Positions 1-64,000 of a DNA stretch of 64,000 nucleotides are shown here, piece after piece (positions within the stretch are counted from its first letter, which is position 1; every line of letters begins with the position of its first letter). Under the pieces are notes generated by a model that was not told the origin of the DNA, did no database searches, and worked only from the letters and a program-made list of their open reading frames with translations. The DNA comes from Marchantia polymorpha subsp. ruderalis. Taxonomy: Eukaryota > Streptophyta > Marchantiopsida > Marchantiales > Marchantiaceae. A program made the position numbers and the translations under genes. The stretch covers positions 7,708,001 through 7,772,000 of the forward strand of contig AP031357.1 in the NCBI GenBank assembly GCA_037833965.1. Direction: 5' to 3'.

Positions 1-741
1 TTAATTAGGACTGTTTTGATTCGTAAGAAACATGAGTCGATTCAGAATCATGAAAAAGAAATGTGGGAAGCATTGAAGACATGCTACTTGAATATGACAT
101 TGCTTTATTAGAATGTCTGATGCTCAACTCTAAAACCGAAGGTTAATCATGAAAATGCATAGCAATATTCTAGACCAGGTTTTTCAACTGATCCACTTGC
201 TGTCAGCATTTCGCTCGACAATTATATTGGTACAAGAGTAAGCTCGCTCGATCCCAAAGCTAATATTCATATGGAAAGGTCGGACCAGATGACTCCTACG
301 TCCCAACTGCTACGTGCTCACGAGACTGGGGTGATGCTCCTAGTTAACGTTTCATAGCACAATCTGTCAAAGCCACCTGGCTCCATGCCAAATCACTACC
401 CAAAGACACAATTAAGCTAAAATTTATTTTCGATAGCCTCCTAATATACGCAATGAGAAGAGAGTATAAGATGTTGGTTGGATGTCATATCCTTCAACCT
501 GCATCTATGGTGTTGCCAGTCAATAAATCTATGCATAAACAGCAACGATGACGCACGGGACAAATTTTCTTCCAGAATGTGTTTGAGTGGTACAAACGCA
601 GCACCCGTGTGGTCTGGTTGTGGATGGGCGGCGTCATTGGCTCCACACTAGTCCCTCGCAATTAACAGAACGTTGTTGTGACTGTGGCTCAGCTGCTGCT
701 CGTCGTACTCGGGAGACTTTCCCCTCCTAGTCACCGAGGAA
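1..741. other. 3' flank of the lyase gene, no gene seen
   Basis: No open frame or RNA gene can be supported here. The part next to 742 lies downstream of the lyase stop codon and probably includes its 3' UTR. The rest is AT-rich and unassigned. Confidence 0.5.
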
Positions 742-3480
742 TTACGAGGATGAGGAGGAGACGGGCGGCGACTCGAGCCGGAGGTAGTCGTACATGAATC
801 CGTTGAAGGGCCCCGAGGCCTTCCTCTGAGTCAGGTAGATGATGTTGTCGCCCTTATGGAGGTCCGCTGCGGGGATGTCGATGTTGTAGAGGGCGTACAG
901 CCCATGAATGCCGTGCCGAGCGATGGCGTTGTCTTTGCCGAATGCTGGCGTTTCGTAGACCGGCTTCATGGCGATGTCATTCACCCGGACCTGTATGTGC
1001 GAAGCAGTGCGCGTGTCAGAATCAGATCGTGGTTTTTAACTCTCTTTAATTGAGTCCATAGTAAGGCCATGGACTGCAAGTTGACGACAATTGGTTCTAT
1101 TTTTCGAAGTGGGTCCATAATCAGGTAGTGGACTGCAGGTAGACGAAAGTTGGTTCAGAAGGCCGTGACCTGTTCAAACAGAGAAATCCAGAGTAGAGGG
1201 AGCCTTATCTGCTAACCTGGACAGCTGCTATCTCTGCTTGGGCAATGGCCATGCGGAGCTTGTATGCACCCTGGCTTGCATCGAAAGTCGATAGATGGAA
1301 CTTAATCTGCCACGTTGCCGCGACTCAGACACCATCGGATGCATGCCTGTCCAGATGCAGCATGACATTATTTCGAGCTTTCGATGAGTGCATGGTGAAG
1401 GTTCTCTCAGATTAGATGTCAGCGAAAGTACGAACAGGTATGCACTCCATGATCTCTGATGCTTGTTAGATTTCTGAACATACTCCATATTGAAATGTTA
1501 TTTTCCAACTAAGAATGCGCTTACACAAATTTAACTATGGTTCAAAAATAGTCCTCACCGGCAGAGATGAGCGAAGAACCAATCTTTGGTGTAATCACTT
1601 TTTCCTACAGTGTATATCAAATCCTGAGACGGATACAAATCAGTGTATCTTTGCCAGAGTCCATAGTTGCGCCATCTGCATAGATCACAGACAATTCGTA
1701 AGAATTCATCCTTCCATCTTGGAAGGGATAATCGATTGATTTGACAGGCAAATGCATCAAAAGCAACACAACGGTTAAAATGATAATCACGCGAATCGAA
1801 CGCAGCATGTGACCATTTAGATAGTTTCAACGATTCTTTCCCAGTCAACCACTGCAGGGCAGGACTAGAACAATATCTTTTTGCAGACAAACATTCAGAA
1901 CTCACTTTTCGACGCTGCCGTAGAGAAGGTTTGGATATCTTGAATCTGGATCAGGAATATAAAACTCTGCAGCTGTTCGACTGGGATAACCAATTTCCCA
2001 GACGGTTGGCCCGTATCTCGGAGGCGTGTAAGTTAAATCACCCAGGGAGATACTATCTCCTGCAAAGAAAAGCGGGCTTAAATGTGTAATTAATGTTGAG
2101 CCTCAGTTCTTATGGACAGGGCAGGCCGCCCTTAAGGCAGTCATGTGAGCAGGGAGCAGTCAACTTGCACTAAAGATAACACCAACGATAACATATGAAC
2201 CCGCTCAGGAGACAGTGTGTTCAACAGATCTGCAGATGCAGAAGGATTAGAATCTGGAAAACCTGCAGCAACCGTTATGTGTCCGTTTTTCAGGTAATCA
2301 CCAATCACGGAAGGTACCCAGGCATTAAGACTGTAAGTGCCGACTCGAACATTCTGGATGGAGAAATTTCCTTGACTATCAGCTTTCGTCCAAAACTGGT
2401 AACCCTGTTACACATACTATTCCATGTAAAGTGAAAAGGCAATGCTGCTGGCTTGTATACATAACAGTTGCATCTGAGCTGAAAAACCTGAAAACGTAGC
2501 GTGACGAGGTCAATTTAGTTCAGCTCATTACCTTACTCTCCGTCTGCCATGTTCCGACATTTCCAGGAAGGGACAGGCCCACCCATGCGTCCCCGGCGGT
2601 GCTTCTTTTTGAACTCGCGTAGCTACAGGGCCGCGAAGGCGAATTTGGGTTGCCATTGACAAGTTGCAGGCTATCGATCAGTGGAGAGACAAGCAGGATC
2701 TGAAAATTCTCTAGTTTGGAATTTTGAAATTTACATATGAAGCCCGGAGAAATGATAATAAGTGTCCTCCCGACATAAGGTGCAAACTCGAAGGGTGAAT
2801 ATCAAAAGGGCTGAGGGTACCTGTCTTGGACAAAAAGTCGGCCTGACACATGTCCTCGATCTGCTGCGTGGGCATAATCTGATCAGGAGGGCCATGTATA
2901 TGGCCATGCTGTTTCTTCTTTAGCCATCTGTGCAGAACAAATGTACCTTTGTCAGACCTCTTCGGATCAGGAGATGGTGATGAAGAATGAAGTAGAGGTG
3001 ATGGTTCAAAAAATGATGAGATGCTCACTTGAGCTTTTGCATCATCCCAAAGCTGACGAATTGGAGTCCCCGCGGGTTTTTGATTGAGGTATACGTAAAC
3101 TGGACCAAACCATGTCTGAACTGCGGGCAAAGGTCTATTCCAGCATAGTGTGCGCTGTGGAACATCTGCCACACACATAAGGGAAACGAATCTGTTTGTT
3201 AGCAACATGATTCAAACAAGAATCACTGGGAATCAGTCCAAGAGTTCAAAAGTCTGAACAGGTTTTGACACATGATTACTGGTTGTGAAAATAAGTGACT
3301 TACAGAGAGACATGTTGGACCAGTGTGGGAAGTTAGATCCGCCTTCATGGGGCCCCCATTTTTGGACTCATTGCTTGGTGTGATCATCCAAAATCCTACG
3401 GTAGGATTCGTATCCTTGGACATCCATCCATGGACTTGATTGTCCTTGTTGTCTTCAGAGTACTGATACTTATCATCGAC
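742..3480 (-). pseudogene. Rhamnogalacturonate lyase, exons 6-14 (3' part), broken
   Basis: The family (PL4) cleaves the rhamnogalacturonan I backbone of pectin by beta-elimination and is normally an extracellular enzyme of about 630-680 aa. Exons placed by GT-AG sites and family similarity: 3304-3480, 3029-3165, 2821-2927, 2532-2670, 2263-2404, 1906-2059, 1559-1675, 1217-1323, 742-990. Diagnostic strings are VGFWMITPSNESKNGGPM, GPVYVYLNQKP, GPTVWEIGYPSRTAAEFYIP, DLIYTVGKSDYTKDWFFAH and ARHGIHGLYALYNIDIP. Two lesions are visible. An in-frame TGA (2883-2885) lies between WPYTWPS and SDYAHAADRG. A frameshift near 3108-3112 lies between FHSAHYAG...QFRHG and FGPVYVYLN, where about six family residues are missing. 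The junction of 1559-1675 with 1217-1323 is also out of phase, so a micro-exon or third lesion is possible. The family assignment is secure; the claim of no function is an inference. Confidence 0.88.
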
Positions 3481-3528
3481 CTACAACGTCGCAATTGAAG
3501 GAGGTGAAGCCACGATGAACTCTTGAAT

Positions 3529-3533
3529 ATGGA
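3529..3533. repeat. Target site duplication of element A (left)
   Basis: ATGGA directly precedes LTR base 3534 and matches 13966-13970. Confidence 0.9.
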
Positions 3534-4454
3534 TGTAATAACCCACCAAAGGCTAAAACTGCAGTATGGTGGTAAAAAGATCGAACCCACAGGGACAGAG
3601 GCAACACACAGAGTAAAAATGTCACGTTTAACAGACTTTTGTAGAGTTTGAATTCTCAGGCGACTGTCACTCCCAGAAATACTGCAGTGCTCGACTCGGA
3701 GGCTCGACTCGGAGGAGGATGCTCGACTCGGAGGATGCTCGGAGGATGCACAGTACAGCGTAGTCACTCAACACACACACACACACACACACCTGAAACT
3801 GGCAAAAGCACAACTCGGAGGTCGGTCAGGACCTCCGCTTCGGATTTCAGGGGGAAAGTGTCTCAAAAGTTCACTCAGAGGTTCTGCAGGTAGTGACTCC
3901 CACTCCGGCTTTTACTGCCCTTCCGCCAAGAACTAGCGTAGGGAACCCGGACTGGACTTCCCACTTCGGAACGAAGCCCCTTCATACGCCGTGGACGTCA
4001 CCCTCGTTTCACACCAAACGCAGGGGGTACAGGCCCGACTGAGGACTTAACTGAGACACAATCCAGTAACACACACACACAACCTGAATTGCAAACCAAG
4101 GCTTACACGAAGTAATAAAACTTCACTTTGGCATTCAGGGGAAACTTCCCGTAGGAGTACAATCAGGATATGTCACTCGAAGGAGTAAGGGGGAACTGTT
4201 CAAGTCTCTAACTCGCAGCCGGCTCTGAGCATCAGAAATCACCCGCAGGTGCAGATCCGCACTACTCAAGTCTCTAACCGGGTACTAGCTCTGAACATTC
4301 AGCCGAAGGCCTTCAACTACAACATACGGTAACTTCGCTATGCTGCAGCTTCTCTACGTGGTGCCAGGACCAAAATGCACAAACACGCCAAGAAAGTGAG
4401 TTCCTGATCTGCACTTCCGAAATTGGAAGAGTCCCAGGGCAAAACGCCTTGAAC

Positions 4455-4463
4455 TACTTTATA
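4455..4463 (-). promoter_or_regulatory. TATA box of A 3' LTR
   Basis: Minus-strand TATAAAGTA, identical to the box of the M LTRs and followed by the same short inverted repeat (4433-4451). The paired copy in the active 5' LTR is 12557-12565. Confidence 0.7.
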
Positions 4464-4560
4464 CTCTCTAAGGTCCTAACTAACACTACGCTACCCGCTA
4501 GGGTGCGAGCCGCAACAGATCCTACACCTGAGGAGTCGGCGGCTACCTTCCCCTCTAACT

Positions 4561-4600
4561 TACAACCTAAATCTAACCCTAACCCTAAATCTAAATCCTA
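4561..4600. repeat. Short telomere-like tract in A LTR
   Basis: CTAAATCTAACCCTAACCC and neighbouring bases resemble degenerate plant telomere units (CCCTAAA). It is only about 40 bp long and is repeated in the other LTR at 12663-12702. Confidence 0.5.
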
Positions 4601-4767
4601 AGCCTACTGTACAGAGCCGCCAGCGTCTTTACATCCGAGATCTGAGGCTGAATATTTGCAGGCATGCGTGGCCGACTGAGATCAACGGCCCCACCAAATT
4701 TCAGATCCATCCGACCGTCCATCGCAGAGATATGGACTCTGCAAGATCTCTGAACCGCATCCGGTTT

Positions 4768-4857
4768 GCCGACCTCGAGTTCGCCGACTCCGAGTTTGCC
4801 GACTTGAAGTTCGCCGACCTGGAGTTCGCCGACCTCAAGTTTGCCGACTCCGAGTTC
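4768..4857. repeat. 15-bp tandem repeat, 6 units (A 3' LTR)
   Basis: Units follow GCCGAC(C/T)(T/C)(C/G)(G/A)AGTT(C/T). Because 15 is divisible by 3, several frames stay open through the block. The same block occurs at 12870-12959 in the other LTR. Confidence 0.9.
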
Positions 4858-5124
4858 TCCGAAGGCGTTGACCGCCGAAGAAGCACTTCCGCACCTTTGC
4901 CTATTTGTAACAGTCACTCCCGACACCCATAACTCACAGATCCTTGATCCGTTTCAAGAGTTCTTGGGCTCGTTGGAACGAGCGCGTCGAGCTCTTTCTA
5001 ACGAGACCCTAACTGAGTCAAACCGTTACGAGTTGAAAGAGTTATGCCGGTTTTATCCTTCGCCAAAGGCACACTGTCGAAGGCTTGTTATCTGTTATCG
5101 CCGAAGGCGCCCGCACGATGTTTC

Positions 5125-5409
5125 GCCGACTCCGAGTTCTCTGACCTCAAGTTTGCCGACTCCGAGTTTGCTGACTTGAAGTTCGCCGACCTGGAGTTCG
5201 CCGATCTCAAGTTTGCCGACTCCGAGTTTGCTGACTTGAAGTTCTTTGACCTCGAGTTCGCCGACCTCAAGTTTGCCGACTCCGAGTTTGCCGACTTGAA
5301 GTTCTTTGACCTCGAGTTCGCCGACCTCAAGTTTGCCAACTCCGAGTTCTCCGACCTCGAGTTCGCCGACCCCGAGTTCTCCGACTCCGAGTTTGCCGAC
5401 TTGAAGTTG
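5125..5409. repeat. 15-bp tandem repeat, 19 units (A 3' LTR)
   Basis: This is the larger block of the same unit, 285 bp, with a few TTTGAC variants. Read on the plus strand it encodes runs of FADLKFADSEF type, which resembles pentapeptide repeats. The equivalent block is 13227-13511. Confidence 0.9.
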
Positions 5410-5865
5410 ACCCGAAGACGTACGTCGCGGAAGGCGAACATCCAGGGCCGAAGGTGGATATTCTGCCGACGACGAACTCCTTCCGCCTATCCGTAGGCGT
5501 TCTCCTTCGCATCTTCCGACAGTCACAACTCCCTGAGTCCTCATCCGTTCCAGGTGTTCTTGGGCTCGTTAGAACGAGCGCGTCGAGCTCTTTCCAACGA
5601 GATCCTAAGTAACTCAAGGCGTCAAGAATTGAGGAAGTTATGAGTGATCTACCGCCGAAGGTGCTCGAAGCGAGTCCTGCAGCGTGAACCGCCCGTTCCA
5701 TTCCAAGCGTTCCACTGTGGCCTAAGCCCAAAACCCCTTGACTGTCCTCGATCCTCTTTTTACTCTGGCTTTGCGTACCGATTACTATTTACAGCTGCTA
5801 CCACGGTACTTACTAATCAAAAATGTTTTAGTTCCGGCGAAAAACAAAAAGTGGGTTACCACATG

Positions 5866-5880
5866 CCCCCCTCCTCAATT
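5866..5880 (-). other. Polypurine tract of element A
   Basis: The minus strand reads AATTGAGGAGGGGGG just before the 3' LTR (U3 starts at 5863). It is the plus-strand DNA primer site, and the same motif precedes the 3' LTRs of M and P. Confidence 0.8.
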
Positions 5881-5900
5881 GTGAGCGCCCACGCGAACAT

Positions 5901-8741
5901 TTACACGTGGTATTTCTTCAGACGCCACCTGTTCACGCGGGTGCCTAGCCATTCTCCTGTCAATTCTGCGAGCTGGATTGAGCCATTGGGGATAACTTCG
6001 ATCACCTTGTATGGTCCCATCCATCTCAAGTGTAGCTTGCCTGGAAATCTAGCATGTCTGCTATCGTAGAGAAGAGCCAAGTCGCCCTTCTCGAGTAGTA
6101 CTGGTTTGAGTCTCCGATCGTACTTCTCCTTCCGCCTGAGCTGTAGTTGCTTTGTTCGATCTTCGGCCTCTTGACGTCTTTCCTCCAGTGCCATGACTTC
6201 TTGCAGTCGATAGGCCTGACTTTCTTCCGCATCCAACCTTCTCTGATCTAAGGTCCTCTTTGTGGGTATCTCGAATTCGATAGGTAAGATCGGATGCTGC
6301 CCATAAACCAGAAAGTAAGGTGTTTGCCTGGTGGTGACTTTCTCTGCAGTTTTGTATGCCCATAAGGCGGCCGGTAGCTTTACGTCCCAGTCGTGAGCAT
6401 GGTTCACAGTCACCTTGAGGAGTATCTTGCAGAGCAATCCATTGGATTTCTCTGTCAGACCATTCGCCTTGGGGTTGTATGGAGTAGTCTTCCGATGCTT
6501 AATCTGGAAGTGCCGCGTCAAACTTTCTATCACCTGATTCAAAAAGTGCGTTCCCCTGTCACTGACTATTTCTAATGGACACCCGTAGCGTGTGATGATT
6601 GATTCGAATAGGAACCTTGCTACTGCTGCTGCGTCGTCGTGCCTTGTGGCCTCTGCCTCCACCATCTTGGTCGCATAGTCCGTTGCTACCAATATGTAGC
6701 GCCTGCGCGTGCCTTTAGTGACAGGTTGTATTGGTTACACGAAGTCGATCCCCCATTTCTCAAATGGTGCCAAGGGCATGATCGGTGTCAGAGGCCATCT
6801 CGTGGTCGGAGTCGGCCTTCCCGTCCTCTGGCAGCTATCGCATTTGCGAACGTAGTCGTGTACATCTTTGAACATCGTCGGCCACCAGTACCCTGCATTC
6901 ACAATTTTGGTCACCGTATTCCTGGTGGCGTAATGACCACCAGCGTCTTCTGTGTGCATGGCTTTAACGACTCGCGGAACTTCGGACTCCTCTAAGCATC
7001 TGCACAGCCTCTCATCTGCCATTTTCTTGAATAAGACCCCCTGTTGGAGCTGGTAAGGTCCCGCTTTATGAACAAAGAATGTGCGTTGCTCCGCATCCAA
7101 TCCTTCCGGACATTGGAGTGTGAGCAGAAACCTGTACAAGTCCGCATACCTGGACTCATGGCTGGCGGACAACTGAAAAAGTTGTTCATCGGGAAAATCA
7201 TCCACTACTTCCTCTTCTATGGGTTCGGTCCATAGTCTGGAGAGGTACTCCGCGTTCTCATGGTGAACGCCCTTCCTAGTCTGCACAGTGTAGGTGAATT
7301 CCTGCAGCAGTAGTACCCACCTGGCAATTCGTCCGGACAGATCCGCCTTCTTCACCAGGTGCTGTAATGCGTAATGATCCACATGAAACACGAACTCATA
7401 GCAGATCAAATAATGTCTGAACTTCTTACAGGAATACACCATTCCCAACGCCTCCCTCTGAGTTGTTGTGTACTTCTTCTCTGCTGCTGACAACTGACGG
7501 CTCGCGAAGTAAATCGGGTAGTCCTTCTTGTTGTCGTCCTTCTGACTGAGAACCACTCCGATTGCAAATGCCGACGTGTCTACATAGACATGGAAGGGTC
7601 TGTTCCAATCCGGACTTCTCAGAACCGGAGCAGTCGTCAGTTTAGCTTTGAGTGTTTCAAAGGCCAGCTGTTGCTCCTTGCCCCACACATAGGGTTACTC
7701 CTTCTTAAGCAGCTTCGTCAGATCGGCTGCCAAGATGGCGTACATATTTATGAACCTTCTGTAATAGCCTACATGGCCAAGGAAGGCCCTTAACTCACGC
7801 AGGTTCGTCGGCGGCTGAAGTTCGAGAATAATCTTCACCTTCTCTACATCCACCGCAATGCCATCGGACGAAACTCTGTGCCCCAGCAGGATTCCACTGG
7901 TCATAAAGAAAAAACACTTCTCAGGGTGCAAGGACAAGCTGCTTTCCCGACATTTCTCAAACGTCTGCTGAAGGTGGTTAAGGTGCTCCGACCTCTTACC
8001 GAAGACACAAAAGTCATCGATGAAAATTTCCAAGAACTTCCTCAGATGCTCTTGGAAGATGTTTGTCATCATCCGCTGGAACGTCGCTGGCGCGTTGCAG
8101 AACCCGAAAGGCATCTTGTGATAAGCGTAGGTTCCCCAGTCGGTCGTGAAGGTTGTTTTGTCCTTGTCCTGTTCTCTGATGGACACCTGGTTGTAGCCGG
8201 AGAACCCGTCTAGGAAACTGTAGCATTCATGCCCTGCGACATGATCCAAAATAGAGTCCGTAAAAGGGAGAGGGTGATGGTCCTTCCTCGTTGCTGCGTT
8301 CAGCTTCCGGAAGTCCTGGCATACCCGGATCTTACCCGTCAGTTTCTTGGGCACGATTACAATAGGCGACACCCACTCGCTACTGAGTACCGGGTAGATA
8401 ATCCCTGCGCTCAGGTACTTATCAATTTCGTCCTTCACCAATAATGAGTATTTTGGGTTGAGCCTGTATTGGCGTTGGCGAACCGGAACTGCCTCGTCCA
8501 ACAAGTCGATCCTGTGCTCTCCATACCTTGCAGGTATGCCTTTCATGTCTTCAATCTTCCATGCGAAGACATCCTCATACTGGCGAAGAAACGCCTGTAC
8601 CCTGTTCAACTCTTCTCCTTGTACCTGGCTTGACACCTTCAAGCCTTTGTCTGGACTGAGCTGCAGTTCGCAGCAGTCACTTGGGTCGACAATCCCCTCT
8701 GTGTGACTGATCTCGCTTCTGCCCAGTCCGACTGCTAGTTG
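5901..8741 (-). pseudogene. pol: Element A pol: RT, RNase H, integrase; two nonsense codons
   Basis: Continues in the same frame after the gag-protease UAG. In order: reverse transcriptase with the catalytic FIDDF motif (the YxDD position), RNase H (FHVYVDTSAFAIGVVLSQ), integrase zinc-binding region (GGHYATRNTV ... CDSCQR), catalytic core (WGIDFV, SDRGTHFL, GLTEKSN supplying D, D and E) and a C-terminal GPYKVIEV module. No chromodomain follows, so this is not a chromovirus. The frame is cut by TAA at 7693-7695 (after LTKLLKKE) and again near 6735-6737 (after WGIDFV). M reads GAA and GGA at those places. The pieces are 7695-8642, 6735-7688 and 5901-6692. Confidence 0.92.
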
Positions 8742-11552
8742 CTATTCGTCATCCGGATGCACATCGTCCCCTTCCTCCTCAATGGAGCAGCAAGTGACGT
8801 AACCCACAAAATCATCCGACATTTCTGTCTCTGAAGTGCATGACGAGCTGGTCTCCCCTCCAGTCGTGTAACCGGAGGTGGTCGAAGGTGTTTCGCCCTC
8901 GTGTGGTACCTTGGTCCATGGTACGGTAATGACAGTCGGAGGGTCCGTAGGGTTCCGGAACTGCAATCTCTTCCTCCTCCAGTCACACCTTGCTTTGGCA
9001 TCGTATAGCCACGGTCTGCCAAGCAGCACATCATAACCTTTCTTCATTAGAGGCTGCAATATTATGTAGGACAGTTGAAAGTCCACTCCTCCAATGTTGG
9101 TTCTCACATTGCTCAACATTCCTAGCGGCATTCTGCGCGTTTGATCGGCCAGCCGCAACACTCGGGTTGTAGGCTCGAAGGTCCGGAACCCCAAGGAGTT
9201 CGCTGTCTCCTCGGTCATGATGTTCACGCCCGAGCCGGAGTCCACTGGTACCTTTTGTATGACGCAGCCTCCGATCTCTACTTCAATCTCCGGAGGTCCT
9301 AGGTCTCCTCCTTCCACTCTGTACACAGCCGGAAGTTTCCCTTTTCGGGGTTTGCGTGGTCGGCGCAACGAAAGCATCAGCATCTTTCGGTACGTCTTAT
9401 TGTCCTCCAACAGCTGGTGGAAGGAAATATTTGCCCTCTGACTCCCTATGTCCTCCACTATGTCGTAGGAAGTGTTGGAAGTCACAGCCGCCACCCTCTC
9501 TGTAGTCGCGGTCGGAAGTGGTGTATGGGGCCTAGCCGCCTTCCGGTCGTGGGATATCGTTCCGGCGCTCAGTGCTTCCTTGATGAGGTGACTCACCTCA
9601 TCTTTGATGTCCGGAAGGTAGTCTCGGGTCCGGAACTCTTCTGAAGACCTGTCCGCCTTCTCCGAGTTCTGCACCGGCTGGATGTTCCGTATCGCCGGAG
9701 GTGTACCCGGCCTTTTTCTTCGGCTAGACTTCTTCTCTTCTTTAGACTTCCTCCTCTCTTCCCTACGCTCGAGGCGGCGAGTGTCCTCGTGGTCCTCTCC
9801 CTTCCTCTTCGAACTTCGGGTCTCTACCCGTCCGCACATTACTTCTTCTTCCGGCCATACTTCGTCTTCTTCAGCTGGGTCCGGGCTCAGCTCTACCTGG
9901 TTGACCTGCACTTCTTCCTTGCCAGGTGTCGATACGAAACGCACGGTTTGCCTGGCGACTGGTGGCTGATCACATTCGGCTGCCGTATGTCCAGACTTCT
10001 TGCAGTTGCTGCACAACGGTACATACCCAGTTTGCTTCCTCGGGTGGGGGCAGCTCGGCACGTAATGTCCCATGTCCCCGCAGTTATAGCAACCATTGAA
10101 TTGTGGTGGAGGTCGGTTGAAATTGCCTGGAGGTGCCATGCGTCTCGGTGGGAGCGTACCCGCCATTTCCCTCGGAACAAAGCGCGGTATATGCACAGGT
10201 GGGTTCGGAGTTGTAGCCGGAGCTGTCTGAACCGCGTAGGCGGTGTCCTCAACCGGCTCAGCATAATAAATGGGGTTCTCCCACTGTGGTGCCCATTCGA
10301 CCGCATTCACTGGGTAAGTCGGGCGAGCGGACATGCACTCCGTGTTGGCATGTCCCACCTGTCCGCACGTAGTACACCAGAGATTCGCTCGCTGTCTCGC
10401 AAGTGATTTACGTCGGTCTTGGCCTCCCACTACATGAACTTTTAGGTCCGCAAAATTCTTCACCAGGTTGTCCACCTTGGCTGCGATGTCCCCTTGACTC
10501 TTCACTGGGATTCCCCTACCCCGATCCTTCTTCTTGATCGTACTGCGTTTCTTCTTCCGTCTTTCTTCCTCTGAAGATGACGAGTCCTCTTCCTCTTCCG
10601 AGGAAGAACTCGATTCGGAGGAGCTTGATTCTTCTGTCGAGGAAGGCGAGTTCCTTCTCTTCCGACGTCCGCCTTGCGATTTCTTCTTCGTTGACCGTCG
10701 GTCGCGTCTTCGAGTGTCAAGGGTTGACGTTTCAAAGGTCTCTGCCGAAGCTATCACATCTTGGATTGTGTTAGCCTTGCCTCTCCTGCAGAAGGTCTCC
10801 ATTTCTCTTGAGAGCCCTGTCACATACCAATCCACTGCTTGTTGCACCGAAAATGGTTCTCCTGGGCCTGTCTTCGGAATTCGATCTAGGAGGTCTTGGA
10901 ATCTCTCAGTATAGTCTCGAAGATTTTCCTTCCGCTCGCGTCGAAGATTTCGAAGCCGGGTCAGTACTCGACTGTCATATCCGAGTTCGCGAAACCGCTT
11001 CAGAAACTTTTCCTTGAGTTGAGCCCAGGTCCGGATGCCAGTGGAGTCGGTGCTCTCATGATTGTACCAGCTACGAGCTCTCCTGCGTAGCAAGCTAGGA
11101 AAGATTCGCAGTCTGTCTTCATCACTGGTCTCACGATTGGTGATGGAGACAGACTCGAAGAGCTTTATGTATGAATCTACATCATCGTCGTCGCCCGTTC
11201 CCGTGTATCTTGGATACGAATGTTTCGTGAAAGGTTGGGAAAACACCTGGCGGAGATTGGCTTGATGGTCTGCCATTGGTGATCCTGTCAACGGACTGAT
11301 CCTAGGTTGGCCAAACTCAGGAAGAGTTTCTGTCGGAGGAATTTCCAATAGAACTGTTAGCTCAATGCTCGCAGTAGGTGAACTGGAACGCCTTTGTCTT
11401 CCAGCAGTCGGTGATGGCGATCTTTCTGCAGAGTCCTCACCTGGAGTCTTCTTTTTAGTTCGCCGTTTTGCTTCTACGGCTTTCTCTGAATCTCGACGGA
11501 GCTTTCGAGTGGCTCTCGCACTTAGGTTTCCCACACTATCGCTCGTCGACAT
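8742..11552 (-). CDS. gag: Element A Gag-protease polyprotein, 936 aa
   Basis: Capsid/nucleocapsid and aspartic protease in one ORF. It starts MSTSDSVGNLSARATRK about 44 nt after the PBS. A retrotransposon Gag domain (SYIKLFESVSITNRETS ... MQ-type helices, roughly residues 125-275) is followed by a serine/glutamate-rich stretch. Three CCHC zinc knuckles follow (CTTCGQVGHANTEC, CYNCGDMGHYVPSC, CSNCKKSGHTAAEC), then a protease with the DSGSG active-site motif near residue 770 and GYDVLLGRPWLYDAKARCDW. The ORF is intact. It ends in UAG followed by CAA CUA, with pol in the same frame, which points to Gag-Pol synthesis by stop readthrough. Confidence 0.93.
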   Translation of the reverse strand: MSTSDSVGNLSARATRKLRRDSEKAVEAKRRTKKKTPGEDSAERSPSPTAGRQRRSSSPTASIELTVLLEIPPTETLPEFGQPRISPLTGSPMADHQANLRQVFSQPFTKHSYPRYTGTGDDDDVDSYIKLFESVSITNRETSDEDRLRIFPSLLRRRARSWYNHESTDSTGIRTWAQLKEKFLKRFRELGYDSRVLTRLRNLRRERKENLRDYTERFQDLLDRIPKTGPGEPFSVQQAVDWYVTGLSREMETFCRRGKANTIQDVIASAETFETSTLDTRRRDRRSTKKKSQGGRRKRRNSPSSTEESSSSESSSSSEEEEDSSSSEEERRKKKRSTIKKKDRGRGIPVKSQGDIAAKVDNLVKNFADLKVHVVGGQDRRKSLARQRANLWCTTCGQVGHANTECMSARPTYPVNAVEWAPQWENPIYYAEPVEDTAYAVQTAPATTPNPPVHIPRFVPREMAGTLPPRRMAPPGNFNRPPPQFNGCYNCGDMGHYVPSCPHPRKQTGYVPLCSNCKKSGHTAAECDQPPVARQTVRFVSTPGKEEVQVNQVELSPDPAEEDEVWPEEEVMCGRVETRSSKRKGEDHEDTRRLERREERRKSKEEKKSSRRKRPGTPPAIRNIQPVQNSEKADRSSEEFRTRDYLPDIKDEVSHLIKEALSAGTISHDRKAARPHTPLPTATTERVAAVTSNTSYDIVEDIGSQRANISFHQLLEDNKTYRKMLMLSLRRPRKPRKGKLPAVYRVEGGDLGPPEIEVEIGGCVIQKVPVDSGSGVNIMTEETANSLGFRTFEPTTRVLRLADQTRRMPLGMLSNVRTNIGGVDFQLSYIILQPLMKKGYDVLLGRPWLYDAKARCDWRRKRLQFRNPTDPPTVITVPWTKVPHEGETPSTTSGYTTGGETSSSCTSETEMSDDFVGYVTCCSIEEEGDDVHPDDE

Positions 11553-11595
11553 TCACCGAGCATTGCTGCTCAAGTATTCTGGTGTTGACGCACTG

Positions 11596-11613
11596 TCCCC
11601 GGCAGCGGCGCCA
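11596..11613 (-). other. Primer binding site, tRNA-Asp
   Basis: Minus-strand TGGCGCCGCTGCCGGGGA matches the 3' end of plant tRNA-Asp(GTC) as I know it, with one mismatch. It lies 22 nt inside the LTR edge (11636), an unusually wide spacing shared by all elements here. Confidence 0.88.
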
Positions 11614-12556
11614 AAAAGAAATTGTCGGCTCCTTATATAATAACCCACCAAAGGCTAAAACTGCAGTATGGTGGTAAAAAGATCGAACCCATAGGGACAG
11701 AGGCAACACACAGAGTAAAAATGTCACGTTTAACAGACTTTTGTAGAGTTTGAATTCTCAGGCGACTGTCACTCCCAGAAATACTGCAGTGCTCGACTCG
11801 GAGGCTCGACTCGGAGGAGGATGCTCGACTCGGAGGATGCTCGGAGGATGCACAGTACAGCGTAGTCACTCAACACACACACACACACACACACCTGAAA
11901 CTGGCAAAAGCACAACTCGGAGGTCGGTCAGGACCTCCGCTTCGGATTTCAGGGGGAAAGTGTCTCAAAAGTTCACTCAGAGGTTCTGCAGGTAGTGACT
12001 CCCACTCCGGCTTTTACTGCCCTTCCGCCAAGAACTAGCGTAGGGAACCCGGACTGGACTTCCCACTTCGGAACGAAGCCCCTTCATACGCCGTGGACGT
12101 CACCCTCGTTTCACACCAAACGCAGGGGGTACAGGCCCGACTGAGGACTTAACTGAGACACAATCCAGTAACACACACACACAACCTGAATTGCAAACCA
12201 AGGCTTACACGAAGTAATAAAACTTCACTTTGGCATTCAGGGGAAACTTCCCGTAGGAGTACAATCAGGATATGTCACTCGAAGGAGTAAGGGGGAACTG
12301 TTCAAGTCTCTAACTCGCAGCCGGCTCTGAGCATCAGAAATCACCCGCAGGTGCAGATCCGCACTACTCAAGTCTCTAACCGGGTACTAGCTCTGAACAT
12401 TCAGCCGAAGGCCTTCAACTACAACATACGGTAACTTCGCTATGCTGCAGCTTCTCTACGTGGTGCCAGGACCAAAATGCACAAACACGCCAAGAAAGTG
12501 AGTTCCTGATCTGCACTTCCGAAATTGGAAGAGTCCCAGGGCAAAACGCCTTGAAC

Positions 12557-12565
12557 TACTTTATA
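12557..12565 (-). promoter_or_regulatory. TATA box of A 5' LTR
   Basis: Minus-strand TATAAAGTA in the 5' LTR, the likely core promoter for the genomic RNA of element A. Transcription would start about 30 nt further left. Confidence 0.7.
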
Positions 12566-12869
12566 CTCTCTAAGGTCCTAACTAACACTACGCTACCCGC
12601 TAGGGTGCGAGCCGCAACAGATCCTACACCTGAGGAGTCGGCGGCTACCTTCCCCTCTAACTTACAACCTAAATCTAACCCTAACCCTAAATCTAAATCC
12701 TAAGCCTACTGTACAGAGCCGCCAGCGTCTTTACATCCGAGATCTGAGGCTGAATATTTGCAGGCATGCGTGGCCGACTGAGATCAACGGCCCCACCAAA
12801 TTTCAGATCCATCCGACCGTCCATCGCAGAGATATGGACTCTGCAAGATCTCTGAACCGCATCCGGTTT

Positions 12870-12959
12870 GCCGACCTCGAGTTCGCCGACTCCGAGTTTG
12901 CCGACTTGAAGTTCGCCGACCTGGAGTTCGCCGACCTCAAGTTTGCCGACTCCGAGTTC
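12870..12959. repeat. 15-bp tandem repeat, 6 units (A 5' LTR)
   Basis: LTR duplicate of the block at 4768-4857. Confidence 0.88.
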
Positions 12960-13226
12960 TCCGAAGGCGTTGACCGCCGAAGAAGCACTTCCGCACCTTT
13001 GCCTATTTGTAACAGTCACTCCCGACACCCATAACTCACAGATCCTTGATCCGTTTCAAGAGTTCTTGGGCTCGTTGGAACGAGCGCGTCGAGCTCTTTC
13101 TAACGAGACCCTAACTGAGTCAAACCGTTACGAGTTGAAAGAGTTATGCCGGTTTTATCCTTCGCCAAAGGCACACTGTCGAAGGCTTGTTATCTGTTAT
13201 CGCCGAAGGCGCCCGCACGATGTTTC

Positions 13227-13511
13227 GCCGACTCCGAGTTCTCTGACCTCAAGTTTGCCGACTCCGAGTTTGCTGACTTGAAGTTCGCCGACCTGGAGTT
13301 CGCCGACCTCAAGTTTGCCGACTCCGAGTTTGCTGACTTGAAGTTCTTTGACCTCGAGTTCGCCGATCTCAAGTTTGCCGACTCCGAGTTTGCCGACTTG
13401 AAGTTCTTTGACCTCGAGTTCGCCGACCTCAAGTTTGCCAACTCCGAGTTCTCCGACCTCGAGTTCGCCGACCCCGAGTTCTCCGACTCCGAGTTTGCCG
13501 ACTTGAAGTTG
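13227..13511. repeat. 15-bp tandem repeat, 19 units (A 5' LTR)
   Basis: LTR duplicate of the block at 5125-5409, with isolated C/T differences between the copies. Confidence 0.88.
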
Positions 13512-13965
13512 ACCCGAAGACGTACGTCGCGGAAGGCGAACATCCAGGGCCGAAGGTGGATATTCTGCCGACGACGAACTCCTTCCGCCTATCCGTAGGC
13601 GTTCTCCTTCGCATCTTCCGACAGTCACAACTCCCTGAGTCCTCATCCGTTCCAGGTGTTCTTGGGCTCGTTAGAACGAGCGCGTTGAGCTCTTTCCAAC
13701 GAGATCCTAAGTAACTCAAGGCGTCAAGAATTGAGGAAGTTATGAGTGATCTACCGCCGAAGGTGCTCGAAGCGAGTCCTTCAGCGTGAACCGCCCGTTC
13801 CATTCCAAGCGTTCCACTGTGGCCTAAGCCCAAAACCCCTTGACTGTCCTCGATCCTCTTTTTACTCTGGCTTTGCGTACCGATTACTATTTACAACTGC
13901 TACCACGGTACTTACTAATCAAAAATGTTTTAGTTCCGGCGAAAAACAAAAAGTGGGTTACCACA

Positions 13966-13970
13966 ATGGA
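13966..13970. repeat. Target site duplication of element A (right)
   Basis: ATGGA directly follows the last LTR base 13965 and matches 3529-3533. Confidence 0.9.
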
Positions 13971-14062
13971 GATGACATTTTGGCTCAAAATTTGATAAAC
14001 TGTGAACCATATATAAGGAACTAGTGCTGAAAAGAACATGTAGAAACGGAGAAACGCACTAC

Positions 14063-15421
14063 CTGTCCTTTCAAAGAGGATTCAATGGGATTGGTGAGAA
14101 GTCTGGCTTCCTTGTAACCTAGCTGTTGACTTCGAGCATCTGTGAGATCATTATGCGATGGCATGAGCCTGAGCTTGTTATCTGCAACTGCCATGTATTG
14201 GAAACTGCAGGCAGTAAAAGTTTAATCAGTTTATAGTAGAGATTCAGTGTGGGCTGAGTAGTCTGCATGAGAGTGGTGGTGACGTTTCTCTAGTTGATTA
14301 CCAAACCCATGAAGAAGCGTTTTAATATAATGAAACTAAGAATATCAAAGATGAAGGTTTGATGTGATGTTCTGTTACTTGTCACTGCGACGCTTGAATA
14401 CAATTCTGAGTTGATTGAGGTCAAAGTCAGGCCATCCGGTCGGGCGGGTGTAGATTGAGTACGTATAGAAACCTGAATTTCCACGAAGCAGAACAAACCT
14501 GCAACCAGATTCAAGAGTATGTAAGGATGAAGTGAGGGAACTGATTGACTTATGCATATTATACAGTGGTCCGTAATGCTAATTATACAGGACAATGTAT
14601 GATGTTACTAGTCTGTGTAGGACACCCGTCACCTTCTGCAGATGTGTTATCTGACGACGAAGACTTTTGGTTGAAGTCATGCTAGCGTTGGCTTGAGTAG
14701 TTGTTCGGCTTATTGATACTGAAATGATCTTCTGCCTGTTGTTTACTCAAATTATATCTGGATACAAAACATTAAAATGAAAAACCTCTTGTCAACGTTG
14801 AGAGGCAGCATGGCTGGGGTTCGACTTGAATCGTACGGTCGAGTGAAAGACACTTCAACTTTATCTCCATCCGAGTGAACCAGTTGAAAAATGGTTCAAC
14901 TTGGCCTTCTCAGTCAAAATCACATAATTTTGTATCTTACTATATGGGAAAGCCACTTCTGATGGTTACGGAATTCACTCCTGCATTTAAATTGCTTATA
15001 ACAATTAAGTGTTTTTTTCTCATGATTACGGTCTGCTCTCTTTCTAATCATCTCTTTACACACACTCTTTCAAGCACTAATGCTAAATAGGAAGTGAAGA
15101 AGAAACTTACAAATCATAAGTATCTGATCCACTGGCAACATTCCAGTTCATGTCCCAGTACCTATAAGGGAAGCGGTTGTTTAGACAACGAGGCAGTAGA
15201 CGTCTCAGAATCATATGATAGAAGATCAACATGGAGCTGAAGAATCGCATTCAAAGAAGACGGGAAAGCATATACCCCCGAGAAGAATCTTTATATGAAG
15301 CGTCCAAGACATTGTCCATTCCCCCATACTTGACTCCTGCAACGTTTCCTCCAGGCTTGGTTATGATAATTTGAACCGTGCCGTTGTCCAGCACAACCTG
15401 CGTAGCGTTGATCATGTACAT
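14063..15421 (-). pseudogene. Rhamnogalacturonate lyase, exons 1-5 (5' part)
   Basis: This is the N-terminal part of the same PL4 gene. Exons: 15276-15421 (start ATG 15419-15421, with a TAA directly upstream in frame), 15111-15161, 14771 to about 14890, 14379-14498 and 14063-14204. The spliced reading gives VVLDNGTVQIIITKPGGNVAG, RGYWDMNWNVASGSDTYD, DKVEVSFTRPYD, GNSGFYTYSIYTRPTGWPDF and FQYMAVADNKLRLMPSHNDL, in family order. The phases of exons 1-2, 3-4, 4-5 and 5-6 agree. The start of exon 3 is unresolved: an in-frame TGA stands just upstream of its conserved part, so a small frameshift there is possible. Exon 5 joins exon 6 (3304-3480) in phase 0 across an intron of about 145 bp that now contains element A. 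No signal peptide is obvious from this ATG. A retrotransposon LTR begins 35 bp upstream, so the native promoter is displaced. Confidence 0.85.
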
Positions 15422-16637
15422 TTAGTGTTTTCAGGAAGGTATGAAGTTCAATGGATGTGGTACCTCACTTTTGGTAATTTTGAGGAAATTAAAACATTTT
15501 TGGAAAACTGTACCAAGGCAGCAATGTAAATAGCCTTCGGTGCATCAAAACAGAGTGAATACGGAAGATCGCAGAGATTCTCGAGGGACCTCGTAGAATC
15601 TAGGAGTTGGGTGCAGCGGTAAGGAAGGGCACCACCCTCCCTGCGAGCTCTGCAGTTAGGATCCCTACGGCGCAAGGCGCAAAATCCGCCTTCGGCGCTG
15701 CGTCCGCGGCGGTAGGGAAATCCTTCATATTTAGGTCAACCCCCAAACGTCTTGACTTAGTTAGGGTCTCGTTGAAAAGAGCTCGACGCGTTGATTCCAA
15801 CGAGCCCAAGAACGCCAACAACGGATGAGGATTCCGGGAGTTATGAAGGTTGTAAGATACTCAGCTCTTCGCCTGTGCACAGGCGGAGAAGTTTTGTCCT
15901 ATGTGCGGAGAGGTGTTCCGCCTACGCACAGGCGTGATAGGGTTTTTGATGTAGGCGCGAAGTTCGCCTACGCACAGGCGGGCGCCTGTGCACAGGCGCT
16001 TCGGCGTCGGCGGAAAATCCGCCTTGGGCCCTAGAAATGCGCCTTGTGAGGTAGAAATTGTACGGCGCCTTCCGCGCCAGCGCAACAGCGCGGACGAGCA
16101 AGGAGCCGCCAGAACAGTAAAATCCGTACGGACCGTACGGACTGTACGGACGGGACGGATGGATGCGCTCTCGGACGGACGGAGTTGCGGCGGCGAGAGC
16201 GCCGAAGGAGAGACAAGGAACGGACAGTCTGGACGAAGTCGGTTGACCGCGGTCAACGCCTTCCGCGCCAGCGCATCGACGCGAACGGACTTCGCCTGCG
16301 CATAGGCGAGCGCCTGTGCACAGGAGGGTGAAGTTCCGCCTGCGCGCAGGCGGGAGTTGGACTTTTGTCCGACATGCAGACACACGCGCCGAGGCAGAGG
16401 AGGATTGGCTGAGGAGCGGTACGAACGAGTGTACCGCGCAAGGCGGAAAATCCGCCTTCGGCGCTGCGCACCCATGTCCGCGGCGTAGTACGCTCGCGGA
16501 GTTCAAATTCGCCAATTCGAGCGTGAGAGTTTAATCGGCGACTACGGAGCGTGAAGCGCGCGTGAGAGCGGAGACCGTTTTAGCGTAGAGCCGGCGCGGC
16601 CATCAATTGAGTCGTCCTTCACGAGCAAGAGCCGACC

Positions 16638-19600
16638 ATGACTTTCGACCGGGAGACGGAGAGCGCCCCATTCTCGAATTCGCGATTCCATTCTCTAGTG
16701 CGAGCTGCGCGCGTCCACCTGCTAGCTGCTAAGCATTCTCGACATCGCCGCGCAGAGGATTTCTTGGTGATTGAGGGAGAAGTGAGTGCGCGTGATTTGG
16801 AATTGAGGGAGATTAGAGTTTGCCGAGGAAGAAAGGAGCTCGAGCGGAGCGGAAGGAGAATTAGCAAGCAGGCGAACTCCAAGAACGCAATGACGAGACT
16901 GGGTCGATTGCGGATGCTGCCGCTCCGACTACCACAGAACGGGCTGCGCGCTTTTGAGGAGCGGCTGATAGCAAGAAAGCTCAATTTCTTGCTATGGGGA
17001 TGGAACTACATCTGTGTGGATATGGTGCGCGAGTGGCTAGAGCCACAGGGTCCACCTTCGCGCGGATTGCGTCCGCATGTCGATCGGTGGACGGTCCAAG
17101 ATTGGGCGCAGGCATTGGGGAGATGTGCCGGCATCCCAGGGCACCTCCTCTTCGATAGTGAGAGCGTCAAGGTGTCCAAGCAGGAAGAGGCGCAATTTGT
17201 GAAGCTGTTCAAGAAAGGGAAGTCTACGAAGAATGGGTACAAGACCCGCGATTACAAGGATCGATTCCGCCGAACTTTGGCTACGGCGCTGTTGCAATTA
17301 CTGCAGCCACACCGCGCCTGCTACATCACATTGTGGCAGGTCTCTTTTGTGGAGTGCATCATCGAGGGAACTCCAATTCACTAGGCGAGCATCCTGCACA
17401 GGGTGATGCGACAGCACGCTTTTGAGGAGAAGGGGGGAACTCTAAATCATCTCTCCTTCCTCATCAATTTTTATCGACAGCGAAATTGTTTGACCGCGGC
17501 GGAGCTTGCGCGTTTTCCGCCGTTGTCCGTCGACCATCCTGGGAGGTATGTGCGGGAGAATGAGGTCGACACTGATGCAGAGGAGTCACCAACTTCTACT
17601 CCGTCAAGGCGGAGGGACGAAGGGAGAAATCCTCCTGCAGCAAGAGTGCCGCGGAAGCGGCGATGGAGAGAGGAGTCCGAAGAGGAGCAACATCAAGAAC
17701 CCCCGGCTCCCATTCGACCGCGGCCGTTGTACGAATCGTACAGCCGGCCGAAGCAGAAGGCGCGCAGGCTTGTGTTACCAGCCAGCAGCGCGGACACGGC
17801 GACGATTGCGACGGAGAAAGGAAGTGCGTCGCCAAAGAAGAACGAGGGAGCGCGGACGTCCGCAGGAGCAACGGACCACGCTGCACCCTCGACGGACGAG
17901 AGGCCGCCTACGGGCCAAGGGCCTCCGGAGTTACCACGTGCGTTGCGGACAGGTGTTCCGCCTGCGCACAGGTGAGCCTCGACGGACGGGCGAGCCTCGA
18001 CGGACAGACGACCACAAGCGGACGTGGACCTACGCCTACGCGTGGGAAGAAGCAGTCCGCCTGTGCACAGGTCACCTCCACACGTGCCGCCTGTGCACAG
18101 GCAGGAATCACCCCCGTTCCAACGTAGGAAGGGGAAGGAGCCGGCGGAAGATCCGCCTACGGGACACAGGCCTTCGGGGCCAGACCCTTCGGCGCACAAC
18201 GCGCCGCGATTTGCGCCTTCGGCGCCAGGGCCTTCGGGCCGAAGAGATGCAAGCAGGGAGCGTGCGGAGGCTGCACCATCGGCGGGTAGTACGCCGGTAG
18301 ATGCGCCTTCGGCGGTAGGGCCTACGGACCAAGGGACATCGAGCGAGCGGCCCCCGGCTATGTCGCCTTTGGCGATAGACGCCTTCGGTGCTGTGCCTAC
18401 GGCGGACAAGGCGCCGGCATTTGCGCCTGTGCAAAGGCCGGACACAGCCCTCGCGCAAGACCGATCGAGGGAGCAGCACCTGACAGAGGAGCGGACTGAC
18501 TGTTCGCGGGACAAAATTTCGGTGCGCGATGCGCAATCAAACCCCGCGCAGACACCCTCCGCTCGATCGCCTTTGGCGGCGGACGTCGGCGGCAGAGAGG
18601 ATACGGTAGAAGACCAACAAGCGGGCGACGGAGATGTAGCACGGCCACATTCGCCCACCGCCTTAGACATTTTGGCGAAGAGCAGCGAGGCTGCAGCGGT
18701 GCCTTCGCAGGCAGCACACGTCGACGACGTGCAGCACCACTCGGGACAGTCGCCAACGCAATCAATGGCGACTGAAATCCTCAACTCGGATGATGACGAC
18801 GGAGGCTCCACCGAAGCAATGTCGCGGGCGGGGGATACCGAGGAGGAGGAGGAAATTGTTGGAGCGCCGGCGGCGGCGCTTTCGGAGCAGGTGATTCCGT
18901 TGCTGAAGTACTTGGATCGCAAATTCGATAAATACGCCGATCCACTTCAGCCGGGATCTTACATCGAATTAGTGCGCAGGCGGACTCTCACTAAAGTCCA
19001 CACTAGCAAGCTACTAGCTAGGGTGGACCAAGAGTTGAAGGAATTGAAGGAGAGGCATGCCTGTTTATGGGGGCAATACAACCTTGAGAGGAAATCGCAC
19101 GCCCTCGACAGGATGCGGAAGGATAGAGTGGAAGAGCTCACCAGGGATGTGGTGCAGACCACGCAGGATTTGATGTCTGAGAAAACTCAGAATCAGATTC
19201 TGTCAAAAGAGCTCGTGCGACAGACGCGTTTGTTGGCGGAGTGTCAGCTCGCACGGCAGGCGGATGAGGATTTAATCCGCAGGCTACAGTCAGAGTGTGG
19301 TGAATTGAGAGCGCAGCGTGCGGAGGCCGAATCGCAGTTAGTAGTAATTGAAGAGGATCGCAGGCGAGAGGCAGATCGCACGAAGGAGGAGACGGCGAGG
19401 CGTGTCGCCCACTGTCTCAAGGGCTACGCCCACTAGGAAGTGGCGGCGTAGGAGAAACTCACACTTCGTGAGTTTGAACTTCGCGCAGCCGGGTTGGTGG
19501 CAGTCGACAGCAGGAGTCGGCGGAATGTAGCGAAGAAGCTCGACGCTTTTCTGTCGAAGGCGCGGGATACCATGTCCACCCTCGAGGTGGAGGTGTCCGC

Positions 19601-19739
19601 GGCGTTGCAGCGGTTGGGACTGCGCAGTCGAGCGAAAGACTGGCAGGGTAGGGAGTTAGTGCGCGGCAGTCCGTCGCGCAGGAGGCGTAGCACCGGTTCC
19701 GCGGAGTGTACTGTAGCGTGGTTCCGTGCAGGCGCATAG
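16638..19739 (+). pseudogene. U3 ORF of P-alpha 5' LTR (LTR-encoded protein), decayed
   Basis: Same protein as the intact U3 ORFs elsewhere in the window. The conserved start is probably the Met at 16890 (NAMTRLG). Conserved segments are LDFLLWGWN-type (here LNFLLWGWNYICVDMVREWL), GLRPHVDRWTVQDWAQALGR, RTRDYKDRFRR and the C-terminal coiled coil. Stops are TAG 17382-17384 (Trp in other copies), TAG 19434-19436 (Trp) and a TAG near 19449 (Gln), and there are frameshifts. Pieces are visible at 16638-17384, 17403-17975, 18024-19436 and 19494-19739. All three TAG codons fit C-to-T change at CAG/CTG sites. Confidence 0.85.
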
Positions 19740-20190
19740 CGTAGTACAGTGTAGTGCTAGTTAGGATTTAGAAGGTATTAAATAGTTCAAGGCGTCTTGC
19801 CTTGGGTTCATCCCAATTTCAGAAGTGCAGATCAGGAACTCAATTTTCCTGCGTGTTTGTGTCCTTAGTTCTGTCACCGCGCAAGGGGAGCTACCACTTG
19901 GCGTTCCGCATTTTGTAGCTGAAGGCCTTCGGTCGAATGTTCAGAGCTAGTACATTGGTTAGAGACTTGAGTGGTTCGGATCTACACCTGCGGGTGATTG
20001 CCGATGCTTAGAGCCAGTGACTAGTTAGATACTTGAATAGTTTCGCCCCTACACCTTCGAGTGTCAGTTTATGATTGTACTCCTTTGGGATTTTTCCCCT
20101 GAATGCCAAAGTGAAGTTTTGTTACTTCGTGTAAGCCTTGGTTGTAAATTCAGGTTACGCTGCAGCAGGTGCCTTCAGGGTAACCCCTGT

Positions 20191-20244
20191 AGTATTTCTG
20201 GGAATGACAAGTGCCTGAGAATTCAAACTCTTCAATAGACTGTT
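20191..20244 (+). repeat. 54-bp direct repeat, copy 1, in P LTR
   Basis: AGTATTTCTGGGAATGACAA ... AGACTGTT, paired with 20597-20650 about 406 bp downstream. It is present in the P-family LTRs; the M LTR has one copy. Confidence 0.8.
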
Positions 20245-20596
20245 GTTGTGTTACTGGAATGTTTCTCAGTGAGTCCTTCAGTGCGGGCCTGTGTTCTCTG
20301 CGCGTTTTGTGAGTTGAGAGGGTTGTTCACCGCGTATGAGTGACTTCAATCCGAAATAGGCAGTCCAAACCGGGTTTCCTACACTAGCAGCAAGCTAGTG
20401 GAAGTGTTGTAAAAGCCGGAGTTGGAAGTCACTACCCGCAGCTTCGCTGAGTGTGCTCGCGAGAGACTTTCCCCCTGAAATCTTGAGTAGAGGTCCTAAC
20501 GGATCTCTGGGTTGTGTTTCTGTAGTTTCAGGTGTGTGTGTGTGTGTGTTACGCTGCACTGTGCGACCTCCGAGTGCGCTCCGAGTGGACACTTGC

Positions 20597-20650
20597 AGTA
20601 TTTCTGGGAGTGACAGTCGCCTGAGAATTCAAACTCCTCAATAGTCTGTT
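20597..20650 (+). repeat. 54-bp direct repeat, copy 2, in P LTR
   Basis: AGTATTTCTGGGAGTGACAG ... AGTCTGTT, the second copy, beside the (TG)n tract. Confidence 0.8.
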
Positions 20651-20768
20651 AAACGTGACACTTTGTACCCTCTGTGTTCCTCTGTCCCTGTGGGTTCGAC
20701 CTTTCTACCACTATATTGCAGTCTTAGCCTTGTGTGGGTTATTACATAAGAAGCCGACAACTTCTTTT

Positions 20769-20786
20769 TGGCGCCGCTGCCGGGGA
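20769..20786 (+). other. Primer binding site, tRNA-Asp (P-alpha)
   Basis: TGGCGCCGCTGCCGGGGA, identical to the site in A and M and again 22 nt after the LTR end (leader 20747-20768). Confidence 0.88.
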
Positions 20787-20832
20787 CAGTTGCGTCAACA
20801 CCGGGGTTTTTACGAGCAGCCATGCTCGGTGA

Positions 20833-23661
20833 ATGTCGACTGGAGCTAGTGGGAGCAACCTAAGTGCGAGAGCTGCCCGCAAGGTCCGACGAGATTCAGA
20901 GAAGGCCGTGGAAGAGACACGGCGTCAAAACAAGAAAACACCAAAAAGAGTACCTAAGCCTAGTTCGGCCGACATCCGTGGGGAAACTACCCCCTGTGAC
21001 TCGGAACCAAACCTGGTGCTTATAGTTCTACTAGATATTCCTTGCACGGACCCCCCCTCGTGATTTAGAACCGACCGCCCGAGAAACGTCAACAGACACC
21101 CCGATGGCGGACGGACAAGCCAATGTGCGGCTACCTCAGCCGATTACTAAGCATTCCTATCCAAAGTATAAAGGGAGTGGGGATGATGACGATGCAGATT
21201 CCTACATCAAGTTGTTCGAATCGGTGTCCATTGCTAATCGCGAGATCACCGACGAGGACCGACTACGGATCTTTCCAAGTCTTCTACGGAAGAAGGCAAG
21301 AAGTTGGTACAATCACGAGAGCATCGATCCGACTGGGTTGACAACATGGGCTCTGCTGAAGGAGAAGTTCCTTCGACGCTTCTGCGAGCTCGGCTACGAC
21401 AGTCGGGTATTGACAAAGTTGCGTAACCTGCAGCGAGAGAAGAAGGAGAGTCTGCGTGACTACACTGAGAGATTTCTGGACCTCCTTGACAGAATACCGA
21501 AAACAGGACCAGGGTCCCCTTTCTCGGTACAGCAAGCTGTGGATTGGTACGTGACCGGCTTAACTCGGGAGATGGAGACTTTTTGCCGACGCAGTAAGTG
21601 CGATACTATTGAGGATGTGATTGCATCGGCCGAAGCTTCGAAACTTCCACTCTCAACCGAAGAGGGAGAGAGAGACGGGAGTCAAAGGAGCGAAAACCGA
21701 AGGGAGGGCGAAGACGACGCAGAGGTGCAACTCCGTCATCGGAAGAACCGTCCTCGGACGAGAACCGTTCCTCATCCGAAGAAGAGGAAACCTCCTCGTC
21801 GGAGGAAGAGAAGAAGAGAAAGAAGTATGGGGCAGCGAAGAAGAAGGGCCCCCGACGAATGACTATGGACAGAGCGCCGGGAGACATAGCCACGAAGATG
21901 GAGACCCTTGTGAAGGACTTCGCCGACCTCAAAGTTCAAGTGGTAGGCGGCCATGATCGCCGAAAATCACCCGGGAGAGTGCGAGCGAACTTGTGGTGCA
22001 CTACGTGCGGAGCGGTGGGACATGCGAACACCGAGTGTCTTACCACCCGTCCGTCATATCCAGTCAACGCAGTGGAGTGGGCACAACCGTACTATGAAGA
22101 ACACCCCCAGTACTATGGAGAGGCGAGCGAAGAGGCAGCCTACGCCGTCCAGTCGGTCCCCGCCCCTACTGCAGTTACAGCAATGCAGGTTCAACGGTAT
22201 CATCCGGTAGATCGGGCCACTACGGTACCTGTGAGGCGAAGGGCACCTCCAGGGACGTTTGACCCACCGCCACCGCGAGCTTGTTATAACTGTGGGGAAG
22301 TTGGACACTTCTCACCTCAGTGCCCCCATCCCAAAAGGCAAACCGGTTATGTCCCGACATGTAGTAACTGCAAGAAGTCCGGGCATACTGCGCCAGAGTG
22401 TGATCAGCCACCAGTTCCTCGGCCAACGGTACGATTTGTGACCATCCCTGCCAAGGAGGACGTCCAAGTTAACCAGGTTGAAGTAGGTTCGGACAGAAAT
22501 GACGAAGACGAAGAATGGCCGGCGGAAGAAGTTATGTGCGCACGAGTCGAAACTCGTAGTTCCAAGAAATCGAAGGAACAAGAGCGCGACACTCGCAAGC
22601 ACGAACGGAGAACCGACGACCGGACGGGAAAGGCGAAAGAGAAGGCATCCAGCAAGTCCGACTTGCGACCTGCACGAAAGTCTTCGGTTACGCGAGAAGC
22701 ACCAGCACTGCGCACCCAGACAGCGGTCGAAGATGAGCCAGTACGCTTGCTGAAATGGGACTATGCCCCGGATATCAGCGACGAGGTAACGAACTTGTTG
22801 AAGGAAGCGATCCGCAACCAAAAGGAACCACCGCGGCCAGACTTGTCACCCTCCTTTGGTGTGAAGATGGCAGCAACTTTGGAACCTCGCAGGGCGTCGT
22901 CCCCGACCCCTGCGACCCGACGCGTCCACTATGACTTAGTCGAAGATCTTTGGAATCGGCAAGTGAACATCACGTTCAACCAACTTCTTGAGGACAACAA
23001 GACGTATCGGAGTATGTTGATGCTTTCGTTGCGACGTCCGCGGAAGCCGCGCGCATCCAAAACCTCTCAGGTGTACCAAGTGGCCAGCGAAGAACAAGGG
23101 CCACCAGAGATCGATGTGGAAATAGCAGGGTGTTGTGTACGCAAGGTACCAGTAGACTCTGGATCAGGAGTTAACATAATGAAGGAGGACACTGCAAGAG
23201 CCTTGGGGTTCAGTGAATACGAATCCTCGAGGCGTGTGTTGAGGTTAGCGGATCAGACGCGGAGAATGCCGGTAGGTATGCTACGCAATGTCAAAACAAT
23301 CATCGGTGGTGCAGACTTTCGGTTGACTTATATCATCCTTCAACCGATGCTGAAGCAAGGCTATGACGTCCTGCTCGGGCGACCGTGGCTGTATGGCGCA
23401 CAAGTACGATGTGACTGGCGTAGGCATCGCCTTAAATTTCCCCATCCTACAGAGCTGACCAAGACCATCACGGTACCCTGGAACAAGGTCCGACATGAAG
23501 GAGAGACCCCCTCGACAAGTGCGGGTTACACATCGGGGGTAGACAGTGATTCGGCCGCTCGATCACATTCCAGTGACACTGAATCCGATTATTTCGTGGG
23601 ATTCGTTGCCGGTTGTTTTGTGGAAGAAGAACCGGAAGCTATTCAGCCGGAGGACGAATAG
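20833..23661 (+). pseudogene. gag: P-alpha gag-protease, two frameshifts
   Basis: Pieces are 20833-21063, 21104-21862 and 21859-23661. The start MSTGASGSNLSARAARK, a Gag domain (SYIKLFESVSIANREITD), three CCHC knuckles (CTTCGAVGHANTEC, CYNCGEVGHFSPQC, CSNCKKSGHTAPEC) and a protease with DSGSG and GYDVLLGRPWLYGAQ mirror A and M at clearly lower identity. Frameshifts lie near 21050 and near 21630. The 600-aa C-terminal piece is open and ends in UAG followed by CAA UUA, the exact tobacco mosaic virus readthrough context. Pol continues in frame. Confidence 0.9.
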
Positions 23662-23885
23662 CAATTAACGGTAGGACTGGGGAGGAGTGAGACGAGTCAC
23701 ACCGAGGGCATTGTCGACCCTAGTGACTGTCACGAAGTACAACTCAGTCCCGACAAGTGCTTGAAGGTATCAAGCACGGTGAAAGGAGACGAGCTAAGGG
23801 AGGTACAGACATTCCTTAGCCATTATGTCGATGTCTTCGCCTGGAAGATCGAAGACATGAAGGGGATACCTGCACGGTATGGAGA
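23662..23885 (+). pseudogene. pol: P-alpha pol, N-terminal fragment
   Basis: Open in the gag frame after the UAG: GLGRSETSHTEGIVDPSDC ... DVFAWKIEDMKGIPARYG, matching the start of pol in A and M. It is cut at 23885 by the LTR that begins at 23886. The rest of pol is missing except for the C-terminal end at 29122-29260. Confidence 0.88.
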
Positions 23886-25082
23886 TGTGGTACCCCACTT
23901 TTGGTAATTTTGAGGAAATTGAAACATTTTTGGAAAACTGTACCCTGGTAGCAATGTAAATAGCCTTCGGTGCATCAAAACAGAGTGAATTCGGAAGATC
24001 GTGGAGATTCTCGAGGGATCTCGTAGAATCTAGGAGTTGGATGCAGCAGTAAGGACGGGCACCACCCTCCCTGCGAGCCCTGCAGTTAGGATCCCTACGG
24101 CGCAAGGCGCAGAACCCGCCTTCGGAGCTGCGTCCGCGGCGGTAGGGAAATCCTTCATATTTAGGTCAACCCCCCGACGCCTTGATTTAGCTAGGGTCTC
24201 GTTGGAAAGAGCTCGACGCACTGATTCCAACGAGCCCAAGAACGCCAACAGCGGATAAGGACTCCGGGAGTTATGAAGGTTGTAAGATACTCAACTCTTC
24301 GCCTGCGCACAGGCGGGGAAGTTTTGTCCTATGCGCGGACGAAGGAAGTTCGCCTCTGCACAGGCGAAATAGGGTTTGAGGTAGGCGCGAAGTTCGCCTA
24401 CGCACAGGCGTCCGCCTGTGCACAGGCGCTTCGGCGTCGGCGGGAAAACCGCCTTGGGCCCTAGAAATGCGCCTTGTGAGGTAGAAATTGTACGGCGCCT
24501 TCTGCGCCAGCGCAGCGCCGCGGACAAGCAAGGAGCCGCCAGAATAGTAAAATCCGTACGGACCGTACGGACGGGACGGATGGATGCGCTCTTGGACGGA
24601 CGGAGTTGCGGCGGCGGAAGCGCCGATGAAGAGACAAGGAACGGACAGTCTGGACGGAGACGGTTGACCGCGGTCAACGCCTTCCGCGCCAGCGCATCGC
24701 CGCGGACGGACTTCGCCTGCGCACAGGCGAGCGCCTATGCACAAGAGGATGAAGTTCCGCGCCGGCGGAGAATCCGCCGAGGAGTCCGCCTGCACGCAGG
24801 CGGGAGTTGAACTTTTGTCCGACATGCGGACACACGCGTCGAGGCAGAAGAGGATTGACTGAGGAGCGGTACGAACGAGTGTACCGCGCAAGGCGGAAAA
24901 CCCGCCTTCGGCACTGCGCACCCATGTCCGCGGTGTAGTACGCTCGCGGAGTTCAAATTCGCCAATTCGAGCGTGAGAGTTTAATCGGCGACGGCGGAGC
25001 GTGAAGCCGCGCGTGAGAGCGGAGACCGTTTCAGCGTAGAGCCGGCGCGGCCATCAATTGAGACGTCCTCCACGAGCAAGAG

Positions 25083-28000
25083 TTGACCATGACCTTCGAC
25101 CGGGCGGCGGAGAGCGTCCCATTCTTGAATTCGCGATTCCATTCTCTAGTGCGAGCTGCGCGCGTCCATCTGCTCGCTGCTAAGCATTCTCGACATCGCC
25201 GCGCAGAGGATTTCTTGGTGATTGAGGGAGAAGTGAGTGCGCGTCATTTGGAATTGAGGGCGATTAGAGTTTGCCGAGGAAGAAAGGAGCTCGAGCGGAG
25301 CGGAAGTAGAATGAGCGGGCGAGCGAACTCCAGGAACGCAATGACGAGACCGGGCCGAATGCGGATGCTGCCGCTCCGTCTACCACAGAACGGGCTGCGC
25401 GCTTTCGAGGAGCGCTTGATAGCAAGAAAGCTCGATTTCTTGCTATGGGGATGGAACTACATCTGTGCGGATATGGTGCGCGAGTGGCTAGAGCCACAGG
25501 GACCACCCTCGCGCGGATTGCGTCCGCATGTTGATCGGTGGACAGTCCAAGATTGGGCGCAAGCATTGGGGAGATGTGCCGGCATGCCAGGGCACCTACT
25601 CTTCGACAGTGAGAGCATCAAGGTGACCAAGCAGGAAGAGGCTCAATTTGTGGAGCTGTTCAAGACCGGGAGGTCTACCAAGAATGGGTACAGGACCCGC
25701 GATTACAAGGATCGATTCCGCCGGACTTTGGCCGCGGCGCTAATGCAATTACTGCAGCCACACCGCGCCTGCTACATCACATTGTGGCAGGTCTCTTTTG
25801 TGGAGTGCGTCATCGAGGGAACTCCAATTCACTGGGCGAGCATCCTGCACAGGGTGATGCGACAGCACGCTTTTGAGGAGAAGGGGGGAACTCTAAACCA
25901 TCTCTCTCCTTTCCTCATCAATTTTTATCGAGAGCGGAATTGTTTGACAGCGGCGGAGCTTGCGCGTTTTCCGCCGTTGTCCGTCGACCATCCCGGGAAG
26001 TATGTGCGGGAGAATGAGGTCGACACTGATGCACAGGAGTCACCGACTTCTACTCCGTCAAGGCGGAGGGACGAAGGGAGGAACACTCCTGCAGCACGAG
26101 GGCCGCGGAAGCGGCGATGGAGAGAGAATTCCGAAGAGGAGCAGCATCAAGAACCCTCTACTCCCATTCGACCGCGGCCGTTGTACGAGTCATACAGCCG
26201 GCCGAAGCAGAAGGCGCGCAGACTGGTGTTACCAGCCAACAACGCGGACACGGCGACGATTGCGACGGAGAAGGGAAGTGCGTCGCCAGAGAAGAACGAG
26301 GGAGCGCGGACGTCCGTTGGAGCAACGGACCACGCTGCAGCCTCGACGGACGAGAGGCCGCCTACGGGCCAAGGGCGTCCGGAGTTACCACGTGCGTTGC
26401 GGACAGGTGTTCCGTTTGCGCACAGGCGAGACTCCGCGGACGGACGAGCCTCCGCGGACAGACGACCACAAGCGGACGTAGACCTACGCCTACGCGTGGG
26501 AAGAAGCAGTCCGCCTGTGCACAGGTCACCTCCACACGTGCCGCCTGTGCACAGGCAGGAATCACCCCCGTTCCAACGTAGGAAGGGGAAGGAGCCGGCG
26601 GAAGAGCCGCCTACGAGACACCGGCCTTCGGGGCCACACCCTCCGGCGCACAACGCGCCGCGATTTGCGCCTTCGGCACCAAGGCCTTCGAGCCGAGGAG
26701 ATACGAGCAGGGAGCGTGTGGAGGCCGCACCATCGGCGGGTAATCCGCCGGTAGATGCGCCTTCGGCGGTAGGGCCTCAGGGCCAAGGGACACCGGGCGA
26801 GCGGCCCCCGGCCATGTCGCCTTTGGCGATGGACGTCCGCGGCGCTACGCCTGCGGCAGACAAGGCGCCGGCATTTGCGCCTACGCACAAGCCAAGCACA
26901 GCCCCCGCGGACCGATCGAGGGAGCAGCAACAGGCGGAGGAGCGGAGTGACTGTCCGCGGGATGAAATTTCGGTGCGCGATGCGCAATCAACCCCCGTGC
27001 AGCCACCCTCCGCTCGATCGCCTTCGGCGGCGGACGTCGGCGGCAGAGGGGATACGGTAAACGACCAACCAGCGGGCGGCGGGGATGCAGCACGGGCACA
27101 TTCGCCTACCGCCTTAGACATTTTAGCGAAGAGCAGCGAGGCTGCAGCAGTGCCTTCGCAGGCAGCACACGTCGACGACGTGCAGCCCCACTCGGGCCTG
27201 TCGCCGACGCAATCAATGGCGACTGAAATTCTCCACTCGGATGATGACGACGGAGGCTCCACCGAAGAAATGTCAGGAGCAGGGGACACCGAGGAGGAGG
27301 AGGAGAAAATTGTTGGAGCGCCGGCAGCGGCGCTCTCTGAGCAGGTGATTCCGTTGCTGAGGTACTTGGATCGCAAAGTCGATAAATACGCCGACCCACT
27401 TCAGCCGGGATCTTACATCGAGTTAGTGCGCAGGCGGACTCGCACTAAAGTCCACACCAGCAAGCTACTAGCTAGAGTGGACCAGGAGTTGAGGGAATTG
27501 AAGGAGAAGCATGAATGCTTGTGGGGTCAGTATAAACTCAATCAGAAATTCTATAAGTACTCCGAGAAGGTGAGGGATGGGAAACTGGAAGAGCTCACCA
27601 AGGAGCAGGTGAAGATCACGGAAGCACTAATTTTGAGCAGGCCCAGAATCGGATTTTGTCGGAGGAGCTCGTGCGACAGACGCGGTTGTTAGAGCAGTGT
27701 CAGCTCGCACGACAGGCGGATGAGGATGTAATCCGCAGGCTACAGTCAGAGTGTGGCGAATTGAGAGCGCAACGTGCTGAGGCCGAATCGCAATTAGTGG
27801 TAATTGAAGAGGATCGCAGGCAGGAGGCAGATCGCACAAAGGTGGAGACGGCGAGGCGTGTCGCCCACTGTCTCAAGGGCTACGCCCACTGGGAAGTGGC
27901 GGCGCAGGAGAAACTCACACTGCGTGAGTTTGAACTTCGCGCAGCCGGGTTGTTGTCAGGCGACAGCAGGAGTCGGCGGAAGGTAGCAAAGAAGCTCGAT

Positions 28001-28195
28001 GCTTTTCTGTCGAAGGCGCGGGATACCATGTCCGCCCTCGAAGTGGAGGTGTCCGCGGCGTTGCAGCGTTTGGGACTGCGCAGTCGAGCGGAAGACTGGC
28101 AGGGTAGGGAGTTAGTGCGCGGCAGTCCGTCGCGCAGGAGACGTAGCACAGGTTCCGCGGAGTGTAGTGTAGCGTGGTTCCGTGCAGGCGTGTAG
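25083..28195 (+). pseudogene. U3 ORF of P-beta LTR, one frameshift
   Basis: An 869-codon ORF (25083-27692) overlaps a second piece (27656-28195) after a one-base change near 27625-27632. Without that change it would read through like the 1,050-codon copy in the minus-strand solo LTR. The conserved start is probably Met at 25341 (NAMTRPGRMRMLPL). In order: a conserved N-terminal domain of about 230 residues, a long Arg/Pro/Ser/Ala-rich low-complexity middle, an acidic patch (ATEILHSDDDDGG), then a charged coiled coil and the block GYAHWEVAAQEKLTLREFEL. It ends 37 bp upstream of the LTR TATA box. No known family is recognised. Confidence 0.85.
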
Positions 28196-28231
28196 CGTAG
28201 TGCAGTGTAGTGCTAGTTAGGGCTTAGAAGG

Positions 28232-28240
28232 TATAAAATA
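28232..28240 (+). promoter_or_regulatory. TATA box of P-beta LTR
   Basis: TATAAAATA lies 37 bp after the U3 ORF stop. It is followed by the inverted repeat CCAGGCGTTTTGCCTGG at 28244-28260. Confidence 0.7.
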
Positions 28241-29121
28241 GTTCCAGGCGTTTTGCCTGGGGTTCTTTCCCAAACTCAGAAGTGCAGATCAGGAACCCAT
28301 TTCCTTTGCGTGTTTGTGTCCTTGAGTTCTGTCACCACGCACGAGGAGTTACAACTTAGCGTTCCGCATTTTATAGCTGAAGGTCTTCGGCCGAATGTTT
28401 AGAGCTAGTACATTGGTTAGAGACTTGAGTAGTTCGGATCTGCGCCTGCGGGTGACTGCCGATGCTCAGAGCCAGTGACTAGTTAGATACTTGAACAGTT
28501 TCGCCCCTACACCTTCGAGTGTTTCTTTCTGTTTGTACTCTTTTGGGATTTTTCCCCTGAATGCCAAAGTGAAGTTTTGCTACTTCGAGTAAACCTTGGT
28601 TGTAAATTCAGGTTACGCTGCAGCAGGTGCCTTTGGGGTAACCCCTGTAGTATTTCTGGGAATGACAAGTGCCTGAGAATTCAAACTCTTCAATAGACTG
28701 TTATGGTGTTACTGGAATGTTTCTCAGTGAGTCCTTCAGTGCGGACCTGTGTTCTCTGCGCGTTTTGTGAGTTGAGAGTGTTGTTCACCGCGTATGAGTG
28801 ACTTCGATCCGAAGTAGGCAGTCCAAACCGGGTTTCCTACGCTAGCAGCCAGCTAGTGGAAGTGTTGTAAAAGCCGGAGTTGGAAGTCACTACCCGCAGC
28901 TTCGCTGAGTGTGCTCGCGAGAGACTTTCCCCCCTGAAATCTTGAGTAGAGGTCCTAACGGATCTCTCGGTTGTGTTTCTATAGTTTAAGGTGTGTGTGT
29001 GTGTGTGTGTGTGTTACGCTGCACTGTGCGACCTCCGAGTGCGCTCCGAGTGGACACTTGCAGTATTTCTGGGAGTGACAGTCGCCTGAGAATTCAAACT
29101 CCTCAATAGTCTGTTGTCTCC

Positions 29122-29260
29122 TCAACTGCACCTAAGATGGATGGGACCTTACAGGGTTGTCGAAGTCTTCTCGAATGGATCCATCCAACTTGCGGACCTG
29201 GCCGGCGATTTGTTAGGCACCCGAGTTAATGGGTGGCGGTTGAAGAAATACCACATGTGA
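29122..29260 (+). pseudogene. pol: P-alpha pol, C-terminal fragment (integrase end)
   Basis: Encodes the LRWMGPY-like C-terminal module and ends NGWRLKKYHM-TGA, matching the end of pol in A and M. Everything between this and the pol fragment ending at 23885 has been deleted or displaced. It leads directly into a polypurine tract and LTR, as expected for a genuine element 3' end. Confidence 0.85.
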
Positions 29261-29280
29261 GTGTTCGCGTGGGCGCTCAC

Positions 29281-29297
29281 AATTGAGGAGGGGAGCA
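29281..29297 (+). other. Polypurine tract of P-alpha
   Basis: AATTGAGGAGGGGAGCA immediately precedes LTR base 29298, the same motif as in A and M. Confidence 0.82.
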
Positions 29298-30908
29298 TGT
29301 GGTACCCCACTTTTGGTAATTTTGAGGAAATTAAAACATTTTTGGAAAACTGTACCAAGGCAGCAATGTAAATAGCCTTCGGTGCATCAAAACAGAGTGA
29401 ATACGGAAGATCGCAGAGATTCTCGAGGGACCTCGTAGAATCTAGGAGTTGGGTGCAGCGGTAAGGAAGGGCACCACCCTCCCTGCGAGCTCTGCAGTTA
29501 GGATCCCTACGGCGCAAGGCGCAAAATCCGCCTTCGGCGCTGCGTCCGCGGCGGTAGGGAAATCCTTCATATTTAGTTCAACCCCCAAACGTCTTGACTT
29601 AGTTAGGGTCTCGTTGGAAAGAGCTCGACGCGTTGATTCCAACGAGCCCAAGAACGCCAACAACGGATGAGGATTCCGGGAGTTATGAAGGTTGTAAGAT
29701 ACTCAGCTCTTCGCCTGTGCACAGGCGGAGAAGTTTTGTCCTATGTGCGGAGAGGTGTTCCGCCTGCGCACAGGCGTGATAGGGTTTTTGATGTAGGCGC
29801 GAAGTTCGCCTACGCACAGGCGGGCGCCTGTGCACAGGCGCTTCGGCGTCGGCGGGAAATCCGCCTTGAGCCCTAGAAATGCGCCTTGTGAGGTAGAAAT
29901 TGTACGGCGCCTTCCGCGCCAGCGCAACAGCGCGGACAAGCAAGGAGCCGCCAGAACAGTAAAATCCGTACGGACCGTACGGACTGTATGGACGGGACGG
30001 ATGGATGCGCTCTTGGACGGACGGAGTTGCGGCGGCGAGAGCGCCGACGGAGAGACAAGGAACGGACAGTCTGGACGGAGTCGGTTGACCGCGGTCAACG
30101 CCTTCTGCGCCAGCGCATCGACGCGAACGGACTTCGCCTGTGCACAGGAGGGTGAAGTTCCGCGCCGGCGGAGAATCCGCCGAGGAGCCCGCCTGCGCGC
30201 AGGCGGGAGTTGGACTTTTGTCCGACATGCGGACACACGCGCCGAGGTAGAGGAGGATTGGCTGAGGAGCGGTACGAACGAGTGTACCGCACAAGGCGGA
30301 AAATCCGCCTTCGGCGCTGCGGACATGGGTGCGCAGCGTAGTACGCTCGCAGAGTTCAAATTCGCCAATTCGAGCGTGAGAGTTTAATCGGCGACGGCGG
30401 AGCGTGAAGCCGCGCGTGAGAGCGGAGACCGTTTTAGCGTAGAGCCGGCGCGGCCATCAATTGAGTCGTCCTTCACGAGCAAGAGCCGACCATGACCTTC
30501 GACCGGGAGACGGAGAGCGCCCCATTCTCGAATTCGCGATTCCATTCTCTATTGCGAGCTGCGCGCGTCCACCTGCTGGCTGCTAAGCATTCTCGACATC
30601 GCCGCGCAGAGGATTTCTTGGTGATTGAGGGAGAAGTGAGTGCGCGTGATTTGGAATTGAGGGAGATTAGAGTTTGCCGAGGAAGAAAGGAGCTCGAGCG
30701 GAGCGGAAGGAGAATAAGCAAGCAGGCGAACTCCAAGAACGCAATGACGAGACTGGGTTGATTGCGGATGCTGCCGCTCCGACTACCACAGAACGGGCTG
30801 CGCGCTTTTGAGGAGCGGCTGATAGCAAGAAAGCTCGATTTCTTGCTATGGGGATGGAACTACATCTGTGTGGATATGGTGCGCGAGTGGCTAGAGCCAC
30901 AGGGTCCA
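29298..30908 (+). repeat. P-alpha 3' LTR, part 1
   Basis: Starts TGTGGTACCCCAC after the polypurine tract. It is interrupted at 30908/30909 by the M solo LTR, with GTCCA (30904-30908) duplicated at 56712-56716. It contains the palindrome-rich U3 and the start of a U3 ORF. It resumes at 56717. Confidence 0.9.
30492..30908 (+). pseudogene. U3 ORF of P-alpha 3' LTR, N-terminal part
   Basis: MTFDRETESAPFSN ... runs to a TGA at 30759-30761, which in other copies is CGA. The frame then continues into LDFLLWGWNYICVDMVREWL until the M insertion. The remainder is at 56717-59406. Confidence 0.82.
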
Positions 30909-31981
30909 TGTGGTAACACACTTTTTGTTTTTTTTTGCAGAATTTAAACAATTTTAGAAAACTAGTACCGAAGCAGTGTTTGTAGTTAGAAAAGGGTACG
31001 TTAAATAGAGTGGATTGATGAGATCGTCACGAGGTCACGAAGAATCGCGTAGTCGGATGTACCAACGCCACTGTCTTCGGCGCCTTCGGCAAAAGCTCCT
31101 TTTCTGAGGTGTCTCTACTCACGCGCTTCCAGCGTATAAGGAAGCTACGCTTCCGGCGCAGACACCTCAGGAGGAGGTTTTGCTAAAGACGTCAGAAGAA
31201 GGGCCCGGACCTCTGAAGGCGTCCGACCATGAGTGCGCCTTCGGCGATGCGCCGCTAGCGCGGAAAGGGAAAACCTTGATAACGATCGGAATACACGGAA
31301 GATCCAGTTGGTTGAAGTCGCATTAGAAAGAGCTCGGGACGCTCGTTCTAACGAGCCCCAGAGCGTCGGAGATGGATCAGGGACGGAGAACTTATGAGCG
31401 TCGGAAAACTCGTAGCCGGACATGTGCCGTTCGCGCTAGGGTTCACAGCCGGAAAGGACTCCCGTACGCCCTCGGCGATGCGCCTTCGGCGAAATTGCGC
31501 GCTCATGGAAGGAAACCAACTAAGAGTCGGAAGCGCCTTTGGCGGCTGCTCATGGAAGGAAAGCGCCGGTCGGATGTACGCCTCCGACGTGGCGTTGATG
31601 GCCGGATGCGCTGGCATGATTTGCGCTGGCGGATATGCGCCGTCAGCAATGGACGAGGCATAAAGGACAAAATAAGCGGTACGAATACGCGCCGGCGTAA
31701 TTCGCGCCGACTGGATGTGAGCCTCCAGCAAGGCGCCGATGGATAAGGAACACGCCAGCGGCGACACACCTCCGGTGATGGACGGGTTAGGGAAAGACAA
31801 CATAGCCGACGTATACCCTGCGGCGGACTCGAGTCCGGAAGGCGGCGGCGGCCGGAGAATTCAACATTCACGCATGCGAATGCGCGCAGTGCGGAGACGT
31901 GAGTTCGCGCATGCAAAGGGCGAACCGTTAGGCCGTATAGCCGGCTGCGTACGTTGTAACCAGTAAGAACGTTGGACGTTC

Positions 31982-34825
31982 TTGAATTCGGAGAAGAAAA
32001 GACTGCGCTCCAGTCTCATTCTCTCATTCTTGATTTTGCGATTTCCAGCTTCCAAGATTACGCGCAAGGGCGGAGAGACCTGCAGTGAGAGGAGAGAGTG
32101 CGGAGACGAGTTGCGCAAGGATCTTGACAGACCTTGGAGAGAATTGCGGGTAGCGAACTTGAGCGTGAGCGAAGAGAGAGTGAGCAGTCAGTGCTTGAGC
32201 GGCCGATGCGCAGTGGCGATTGTGAGAGAGCGAGCGAAAGGAAGAACGTTTGTGTGTGCAGGAAATGCAATGTCGAAGGTTCCCCAGCTGCGAGTGTCTC
32301 CCCTCAGGGTGCCGCAGATCGGTCTACGCGCATTTCAAGATGTGCTGCTGGGGCTGAAGCTCGATTTCCTTCTATGGGGGTGGAACTGGACATGTCCGGA
32401 GATGGTGCGCGAGTATCTGCAGGAGAGACACAAGCCCTCACGCGGATTCCGTCCACATCCAGAAAGATGGGACATTTGTAACTGGGCGCAGGTGTTGGGC
32501 AGGTGTGCCGGCGAGGAAGGGGATCTCCTCTTCGAGGCCGATAGCGTGAAGGTGTCCCAGGAGGAAGAAATCTCCTACAATGAGCTCTTCAAAGTTGCCA
32601 GGCATCCCAAGAACGGTTTCCGGACACGGGATTACAAAGATCGATTGCGGAGAAATGTCGCGACTGCATTGCTGCAGATATTGCAGCCGACCAAGACCGC
32701 TTACATGCATGGTTGGCAGGTAGAATTTGTGGAGCTAGTGTTGTCAGGAGCTCCAGTGCATTGGGCACGACTCCTGTGGAAGGTGACGCGCCAACATGCG
32801 CAAGAAGAGAAAGGAGGAACCCTCAATCATCTTTCGCCTTACTTGATTGTGTTTTATCGGGCGATGGGATGTTTGACAAATTCAGAGCGGACACGGTTTC
32901 CGCTGCTGACACAGAGCTATCCAGGTAGATACTCACGGGAGGCCGAAGTAGACACGGATCCGGACGAGGAACCTGCCAGTCCGCCTCCGGCTCCGGCCCC
33001 AGCAAGAGCAGTAGAAGAACGTCGAAGTGAGCGCATTCCGCGAAAGCGGAAGTGGGATGAGAGACCTGAGGACAGGCAGCCGGAAGTGCCAGCTGCGCCG
33101 ACTCGTGGTCGGCCCACCCACGAGCCTCACAGTCGACCAAAACAGAGGGCACGCAAAATGCCAACTAGTACTGAGGAGACCGGGCGTACTCCGCTCCGGC
33201 GGAATCCCACGCAGGAGGAGATAATCGCGCAGATTCTAGGGAAGTCGACAAATACCTCTGCGCAGAAGGCACCAATGCCTTCGGAAGGAGATGGACGGAC
33301 TGACAGTCGGCCGACTACGAGTCGGGCGACTGAAGGTCGACAAGCGGAAGGAAGGCCAACTGAGCGGCGCGTTGAACCGGACAGCAGGCCGGAAGCAGAA
33401 GAGAGTTTGGCTGACGAGCCAACAACCCTCAGAAGGTCGTCTTCGGCGGAAGACAGTTCTGGGAAAACGCCACCAGCAAGCAGGCCAAGTGGAGTGAAGA
33501 CGCGCAGGGTGTATCCGACTCCCAGTCGGACAACTGCTGGTCGGCCGACTGCGAGTCGGTCAACAGAGAGTCGGCCGGATTCGCCGACTGCGAGACGGAC
33601 AGGACCGGCGACCAGTGTGCGGACGCCTTCGGCGGACGCACCTTCAGCGAAGACACCTTCGGCGCAGATTGCGCCGGAAGGGCAGGCAGCAGAAGCGGGC
33701 GGTGCAAAGGTGACAAGAGTCACTGCGGCGTCGACCCCTTCGGAGACCGAAGATCGAGCCGGAACAGGGGCTCAAGCAGTGGGATCCCCCACTGCCCTGG
33801 ATATTTTAGCAGGCAGTGGAGCAGCAGTCGCAGCGGAAGCTGCTGCGCGCCACAGTTCCAGGGAGTCGCCAAGGGATTCGGTGGCGACTGAAATCCTCGA
33901 GACTGAGGATGAGACGAGCTCGGAAGAGCAGGAAGCGGACTCTGTGCAGAAAACGCCAACAGGGGTGTTGTGCGAGCAGATAGTCCCACTCCTGCGATAT
34001 CTGGATCGCAAGACATCCAAGTACTCGGGTACTGGAAAACCGCAGTCTTATGTGGAGACTGTCAAGCGCAGGACGAGGAGCAAGGTGGCCACTTGGGCCT
34101 CTAGGTGCCACGTATATCAGGAGAGTAATACTGCCCTCCGACAACACCTGGCGGTCACACAGAAGCTATACCAAGCCTTGCAGCAGCAGAGGGAGGATGC
34201 GGCGACAAAAAGCCAGGCGGATGCCGAGCTAATGCGGGCAAAGATCGAGTCGGAATTGCAGGAAGAGCGGAGACAAAACCGCATCCTAGTAGCAGAGCTT
34301 GCGCGCCAGACGCGCGCCTTAGAAGAAAGTCAAAGAATACGCAAGGAGGATGAGGAGTTGTTGCGCAACTTGCAATCCGAGTGCTCGGATTTGAGGGCGA
34401 AGCGTGCGGAAGCGGAAATGCAACTAGCAGAGGTGGAAGGCAGCTGCAGGGCGCGAGAAGAGTTGGCGACGCGGGTGACTCACTGCCTAAAAGGATACGC
34501 CCATTGGGAGGTGGCAGCTCAAGAGAGGATCACACTCAGGGAGTTCGAGCTTCGGGCGGCGGCATTGACGGAGGGTGACAATCGGAGTCGGCGGCGAGTA
34601 GCGAGGAAATTAGAAACCTTCTTGTCGGGTGCGCGCGACACTATGGCGCACTTAGAGTCGGAAGTCACTGCAGCCCTCCGACGCCTGGGGTTGCGCAGCT
34701 GGTCGGAAGACTGGCAAGGAAGAGACAGCGAGCGGAGCAGTCCGGCGCGCAGGAGGCGCAGCACCGGATCCGCCGAGTGCAGTAGTATAGTTTGGTTTCG
34801 CGCAGATGTTGAGAGTAGTAGATAG
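31982..34825 (+). CDS. Intact U3 ORF in M solo LTR, LTR-encoded protein
   Basis: The open frame is 947 codons. Alignment with the other copies suggests translation from Met 32270 (AMSKVPQLRV), giving about 851 aa, because the upstream part is not conserved. N-terminal domain (about 230 aa): LRVPQIGLRAFQDVLLGLKL, DFLLWGWNWTCPEMVREYL, ICNWAQVLGRCAG, RTRDYKDRLRRN, HLSPYLIVFYRAMGCL. Then comes a disordered basic/Pro/Ser middle, an acidic segment (ATEILETEDETSSEE) and a C-terminal coiled coil ending in the block YAHWEVAAQERITLREFELR and a basic tail (RRRRSTGSAEC). No enzyme motif, signal peptide or membrane segment is visible. The stop lies about 32 bp upstream of the TATA box, so the gene is wholly in U3. 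Function unknown; a nucleic-acid-binding or Gag-accessory role is only a guess. Confidence 0.85.
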   Translation: MNSEKKRLRSSLILSFLILRFPASKITRKGGETCSERRECGDELRKDLDRPWRELRVANLSVSEERVSSQCLSGRCAVAIVRERAKGRTFVCAGNAMSKVPQLRVSPLRVPQIGLRAFQDVLLGLKLDFLLWGWNWTCPEMVREYLQERHKPSRGFRPHPERWDICNWAQVLGRCAGEEGDLLFEADSVKVSQEEEISYNELFKVARHPKNGFRTRDYKDRLRRNVATALLQILQPTKTAYMHGWQVEFVELVLSGAPVHWARLLWKVTRQHAQEEKGGTLNHLSPYLIVFYRAMGCLTNSERTRFPLLTQSYPGRYSREAEVDTDPDEEPASPPPAPAPARAVEERRSERIPRKRKWDERPEDRQPEVPAAPTRGRPTHEPHSRPKQRARKMPTSTEETGRTPLRRNPTQEEIIAQILGKSTNTSAQKAPMPSEGDGRTDSRPTTSRATEGRQAEGRPTERRVEPDSRPEAEESLADEPTTLRRSSSAEDSSGKTPPASRPSGVKTRRVYPTPSRTTAGRPTASRSTESRPDSPTARRTGPATSVRTPSADAPSAKTPSAQIAPEGQAAEAGGAKVTRVTAASTPSETEDRAGTGAQAVGSPTALDILAGSGAAVAAEAAARHSSRESPRDSVATEILETEDETSSEEQEADSVQKTPTGVLCEQIVPLLRYLDRKTSKYSGTGKPQSYVETVKRRTRSKVATWASRCHVYQESNTALRQHLAVTQKLYQALQQQREDAATKSQADAELMRAKIESELQEERRQNRILVAELARQTRALEESQRIRKEDEELLRNLQSECSDLRAKRAEAEMQLAEVEGSCRAREELATRVTHCLKGYAHWEVAAQERITLREFELRAAALTEGDNRSRRRVARKLETFLSGARDTMAHLESEVTAALRRLGLRSWSEDWQGRDSERSSPARRRRSTGSAECSSIVWFRADVESSR

Positions 34826-34857
34826 GATAGCGTAGTGTTAGTTAGGACCTTTGAGGG

Positions 34858-34866
34858 TATAAAGTA
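34858..34866 (+). promoter_or_regulatory. TATA box of M solo LTR
   Basis: TATAAAGTA, followed by the inverted repeat CAAGGCGTTTTGCCTTGG at 34870-34887. Confidence 0.7.
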
Positions 34867-36617
34867 GATCAAGGCGTTTTGCCTTGGGACTCTTCCAGTT
34901 TCGGAAGTGCAGATCAGGAACTCACTTTCTTGGCATGTTTGTGCATTTTGGTCCTGGCACCACGTAGGGAAGCTGCAGCATAGCGAAGTTACCGTATGTT
35001 GTAGTTGAAGGCCTTCGGCTGAATGTTCAGAGCTAGTACCCGGTTAGAGACTTGAGTAGTGCGGATCTGCACCTGCGGGTGATTTCTGATGCTCAGAGCC
35101 GGCTGCGAGTTAGATACTTGAACAGTTCCCCCTTACTCCTTCGAGTGACATATCCTGATTGTACTCCTGCGGGAAGTTTCCCCTGAATGCCAAAGTGAAG
35201 TTTTATTACTTCGTGTAAGCCTTGGTTTGCAATTCAGGTTGTGTGTGTTACTGGATCGTGTCTCAGTTAAGTTCTCAGTTGGGTCTACACTCCCTGCGTT
35301 TGGTGTGAGAGTCGAGGGTGACGTCCACGGCGTATGAAGAGGCTTCGTTCCGAAGTGGGAAGTCCAGTCCGGGTACCCTACGCTAGTTCCTGGCGGAAGG
35401 GCAGTAAAAGCCGGAGTGGGAGGCACTACCTGCAGAACCTCTGAGTGAACTTTTGAGACACTTTCCCCCTGAAATCCGAAGCGGAGATCCTGACCGACCT
35501 CCGAGTTGTGCTTTTGCCAGTTTCAGGTGTGTGTGTGTGTGTGTTGAGTGACCACGCTGTACCGTGCATCCTCCGAGCATCCTCCGAGTCGAGATCCTCC
35601 TCCGAGTCGAGCCTCCGAGTCGAGCACTGCAGTATTTCTGGGAGTGACAGTCGTGTAATAACCCACTAAAGGCTAAAACTGCAATATAGTGGTAGAAAGG
35701 TCGAACCCACAGGGACAGAGGAACACACAGGGTACAAAGTGTCACGTTTTAACAGACTATTGAGGAGTTTGAATTCTCAGGCAACTGTCACTCCCAGAAA
35801 TACTGCAAGTGTCCACTCGGAGCGCACTCGGAGGTCGCGCAGTGCAGCGTAACACACACACACACACACACCTGAAACTACAGAAACACAACCCAGAGAT
35901 CCGTTAGGACCTCTACTTCAAGATTTCAGGGGGAAAGTCTCTCACGAGCACACTCGGCAAAGCTGCGGGAAGTGACTTCCAACTCCGGCTTTTACAACAC
36001 TTCCACTAGCTTGCTGCTAGTGTAGGAAACCCGGTTTGGACTGCCTACTTCGGATCGAAGTCACTCCTACGCGGTGAACAACACTCTCAACTCACAAAAC
36101 GCGCAGAGAACACAGGTCCGCACTGAAGGACTCACTGTGAAACATTCCAGTAACACAACAACAGTCTATTGAAGAGTTTGAATTCTCAGGCACTTGTCAT
36201 TCCCAGAAATACTACAGGGGTTACCCTCAAGGCACCTGCTGCAGCGTAACCTGAATTTCCAACCAAGGCTTACACGAAGTAGCAAAACTTCACTTTGGCA
36301 TTCAGGGGAAAAATCCCAAGGAGTACAATCAGAAAGAAACACTCGAAGGTGTAGGGGCGAAACTGTTCAAGTATCTAACTAGTCACTGGCTCTGAGCATC
36401 GGTAGTCACCCGCAGGTGCAGATCCGAACTACTCAAGTCTCTAACCAATGTACTAGCTCTGAACATTCGGCCGAAGGCCTTCAGCTACAAAATGCGGAAC
36501 GCTAAGTTGTAACTCCTCGTGCGTGGTGACAGATCTCAAGGACACAAACACGCAAAGGAAATGGGTTCCTGATCTATACTTCTGATGGGAAAGAACCCCA
36601 GGCAAAACGCCTGGAAC

Positions 36618-36626
36618 AATTTTATA
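36618..36626 (-). promoter_or_regulatory. TATA box of minus P solo LTR
   Basis: Minus-strand TATAAAATT, followed by the inverted repeat CCAGGCGTTTTGCCTGG (36598-36614). Confidence 0.65.
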
Positions 36627-36662
36627 CCTTCTAAGTCCTACCTAGCACTACACTGCACTACG

Positions 36663-39043
36663 CTACACGCCTGCACGGAACCACGCTACACTACACTCCG
36701 CGGAACCTGTACTGCGTCTCCTGCGCGGCCGACTGCCGCGCACTAGCTCCCTACCCTGCCACTCTTCCGCTCGACTACGCAGTCCCAACCGCTGCAACGC
36801 CGCGGACACCTCCCCTTCGAGGGCGGACATGGTATCCTGTGCCTTCGACAGAAAGGCCCCGAGCTTCTTCGCTACCTTCCGCCGACTCCTACTGTCGCCT
36901 GACGACAACCCGGCTGCGCGCAATTCAAACTCACGCAGTGTGAGTTTCTCCTGCGCCTTCACTTCCCAGTGGGCGTAGCCCTTGAGACAGTGGGCGACTC
37001 GCCTCGCCGTCTCCACCTTCGTGCGATCCGCCTCCTTCCTGCGATCCTCTTCAATCGTCACTAATTGCGATTCGGCTTCAGCACGTTGCGCTCTCAATTC
37101 GCCACACTCTGACTGCAACCTGCGGATTAACTCTTCATCCGCCTGCCGTGCGAGCTGACATTGTTCCAACAACCGCGTCTGTCGCACGAGCTCCTCTGAC
37201 AAAATCCGATTCTGGGCCTGCTCAGAATCGAGTGCTTCCTTGACCTTCACCTGCTCCTTGGTGAGCTCGCCCAGTTTCTCATCCTTCATCTTCTCGGAGT
37301 GCTTGTAGAATTTCTGATTAAGCTTGTACTGTCCCCACAAGCACTCATGCTTCTCCTTCAAGTCCCTCAACTCCTGGTCCACTCTAGCTAATAGCTTGCT
37401 GGTGTGGACTTTAGTGCGAGTCCGCCTGCGCACTAACTCGATGTAAGATCCCGGCTGGAGTGGGTCGGCGTATTTATCGACCTTGCGATCCAAGTACCGC
37501 AGCAACGGAATCACCTGCTTAGAGAGCGCCGCCGCCGGCGCTCCAACAATTTCCTCCTCCTCCTCCTCGGTGTCTTCTGCTCCTGACATTTCTTCCGTGG
37601 AGCCTCCGTCGTCATCATCCGAGTGGAGAATTTCAGTCGCCATTGATTGCGTCGGCGACTGCCCCGAGTGGGGCTGCACGTCCTCGACGTGTGCTGCCTG
37701 CGAAGGCACGGCTGCAGCCTCGCTGCTCGTCGCCAAAATGTCTAAGGCGGAAGGCGAATGTATCCGAGCGGCATCCCCGTCGCTTACTGGTTGATTGCCT
37801 CCCGCATTCTCTCTGTCGCCGTCGTCCGTCGCCGGAGGTGATTGAGCGGAGGGTGGCTGCGCGGGGTTGGATTGCGCATCGCGCATCGAGATTTCATCCC
37901 GCTGACAGTCACTCCGCTCCATCGTCTGCTGCTCCCTTGATCGGTTCGTGGGGGCTGTGCCCGGCCCGTGCGCAGGCGCATTTGCCGGCGCCTTGTCCGC
38001 CGCAGGCGTAGCGCCGCGGACATCTATCGCCGAAGGCGACATGGCCGGGGGCCGCACGCCCGATGTTCCTTGGCCTATAGGCCCTACCGCCGAAGGCGCA
38101 TCTATCGGCGGACTTCCCGCCGACGGTGCGGCCTCCGCACGCTCTCTGCTCGTATCTCCTCTGCTCGAAGGCCCTGGCGCCGAAGGCGCAAATTGCGGCG
38201 CGTGGTGCGCCGGTGGGTCTGGCCCCGAGGGCCGGTGTCTCGTAGGCGGTTCTTCCGCCGGCTCCTTCCCCTTCCTACGTTGGAACGGGGGTGATTCTTG
38301 CCTGTGCACAGGCGGCACGTGCGGAGGTGTCCTGTTCACAGGCGACCTGTGCACAGGCGACCTGTGCACAGGTGAGCGCCTGTGCACAGGCGGACTGCTC
38401 CTTCCCACGCGTAAGCGTAGATCCACGTCCACTTGTGTTCGCCGGTCCGCGGAGGCTCGTCCGTCCGCGGAGGTTCGCCTGTGCGCAAACGGAACATCTG
38501 TCCGCATCGCACGTGGTAACTCCGGAGGCCCTTGGCCCGTAGGCGGCCTCTCTCCCGACGAGGTTGCAGCGTGGCCCGTCGCTCCTGCGGTCGTCCGCGC
38601 TTCTTCTCGCCTCTCTGGCGACGCACTTCCTATCTCCGTCGCAATCGTCGCCGTGTCTGCACTGTCAGCTGGTAACACCAGTCTGCGTGCCTTCTGCTTC
38701 GGCCGGCTGTATGGCTCGCACAGCGGCCGCGGTCGAATGGGAGCAGAGGGTTCTTGATGCTGCTCCTCTTCGGACTCTTCCCTCCATCGCCGCTTCCGCG
38801 GCACTCGCGCTGCAGGAGTGTGTCGCCCTTCGTCCCTCCGTCTTGATGGGGTAGAAGTCGGTGACTCCTCTGCGTCAGTATCGACCTCGTTCTCCCGCAC
38901 ATACTTCCCGGGATGGTCGATGGACAATGGCGGAAAATGTTCAAGCTCCGCCGCTGTCAAACAATTCCGCTGTCGATAAAAATTGATGAGGAAAGGAGAA
39001 AGATGGTTTAGAGTTCCCCCCTTCTCCTCAAACGCGTGCTGTC
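36663..39043 (-). pseudogene. U3 ORF of minus P solo LTR, C-terminal part
   Basis: The frame is open from the M insertion (RQHAFEEKGGTLNHLS) to the stop at 36663, with the low-complexity middle, the acidic stretch (ATEILHSDDDDGGS), the coiled coil and GYAHWEVKAQEKLTLREFEL. With the N-terminal part at 54563-55334 and one TSD copy the length is 3,153 nt, divisible by three, so the gene was uninterrupted before M inserted. Its only visible defect is the 15.5-kb insertion. Confidence 0.88.
38306..38400. repeat. Cluster of CCTGTGCACAGG palindromes inside the U3 ORF
   Basis: Five closely spaced copies of (G)CCTGTGCACAGG(C), one degenerate as CCTGTTCACAGG, lie inside coding sequence. They encode His/Arg/Ser/Pro repeats such as PPVHRRSPVHRSPVHRSP. 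The same palindrome also occurs in non-coding U3 (15870-15885, 15982-15999, 29710-29725). Confidence 0.8.
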
Positions 39044-39048
39044 GCATC
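39044..39048. repeat. Target site duplication of element M (left)
   Basis: GCATC, matching 54563-54567. Confidence 0.9.
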
Positions 39049-39964
39049 TGTAATAACCCACCAAAGGCTAAAACTGCAGTATGGTGGTAAAAAGATCGAA
39101 CCCACAGGGACAGAGGCAACACACAGAGTAAAAGTGTCACATTTAACAGACTTTTGGTAGAGTTTGAATTCTAGGCGACTGTCACTCCCAGAAATACTGC
39201 AGTGCTCGACTCGGAGGCTCGACTCGGAGGAGGATCTCAACTCGGAGGATGCTCGGAGGATGCACGGTACAGCTTGGTCACTCAACACACACACACACAC
39301 ACCTGAAACTGGCAAAAAGCACAACTCGGAGGTCGGTCAGGACCTCCGCTTCGGATTTCAGGAGGAAAGTGTCTCGCAAGTTTACTCAGAGGTTCTGCAG
39401 GAAGTGCCTCCCACTCCGGCTTTTACTGCCCTTCCGCCAGGAACTAGCGGGGGTACCCGGACTGGACTTCTCACTTCGGAACGAAGCCTCTACGTACGCC
39501 GTGGACGTCACCCTCGACTATCACACAAAACGCAGGGAGTGCAGACCCGACTGAGAACTTACTGAAAACACGATCCAGTAACACACACACAACCTGAATT
39601 ACAAACCAAGGTTTACACGAAGTAATGAAACTTCACATTGGCATTCAGGGGAAACTTCCCGTAGGAGTACAATCAGGATATGTCACTCGAAGGAGTAAGG
39701 GGGAACTGTTCAAGTATCTAACTCGCAGCCGGCTCTGAGTATCAGAAATCACCCGCAGGTGCAGATCCGCACTACTCAAGTCTCTAACCGGGTACTAGCT
39801 CTGAACATTCAGCCGAAGGCCTTCAACTACAACATACGGTAACTTCGCTATGCTGCAGCTTCTCTACGTGGTGCCAGGACCAAAATGCACAAACACGCCA
39901 AGAAAGTGAGTTCCTGATCTGCACTTCCGAAACTGGAAGAGTCCCAAGGCAAAACGCCTTGATC

Positions 39965-39973
39965 TACTTTATA
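39965..39973 (-). promoter_or_regulatory. TATA box of M 3' LTR
   Basis: Minus-strand TATAAAGTA just downstream of the U3 ORF stop, with the inverted repeat at 39944-39961. Confidence 0.7.
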
Positions 39974-40006
39974 CTCTCAAAAGATCCTAACTAGCACTAC
40001 GCTATC

Positions 40007-42574
40007 CTATCTACCACTCGCAGCATCTGCGCGAAACCAAACTACTCTACTGCACTCAGCAGATCCGGTGCTGCGCCTCCTGCGCGCCGGACTGCTCCGC
40101 GTACTATCTCTACCTTGCCAGTCTTCCGACCGGCTGCGTAACCCCAGGCGTCGGAGCGCTGCAGTGACTTCCGACTGCAAGTGCGCCATAGTGTCGCGCG
40201 CACCCGACAAGAAAGTTTCTAATTTTCTTGCCACTCGCCGCCGACTCCGACTGTCACCTTCCGTCAAGGCCGCCGCCCGAAGCTCGAACTCCCGGAGTGT
40301 AACCCTCTCTTGAGCTGCCACCTCCCAATGGGTGTATCCGTTTAGACAACGAGTCACCCGTGCCGCCAACTCTCCTCGTGCCCTGCAGCTGCTCTCCACC
40401 TCTGCCAGCTGCATTTCTAAATCCGCACGTTGAGCCCTCAAATCCGAGCACTCGGTTTGCAAGTTGCACAACAACTCCTCATCCTCCTTGCGGGCTCTTT
40501 GACTTTCCTCTAAGGCGCGCGTCTGGCGCGCAAGCTCGGCTGCTAGGACTTTGTTCTGTCTTCGCTCCTCCTGCAGTTCCGACTCGATCTTTGCCCGTAT
40601 TAGTTCGGCCTCCGCCTGACTCTTCGTCGCCGCATCCTCCTTCTGCTGCTGCAAGGCTTGGTATAGCTTCTGGGTGACCGCCAGGTGTTGTCGGAGGGCG
40701 GTGTTCCTTTCCACATATACTTGGCAACTAGAGGCCCACTTTGCCACCTTGATCCTCGTCCTTCGCCTGATAGTCTCCACATAAGACTGCGGTTTTAAGG
40801 CACTTCCGTATTTGGATGTCTTGCGATCCAGATATCGCAGGAGTGGAACTATCTGTTCGCACAGCACACTTGTTGGCGTTTTCTGCACCGAATCCGCTTC
40901 CTGCTCTTCCGAGCTCGTATCATCCTCAGTCTCGAGGATTTCAGTCGCCACCGAATCCCTTGGCGACTCCCAGGAACTGTGGCGCGCAGCAGCTTCTGCT
41001 GCGACTGCTGCTCCACTGCCTGCTAAAATATCCAGGGCAGTGGGAGATCCCACTGCTTGAGCCCCTGTTCCGGCTCGATCTTCGGTTTGTGAAGGGGTCG
41101 ACGCCGCAGTGACTTTTGTCACTCTTGCACCGCCCGCTTCTGCTGCCTGTCCTTCCGGCGCCATCTGCGCGGAAGGTGTCCTTGCTGAAGGTGCGTCCGC
41201 CGAAGGCGTCCGCACACTGGTCGTTGGTCCCATCCGTCTCGCAGTCGGCGAATCCGGCTGACTCTCTGTTGTCCGACTCGCAGTCGGCCGACCAGCAGTT
41301 GTCCGACTGGGAGTCGGATACACCCTGCGCGTCTTGACTCCACTTGGCCTGCTTGTTGGGGGCGTTCTTCCAGAAGTGCCTTCCGCCGAAGACGACCCTT
41401 TGAGGATTGTTGGCTCGTCAGCCAAACTCTCTTCTGCTTCCGGCCTGCTGTCCGGTTCAACGCGCCGTTCAGTTGGCCTTCCTTCCGCTTGTCGACCTTC
41501 AGTCATCCGACTCGCAGTCGGCCGGCTGTCAGTCCGTCCATCTCCTCCCGAAGGCCGTGGTGCCTTCTGTGCAGAGGTTTCTGCCGTCTTCCCTAGGACC
41601 TGAGCAATTATCTCTTCCTGTGTGAGATTCCGCCGGGTCGGAGTTCGCCTGGTCTCCTCAGTAACAGTTGGCATTCTGCGTGCCCTCTGTTTTGGTCGAC
41701 TATGAGGCTCGGGGGTGGGCCGACCACGAGTCGGCGCAGCTGGTACTTCCGGCTGCCTGTCCTCAGGTCTCTCATCCCACTTCCGCTTGCGCGGAATGCG
41801 CTCACTTCGACGTTCTTCTGCTGCTCTGGCCGGAGCCGGAGGCGTACTGGCAGGTTCTTCGTCCGGATCCGTGTCTACTTCGGCCTCCCTCGAATATCTA
41901 CCTGGATAAGTCCGGGTCAGCTGCGGAAACCGAGTCTTCTCAGCATTCGTCAAACATCCCATCGCCCGGTAAAACACGATTAAGTAAGGCGATAGATGAT
42001 TGAGCGTTCCTCCCCTCTCTTCTTGCGCATGTTGGCGCGTCACCTTCCACAGGAGCCGTGCCCAATGCACCGGAGCTCCTGACAACACTAGCTCCACGAA
42101 CTCTACCTGCCAACCATGCATGTAAGCGGTCTTGGTCGGCTGCAATATCTGCAGCAATGCTGTCGCGACATTTCTCCGCAATCGATCCTTGTAATCCCGA
42201 GTCCGGAAACCGTTCTTGGGATGTCTAGCCACCTTGAAGAGCTCATTGTAAGAGACTTCTTCCTCCTGGGACACTTTCACGCTGTCGGCCTCGAAGAGGA
42301 GATCCCCCTCCTCGCCGGCACACCTGCCCAACACCTGCGCCCAATTGCAAATTTCCCATCTCTCTGGGTGTGGGCGAAATCCGCGAGAAGGCTTGTGTCT
42401 CTCTTGCAGATACTCGCGCACCATCTCCGGACACGTCCAATTCCACCCCCAGAGGAGAAAATCGAGCTTCAGCCTCGTCAGCACATCTTGAAATGCGCGT
42501 AGACCGATCTGCGGCACCCTGAGTGGAGACACTCGCAGTTGGGGAACCTTCGACATTGCGTTGCCTGCACACAC
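40007..42574 (-). CDS. Intact U3 ORF in M 3' LTR, LTR-encoded protein
   Basis: The frame has 855 codons. The conserved start is probably Met at 42556 (AMSKVPQLRV), giving about 849 aa. Residues about 7-235 form a compact, Trp-rich conserved domain (LDFLLWGWNWTCPEMVREYL, CNWAQVLGRCAGEEGDLLF, GFRTRDYKDRLRR, GAPVHWARLLWKVTRQHA, NHLSPYLIVFYRAMGCL). Residues about 240-540 are low complexity with SRPTASRTTES-type repeats. From about 560 come IVPLLRYLDRK, a long Glu/Gln/Arg coiled coil, then YTHWEVAAQERVTLREFEL and a basic tail. It lies on the gag-pol strand, in U3, with its stop 34 bp before the TATA box. It could be made from the 3' end of the genomic RNA, a spliced RNA or a U3-internal promoter. 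Family unknown. Confidence 0.87.
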   Translation of the reverse strand: MCAGNAMSKVPQLRVSPLRVPQIGLRAFQDVLTRLKLDFLLWGWNWTCPEMVREYLQERHKPSRGFRPHPERWEICNWAQVLGRCAGEEGDLLFEADSVKVSQEEEVSYNELFKVARHPKNGFRTRDYKDRLRRNVATALLQILQPTKTAYMHGWQVEFVELVLSGAPVHWARLLWKVTRQHAQEERGGTLNHLSPYLIVFYRAMGCLTNAEKTRFPQLTRTYPGRYSREAEVDTDPDEEPASTPPAPARAAEERRSERIPRKRKWDERPEDRQPEVPAAPTRGRPTPEPHSRPKQRARRMPTVTEETRRTPTRRNLTQEEIIAQVLGKTAETSAQKAPRPSGGDGRTDSRPTASRMTEGRQAEGRPTERRVEPDSRPEAEESLADEPTILKGSSSAEGTSGRTPPTSRPSGVKTRRVYPTPSRTTAGRPTASRTTESQPDSPTARRMGPTTSVRTPSADAPSARTPSAQMAPEGQAAEAGGARVTKVTAASTPSQTEDRAGTGAQAVGSPTALDILAGSGAAVAAEAAARHSSWESPRDSVATEILETEDDTSSEEQEADSVQKTPTSVLCEQIVPLLRYLDRKTSKYGSALKPQSYVETIRRRTRIKVAKWASSCQVYVERNTALRQHLAVTQKLYQALQQQKEDAATKSQAEAELIRAKIESELQEERRQNKVLAAELARQTRALEESQRARKEDEELLCNLQTECSDLRAQRADLEMQLAEVESSCRARGELAARVTRCLNGYTHWEVAAQERVTLREFELRAAALTEGDSRSRRRVARKLETFLSGARDTMAHLQSEVTAALRRLGLRSRSEDWQGRDSTRSSPARRRRSTGSAECSRVVWFRADAASGR

Positions 42575-43913
42575 AAACGTTCTCCCTTTCGCTCACTCTC
42601 TCACAATCGCCACTGCGCGTCGGCCACTCAAGCACTGACTGCTCACTCTCTCTGCGCTCGTTCAAGATCGCTACTCCCAATTCTTTCAAGGTCCGCCAAG
42701 ATCCTTGTGCAACTCGTCTCCGCACTCTCTACTCTCACTGCAGGTCGCTCCGCCCTTGCGCGTAATCTTGGAACTGGAAATTGCAAAGTCAAGAATGAGA
42801 GAATGAGACTGGAGCGCAGTCTTTTCTTCTCCGATTTCAAGAACGTCCAACGTTCTTACTGGTTGCAACGTACGCAACCGGCTATATGGCTTAACGGTTC
42901 GCCCTTTGCATGCGCGAATTCACGTCTCCGCATTGCGCGCATTCGCATGCTTAAACGTTGAATTCTCCCGCCGCCGCCACCTTCCGGACTCGAGTCCGCT
43001 GCAGGGTATACGTCGGCCCTGTTGTCTTTTCCTAACCCGCCCTTCTCCGGAGGCGTGTCGCCGCTGGTGCGTTCATTATCCGTCGGCGCCTTGCTGGAGG
43101 CGCACATCCAGCCGGAGCGAATTACGCCGGCGCACAGTCGTACCGCCTATTTTGTCCTTTATGCCTCGTCCGTTGCTGCCAGCGCATATCCGTCAGCGCA
43201 ACTCATGCCAGCGCATCCGGCCGTCAGCGCCACGTCGGAGGCGTACATCCGACCGGCGCTTTCCTTCCATGAACAGCCGCCAAGGGCGCTTCCGACTCTG
43301 AGTTGGTTTCCTCCTGTGAGCGCGTGATTCCGCCGAAGGCGCATCGCCGAGGGCGTACGGGAATCCTTTCCGGCTGTGAACCCTAGCGCGAACGGCGCAT
43401 GTCCGGCTATGAGTTTTCCGACGCTCATAACTTCTCCATTCCTGATCCATCTCCGGCGCTCTTGGACTCGTTAGAACGAGCCTCCCGAGCTCTTTCTAAT
43501 GCAACTTCAACCAACTGGATCTACCGTGTATCCCGATTGTTATGAAGGTTTTCCCTTTCCGCGCTAGCGGCGCTTCGCCGAAGGCGCACTCATGGTCGGA
43601 TGCCTTTAGAGGTCCGGGCCCTTCTCCTGACGTCTTTAGCAAAACCTCCTCATGAGGTGTCTGCGCCGGAAGCGTAGCTTCCTTATACGCTAGAGGCGCG
43701 TGAGTAGAGACACCTCAAAAAGGAGCTTTTGCCGAAGGCGCCCAAGACGTTGGCGTTGGTACATCCGACTACGTGATTCTTTGTGCCCTCGTGACGATCT
43801 CATCAATCCACTCTATTTAGCGTACCCTTTTCTAGCTACAAACACTGCTTTGGTACTAGTTTTCTAAAATTGTTTAAATTCTGCAAAAAAAACAAAAAGT
43901 GTGTTACCACATG

Positions 43914-43928
43914 CCCCCCTCCTCAATT
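43914..43928 (-). other. Polypurine tract of element M
   Basis: The minus strand reads CAATTGAGGAGGGGGG directly before the 3' LTR U3 boundary. Confidence 0.8.
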
Positions 43929-43948
43929 GTGAGCGCCCACGCGAACAT

Positions 43949-46789
43949 TTACACGTGGTATTTCTTCAGACGCCATCCGTTCACGCGGGTGCCTAACCAT
44001 TCTCCCGTCAGTTCTGCGAGTTGGATGGATCCATTTGGGAAAACTTCTATCACCTTGTAAGGTCCCATCCACCTCAAGTGGAGCTTGCCTGGAAATCTAG
44101 CATGTCTGCTATCGTATAGCAGAGCCAAGTCGCCCTTCTCCAGCAGTACTGGTTTGAGCCTTCGATCGTACTTCTCCTTCCGCCTGAGTTGTAATTGCTT
44201 TGTCCGATCTTGGGCCTCTTGACGTCTTTCCTCCAGTGCCATTACCTCTTGCAGTCGATATGCCTGACTTTCTTCCGCGTCCAGCCTTCTCTGATCTAAG
44301 GTCCTCTTGGTAGGTATCTCGAATTCGATGGGTAAGATCGGATGCTGCCCATAAACTAGGAAGTAAGGTGTTTGCCTGGTGGTGACTTTTTCTGCCGTTC
44401 TATATGCCCATAAGGCGGCCGGTAGCTTGGTGTCCCAGTCATGAGCATGGTTTACAGTCACTTTGAGGAGTATCTTACAGAGTAATCCATTGGACTTCTC
44501 TGTCAGACCATTTGCCTTGGGGTTGTATGGAGTAGTCTTCCGATGCTTAATCTGGAAGTGCCGCGTCAAACTTTCTATCACCTGATTCAGAAAGTGCGTT
44601 CCTCTGTCACTGACTATTTCTAGGGGGCACCCGTAGCGTGTGATGATGGATTCGAATAGGAACCGTGCTACTGCGGCTGCGTCGTCGTGCCTTGTGGCTT
44701 CTGCCTCCACCATCTTGGTCGCATAGTCTGTTGCTACCAATATGTAGCGCCTGCGCGTGCCTTTAGTGACAGGTTGTATTGGTCCCACGAAGTCGATCCC
44801 CCATTTTTCAAATGGTGCCAATGGCATGATTGGTGTAAGAGGCCATCTCGTGGTCGGAGTCGGCCTTCCCGTCCTCTGGCAGCTGTCGCATTTGCGAACG
44901 TAGTCGTGTACATCTTTGAACATCGTCGGCCACCAGTATCCTGCATTCACAATTTTGGTCACTGTATTTCTGGTGGCGTAGTGACCACCAGCGTCTTCTG
45001 TGTGCATGGCTTTGACAACTCGCGGTACTTCAGACTCCTCTAGACATCTGCACAGCCTGTCGTCTGCCATTTTCTTGAACAAGACCCCCTGTTGAAGCTG
45101 GTAAGGTCCCGCTTTATGAACGAAGACTGTGCGCTGCTCCGCATCCAATCCTTCCGGACATTGGAGTGTGAGCAGGAACCTGTATAAGTCCGCGTACCTG
45201 GACTCATGGCTGGCGGACAACTGAAAAAGTTGTTCGTCGGGAAAATCATCCACTACTTCCTCCTCTATGGGTTCGGTCCATAGTCGGGAGAGGTAGTCCG
45301 CGTTCTCATGGTGAACGCCTTTCCGTGTCTGTACAGTATAGGTGAATTCCTGTAGCAGTAGCACCCACCTGGCAATTCGTCCGGACAGATCCGCCTTCTT
45401 CACCAGGTGCTGTAAGGCGTAATGATCTACATGAAACACGAACTCATAGCAGATCAAATAATGTCGGAACTTCTTGCAGGAGTACACCATTCCCAACGCC
45501 TCCCTCTCAGTTGTCGTGTACTTCTTCTCTGCTGTTGACAACTGACGACTCGCGAAGTAAATCGGGTAGTCTTTTTTGTTGTCGTCCTTCTGACTGAGAA
45601 CCACCCCGATTGCAAACGCCGACGTGTCTACATAGACATGGAAAGGTCTGTTCCAATCCGGACTTCTCAGAACCGGAGCAGTCGTCAGTTTGGCTTTGAG
45701 CGTTTCAAACGCCAGCTGTTGCTCTTTGCCCCACACATAGGGTTCCTCCTTCTTAAGCAGCTTCGTCAGGTTGGCTGCCAAGATGGCGTACATATTTATG
45801 AACCTTCTGTAATAACCTACATGGCCAAGGAAGGCCCTCAACTCACGCAGATTCGTTGGCGGCTGCAGTTCGAGAATAATCTTCACCTTCTCTACATCCA
45901 CTGCAATGCCATCGGACGAAACTCGGTGCCCCAGCAGGATTCCGCTGGTCATGAAGAAAAAACATTTCTCAGGGTGTAAGGACAAGCTGCTTTCCCTACA
46001 CCTGTCGAACGTTTGCCGAAGATGGTTAAGGTGCTCCGACCTCTTACCGAAGACACAAAAGTCGTCGATGAAAATTTCTAGGAACTTCCTCAGGTGCTCT
46101 TGGAAGATGTTTGTCATCATCCGCTGGAACGTCGCTGGCGCGTTGCACAGACCGAACGGCATCTTGTGATAAGCATAGGTTCCCCAGTCGGTTGTGAAGG
46201 TTGTTTTGTCCTTGTCCTGTTCCCTGATGGACACCTGGTTGTAGCCGGAAAATCCGTCTAGGAAACTGTAGCATTCATGCCCTGCTACATGGTCCAGAAT
46301 AGAGTCCGTGAAAGGAAGAGGGTGATGGTCCTTCCTCGTTGCTGCGTTCAGCTTTCGGAAGTCCTGGCACACCCGGATCTTACCCGTCAGTTTCTTGGGC
46401 ACGATCACGATAGGCGACACCCACTCGCTACTGAGTACCGGGTAGATGATTCCTGCGCTCAGGTACTTATCGATTTCGTCCTTCACCAATAATGAATATT
46501 TTGGGTTGAGCCTGTATTGGCGTTGGCGAACCGGAACTGCCTCGTCCAACAAGTCGATCCTGTGCTCTCCATACCTTGCAGGTATGCCTTTCATGTCTTC
46601 AATCTTCCATGCGAAGACATCCTCATACTAGCGAAGAAACGCCTGTACCCTGTTCAACTCTTCTCCTTGTACCTGGCTTGACACCTTCAAGCCTTTACCT
46701 GGACTGAGCTGCAGTTCGCAGCAATCACTCGGGTCAACAATCCCCTCTGTGTGACTGATCTCGCTTCTGCCCAGTCCGGCTGCTAGTTG
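43949..46789 (-). pseudogene. pol: Element M pol: RT, RNase H, integrase; one nonsense codon
   Basis: Follows the gag-protease UAG in the same frame. A single TAG at 46628-46630 (CAG in A) interrupts the short linker before RT. The remaining 881 codons (43949-46594) are open. RT has PFGLCNAPATFQRMM and the catalytic FIDDF (about residues 175-179 of that stretch). RNase H is FHVYVDTSAFAIGVVLSQ to HHENADYLSR. Integrase has HYATRNTV/CDSCQR zinc ligands and D, D, E in WGIDFVGP, SDRGTHFL and GLTEKSNG. The C-terminal GPYKVIEV module ends LKKYHV. No chromodomain is present. With one late stop this is the least damaged pol in the window. Confidence 0.92.
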
Positions 46790-49618
46790 CTATTCCTCAT
46801 CCGGATACACCTCGTCTCCTTCCTCCTCAATGGAGCAGCAAGTGACGTAGCCCACAAAGTCCTCCGACGTTTCGGTCTTTGAAGTGCATGATGAGCTGGT
46901 CTCCCTTCCAGTTGTGTAACCGGAGGTGGTGGAAGGTGTTTCGCCCTCATGGGGTACCTTGGTCCACGGTACGGTAATGACAGTCGGAGGGTCCGCAGGG
47001 CTACGGAACTGTAATCTCTTCCTACTCCAGTCACACCTTGCTTTGGCATCGTATAGCCACGGTCTGCCAAGCAGCACATCATAACCTTTCTTCATCAGAG
47101 GTTGCAGTATTATGTAGGACAGTTGAAAGTCCACTCCTCCAATGTTGGTTCTCACATTGCTCAACATTCCTAGTGGCATTCTGCGTGTTTGATCGGCCAG
47201 TCGCAATACTCGGGATGTAGGCTCGAAGGTCTGGAACCCCAAGGAGTTCGCTGTCTCCTCGGTCATGATATTCACGCCCGAGCCGGAGTCCACTGGTACC
47301 TTCTGTATGACGCAGCCTCCGATCTCTACTTCGATCTCTGGAGGTCCCAGGTCTCCTCCTTCCACTCTGTACACAGCCGGAAGTTTCTCTTTTCGGGGTT
47401 TGCGTGGTCGGCGCAACGAAAGCATCAGCATCCTTCTGTACGTCTTATTGTCTTCCAACAACTGGTGGAAGGAAATATTTGCCCTCTGGCTCCCTATGTC
47501 TTCCACTATGTCGTAGGGAGTGTTGGAAGTCACAGCCGGAAGTTTTCCTGTACTCGCGGTCGGAAGTGGTGTAGGGGGCCTAACCGCCTTCCGGACGTCG
47601 GATGTCATTCCGGCGCCCAGTGCTTCCTTGATGAGGTGACTCACCTCATCTTTGATGTCCGGAAGGTAATCTCGAGTCCGGAACTCTTCCGAATACCTGT
47701 TCGCCTTTTCTGAGTTCTGCTCCGGCTGGGTGTTTCTCATAGCCGGAGGTGTACTTGGCGTTCTCCTTTGGCCTTCTCTAACTTCTTTAGACTTCCTCCT
47801 CTCTTCCCTACGCTCGAGGCGGCGAGTGTCCTCATGGCCTTCTCCTCTCCTCTTCGAACTTCGGGTTTCTACCCGACCGCACATTACTTCTTCCTCTGGC
47901 CATACTTCGTCTCCTTCAGCTGGGTCCAGACTCAGTTCTACCTGGTTGACTTGCACTTCTTCCTTGCCAGGTGTTGATACGAAACGCACGGCTGGCCTAG
48001 GGAGTTGGGGCTGGTCACATTCGGCTGCTGTATGTCCAGACTTCTTGCAATTGCTGCACAATGGTGCATACCCCATTGGCTTCCTCGGGTGGGGACAACT
48101 TGGCGCGTAATGTCCCATGTCTCCGCAGTTGTAGCAACCATCGAATTGTGGTCGAGGTCGGTTGTGATTGCCTGGAGGTGCCATGCGTCTGGGTGGGAGT
48201 GTACCCGCCATTTCCCTCGGAACAAAGCGCGGTATATGCACCGGTGGGTTCGGAGTTGTAGCTGGAGCTGTCTGTACTGAGTAGGCGGTGTCCTCAACCT
48301 GCTCAGCATAATACATAGGTGGCTCAGCATAATACATGGGGTTCTCCCACTGTGGTGCCCATTCGACCGCATTCACTGGGTAAGATGGCCGCGCGGACAT
48401 GCACTCCGTGTTGGCATGTCCCACCTGTCCGCACGTAGTACACCAGAGATTCGCTCGTTGTCTCGCAGGTGATTTACGTCGGTCTTGGCCTCCCACTACA
48501 TGAACTTTCAGGTCCGCAAAATTCTTCACCAGGTTGTCTACCTTGGCTGCGATGTCCCCTTGAGTCTTCACTGGGATTCCCTTACCTCGATCCTTCTTCT
48601 TGATCGCACTGCGTTTCTTCTTCCGTCTTTCTTCTTCTGAAGATGACGAGTCCTCTTCCTCTTCCGAGGAAGAACTTGATTCGGAGGAGCTTGATTCTTC
48701 TGTCGAGGAAGGCGAGTTCCTTCTCTTCCGACGTCCGCCTTGCGACTTCTTCTTCGTCGACCGTCGGTCGCGTCTTCGAGTGTCAAGGGTTGACGTCTCA
48801 AAGGTCTCCGCGGAAGCTATCACATCTTGGATTGTGTCAGTCTTGCCTCTCCTACAGAAGGTCTCCATTTCTCTTGAGAGCCCTGTCACATACCAATCCA
48901 CTGCCTGTTGTACCGAATACGGTTCTCCCGGGCCTGTCTTCGGAATTCGATCTAGGAGGTCTTGGAATCTCTCAGTGTAGTCTCGAAGATTCTCCTTCCG
49001 CTCGCGTCGAAGATTTCGAAGCCGGGTCAGAACTCGACTGTCATATCCGAGTTCGCGGAACCGCCTCAGAAACTTTTCCTTGAGCTGTGCCCAGGTCCGG
49101 ATGCCAGTGGGGTCGGTGCTCTCATGGTTGTACCAGCTACGCGCTCGTCTGCGTAGCAGGCTAGGAAAGATTCGTAATCTGTCTTCATCACTGGTCTCAC
49201 GATTGGCGATGGAGACAGACTCGAAGAGCTTTATGTATGAATCTGCATCATCGTCGTCGCCCGTTCCCGTGTATCTTGGATACGAATGTTTGGTGGTAGG
49301 TTGGGAAAACGCCTGGCGGAGATTGGCTTGATGTTCTGCCATCGGTGATCCTGTCGACGGACTGATCCTAGGTTGGCCAAACTCAGGAAGAGTTCCTGTC
49401 GGAGGGATGTCCAATAGAACTGTTAGCTCAATGCTCTCGGTAGGTGAACTGGAACGCCTTTGTCTTCCAGTAGTCGGTGATGGCGATCTTTCTGCAGAGT
49501 CCTCACCGGGAGTCTTCTTTTTAGTTCGCCGTTTTGTTTCCACGGCTTTTTCTGAATCTCGACGGAGTTTCCGTGTGGCTCTCGCACTCAGGTTTCCCAC
49601 ACTATCGCTCGTCGACAT
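46790..49618 (-). CDS. gag: Element M Gag-protease polyprotein, 942 aa
   Basis: Intact ORF starting MSTSDSVGNLSARATRK 44 nt after the PBS. The Gag domain is at about residues 125-275 (SYIKLFESVSIANRETS, FRRFRELGYDSRV-like helices), followed by a Ser/Glu-rich tract. CCHC knuckles lie near residues 391, 494 and 520 (CTTCGQVGHANTEC, CYNCGDMGHYAPSC, CSNCKKSGHTAAEC). The aspartic protease has DSGSG near residue 775 and GYDVLLGRPWLYDAKARCDW. It differs from A by scattered substitutions and a small duplication (MYYAEPPMYYAE). The stop UAG is followed by CAA CUA, with pol in frame, so readthrough is the likely route to Gag-Pol. Confidence 0.94.
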   Translation of the reverse strand: MSTSDSVGNLSARATRKLRRDSEKAVETKRRTKKKTPGEDSAERSPSPTTGRQRRSSSPTESIELTVLLDIPPTGTLPEFGQPRISPSTGSPMAEHQANLRQAFSQPTTKHSYPRYTGTGDDDDADSYIKLFESVSIANRETSDEDRLRIFPSLLRRRARSWYNHESTDPTGIRTWAQLKEKFLRRFRELGYDSRVLTRLRNLRRERKENLRDYTERFQDLLDRIPKTGPGEPYSVQQAVDWYVTGLSREMETFCRRGKTDTIQDVIASAETFETSTLDTRRRDRRSTKKKSQGGRRKRRNSPSSTEESSSSESSSSSEEEEDSSSSEEERRKKKRSAIKKKDRGKGIPVKTQGDIAAKVDNLVKNFADLKVHVVGGQDRRKSPARQRANLWCTTCGQVGHANTECMSARPSYPVNAVEWAPQWENPMYYAEPPMYYAEQVEDTAYSVQTAPATTPNPPVHIPRFVPREMAGTLPPRRMAPPGNHNRPRPQFDGCYNCGDMGHYAPSCPHPRKPMGYAPLCSNCKKSGHTAAECDQPQLPRPAVRFVSTPGKEEVQVNQVELSLDPAEGDEVWPEEEVMCGRVETRSSKRRGEGHEDTRRLERREERRKSKEVREGQRRTPSTPPAMRNTQPEQNSEKANRYSEEFRTRDYLPDIKDEVSHLIKEALGAGMTSDVRKAVRPPTPLPTASTGKLPAVTSNTPYDIVEDIGSQRANISFHQLLEDNKTYRRMLMLSLRRPRKPRKEKLPAVYRVEGGDLGPPEIEVEIGGCVIQKVPVDSGSGVNIMTEETANSLGFQTFEPTSRVLRLADQTRRMPLGMLSNVRTNIGGVDFQLSYIILQPLMKKGYDVLLGRPWLYDAKARCDWSRKRLQFRSPADPPTVITVPWTKVPHEGETPSTTSGYTTGRETSSSCTSKTETSEDFVGYVTCCSIEEEGDEVYPDEE

Positions 49619-49661
49619 TCACCGAGCATTGTTGCTCAAGGTTTCTGGTGTTGACGCACTG

Positions 49662-49679
49662 TCCCCGGCAGCGGCGCCA
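49662..49679 (-). other. Primer binding site, tRNA-Asp (M)
   Basis: Minus-strand TGGCGCCGCTGCCGGGGA, 22 nt from the 5' LTR edge at 49702. Confidence 0.88.
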
Positions 49680-50615
49680 AAAAGAAGTTGTCGGCTCCTT
49701 ATGTAATAACCCACCAAAGGCTAAAACTGCAGTATGGTGGTAAAAAGATCGAACCCACAGGGACAGAGGCAACACACAGAGTAAAAGTGTCACATTTAAC
49801 AGACTTTTGGTAGAGTTTGAATTCTAGGCGACTGTCACTCCCAGAAATACTGCAGTGCTCGACTCGGAGGCTCGACTCGGAGGAGGATCTCAACTCGGAG
49901 GATGCTCGGAGGATGCACGGTACAGCTTGGTCACTCAACACACACACACACACCTGAAACTGGCAAAAAGCACAACTCGGAGGTCGGTCAGGACCTCCGC
50001 TTCGGATTTCAGGAGGAAAGTGTCTCGCAAGTTTACTCAGAGGTTCTGCAGGAAGTGCCTCCCACTCCGGCTTTTACTGCCCTTCCGCCAGGAACTAGCG
50101 GGGGTACCCGGACTGGACTTCTCACTTCGGAACGAAGCCTCTACGTACGCCGTGGACGTCACCCTCGACTATCACACAAAACGCAGGGAGTGCAGACCCG
50201 ACTGAGAACTTACTGAAAACACGATCCAGTAACACACACACAACCTGAATTACAAACCAAGGTTTACACGAAGTAATGAAACTTCACATTGGCATTCAGG
50301 GGAAACTTCCCGTAGGAGTACAATCAGGATATGTCACTCGAAGGAGTAAGGGGGAACTGTTCAAGTATCTAACTCGCAGCCGGCTCTGAGTATCAGAAAT
50401 CACCCGCAGGTGCAGATCCGCACTACTCAAGTCTCTAACCGGGTACTAGCTCTGAACATTCAGCCGAAGGCCTTCAACTACAACATACGGTAACTTCGCT
50501 ATGCTGCAGCTTCTCTACGTGGTGCCAGGACCAAAATGCACAAACACGCCAAGAAAGTGAGTTCCTGATCTGCACTTCCGAAACTGGAAGAGTCCCAAGG
50601 CAAAACGCCTTGATC

Positions 50616-50624
50616 TACTTTATA
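50616..50624 (-). promoter_or_regulatory. TATA box of M 5' LTR (genomic RNA promoter)
   Basis: Minus-strand TATAAAGTA with the inverted repeat CAAGGCGTTTTGCCTTGG (50595-50612) immediately downstream. Confidence 0.72.
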
Positions 50625-50657
50625 CTCTCAAAAGATCCTAACTAGCACTACGCTATC

Positions 50658-53225
50658 CTATCTACCACTCGCAGCATCTGCGCGAAACCAAACTACTCTA
50701 CTGCACTCAGCAGATCCGGTGCTGCGCCTCCTGCGCGCCGGACTGCTCCGCGTACTATCTCTACCTTGCCAGTCTTCCGACCGGCTGCGTAACCCCAGGC
50801 GTCGGAGCGCTGCAGTGACTTCCGACTGCAAGTGCGCCATAGTGTCGCGCGCACCCGACAAGAAAGTTTCTAATTTTCTTGCCACTCGCCGCCGACTCCG
50901 ACTGTCACCTTCCGTCAAGGCCGCCGCCCGAAGCTCGAACTCCCGGAGTGTAACCCTCTCTTGAGCTGCCACCTCCCAATGGGTGTATCCGTTTAGACAA
51001 CGAGTCACCCGTGCCGCCAACTCTCCTCGTGCCCTGCAGCTGCTCTCCACCTCTGCCAGCTGCATTTCTAAATCCGCACGTTGAGCCCTCAAATCCGAGC
51101 ACTCGGTTTGCAAGTTGCACAACAACTCCTCATCCTCCTTGCGGGCTCTTTGACTTTCCTCTAAGGCGCGCGTCTGGCGCGCAAGCTCGGCTGCTAGGAC
51201 TTTGTTCTGTCTCCGCTCCTCCTGCAGTTCCGACTCGATCTTTGCCCGTATTAGTTCGGCCTCCGCCTGACTCTTCGTCGCCGCATCCTCCTTCTGCTGC
51301 TGCAAGGCTTGGTATAGCTTCTGGGTGACCGCCAGGTGTTGTCGGAGGGCGGTGTTCCTTTCCACATATACTTGGCAACTAGAGGCCCACTTTGCCACCT
51401 TGATCCTCGTCCTTCGCCTGATAGTCTCCACATAAGACTGCGGTTTTAAGGCACTTCCGTATTTGGATGTCTTGCGATCCAGATATCGCAGGAGTGGAAC
51501 TATCTGTTCGCACAGCACCCCTGTTGGCGTTTTCTGCACCGAATCCGCTTCCTGCTCTTCCGAGCTCGTATCATCCTCAGTCTCGAGGATTTCAGTCGCC
51601 ACCGAATCCCTTGGCGACTCCCTGGAACTGTGGCGCGCAGCAGCTTCTGCTGCGACTGCTGCTCCACTGCCTGCTAAAATATCCAGGGCAGTGGGAGATC
51701 CCACTGCTTGAGCCCCTGTTCCGGCTCGATCTTCGGTTTGTGAAGGGGTCGACGCCGCAGTGACTTTTGTCACTCTTGCACCGCCCGCTTCTGCTGCCTG
51801 TCCTTCCGGCGCCATCTGCGCGGAAGGTGTCCTTGCTGAAGGTGCGTCCGCCGAAGGCGTCCGCACACTGGTCGTTGGTCCCATCCGTCTCGCAGTCGGC
51901 GAATCCGGCTGACTCTCTGTTGTCCGACTCGCAGTCGGCCGACCAGCAGTTGTCCGACTGGGAGTCGGATACACCCTGCGCGTCTTGACTCCACTTGGCC
52001 TGCTTGTTGGGGGCGTTCTTCCAGAAGTGCCTTCCGCCGAAGACGACCCTTTGAGGATTGTTGGCTCGTCAGCCAAACTCTCTTCTGCTTCCGGCCTGCT
52101 GTCCGGTTCAACGCGCCGTTCAGTTGGCCTTCCTTCCGCTTGTCGACCTTCAGTCATCCGACTCGCAGTCGGCCGGCTGTCAGTCCGTCCATCTCCTCCC
52201 GAAGGCCGTGGTGCCTTCTGTGCAGAGGTTTCTGCCGTCTTCCCTAGGACCTGAGCAATTATCTCTTCCTGTGTGAGATTCCGCCGGGTCGGAGTTCGCC
52301 TGGTCTCCTCAGTAACAGTTGGCATTCTGCGTGCCCTCTGTTTTGGTCGACTATGAGGCTCGGGGGTGGGCCGACCACGAGTCGGCGCAGCTGGTACTTC
52401 CGGCTGCCTGTCCTCAGGTCTCTCATCCCACTTCCGCTTGCGCGGAATGCGCTCACTTCGACGTTCTTCTGCTGCTCTGGCCGGAGCCGGAGGCGTACTG
52501 GCAGGTTCCTCGTCCGGATCCGTGTCTACTTCGGCCTCCCTCGAATATCTACCTGGATAAGTCCGGGTCAGCTGCGGAAACCGAGTCTTCTCAGCATTCG
52601 TCAAACATCCCATCGCCCGGTAAAACACGATTAAGTAAGGCGATAGATGATTGAGCGTTCCTCCCCTCTCTTCTTGCGCATGTTGGCGCGTCACCTTCCA
52701 CAGGAGCCGTGCCCAATGCACCGGAGCTCCTGACAACACTAGCTCCACGAACTCTACCTGCCAACCATGCATGTAAGCGGTCTTGGTCGGCTGCAATATC
52801 TGCAGCAATGCTGTCGCGACATTTCTCCGCAATCGATCCTTGTAATCCCGAGTCCGGAAACCGTTCTTGGGATGTCTAGCCACCTTGAAGAGCTCATTGT
52901 AAGAGACTTCTTCCTCCTGGGACACTTTCACGCTGTCGGCCTCGAAGAGGAGATCCCCCTCCTCGCCGGCACACCTGCCCAACACCTGCGCCCAATTGCA
53001 AATTTCCCATCTCTCTGGGTGTGGGCGAAATCCGCGAGAAGGCTTGTGTCTCTCTTGCAGATACTCGCGCACCATCTCCGGACACGTCCAATTCCACCCC
53101 CAGAGGAGAAAATCGAGCTTCAGCCTCGTCAGCACATCTTGAAATGCGCGTAGACCGATCTGCGGCACCCTGAGTGGAGACACTCGCAGTTGGGGAACCT
53201 TCGACATTGCGTTGCCTGCACACAC
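50658..53225 (-). CDS. Intact U3 ORF in M 5' LTR, LTR-encoded protein
   Basis: Same 855 codons as 40007-42574 with two amino-acid differences noted (Arg for Trp in HSSRESP, Gly for Ser in TPTGVLCEQ). The Met at 53207 is the conserved start. In this LTR the ORF lies upstream of the LTR promoter, so it would need its own promoter or read-through from flanking DNA. No TATA box upstream of the ORF can be named with confidence. Confidence 0.86.
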   Translation of the reverse strand: MCAGNAMSKVPQLRVSPLRVPQIGLRAFQDVLTRLKLDFLLWGWNWTCPEMVREYLQERHKPSRGFRPHPERWEICNWAQVLGRCAGEEGDLLFEADSVKVSQEEEVSYNELFKVARHPKNGFRTRDYKDRLRRNVATALLQILQPTKTAYMHGWQVEFVELVLSGAPVHWARLLWKVTRQHAQEERGGTLNHLSPYLIVFYRAMGCLTNAEKTRFPQLTRTYPGRYSREAEVDTDPDEEPASTPPAPARAAEERRSERIPRKRKWDERPEDRQPEVPAAPTRGRPTPEPHSRPKQRARRMPTVTEETRRTPTRRNLTQEEIIAQVLGKTAETSAQKAPRPSGGDGRTDSRPTASRMTEGRQAEGRPTERRVEPDSRPEAEESLADEPTILKGSSSAEGTSGRTPPTSRPSGVKTRRVYPTPSRTTAGRPTASRTTESQPDSPTARRMGPTTSVRTPSADAPSARTPSAQMAPEGQAAEAGGARVTKVTAASTPSQTEDRAGTGAQAVGSPTALDILAGSGAAVAAEAAARHSSRESPRDSVATEILETEDDTSSEEQEADSVQKTPTGVLCEQIVPLLRYLDRKTSKYGSALKPQSYVETIRRRTRIKVAKWASSCQVYVERNTALRQHLAVTQKLYQALQQQKEDAATKSQAEAELIRAKIESELQEERRQNKVLAAELARQTRALEESQRARKEDEELLCNLQTECSDLRAQRADLEMQLAEVESSCRARGELAARVTRCLNGYTHWEVAAQERVTLREFELRAAALTEGDSRSRRRVARKLETFLSGARDTMAHLQSEVTAALRRLGLRSRSEDWQGRDSTRSSPARRRRSTGSAECSRVVWFRADAASGR

Positions 53226-54562
53226 AAACGTTCTCCCTTTCGCTCACTCTCTCACAATCGCCACTGCGCGTCGGCCACTCAAGCACTGACTGCTCACTCT
53301 CTCTGCGCTCGTTCAAGATCGCTACTCCCAATTCTTTCAAGGTCCGCCAAGATCCTTGTGCAACTCGTCTCCGCACTCTCTACTCTCACTGCAGGTCGCT
53401 CCGCCCTTGCGCGTAATCTTGGAACTGGAAATTGCAAAGTCAAGAATGAGAGAATGAGACTGGAGCGCAGTCTTTTCTTCTCCGATTTCAAGAACGTCCA
53501 ACGTTCTTACTGGTTGCAACGTACGCAGCCGGCTATATGGCTTAACGGTTCGCCCTTTGCATGCGCGAATTCACGTCTCCGCATTGCGCGCATTCGCATG
53601 CTTAAACGTTGAATTCTCCCGCCGCCGCCACCTTCCGGACTCGAGTCCGCTGCAGGGTATACGTCGGCCCTGTTGTCTTTTCCTAACCCGCCCTTCTCCG
53701 GAGGCGTGTCGCCGCTGGTGCGTTCATTATCCGTCGGCGCCTTGCTGGAGGCGCACATCCAGCCGGAGCGAATTACGCCGGCGCACAGTCGTACCGCCTA
53801 TTTTGTCCTTTATGCCTCGTCCGTTGCTGCCAGCGCATATCCGTCAGCGCAACTCATGCCAGCGCATCCGGCCGTCAGCGCCACGTCGGAGGCGTACATC
53901 CGACCGGCGCTTTCCTTCCATGAACAGCCGCCAAGGGCGCTTCCGACTCTGAGTTGGTTTCCTCCTGTGAGCGCGTGATTCCGCCGAAGGCGCATCGCCG
54001 AGGGCGTACGGGAATCCTTTCCGGCTGTGAACCCTAGCGCGAACGGCGCATGTCCGGCTATGAGTTTTCCGACGCTCATAACTTCTCCATTCCTGATCCA
54101 TCTCCGGCGCTCTTGGACTCGTTAGAACGAGCGTCCCGAGCTCTTTCTAATGCAACTTCAACCAACTGGATCTACCGTGTATCTCGATTGTTATGAAGGT
54201 TTTCCCTTTCCGCGCTAGCGGCGCTTCGCCGAAGGCGCACTCATGGTCGGATGCCTTTAGAGGTCCGGGCCCTTCTCCTGACGTCTTTAGCAAAACCTCC
54301 TCCTGAGATGTCTGCGCCGGAAGCGTAGCTTCCTTATACGCTAGAGGCGCGTGAGTAGAGACACCTCAAAAAGGAGCTTTTGCCGAAGGCGCCGAAGACG
54401 TTGGCGTTGGTACATCCGACTACGTGATTCTTTGTGCCCTCGTGACGATCTCATCAATCCACTCTATTTAGCGTACCCTTTTCTAGCTACAAACACTGCT
54501 TTGGTACTAGTTTTCTAAAATTGTTTAAATTCTGCAAAAAAAACAAAAAGTGTGTTACCACA

Positions 54563-54567
54563 GCATC
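54563..54567. repeat. Target site duplication of element M (right)
   Basis: GCATC, matching 39044-39048. Confidence 0.9.
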
Positions 54568-55334
54568 ACCCTGTGCAGGATGCTCGCCCAGTGAATTGGA
54601 GTTCCCTCGATGACGCACTCCACAAAAGAGACCTGCCACAATGTGATGTAGCAGGCGCGGTGCGGCTGCAGTAATTGCATCAGCGCCGCGGACAGAGTCC
54701 GGCGAAATCGATCTTTGTAATCACGGGTCCTGTACCCATTCTTGGTAGACCTCCCGGTCTTGAACAGCTCCACAAATTGCGCCTCTTCTTGCTTGGTCAC
54801 CTTGATGCTCTCGCTGTCGAAAAGGAGATGCCCTGGCATGCCAGCACATCTTCCCAACGCCTGCGCCCAATCTTGGACTGTCCACAGGTCCACATGCGGA
54901 CGCAATCCGCGCGAGGGTGGTCCCTGTGGCTCTAGCCACTCGCGCACCATATTCGCGCAGAAGTAATTCCATCCCCATAGCAAGAAATCGAGCTTTCTTG
55001 CTATTAAGCGCTCTTCGAAAGCGCGCAGCCCGTTCTGCGGCAGGCGAAGTGGCACCATCCGCAATCTGCTCGGTCTCGTCATTGCGTTCCTGGGGTTCGC
55101 TCGCCCGCTCATTCTACTTCCGCACTGTCCGCGTTTCTTTCTCTCTCGGCAAACTCTAATCGCTCTCAATTCCAAATCACGCGCACTCACTTCTCCCTCA
55201 ATCAACAAGAAATCTCCTGTGTGACGACGTCGGGAATGGTCCGCAGCCAGCAGATGGATGCGCGCAGCGCGCACAAGAGATTGGAATCGCGAATTCAAGA
55301 ATGGGACGCTCTCCGCCGCCCGGTCGAAGGTCAT
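54563..55334 (-). pseudogene. U3 ORF of minus P solo LTR, N-terminal part
   Basis: Open from Met 55334 (MTFDRAAESVPFLNSRF) with the conserved start Met at 55082 (AMTRPSRLRMVPL). It encodes LDFLLWGWNYFCANMVREWL, WAQALGRCAGMPGHLLF and RTRDYKDRFRR, up to the point where M inserted (HWASILHRVM). It continues in frame at 39043. Confidence 0.88.
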
Positions 55335-56580
55335 GGTCGTCTCTTGGTCGTGAAGAACGTCTCACTTGATGGCCGCGCCGGCTGTACGCTAGAACGGTCT
55401 TCGCTCTCACGCGCGGCTTCACGCTCCGCCGTCGTCGATTAAACTCTCACGCTCGAATTGGCGGATTTGAACTCCGCGAGCGTGTCACCCTGCGGACATG
55501 GGGGCGTAGCGCCGAAGGCGAGTTTTCCGCCTTGCGCGGTACACTTGTTCGTACCGCCCTTCGGCCAATCTCCTTCTGTCTTGACGCGTGCGTCCGCATG
55601 TCGGACAAAAATTCAACTCCTGCCTGTGCGCAGGCAGGGGCTTCGGCGGATTCTCCGCCGGCGCGGAACTTGAACATCCTCCTGTGCACAGGCGTTCGCC
55701 TGTGCGCAGGCGAATTCCGTCCGCGGCGCTGCGCCGGCGCGGAAGGCGTTGACCGTGGTCAGCCGTCTCCGCCCAGTCTGTCCGTTCCTTGTCTCTCCGT
55801 CGGCGCTTCCGCCGCCGCAACTCCGTCCGTCCAAGAGCGCATCCACCCGTGCCGTCCGCACGGTCCATACCTATTGGATTACTCTGGCGGCTCCTCCGAC
55901 GTACGCTGCGCTGCGCTGGCGCGGAAGGCGCCGTACACTTTCTACCTCACAAGGCGCATTTCTAGGGCCCAAGGCGGATTTTCCGCCGACGCCGAAGTGC
56001 CTGTGCACAGGCGAACGCCTGTGCGTAGGCGGACTTCGCGCCTTCTCTAACCCTACTTCGCCTGTGCACAGGCGAACGCCTTCGTCTGCGCATAGGACAA
56101 AACTTGAATCCCCCTTCCGCGTAGGCGGAATTCGCGCCGGTGGCGAACTCCTTCCGCCGTAGGCGACCGCCTCCGTTTCTTCCAGTAGCGATAACTCCCT
56201 AAGTCCTCGTCCGTTCCAAGCGTTCTTGGGCTCGTTAGAATCAGCGCGTCGAGCTCTTTCCAACGGGACCCTAACTTGGTCAAGGCGCCCGAGGGTTGAC
56301 CTAATTACGGGGGTTTCCCTACAGCCGCGGACGCAACCTCCGAAGGCGGGTTTTGCGCCTTGCGCCGTAGAGATCCTAACTGCGGAGCTCGCAGGGAGGG
56401 TGGTGCCTGTGCGTGCTGCGGCACCCCAAATCCCAGATTCTACAAGATCCCTCGAGAATCCCCGCGATCGTCCGGATTCACTCTGTTTTGATGTACCGAA
56501 GGCTATTTACAATGCTGCCAGGGTACAGTTTTTCAAAAATGTTTTAATTTCCTCAAAATTGCCAAAAGTGGGGTACCACA
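54568..56580 (-). mobile_element. Solo LTR of family P (minus), part 2
   Basis: The remaining U3 of the solo LTR: the start of the ORF, then palindrome-rich non-coding U3 (GCCTGTGCACAGGC copies near 55680-56080), ending at the U3 terminus GTGGGGTACCACA. The right-hand TSD AGTCG follows at 56581-56585. Confidence 0.9.
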
Positions 56581-56585
56581 AGTCG

Positions 56586-56711
56586 CCTAGAATTCAAACT
56601 CTACAAAAGTCTGTTAATCGTGACACTTTTACTCTGTGTGTTGCCTCTGTCCCTGTGGGTTCGATCTTTTTACCACCATACTGCAGTTTTAGCCTTTGGT
56701 GGGTTATTACA
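56586..56711 (+). mobile_element. Solo LTR of family M, part 2 (U5 end)
   Basis: The last 126 bp of the M solo LTR that begins at 30909, ending GTGGGTTATTACA. It is followed by the TSD GTCCA at 56712-56716. Confidence 0.9.
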
Positions 56712-56716
56712 GTCCA

Positions 56717-59406
56717 CCTTCGCGCGGATTGCGTCCGCATGTCGATCGGTGGACGGTCCAAGATTGGGCGCAGGCATTGGGGAGATGTGCCGGCATCCCA
56801 GGGCACCTCCTCTTCGATAGTGAGAGCGTCAAGGTGTCCAAGCAGGAAGAGGCGCAATTTGTGGAGCTGTTCAAGAAAGGGAAGTCTACGAAGAATGGGT
56901 ACAAGACCCGCGATTACAAGAATCGATTCCGCCGAACTTTGGCTACGGCGCTGCTGCAATTACTGCAGCCACACCGCGCCTGCTACATCACATTGTGGCA
57001 GGTCTCTTTTGTGGAGTGCATCATCGAGGGAACTCCAATTCACTGGGCGAGCATCCTGCACAGGGTGATGCGACAGCACGCTTTTGAGGAGAAGGGGGGA
57101 ACTCTAAATCATCTCTCTCTTTTCCTCATCAATTTTTATCGACAGCAAAATTGTTTGACCGCGGCGGAGCTTGCGCGTTTTCCGCCGTTGTCCGTCGACC
57201 ATCCCGGGAGGTATGTGCGGGAGAATGAGGTCGACACTAATGCAGAGGAGTCACCGACTTCTACTCCGTCAAGGCGGAGGGACGAAGGGAGAAATCCTCC
57301 TGCAGCAAGAGTGCTGCGGAAGCGGCGATGGAGAGAGGAGTCCGAAGAGGAGCAACATCAAGAACCCCCGGCTCCCATTCGACCGCGGCCGTTGTACGAA
57401 TCGTATAGCCGGCCAAAGCAGAAGGCGCGCAGGCTTGTGTTACCAGCCAGCAGCGCGGACACGGCGACGATTGCGACGGAGAAAGGAAGTGCGTCGCCAG
57501 AGAAGATCGAGGGAGCGCGGACGTCCGCAGGAGCAACGGACCACGCTGCACCCTCGACGGACGAGAGGCCGCCTACGGGCCAAGGGCCTCCGGAGTTACC
57601 ACGTGCGTTGCGGACAGGTGTTCCGCCTGCGCACAAGCAAGCCTCGACGGACGGGCGAGCCTCGACGGACAGACGACCACAAGCGGACGTGGACCTACGC
57701 CTACGTGTGGGAAGAAGCAGTCCGCCTGTGCACAAGTCACCTCCACACGTGCCGCCTGTGCATAGGCAGGAATCACCCCCGTTCCAACGTAGGAAGGGGA
57801 AGGAGCAGGTGGAAGATCCGCCTACGGGACACAGGCTTCGGGGCCAGACCCTTCGGCGCACAACGCGCCGCGATTTGCGCCTTCGGCGCTAGGGCCTTCG
57901 GGCCGAAGAGATGCGAGCAGGGAGCGTGCGGAGGCTGCACCATCGGCGGGTAGTCCGCCGGTAGATGCGCCTTCGGCGGTAGGGCCTACGGGCCAAGGGA
58001 CATCGAGCGAGCGGCCCCCGGCTATGTCGCCTTTGGCGATAGACGCCTTCGGCGCTGTGCCTACGGCGGACAAGGCGCCGACATTTGCGCCTGTGCACAG
58101 GCCGGACACAGCCCTCGCGCAAGACCGATCGAGGGAGCAGCACCTGACAGAGGAGCGGACTGACTGTTCGCGGGATGAAATTTCGGTGCGCGATGCGCAA
58201 TCAAACTCCGCGCAGACACCCTTCGCTCGATCGCCTTCGGCGGCGGACGTCGGCGGCAGAGAAGATACGGTAGAAGACCAACAAGCGGGCAACGGGGATG
58301 TAGCACGGCCACATTCGCCCACCGCCTTAGACATTTTGGCGAAGAGCAGCGAGGCTGCAGCGGTGCCTTCGCAGGCAGCACACGTCGACGACGTGCAGCA
58401 CCACTCGGGACAGGCGCCAACGCAATCAATGGCGACTGAAATCCTCAACTCGGATGATGACGACGGAGGCTCCACCGAAGCAATGTCGCGAGCGGGGGAT
58501 ACCGAGGAGGAGGAGGAGGAAATTGTTGGAGCGCCGGCGGCGGCGCTTTCGGAGCAGGTGATTCCGTTGCTGAAGTACTTGGATCGCAAATTCGATAAAT
58601 ACGCCGATCCACTTCAGCCGGGATCTTACATCGAATTAGTGTGCAGGCGGACTCGCACTAAAATCCACACTAGCAAGCTACTAGCTAGGGTGGACCAGGA
58701 GTTGAAGGAATTGAAGGAGAGGCATGCCTGTTTATGGGGGCAATACAACCTTGAGAGGAAATCGCACGCCCTCGACAGGATGCGGAAGGATAGAGTGGAA
58801 GAGCTCACCAGGGATGTGGTGCAGACCACGCAGGATTTGATGTCTGAGAAAACTCAGAATCAGATTCTGTCAAAAGAGCTCGTGCGACAGACGCGTTTGT
58901 TGGCGGAGTGTCAGCTCGCACGGCAGGCGGATGAGGATTTAATCCGCAGGCTACAGTCAGAGTGTGGTGAATTGAGAGCGCAGCGTGCGGAGGCCGAATC
59001 GCAGTTAGTAGTAATTGAAGAGGATCGCAGGCGAGAGGAAGATCGCACGAAGGAGGAGACGGCGAGGCGTGTCGCCCACTGTCTCAAGGGCTACGCCCAC
59101 TGGGAAGTGGCGGCGCAGGAGAAACTCACACTGCGTGAGTTTGAACTTCGCGCAGCCGGGTTGGTGGCAGGCGACAGCAGGAGTCGGCGGAAGGTAGCGA
59201 AGAAGCTCGAAGCTTTTCTGTCGAAGGCGCGGGATACCATGTCCACCCTCGAGGTGGAGATGTCCGCGGCGTTGCAGCGGTTGGGACTGCGCAGTCGAGC
59301 GGAAGACTGGCAGGGTAGGGAGTTAGTGCGCGGCAGTCCGTCGCGTAGGAGGCGTAGCACCGGTTCCGCGGAGTGTAGTGTAGCGTGGTTCCGTGCAGCC
59401 GCATAG
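56717..59406 (+). pseudogene. U3 ORF of P-alpha 3' LTR, C-terminal part
   Basis: Pieces are 56717-57892 and 58024-59406 with a one-base deletion near 57833 (CAGGCTTCGGGG against CAGGCCTTCGGGG). The C-terminal 460 codons are open, with DRKFDKYADPLQPGSYIEL, a coiled coil and GYAHWEVAAQEKLTLREFEL. With the TGA at 30759 this copy has two lesions besides the M insertion. Confidence 0.85.
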
Positions 59407-59442
59407 CGTAGTACAGTGTAGTGCTAGTTAGGATTTAGAAGG

Positions 59443-59451
59443 TATAAAATA
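59443..59451 (+). promoter_or_regulatory. TATA box of P-alpha 3' LTR
   Basis: TATAAAATA, 36 bp after the U3 ORF stop. It faces the host DNA to the right, so this LTR could drive transcription into 60437 onward. Confidence 0.68.
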
Positions 59452-60414
59452 GTTCAAGGCGTCTTGCCTTGGGTTCTTTCCCAATTTCAGAAGTGCAGAT
59501 CAGGAACTCATTTTCCCTGCGTGTTTGTGTCCTTAGTTCTGTCACCGCGCAAGGGGAGCTACCACTTGGCGTTCCGCATTTTGTAGCTGAAGGCCTTCGG
59601 TCGAATGTTCAGAGCTAGTACATTGGTTAGAGACTTGAGTGGTTCGGATCTACACCTGCGGGTGATTGCCGATGCTCAGAGCCAGTGACTAGTTAGATAC
59701 TTGAATAGTTTCGCCCCTACACCTTCGAGTGTCAGTTTCTGATTGTACTCCTTTGGGATTTTTCCCCTGAATGCCAAAGTGAAATTTTGTTACTTCGTGT
59801 AAGCCTTGGTTGTAAATTCAGGTTACGCTGCAGCAGGTGCCTTTAGGGTAACCCCTGTAGTATTTCTGGGAATGACAAGTGCCTGAGAATTCAAACTCTT
59901 CAATAGACTGTTGTTGTGTTACTGAAATGTTTCTCAGTGAGTCCTTCAGTGCGGGCCTGTGTTCTCTGCGCGTTTTGTGAGTTGAGAGGGTTGTTCACTG
60001 CGTATGAGTGACTTCGATCCGAAGTAGGCAGTCCAAACCGGGTTTCCTACACTAGCAGCAAGCTAGTGGAAGTGTTGTAAAAGCCGGAGTTGGAAGTCAC
60101 TACCCGCAGCTTCGCTGAGTGTGCTCGCGAGAGACTTTCCCCCTGAAATCTTGAGTAGAGGTCCTAACGGATCTCTGGGTTGTGTTTCTGTAGTTTCAGG
60201 TGTGTGTGTGTGTGTGTTACGCTGCACTGTGCGACCTCCGAGTGCGCTCCGAGTGGACACTTGCAGTATTTCTGGGAGTGACAGTCGCCTGAGAATTCAA
60301 ACTCCTCAATAGTCTGTTAAACGTGACACTTTGTACCCTGTGTGTTCCTCTGTCCCTGTGGGTTTGACCTTTCTACCACTATATTGCAGTCTTAGCCTTT
60401 AGTGGGTTATTACA

Positions 60415-60436
60415 TAAGAAGCCGACAACTTCTTTT
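60415..60436 (+). other. 22-nt LTR-PBS leader retained at the 3' end of P-alpha
   Basis: TAAGAAGCCGACAACTTCTT and two further T's are identical to the leader between 5' LTR and PBS at 20747-20768. The match stops at the first PBS base (allowing for a shared T), and host DNA follows. Confidence 0.85.
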
Positions 60437-62624
60437 TTACTTTTGATTAACATGAAACTTTTCAGAGTTGCACAATTTACTCAAGTTGTTCGACTGTATT
60501 TTACATCTAAATCGTTTGTTACATTTACGAACAGATCTACAGTTTGGAAATATCTTCACATTTGAAAATGAGGAGGCAAGGAGATTTATGGTTAGTCACC
60601 GTGCTGCCAGTGTCGGTGAAGCTTACAACAGGGGCCATGTTTTCTCAAGTTGAAAAATTAAAGAGATTGCACAGCTACTGCGAGGTGGAGAAAAGGTTAA
60701 TGAACTTCGATTAAACGATATTCCTGCCCAAAACCTTACTCCTACCACACAACACTACTACCATCAACTTGACCTTTGATAAACTTCAATTTACTGAGTT
60801 TGAATTTAAAGGAACTCCCTATCACGTCAACAACGAAATTTGACCCTTTCCAATGTATACACTAGATTGGAGCTTAGATTATCTGATTGGAAGTCAAGAA
60901 ATACATCATCTCTAAACTCATGCAATCTACAAAAACACCAACGGATCACTAAATTCTTAGCAAAAAAGCCTAACCTTTGATTTCTGGAAGTTATAAAAGC
61001 CTGTCACGTATTATTTTTGCACTTTTCTATTGCAGATGTAACAGTAATATATGGAAACTCTACGAAAACGTATGACACCCCAGGAAGAAGGATGTATAAT
61101 AAACTAGTAAACCAACAAATCAATTCTCGTTTTGTGTTTCGACAAAACATACGCAAGAAGACTCACATTTAGATGGGTTGATCAGACTGATGGATTCTTC
61201 AGGGCAAAGAAGCGATTTAAATATAGTGGGAGGTTATGATATTGTGTCCACACCAGATCCAGACGATGTGACACGAGGATTGTATGTAGGTGTGATTTGC
61301 ACAGTATTTTGATTGCTCTACAGTGCAAATATTACATTCTTAGGCCATTGAACTTCCTACTACGCCAGCATAACTAGGACTAACAGCGTAATGGACTAGG
61401 TAATAGTTGGCCAAGTTTTATCTGGGAGAAGTTCGGATTACACTCTTCTGGTTAAAAGACATCAAATTCTTCCTCTACCATTTTCGGCATATCTTTTGAA
61501 CCACGTAAGTTCTCATCTCTCCAATCTGTTTCCATTGCAATGGATATCTCAATTTGGATTCTAATGGTTCAAAGATCTTAAAGATGAACATCATTAGGCT
61601 GGATATTCACATCACAAAGATGGTTTGCTGAGCATCTTAAACTGCGACGTTATGTCCATTATAATCAGTTTTGCATTTTTGAAGATTATGTTGCATATTA
61701 TCTGTTTATCACACACGAGTATTGTGAGGAGGCGACTGCTAGGGTGAGCAGCAGAGAAATTTGCAACTGCTTTTCCACCGTTCCCAGATGGATTCGTAAC
61801 ACCGTGTGTCTTGCAAAGGAATGGGTACCTTCAATTATTTACTTGTAGACACAACTCATGCCGAGGATACGTTTCCCATAAAACAATTGCTCCGTAATGC
61901 TTTTGTGATCAGTGGAGTACTCTCGATAACTTGTGGCTTTCTCAAGTCTACCTTGTCGCTTGGATTGGAAGTTATTTACGAATGTACTGAAGTCTCGATA
62001 GGAGCTGCGTGAAACATGCTGTCTAAAGCTTGAGGTTCCTATACTTCACTTTTTCTTGGTGAAAACCTGCAGTATAAATTCAATTTACTGTGCAAAATCG
62101 CTAAAAAAAAAATAACCCGAAGCAAGCGCCAGGTAAGTGCCCAACAAGCAGCCCCCAGCCTAGAAGAATAACAACACAAAGAACTCCATTGGCCATAAGT
62201 AAATCAAGCACGAACCGCGAAACAACCTGGAAGACCAAACAAAAAAAACTACGAAGCAGGGTCTCACGTACCGAACCTCCAGAAAGATCACCCACACAAA
62301 CAAGCGGAAGATAAAAAGGATACGGAGTGGATAGGGAAGTGCTGCAAGAGAGATCCGGAAAAAAGCACCAGGGGAATAGTTCCAACAAAAACAAGGTCAA
62401 AATCGGCAGTCTCACAGCCCGTACCATAACCACAATCCGACCCTTAGCTGATAACCACCTATTCGAGAGATTCACCTTCCAGCAAATTTGCAGGAGAACC
62501 AGGCGTAGCGTGGAACCTTTAAGATAAACCTAGGATCGGGGCGAATTTACAACCCTCCTAGCAGAAGGGAAAAAGAAATCAGTTCCGAGCGCTGCCATCG
62601 TTGTGTGGGTAGCTTCAGATCTGA
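60437..62624. other. AT-rich host DNA, no gene identified
   Basis: The sequence differs sharply from the GC-rich LTR DNA beside it. There are short open stretches without a recognisable product, for example an ATG-less frame at about 61589-61845 (WFAEHLKLRRYVHYNQFC) and one near 61160-61290 (IVGGYDIVSTPDPDDV). They could be exons or relics; I cannot assign them. Confidence 0.4.
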
Positions 62625-62762
62625 GTAATGTTCTAATCGTTTGTTGAGCCATCTCTCAATTTTAGTAGTGATTTAACTAACTACTGAGTTTTGGAGTAAT
62701 GTTTTAATCGTTTGTTGAGCCATCTCTCAATTTTAGTAGTGATTTAACTAACTACTGAGTTT
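62625..62762. repeat. 69-bp tandem duplication
   Basis: Two almost identical copies (62625-62693 and 62694-62762) starting GAGTAATGTT(C/T)TAATCG. Confidence 0.88.
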
Positions 62763-62801
62763 TGGAGCATTTAAGCAATGACCAAAAGGTGCTTGGGAGT
62801 A

Positions 62802-63309
62802 CTACAGACGTTCGACTCTTTCCACTAATAGCCTTGTCAAGTGTGGTGCAACTTTAGCATGAATGTTGAAGTTGACAACTAGATTAGAGTATAGAACCTG
62901 ATTCCTACTCAGCCAAAAATGCCTACATATTTCCGTCATCAGCATCGACTCTGCTACGCCCTGAGTAACACTTGATCTCTGCAGGACGAGCTCCAAAAGA
63001 TGCATAAGATTATTCGCTTGCTGGAAAATAATCTTGTGGCCAGGACTTTTCCAACGCAACTTGGCCACTGCATCCCACGTCATCCAGCGTGGTTACAGTC
63101 GAACAAAATATGTGGAACAGATTCTGAGGCGTTGCATCCCTGAGGCAGACACCATCGCCGTGTCCTGTCCGAGAGGCACGTTCATTCGTGTACAGGCCAT
63201 GGTGAAAAACAAGCCACATGAATATCTGATCCCAATTAACATTCACTTTTTCTTCCATCCCTAGAAGCTCTGCTGAGTGTAGCGTTCTTGTCCGTTGGGT
63301 CTCCACCAT
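62802..63309 (-). pseudogene. LINE remnant, zinc-binding RT C-terminal region
   Basis: Two overlapping minus-strand frames (63010-63309 and 62802-63083) together resemble the C-terminal end of plant LINE ORF2. The stretch HHGLYTNERASRTGHGDGVC matches the zf-RVT pattern (W..L.HHxLxTxERaxRmGxxDGxC), followed by FHIFCSTV (the H and C of HLFxxC). Next comes an ARNQV-like helix region (FWLSRNQVLYSN). The second cysteine of the first pair is lost and the frame is shifted, so it is dead. Upstream RT and endonuclease parts are not recognised in the window. Confidence 0.55.
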
Positions 63310-64000
63310 CCTGAAGCTCTTTCTGAAGTACCTGGTTTAGACTCTAAACCCAACACTTTAGATCTTAAGTCATCGCTTGGTTCTATGTATCATTTCAATC
63401 TGTTTTTGAACACTCCTGACTTTACGATAAGGATCCAAATCTTAGCTTGCCTTTTGCCCTTACTGTTAATTCCCAAGAATCGTGGCTCAGAAATACATTT
63501 CATCAATGTACAGTACATCTGAACCCCTTTTTCCCTAGCCATAACAGAAAGGTGATTCTTAATGTCACATCCACATCTCAAAATCAGCTAAATATTTATT
63601 CACCGGGAAACTTTCTCGCTGATTCAAATTAAAATAATTCTATGCTTTTCTTTGCCCGTATAAGGATACAGATTACAGCAGTAGGTACTCTAGTAAGTGT
63701 AAGTGGAAGGTCGTGCAAAGGTCTACTCTCTATCTCCTCAACCCAATCTGATGTCAAGAAACATTCCCCTGTTTGTTTGCTTATTACTTTCCACAGTCTT
63801 CAAATGTGCATGCAAGGATGTGAATTCAACGTCTCTATCTTAGCTACAATCAGAAAACTCATGAGGCCCATGCAGCTCTAACATGGATTCATGTCCTTCG
63901 CGTTGTTTACAACATTCTGTCACGCTGGTATGACATAGTGACGTTTGGCAATTCGGACATCTCGGACTGGCAGATTCTCCGCCGCAAAACCGTAATTCAC
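63310..64000. other. Unassigned right end of window
   Basis: No gene is assigned. On the minus strand, near 63690-63800, an open stretch reads ESNKQTGECFLTSDWVEE and could be an exon of an unidentified gene; support is weak. Confidence 0.35.

Follow-up and report, generated by a model that had tools for sequence, protein, structure and literature searches.

The long terminal repeats (LTRs) of plant retrotransposons are usually regarded as non-coding control DNA, and the layout in which an LTR carries a gene is known from a few animal retroviruses. The sag gene of MMTV lies in the 3' LTR, which is thereby unusually long, and Sag itself, with about 320 residues, is a membrane protein. The VANDALs of Arabidopsis, which encode VANC, are DNA transposons. 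Sag is described as being expressed by splicing (PMC3026287), and VANC as binding short motifs repeated in its own elements and as having variable, repeat-bearing parts (PMC5735166). Other plant elements have a third gene between pol and the 3' LTR, the env-like sense aORFs of Athila and Bagy2 being examples (PMC7264820), and Retrosat2, a Ty3/gypsy element with LTRs of more than 3 kb, has an orphan ORF, ORF0, which is located upstream of the gag-pol ORF and outside the LTR (PMC3485330). Extra ORFs (plant mobile domain, Transposase_28, Athila ORF-1) are likewise reported for the Tat/OTA elements, in a survey whose main text does not mention Marchantia (PMC6317226). In the literature searched, which comprised record listings and covered subscription journals thinly, we found no description of a gene borne by a plant LTR, in line with the initial annotation of the DNA analysed here, which knew of no plant Ty3/gypsy counterpart of this size.

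Here, we describe an element of the liverwort Marchantia polymorpha whose LTR carries a large accessory gene. The window, i.e. the whole stretch of 64,000 nucleotides that was analysed (G000:C8:7708001-7772000), belongs to a 241-Mb, nine-contig assembly. It contains a complete 15.5-kb Ty3/gypsy insertion on the minus strand (39049-54562), designated M, with the following features:

39049..43911, minus strand: 3' LTR of M (TG..CA), with a TSD copy, GCATC, at its left (39044-39048)
39968..39973, minus strand: TATAAA of the 3' LTR; twin at 50619-50624
40007..42556, minus strand: U3 ORF of the 3' LTR, 849 codons from ATG
42557..43911, minus strand: U3 upstream of the ORF, holding GCCTTCGGC palindromes
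43912..43924, minus strand: polypurine tract (PPT), GAGGAGGGGGGCA, immediately behind pol and preceding the ORF
43949..46594, minus strand: pol ORF (RT, RNase H, integrase)
46790..49618, minus strand: gag-protease ORF
49662..49679, minus strand: PBS, TGGCGCCGCTGCCGGGGA, 22 nt past the 5' LTR
49702..54562, minus strand: 5' LTR, with a TSD copy, GCATC, at its right (54563-54567)
50658..53207, minus strand: twin of the U3 ORF in the 5' LTR

M has the LTR pair with TG..CA ends, the TSD, the PBS, the PPT and the pol order RT-RNase H-integrase of a Ty3/gypsy element. Its LTRs are 4863 and 4861 bp long, 99.73% identical and flanked on both sides by the 5-bp TSD, and both the gag-protease and the pol frames are open. 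The initial annotation had claimed LTRs of 4.86 kb with an ORF of 849-855 codons in U3, and this is confirmed: the ORF (40007-42574, minus strand) comprises 855 codons from a GTG and 849 from the first ATG at 42556, and an equal-length copy differing at 5 nt is present in the other LTR (50658-53225, minus strand). The ORF begins 1355 bp after the LTR start and ends 33 bp before the TATAAA, close to the 35 bp estimated before. It lies wholly within U3 in the sense of gag-pol as sag does, and the proposed likeness to animal U3 genes (sag, nef) holds for layout, which is the level compared. Given the base composition, a run of 849 open codons has a probability of 3.5e-15, and none of the other five frames of the M LTR stays open for more than 164 codons.

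The M protein consists of an N domain of about 230 aa, a basic PRKRKW motif, a linker and a C domain, for which a coiled coil is predicted. Seven residues (P, S, T, R, A, E and G) make up 80% of the linker, which is net basic and encoded by repeat-rich, GC-rich DNA; 15-bp repeats are present in the linker DNA of a truncated M LTR and of a second family, P (see below). The basic motif, in the form KR[KR][WF], is found in 39 of the 53 protein records keeping VDTD or VDID (window frames included) and is absent from the remaining 14. Structure modeling yielded a helical N domain, but with low confidence (mean pLDDT 52), and a single long helix for the coiled coil (P0008, which represents an older family, residues 448-526; block pLDDT 87-98 from residue 451). 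No membrane span was detected, the highest 19-residue hydropathy being 1.22. In this respect, and with its 849 codons and its liverwort host, the ORF differs from the sag gene of an animal retrovirus; the transmembrane domain of env-like aORFs is absent as well. Searches of Pfam profiles and of folds gave no convincing match, and the fold searches suggested no function. M shares long LTRs, extra ORFs and tandem arrays with the Tat/OTA group of Ty3/gypsy elements. Of the known extra-ORF domains, PF10536, PF04195, PF03078 and PF20167 gave no match at E values up to 10 with 43 members, among the families listed (25/37). PF20167 had no match in the genome, and its profile was also silent in all controls. 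The best named match of the ORF is Mp_8g15400 (95% identity over 58%), and all named database relatives come from Marchantia polymorpha. For annotation it is of consequence that these relatives are currently filed as hypothetical proteins and that solo LTRs still carry the gene. One gene model, P0015 (MARPO_0006s0274), fuses 140 U3-ORF codons to gag via an unrelated basic stretch.

Related ORFs occur in other parts of the window:

32270..34825, plus strand: 851-codon ORF inside a truncated LTR of the M type (30909-35653; 92% identity with the M LTR)
25341..27692, plus strand: P-family U3 ORF from the conserved ATG; after a late frameshift the C part runs onward in another frame (27629-28192)
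54563..55082, minus strand: N portion of the P-family U3 ORF that M interrupts
36663..39048, minus strand: rest of the P-family U3 ORF split by M

M is inserted into the U3 ORF of a P element and splits it at 39048/54563. The initial annotation had assigned to the P family a homologous ORF of about 966 codons at the same place. The shared layout stands, but no uninterrupted P copy could be read in the window, the one at 25083-27692 being frameshifted and the other split by M; elsewhere in the genome, frames of 1000 codons or more occur in 49 of the 150 P copies scored. The P-family region 15454-30908 is scrambled: gag-protease is followed by an LTR without preceding PPT, then by a pol tail that has a PPT, and finally by a further LTR. 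The agreement of M and P at both protein ends is borne out by identities of 59% over the 230 codons of the N domain (P25) and 43-53% in the C domain, as opposed to 28-35% in the linker. The adjacent U3 DNA, described before as not alignable, is mostly so between families, except for a module of 61-100 bp common to M, P and a third element, A.

Selection on the protein, as postulated initially, is indicated by dN/dS ratios far below 1 in both end domains. The copy M5 and the truncated M copy gave 0.067 for the N domain (bootstrap 0.03-0.12), 0.51 for the linker and 0.266 for the C domain (0.17-0.40), and the N domains of the P copies P25 and P54 gave 0.065 (0.02-0.15). For the pair M and P, dS is saturated or nearly so, and the ratios therefore indicate constraint only. 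Among 19 intact M copies (18 retrieved from the genome plus M5; 171 pairs, which are not independent), pN/pS was 0.14 for the N domain, 0.37 for the linker and 0.27 for the C domain. As a control, dN/dS between M and A was 0.205 for gag-PR and 0.03 for pol; on these ratios, the U3 gene is constrained about as much as gag and less than pol. The sequence comparisons show a real, selected, LTR-borne gene, the role of which we infer below.

The genome was searched with the M protein, and the best 53 of 13,420 first-look candidates were scored, which represent the closest copies and no family average. All 855 codons are open in 49 of the 53, four have one stop, and there is thus no breakage at shared positions in near-relative LTRs. 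Thirteen pairs of M copies are spaced 10,649-10,662 bp apart, the spacing that copies in the two LTRs of a single element would have. In all 20 of the M loci retrieved for LTR inspection the ORF is situated 1305-1362 bp inside an M-type LTR; the match extends to the LTR end in 18 (it ends early in L044 and L051), the ORF is full-length in 18 (L048 and L050 have a premature stop), and a PPT before the LTR or a PBS leader after it is visible in 15. With the P N domain, the best 150 of 7,999 candidates were scored; 143 lack a stop in this domain, and 17 of 20 P loci have the LTR start (TGTGGTAC...) in the flank upstream of the ORF. In the older, P0008-type family 73 of the 82 scored copies are broken and nine lack a stop in the main stretch, and the P0016-type copies (81 scored) are broken apart from few exceptions. 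This decay in older copies is unlike a retained host gene and, for the older family, is as expected of dead elements. An M-like LTR start or R region is present beside the ORF in five of the seven distinct P0008-type loci (L062-L064 repeat L061); L055 and L060 show both, and L058 and L061 are rearranged. Hence the U3 position of the gene is common to at least three families, M, P and the P0008 type, and in several families of this one genome selection on the protein maintains the accessory gene. Along the smallest contig (G000:C1, around 2.4-3.3 Mb), P0008-type loci are found repeatedly with the same scores, which suggests segmental repeats; the contig is possibly a sex chromosome.

In LTR elements, plus-strand synthesis from the PPT copies everything downstream as U3. 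The PPT of M adjoins the end of pol and precedes the gene, and in this way the gene is duplicated with every insertion. The plant sense aORFs (PMC7264820) resemble it in being a third gene downstream of pol in the sense of gag-pol, but they are internal and precede the 3' LTR, whereas the liverwort gene follows the PPT (43912-43924), lies inside U3 and is present in both LTRs. Because the PPT comes directly after pol, what is an internal third gene in other plant elements is copied into U3 here. Judging from the anatomy, genomic RNA would hold only the 3' gene copy, since the copy in the 5' LTR lies upstream of its own TATA box. Expression of the 3' copy could rely either on a U3 promoter or on splicing, for which an acceptor-like TGCAG precedes the ATG. 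All 20 retrieved M copies have this TGCAG, 8 nt ahead of the ATG. The matching site in 20 P copies reads CCAGG (12), CCAGA (1) or CCAAG (7), and the seven copies with CCAAG would count against a conserved acceptor-like site.

The third element, A, has no such gene:

3534..13965, minus strand: element A, with 93% identity to M across gag-pol and R-U5; TSD ATGGA
3534-5863 and 11635-13965: LTRs of A, short (about 2330 bp) and without ORF
4494..5863, minus strand: U3 of A, lacking the ORF and containing a 15-bp tandem array (5120-5402); twin U3 at 12596-13965

Homology between A and M restarts at the ORF stop, within 3 bases (two BLAST runs), and a 100-bp module of the A U3 recurs in the U3 of P (100 bp) and of M (61 bp). 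Since M, P and the older family possess the gene, it is simpler to assume that A has lost it. The LTRs of A are 99.7% alike, indicating that A moved without the gene, which is thus unnecessary in cis. The pol of A is one frame broken by two internal stops; A may have moved using proteins of other elements or may have broken after moving. The best 40 of 3,592 A-type U3 candidates were scored, and only the two in the window are about 8.1 kb apart.

A short imperfect palindrome, GCCTTCGGC, is scattered through the U3 of M, P, A and the older loci and through the ORF linker DNA. All 12 U3 regions scanned hold it at least once. The non-coding U3s contain 1-7 occurrences as compared to 0.00-0.05 expected from dinucleotide shuffles, figures that constitute no blind test as the motif was chosen after the sequence was read. 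We counted three in the U3 of M, three in that of the truncated M, one in that of A, one and two in the U3s of two P copies and, at the seven P0008-type loci, 1-7 within the first 1500 bp; the single occurrence in P3 was reached by 4.5% of shuffles. The R-U5 regions of M and A have one each and that of P none, and the linker DNA has one (M) or three (P). Neither gag-pol of M, A and P nor 7 kb of host flank contains the motif, and the N and C domains are likewise free of it in both M and P. In the whole genome we counted 4,030 instances of the 16-mer GATGCGCCTTCGGCGG and none of its reversal, and 11,786 of the 12-mer GCGCCTTCGGCG as against 646 of the reversed control; these counts probably mirror mainly LTR copy number. 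The palindrome may be a by-product of the repeats encoding the linker. Its complement reads C-GAA-G, a triloop that is very stable in DNA. Being a short motif repeated in the non-coding DNA of its own element, the palindrome, although picked post hoc, is a candidate binding site of the VANC type.

We tentatively favor the view that the U3-borne third gene encodes a likely nuclear coiled-coil protein acting in trans on its own LTR DNA and keeping it transcribed. The protein would enter the nucleus via the basic PRKRKW motif, recognize the LTR palindrome or family-specific repeats, and serve as a regulator or anti-silencing factor and not as an envelope; gene-less elements such as A would use it in trans. 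Expression, binding and regulation are all proposed from sequence features. The preference for a DNA-acting regulator comes from the parallel with VANC, which is likewise element-encoded, combines conserved domains with a variable, repeat-bearing part and has short motifs in the non-coding DNA of its own elements (PMC5735166). The parallel, drawn at the level of layout between a retrotransposon and the DNA transposon VANDAL, is no proof. If LTR DNA is indeed its target, the product would match the regulators of retroviruses in a plant, and VANC in a retrotransposon, and the host is a model liverwort, in which this idea is testable. In a bolder version, which we consider unlikely, each LTR would be a self-contained unit of a gene for a sequence-specific anti-silencing activator and the binding sites of that protein, and thousands of LTRs, solo ones included, would sustain expression of the clan in trans, with A-like elements living off it.

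The gene could instead be an env-like or movement-like accessory gene comparable to the plant sense aORFs, located in U3 merely because the PPT precedes it and having a particle or cell-to-cell role and none on DNA. The sense position after pol in both M and P agrees with this, but the missing membrane span, the NLS-like basic motif and the U3 location, which is old and stable as it is shared by M, P and the older family, make it rather improbable. A structural helper of gag or reverse transcription working in trans (RNA chaperone, packaging or integration cofactor) would fit the coiled coil, the net basic linker and the conservation alongside intact gag-pol in M; it is likewise rather improbable given that the N domain has no profile similarity to gag (hhalign probability 0.2%), that nothing links the protein to particles and that A, which lacks the gene, moved nonetheless. 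Capture of a host gene, or a passenger repeat kept open by chance or composition, for which the repeat-rich, GC-rich linker DNA could speak, is highly improbable in view of the open-frame probability, the N-domain dN/dS of 0.07 and the decay in older families.

Outside these elements, a 71-bp unit is repeated twice at 98% in the right flank (62623-62767).
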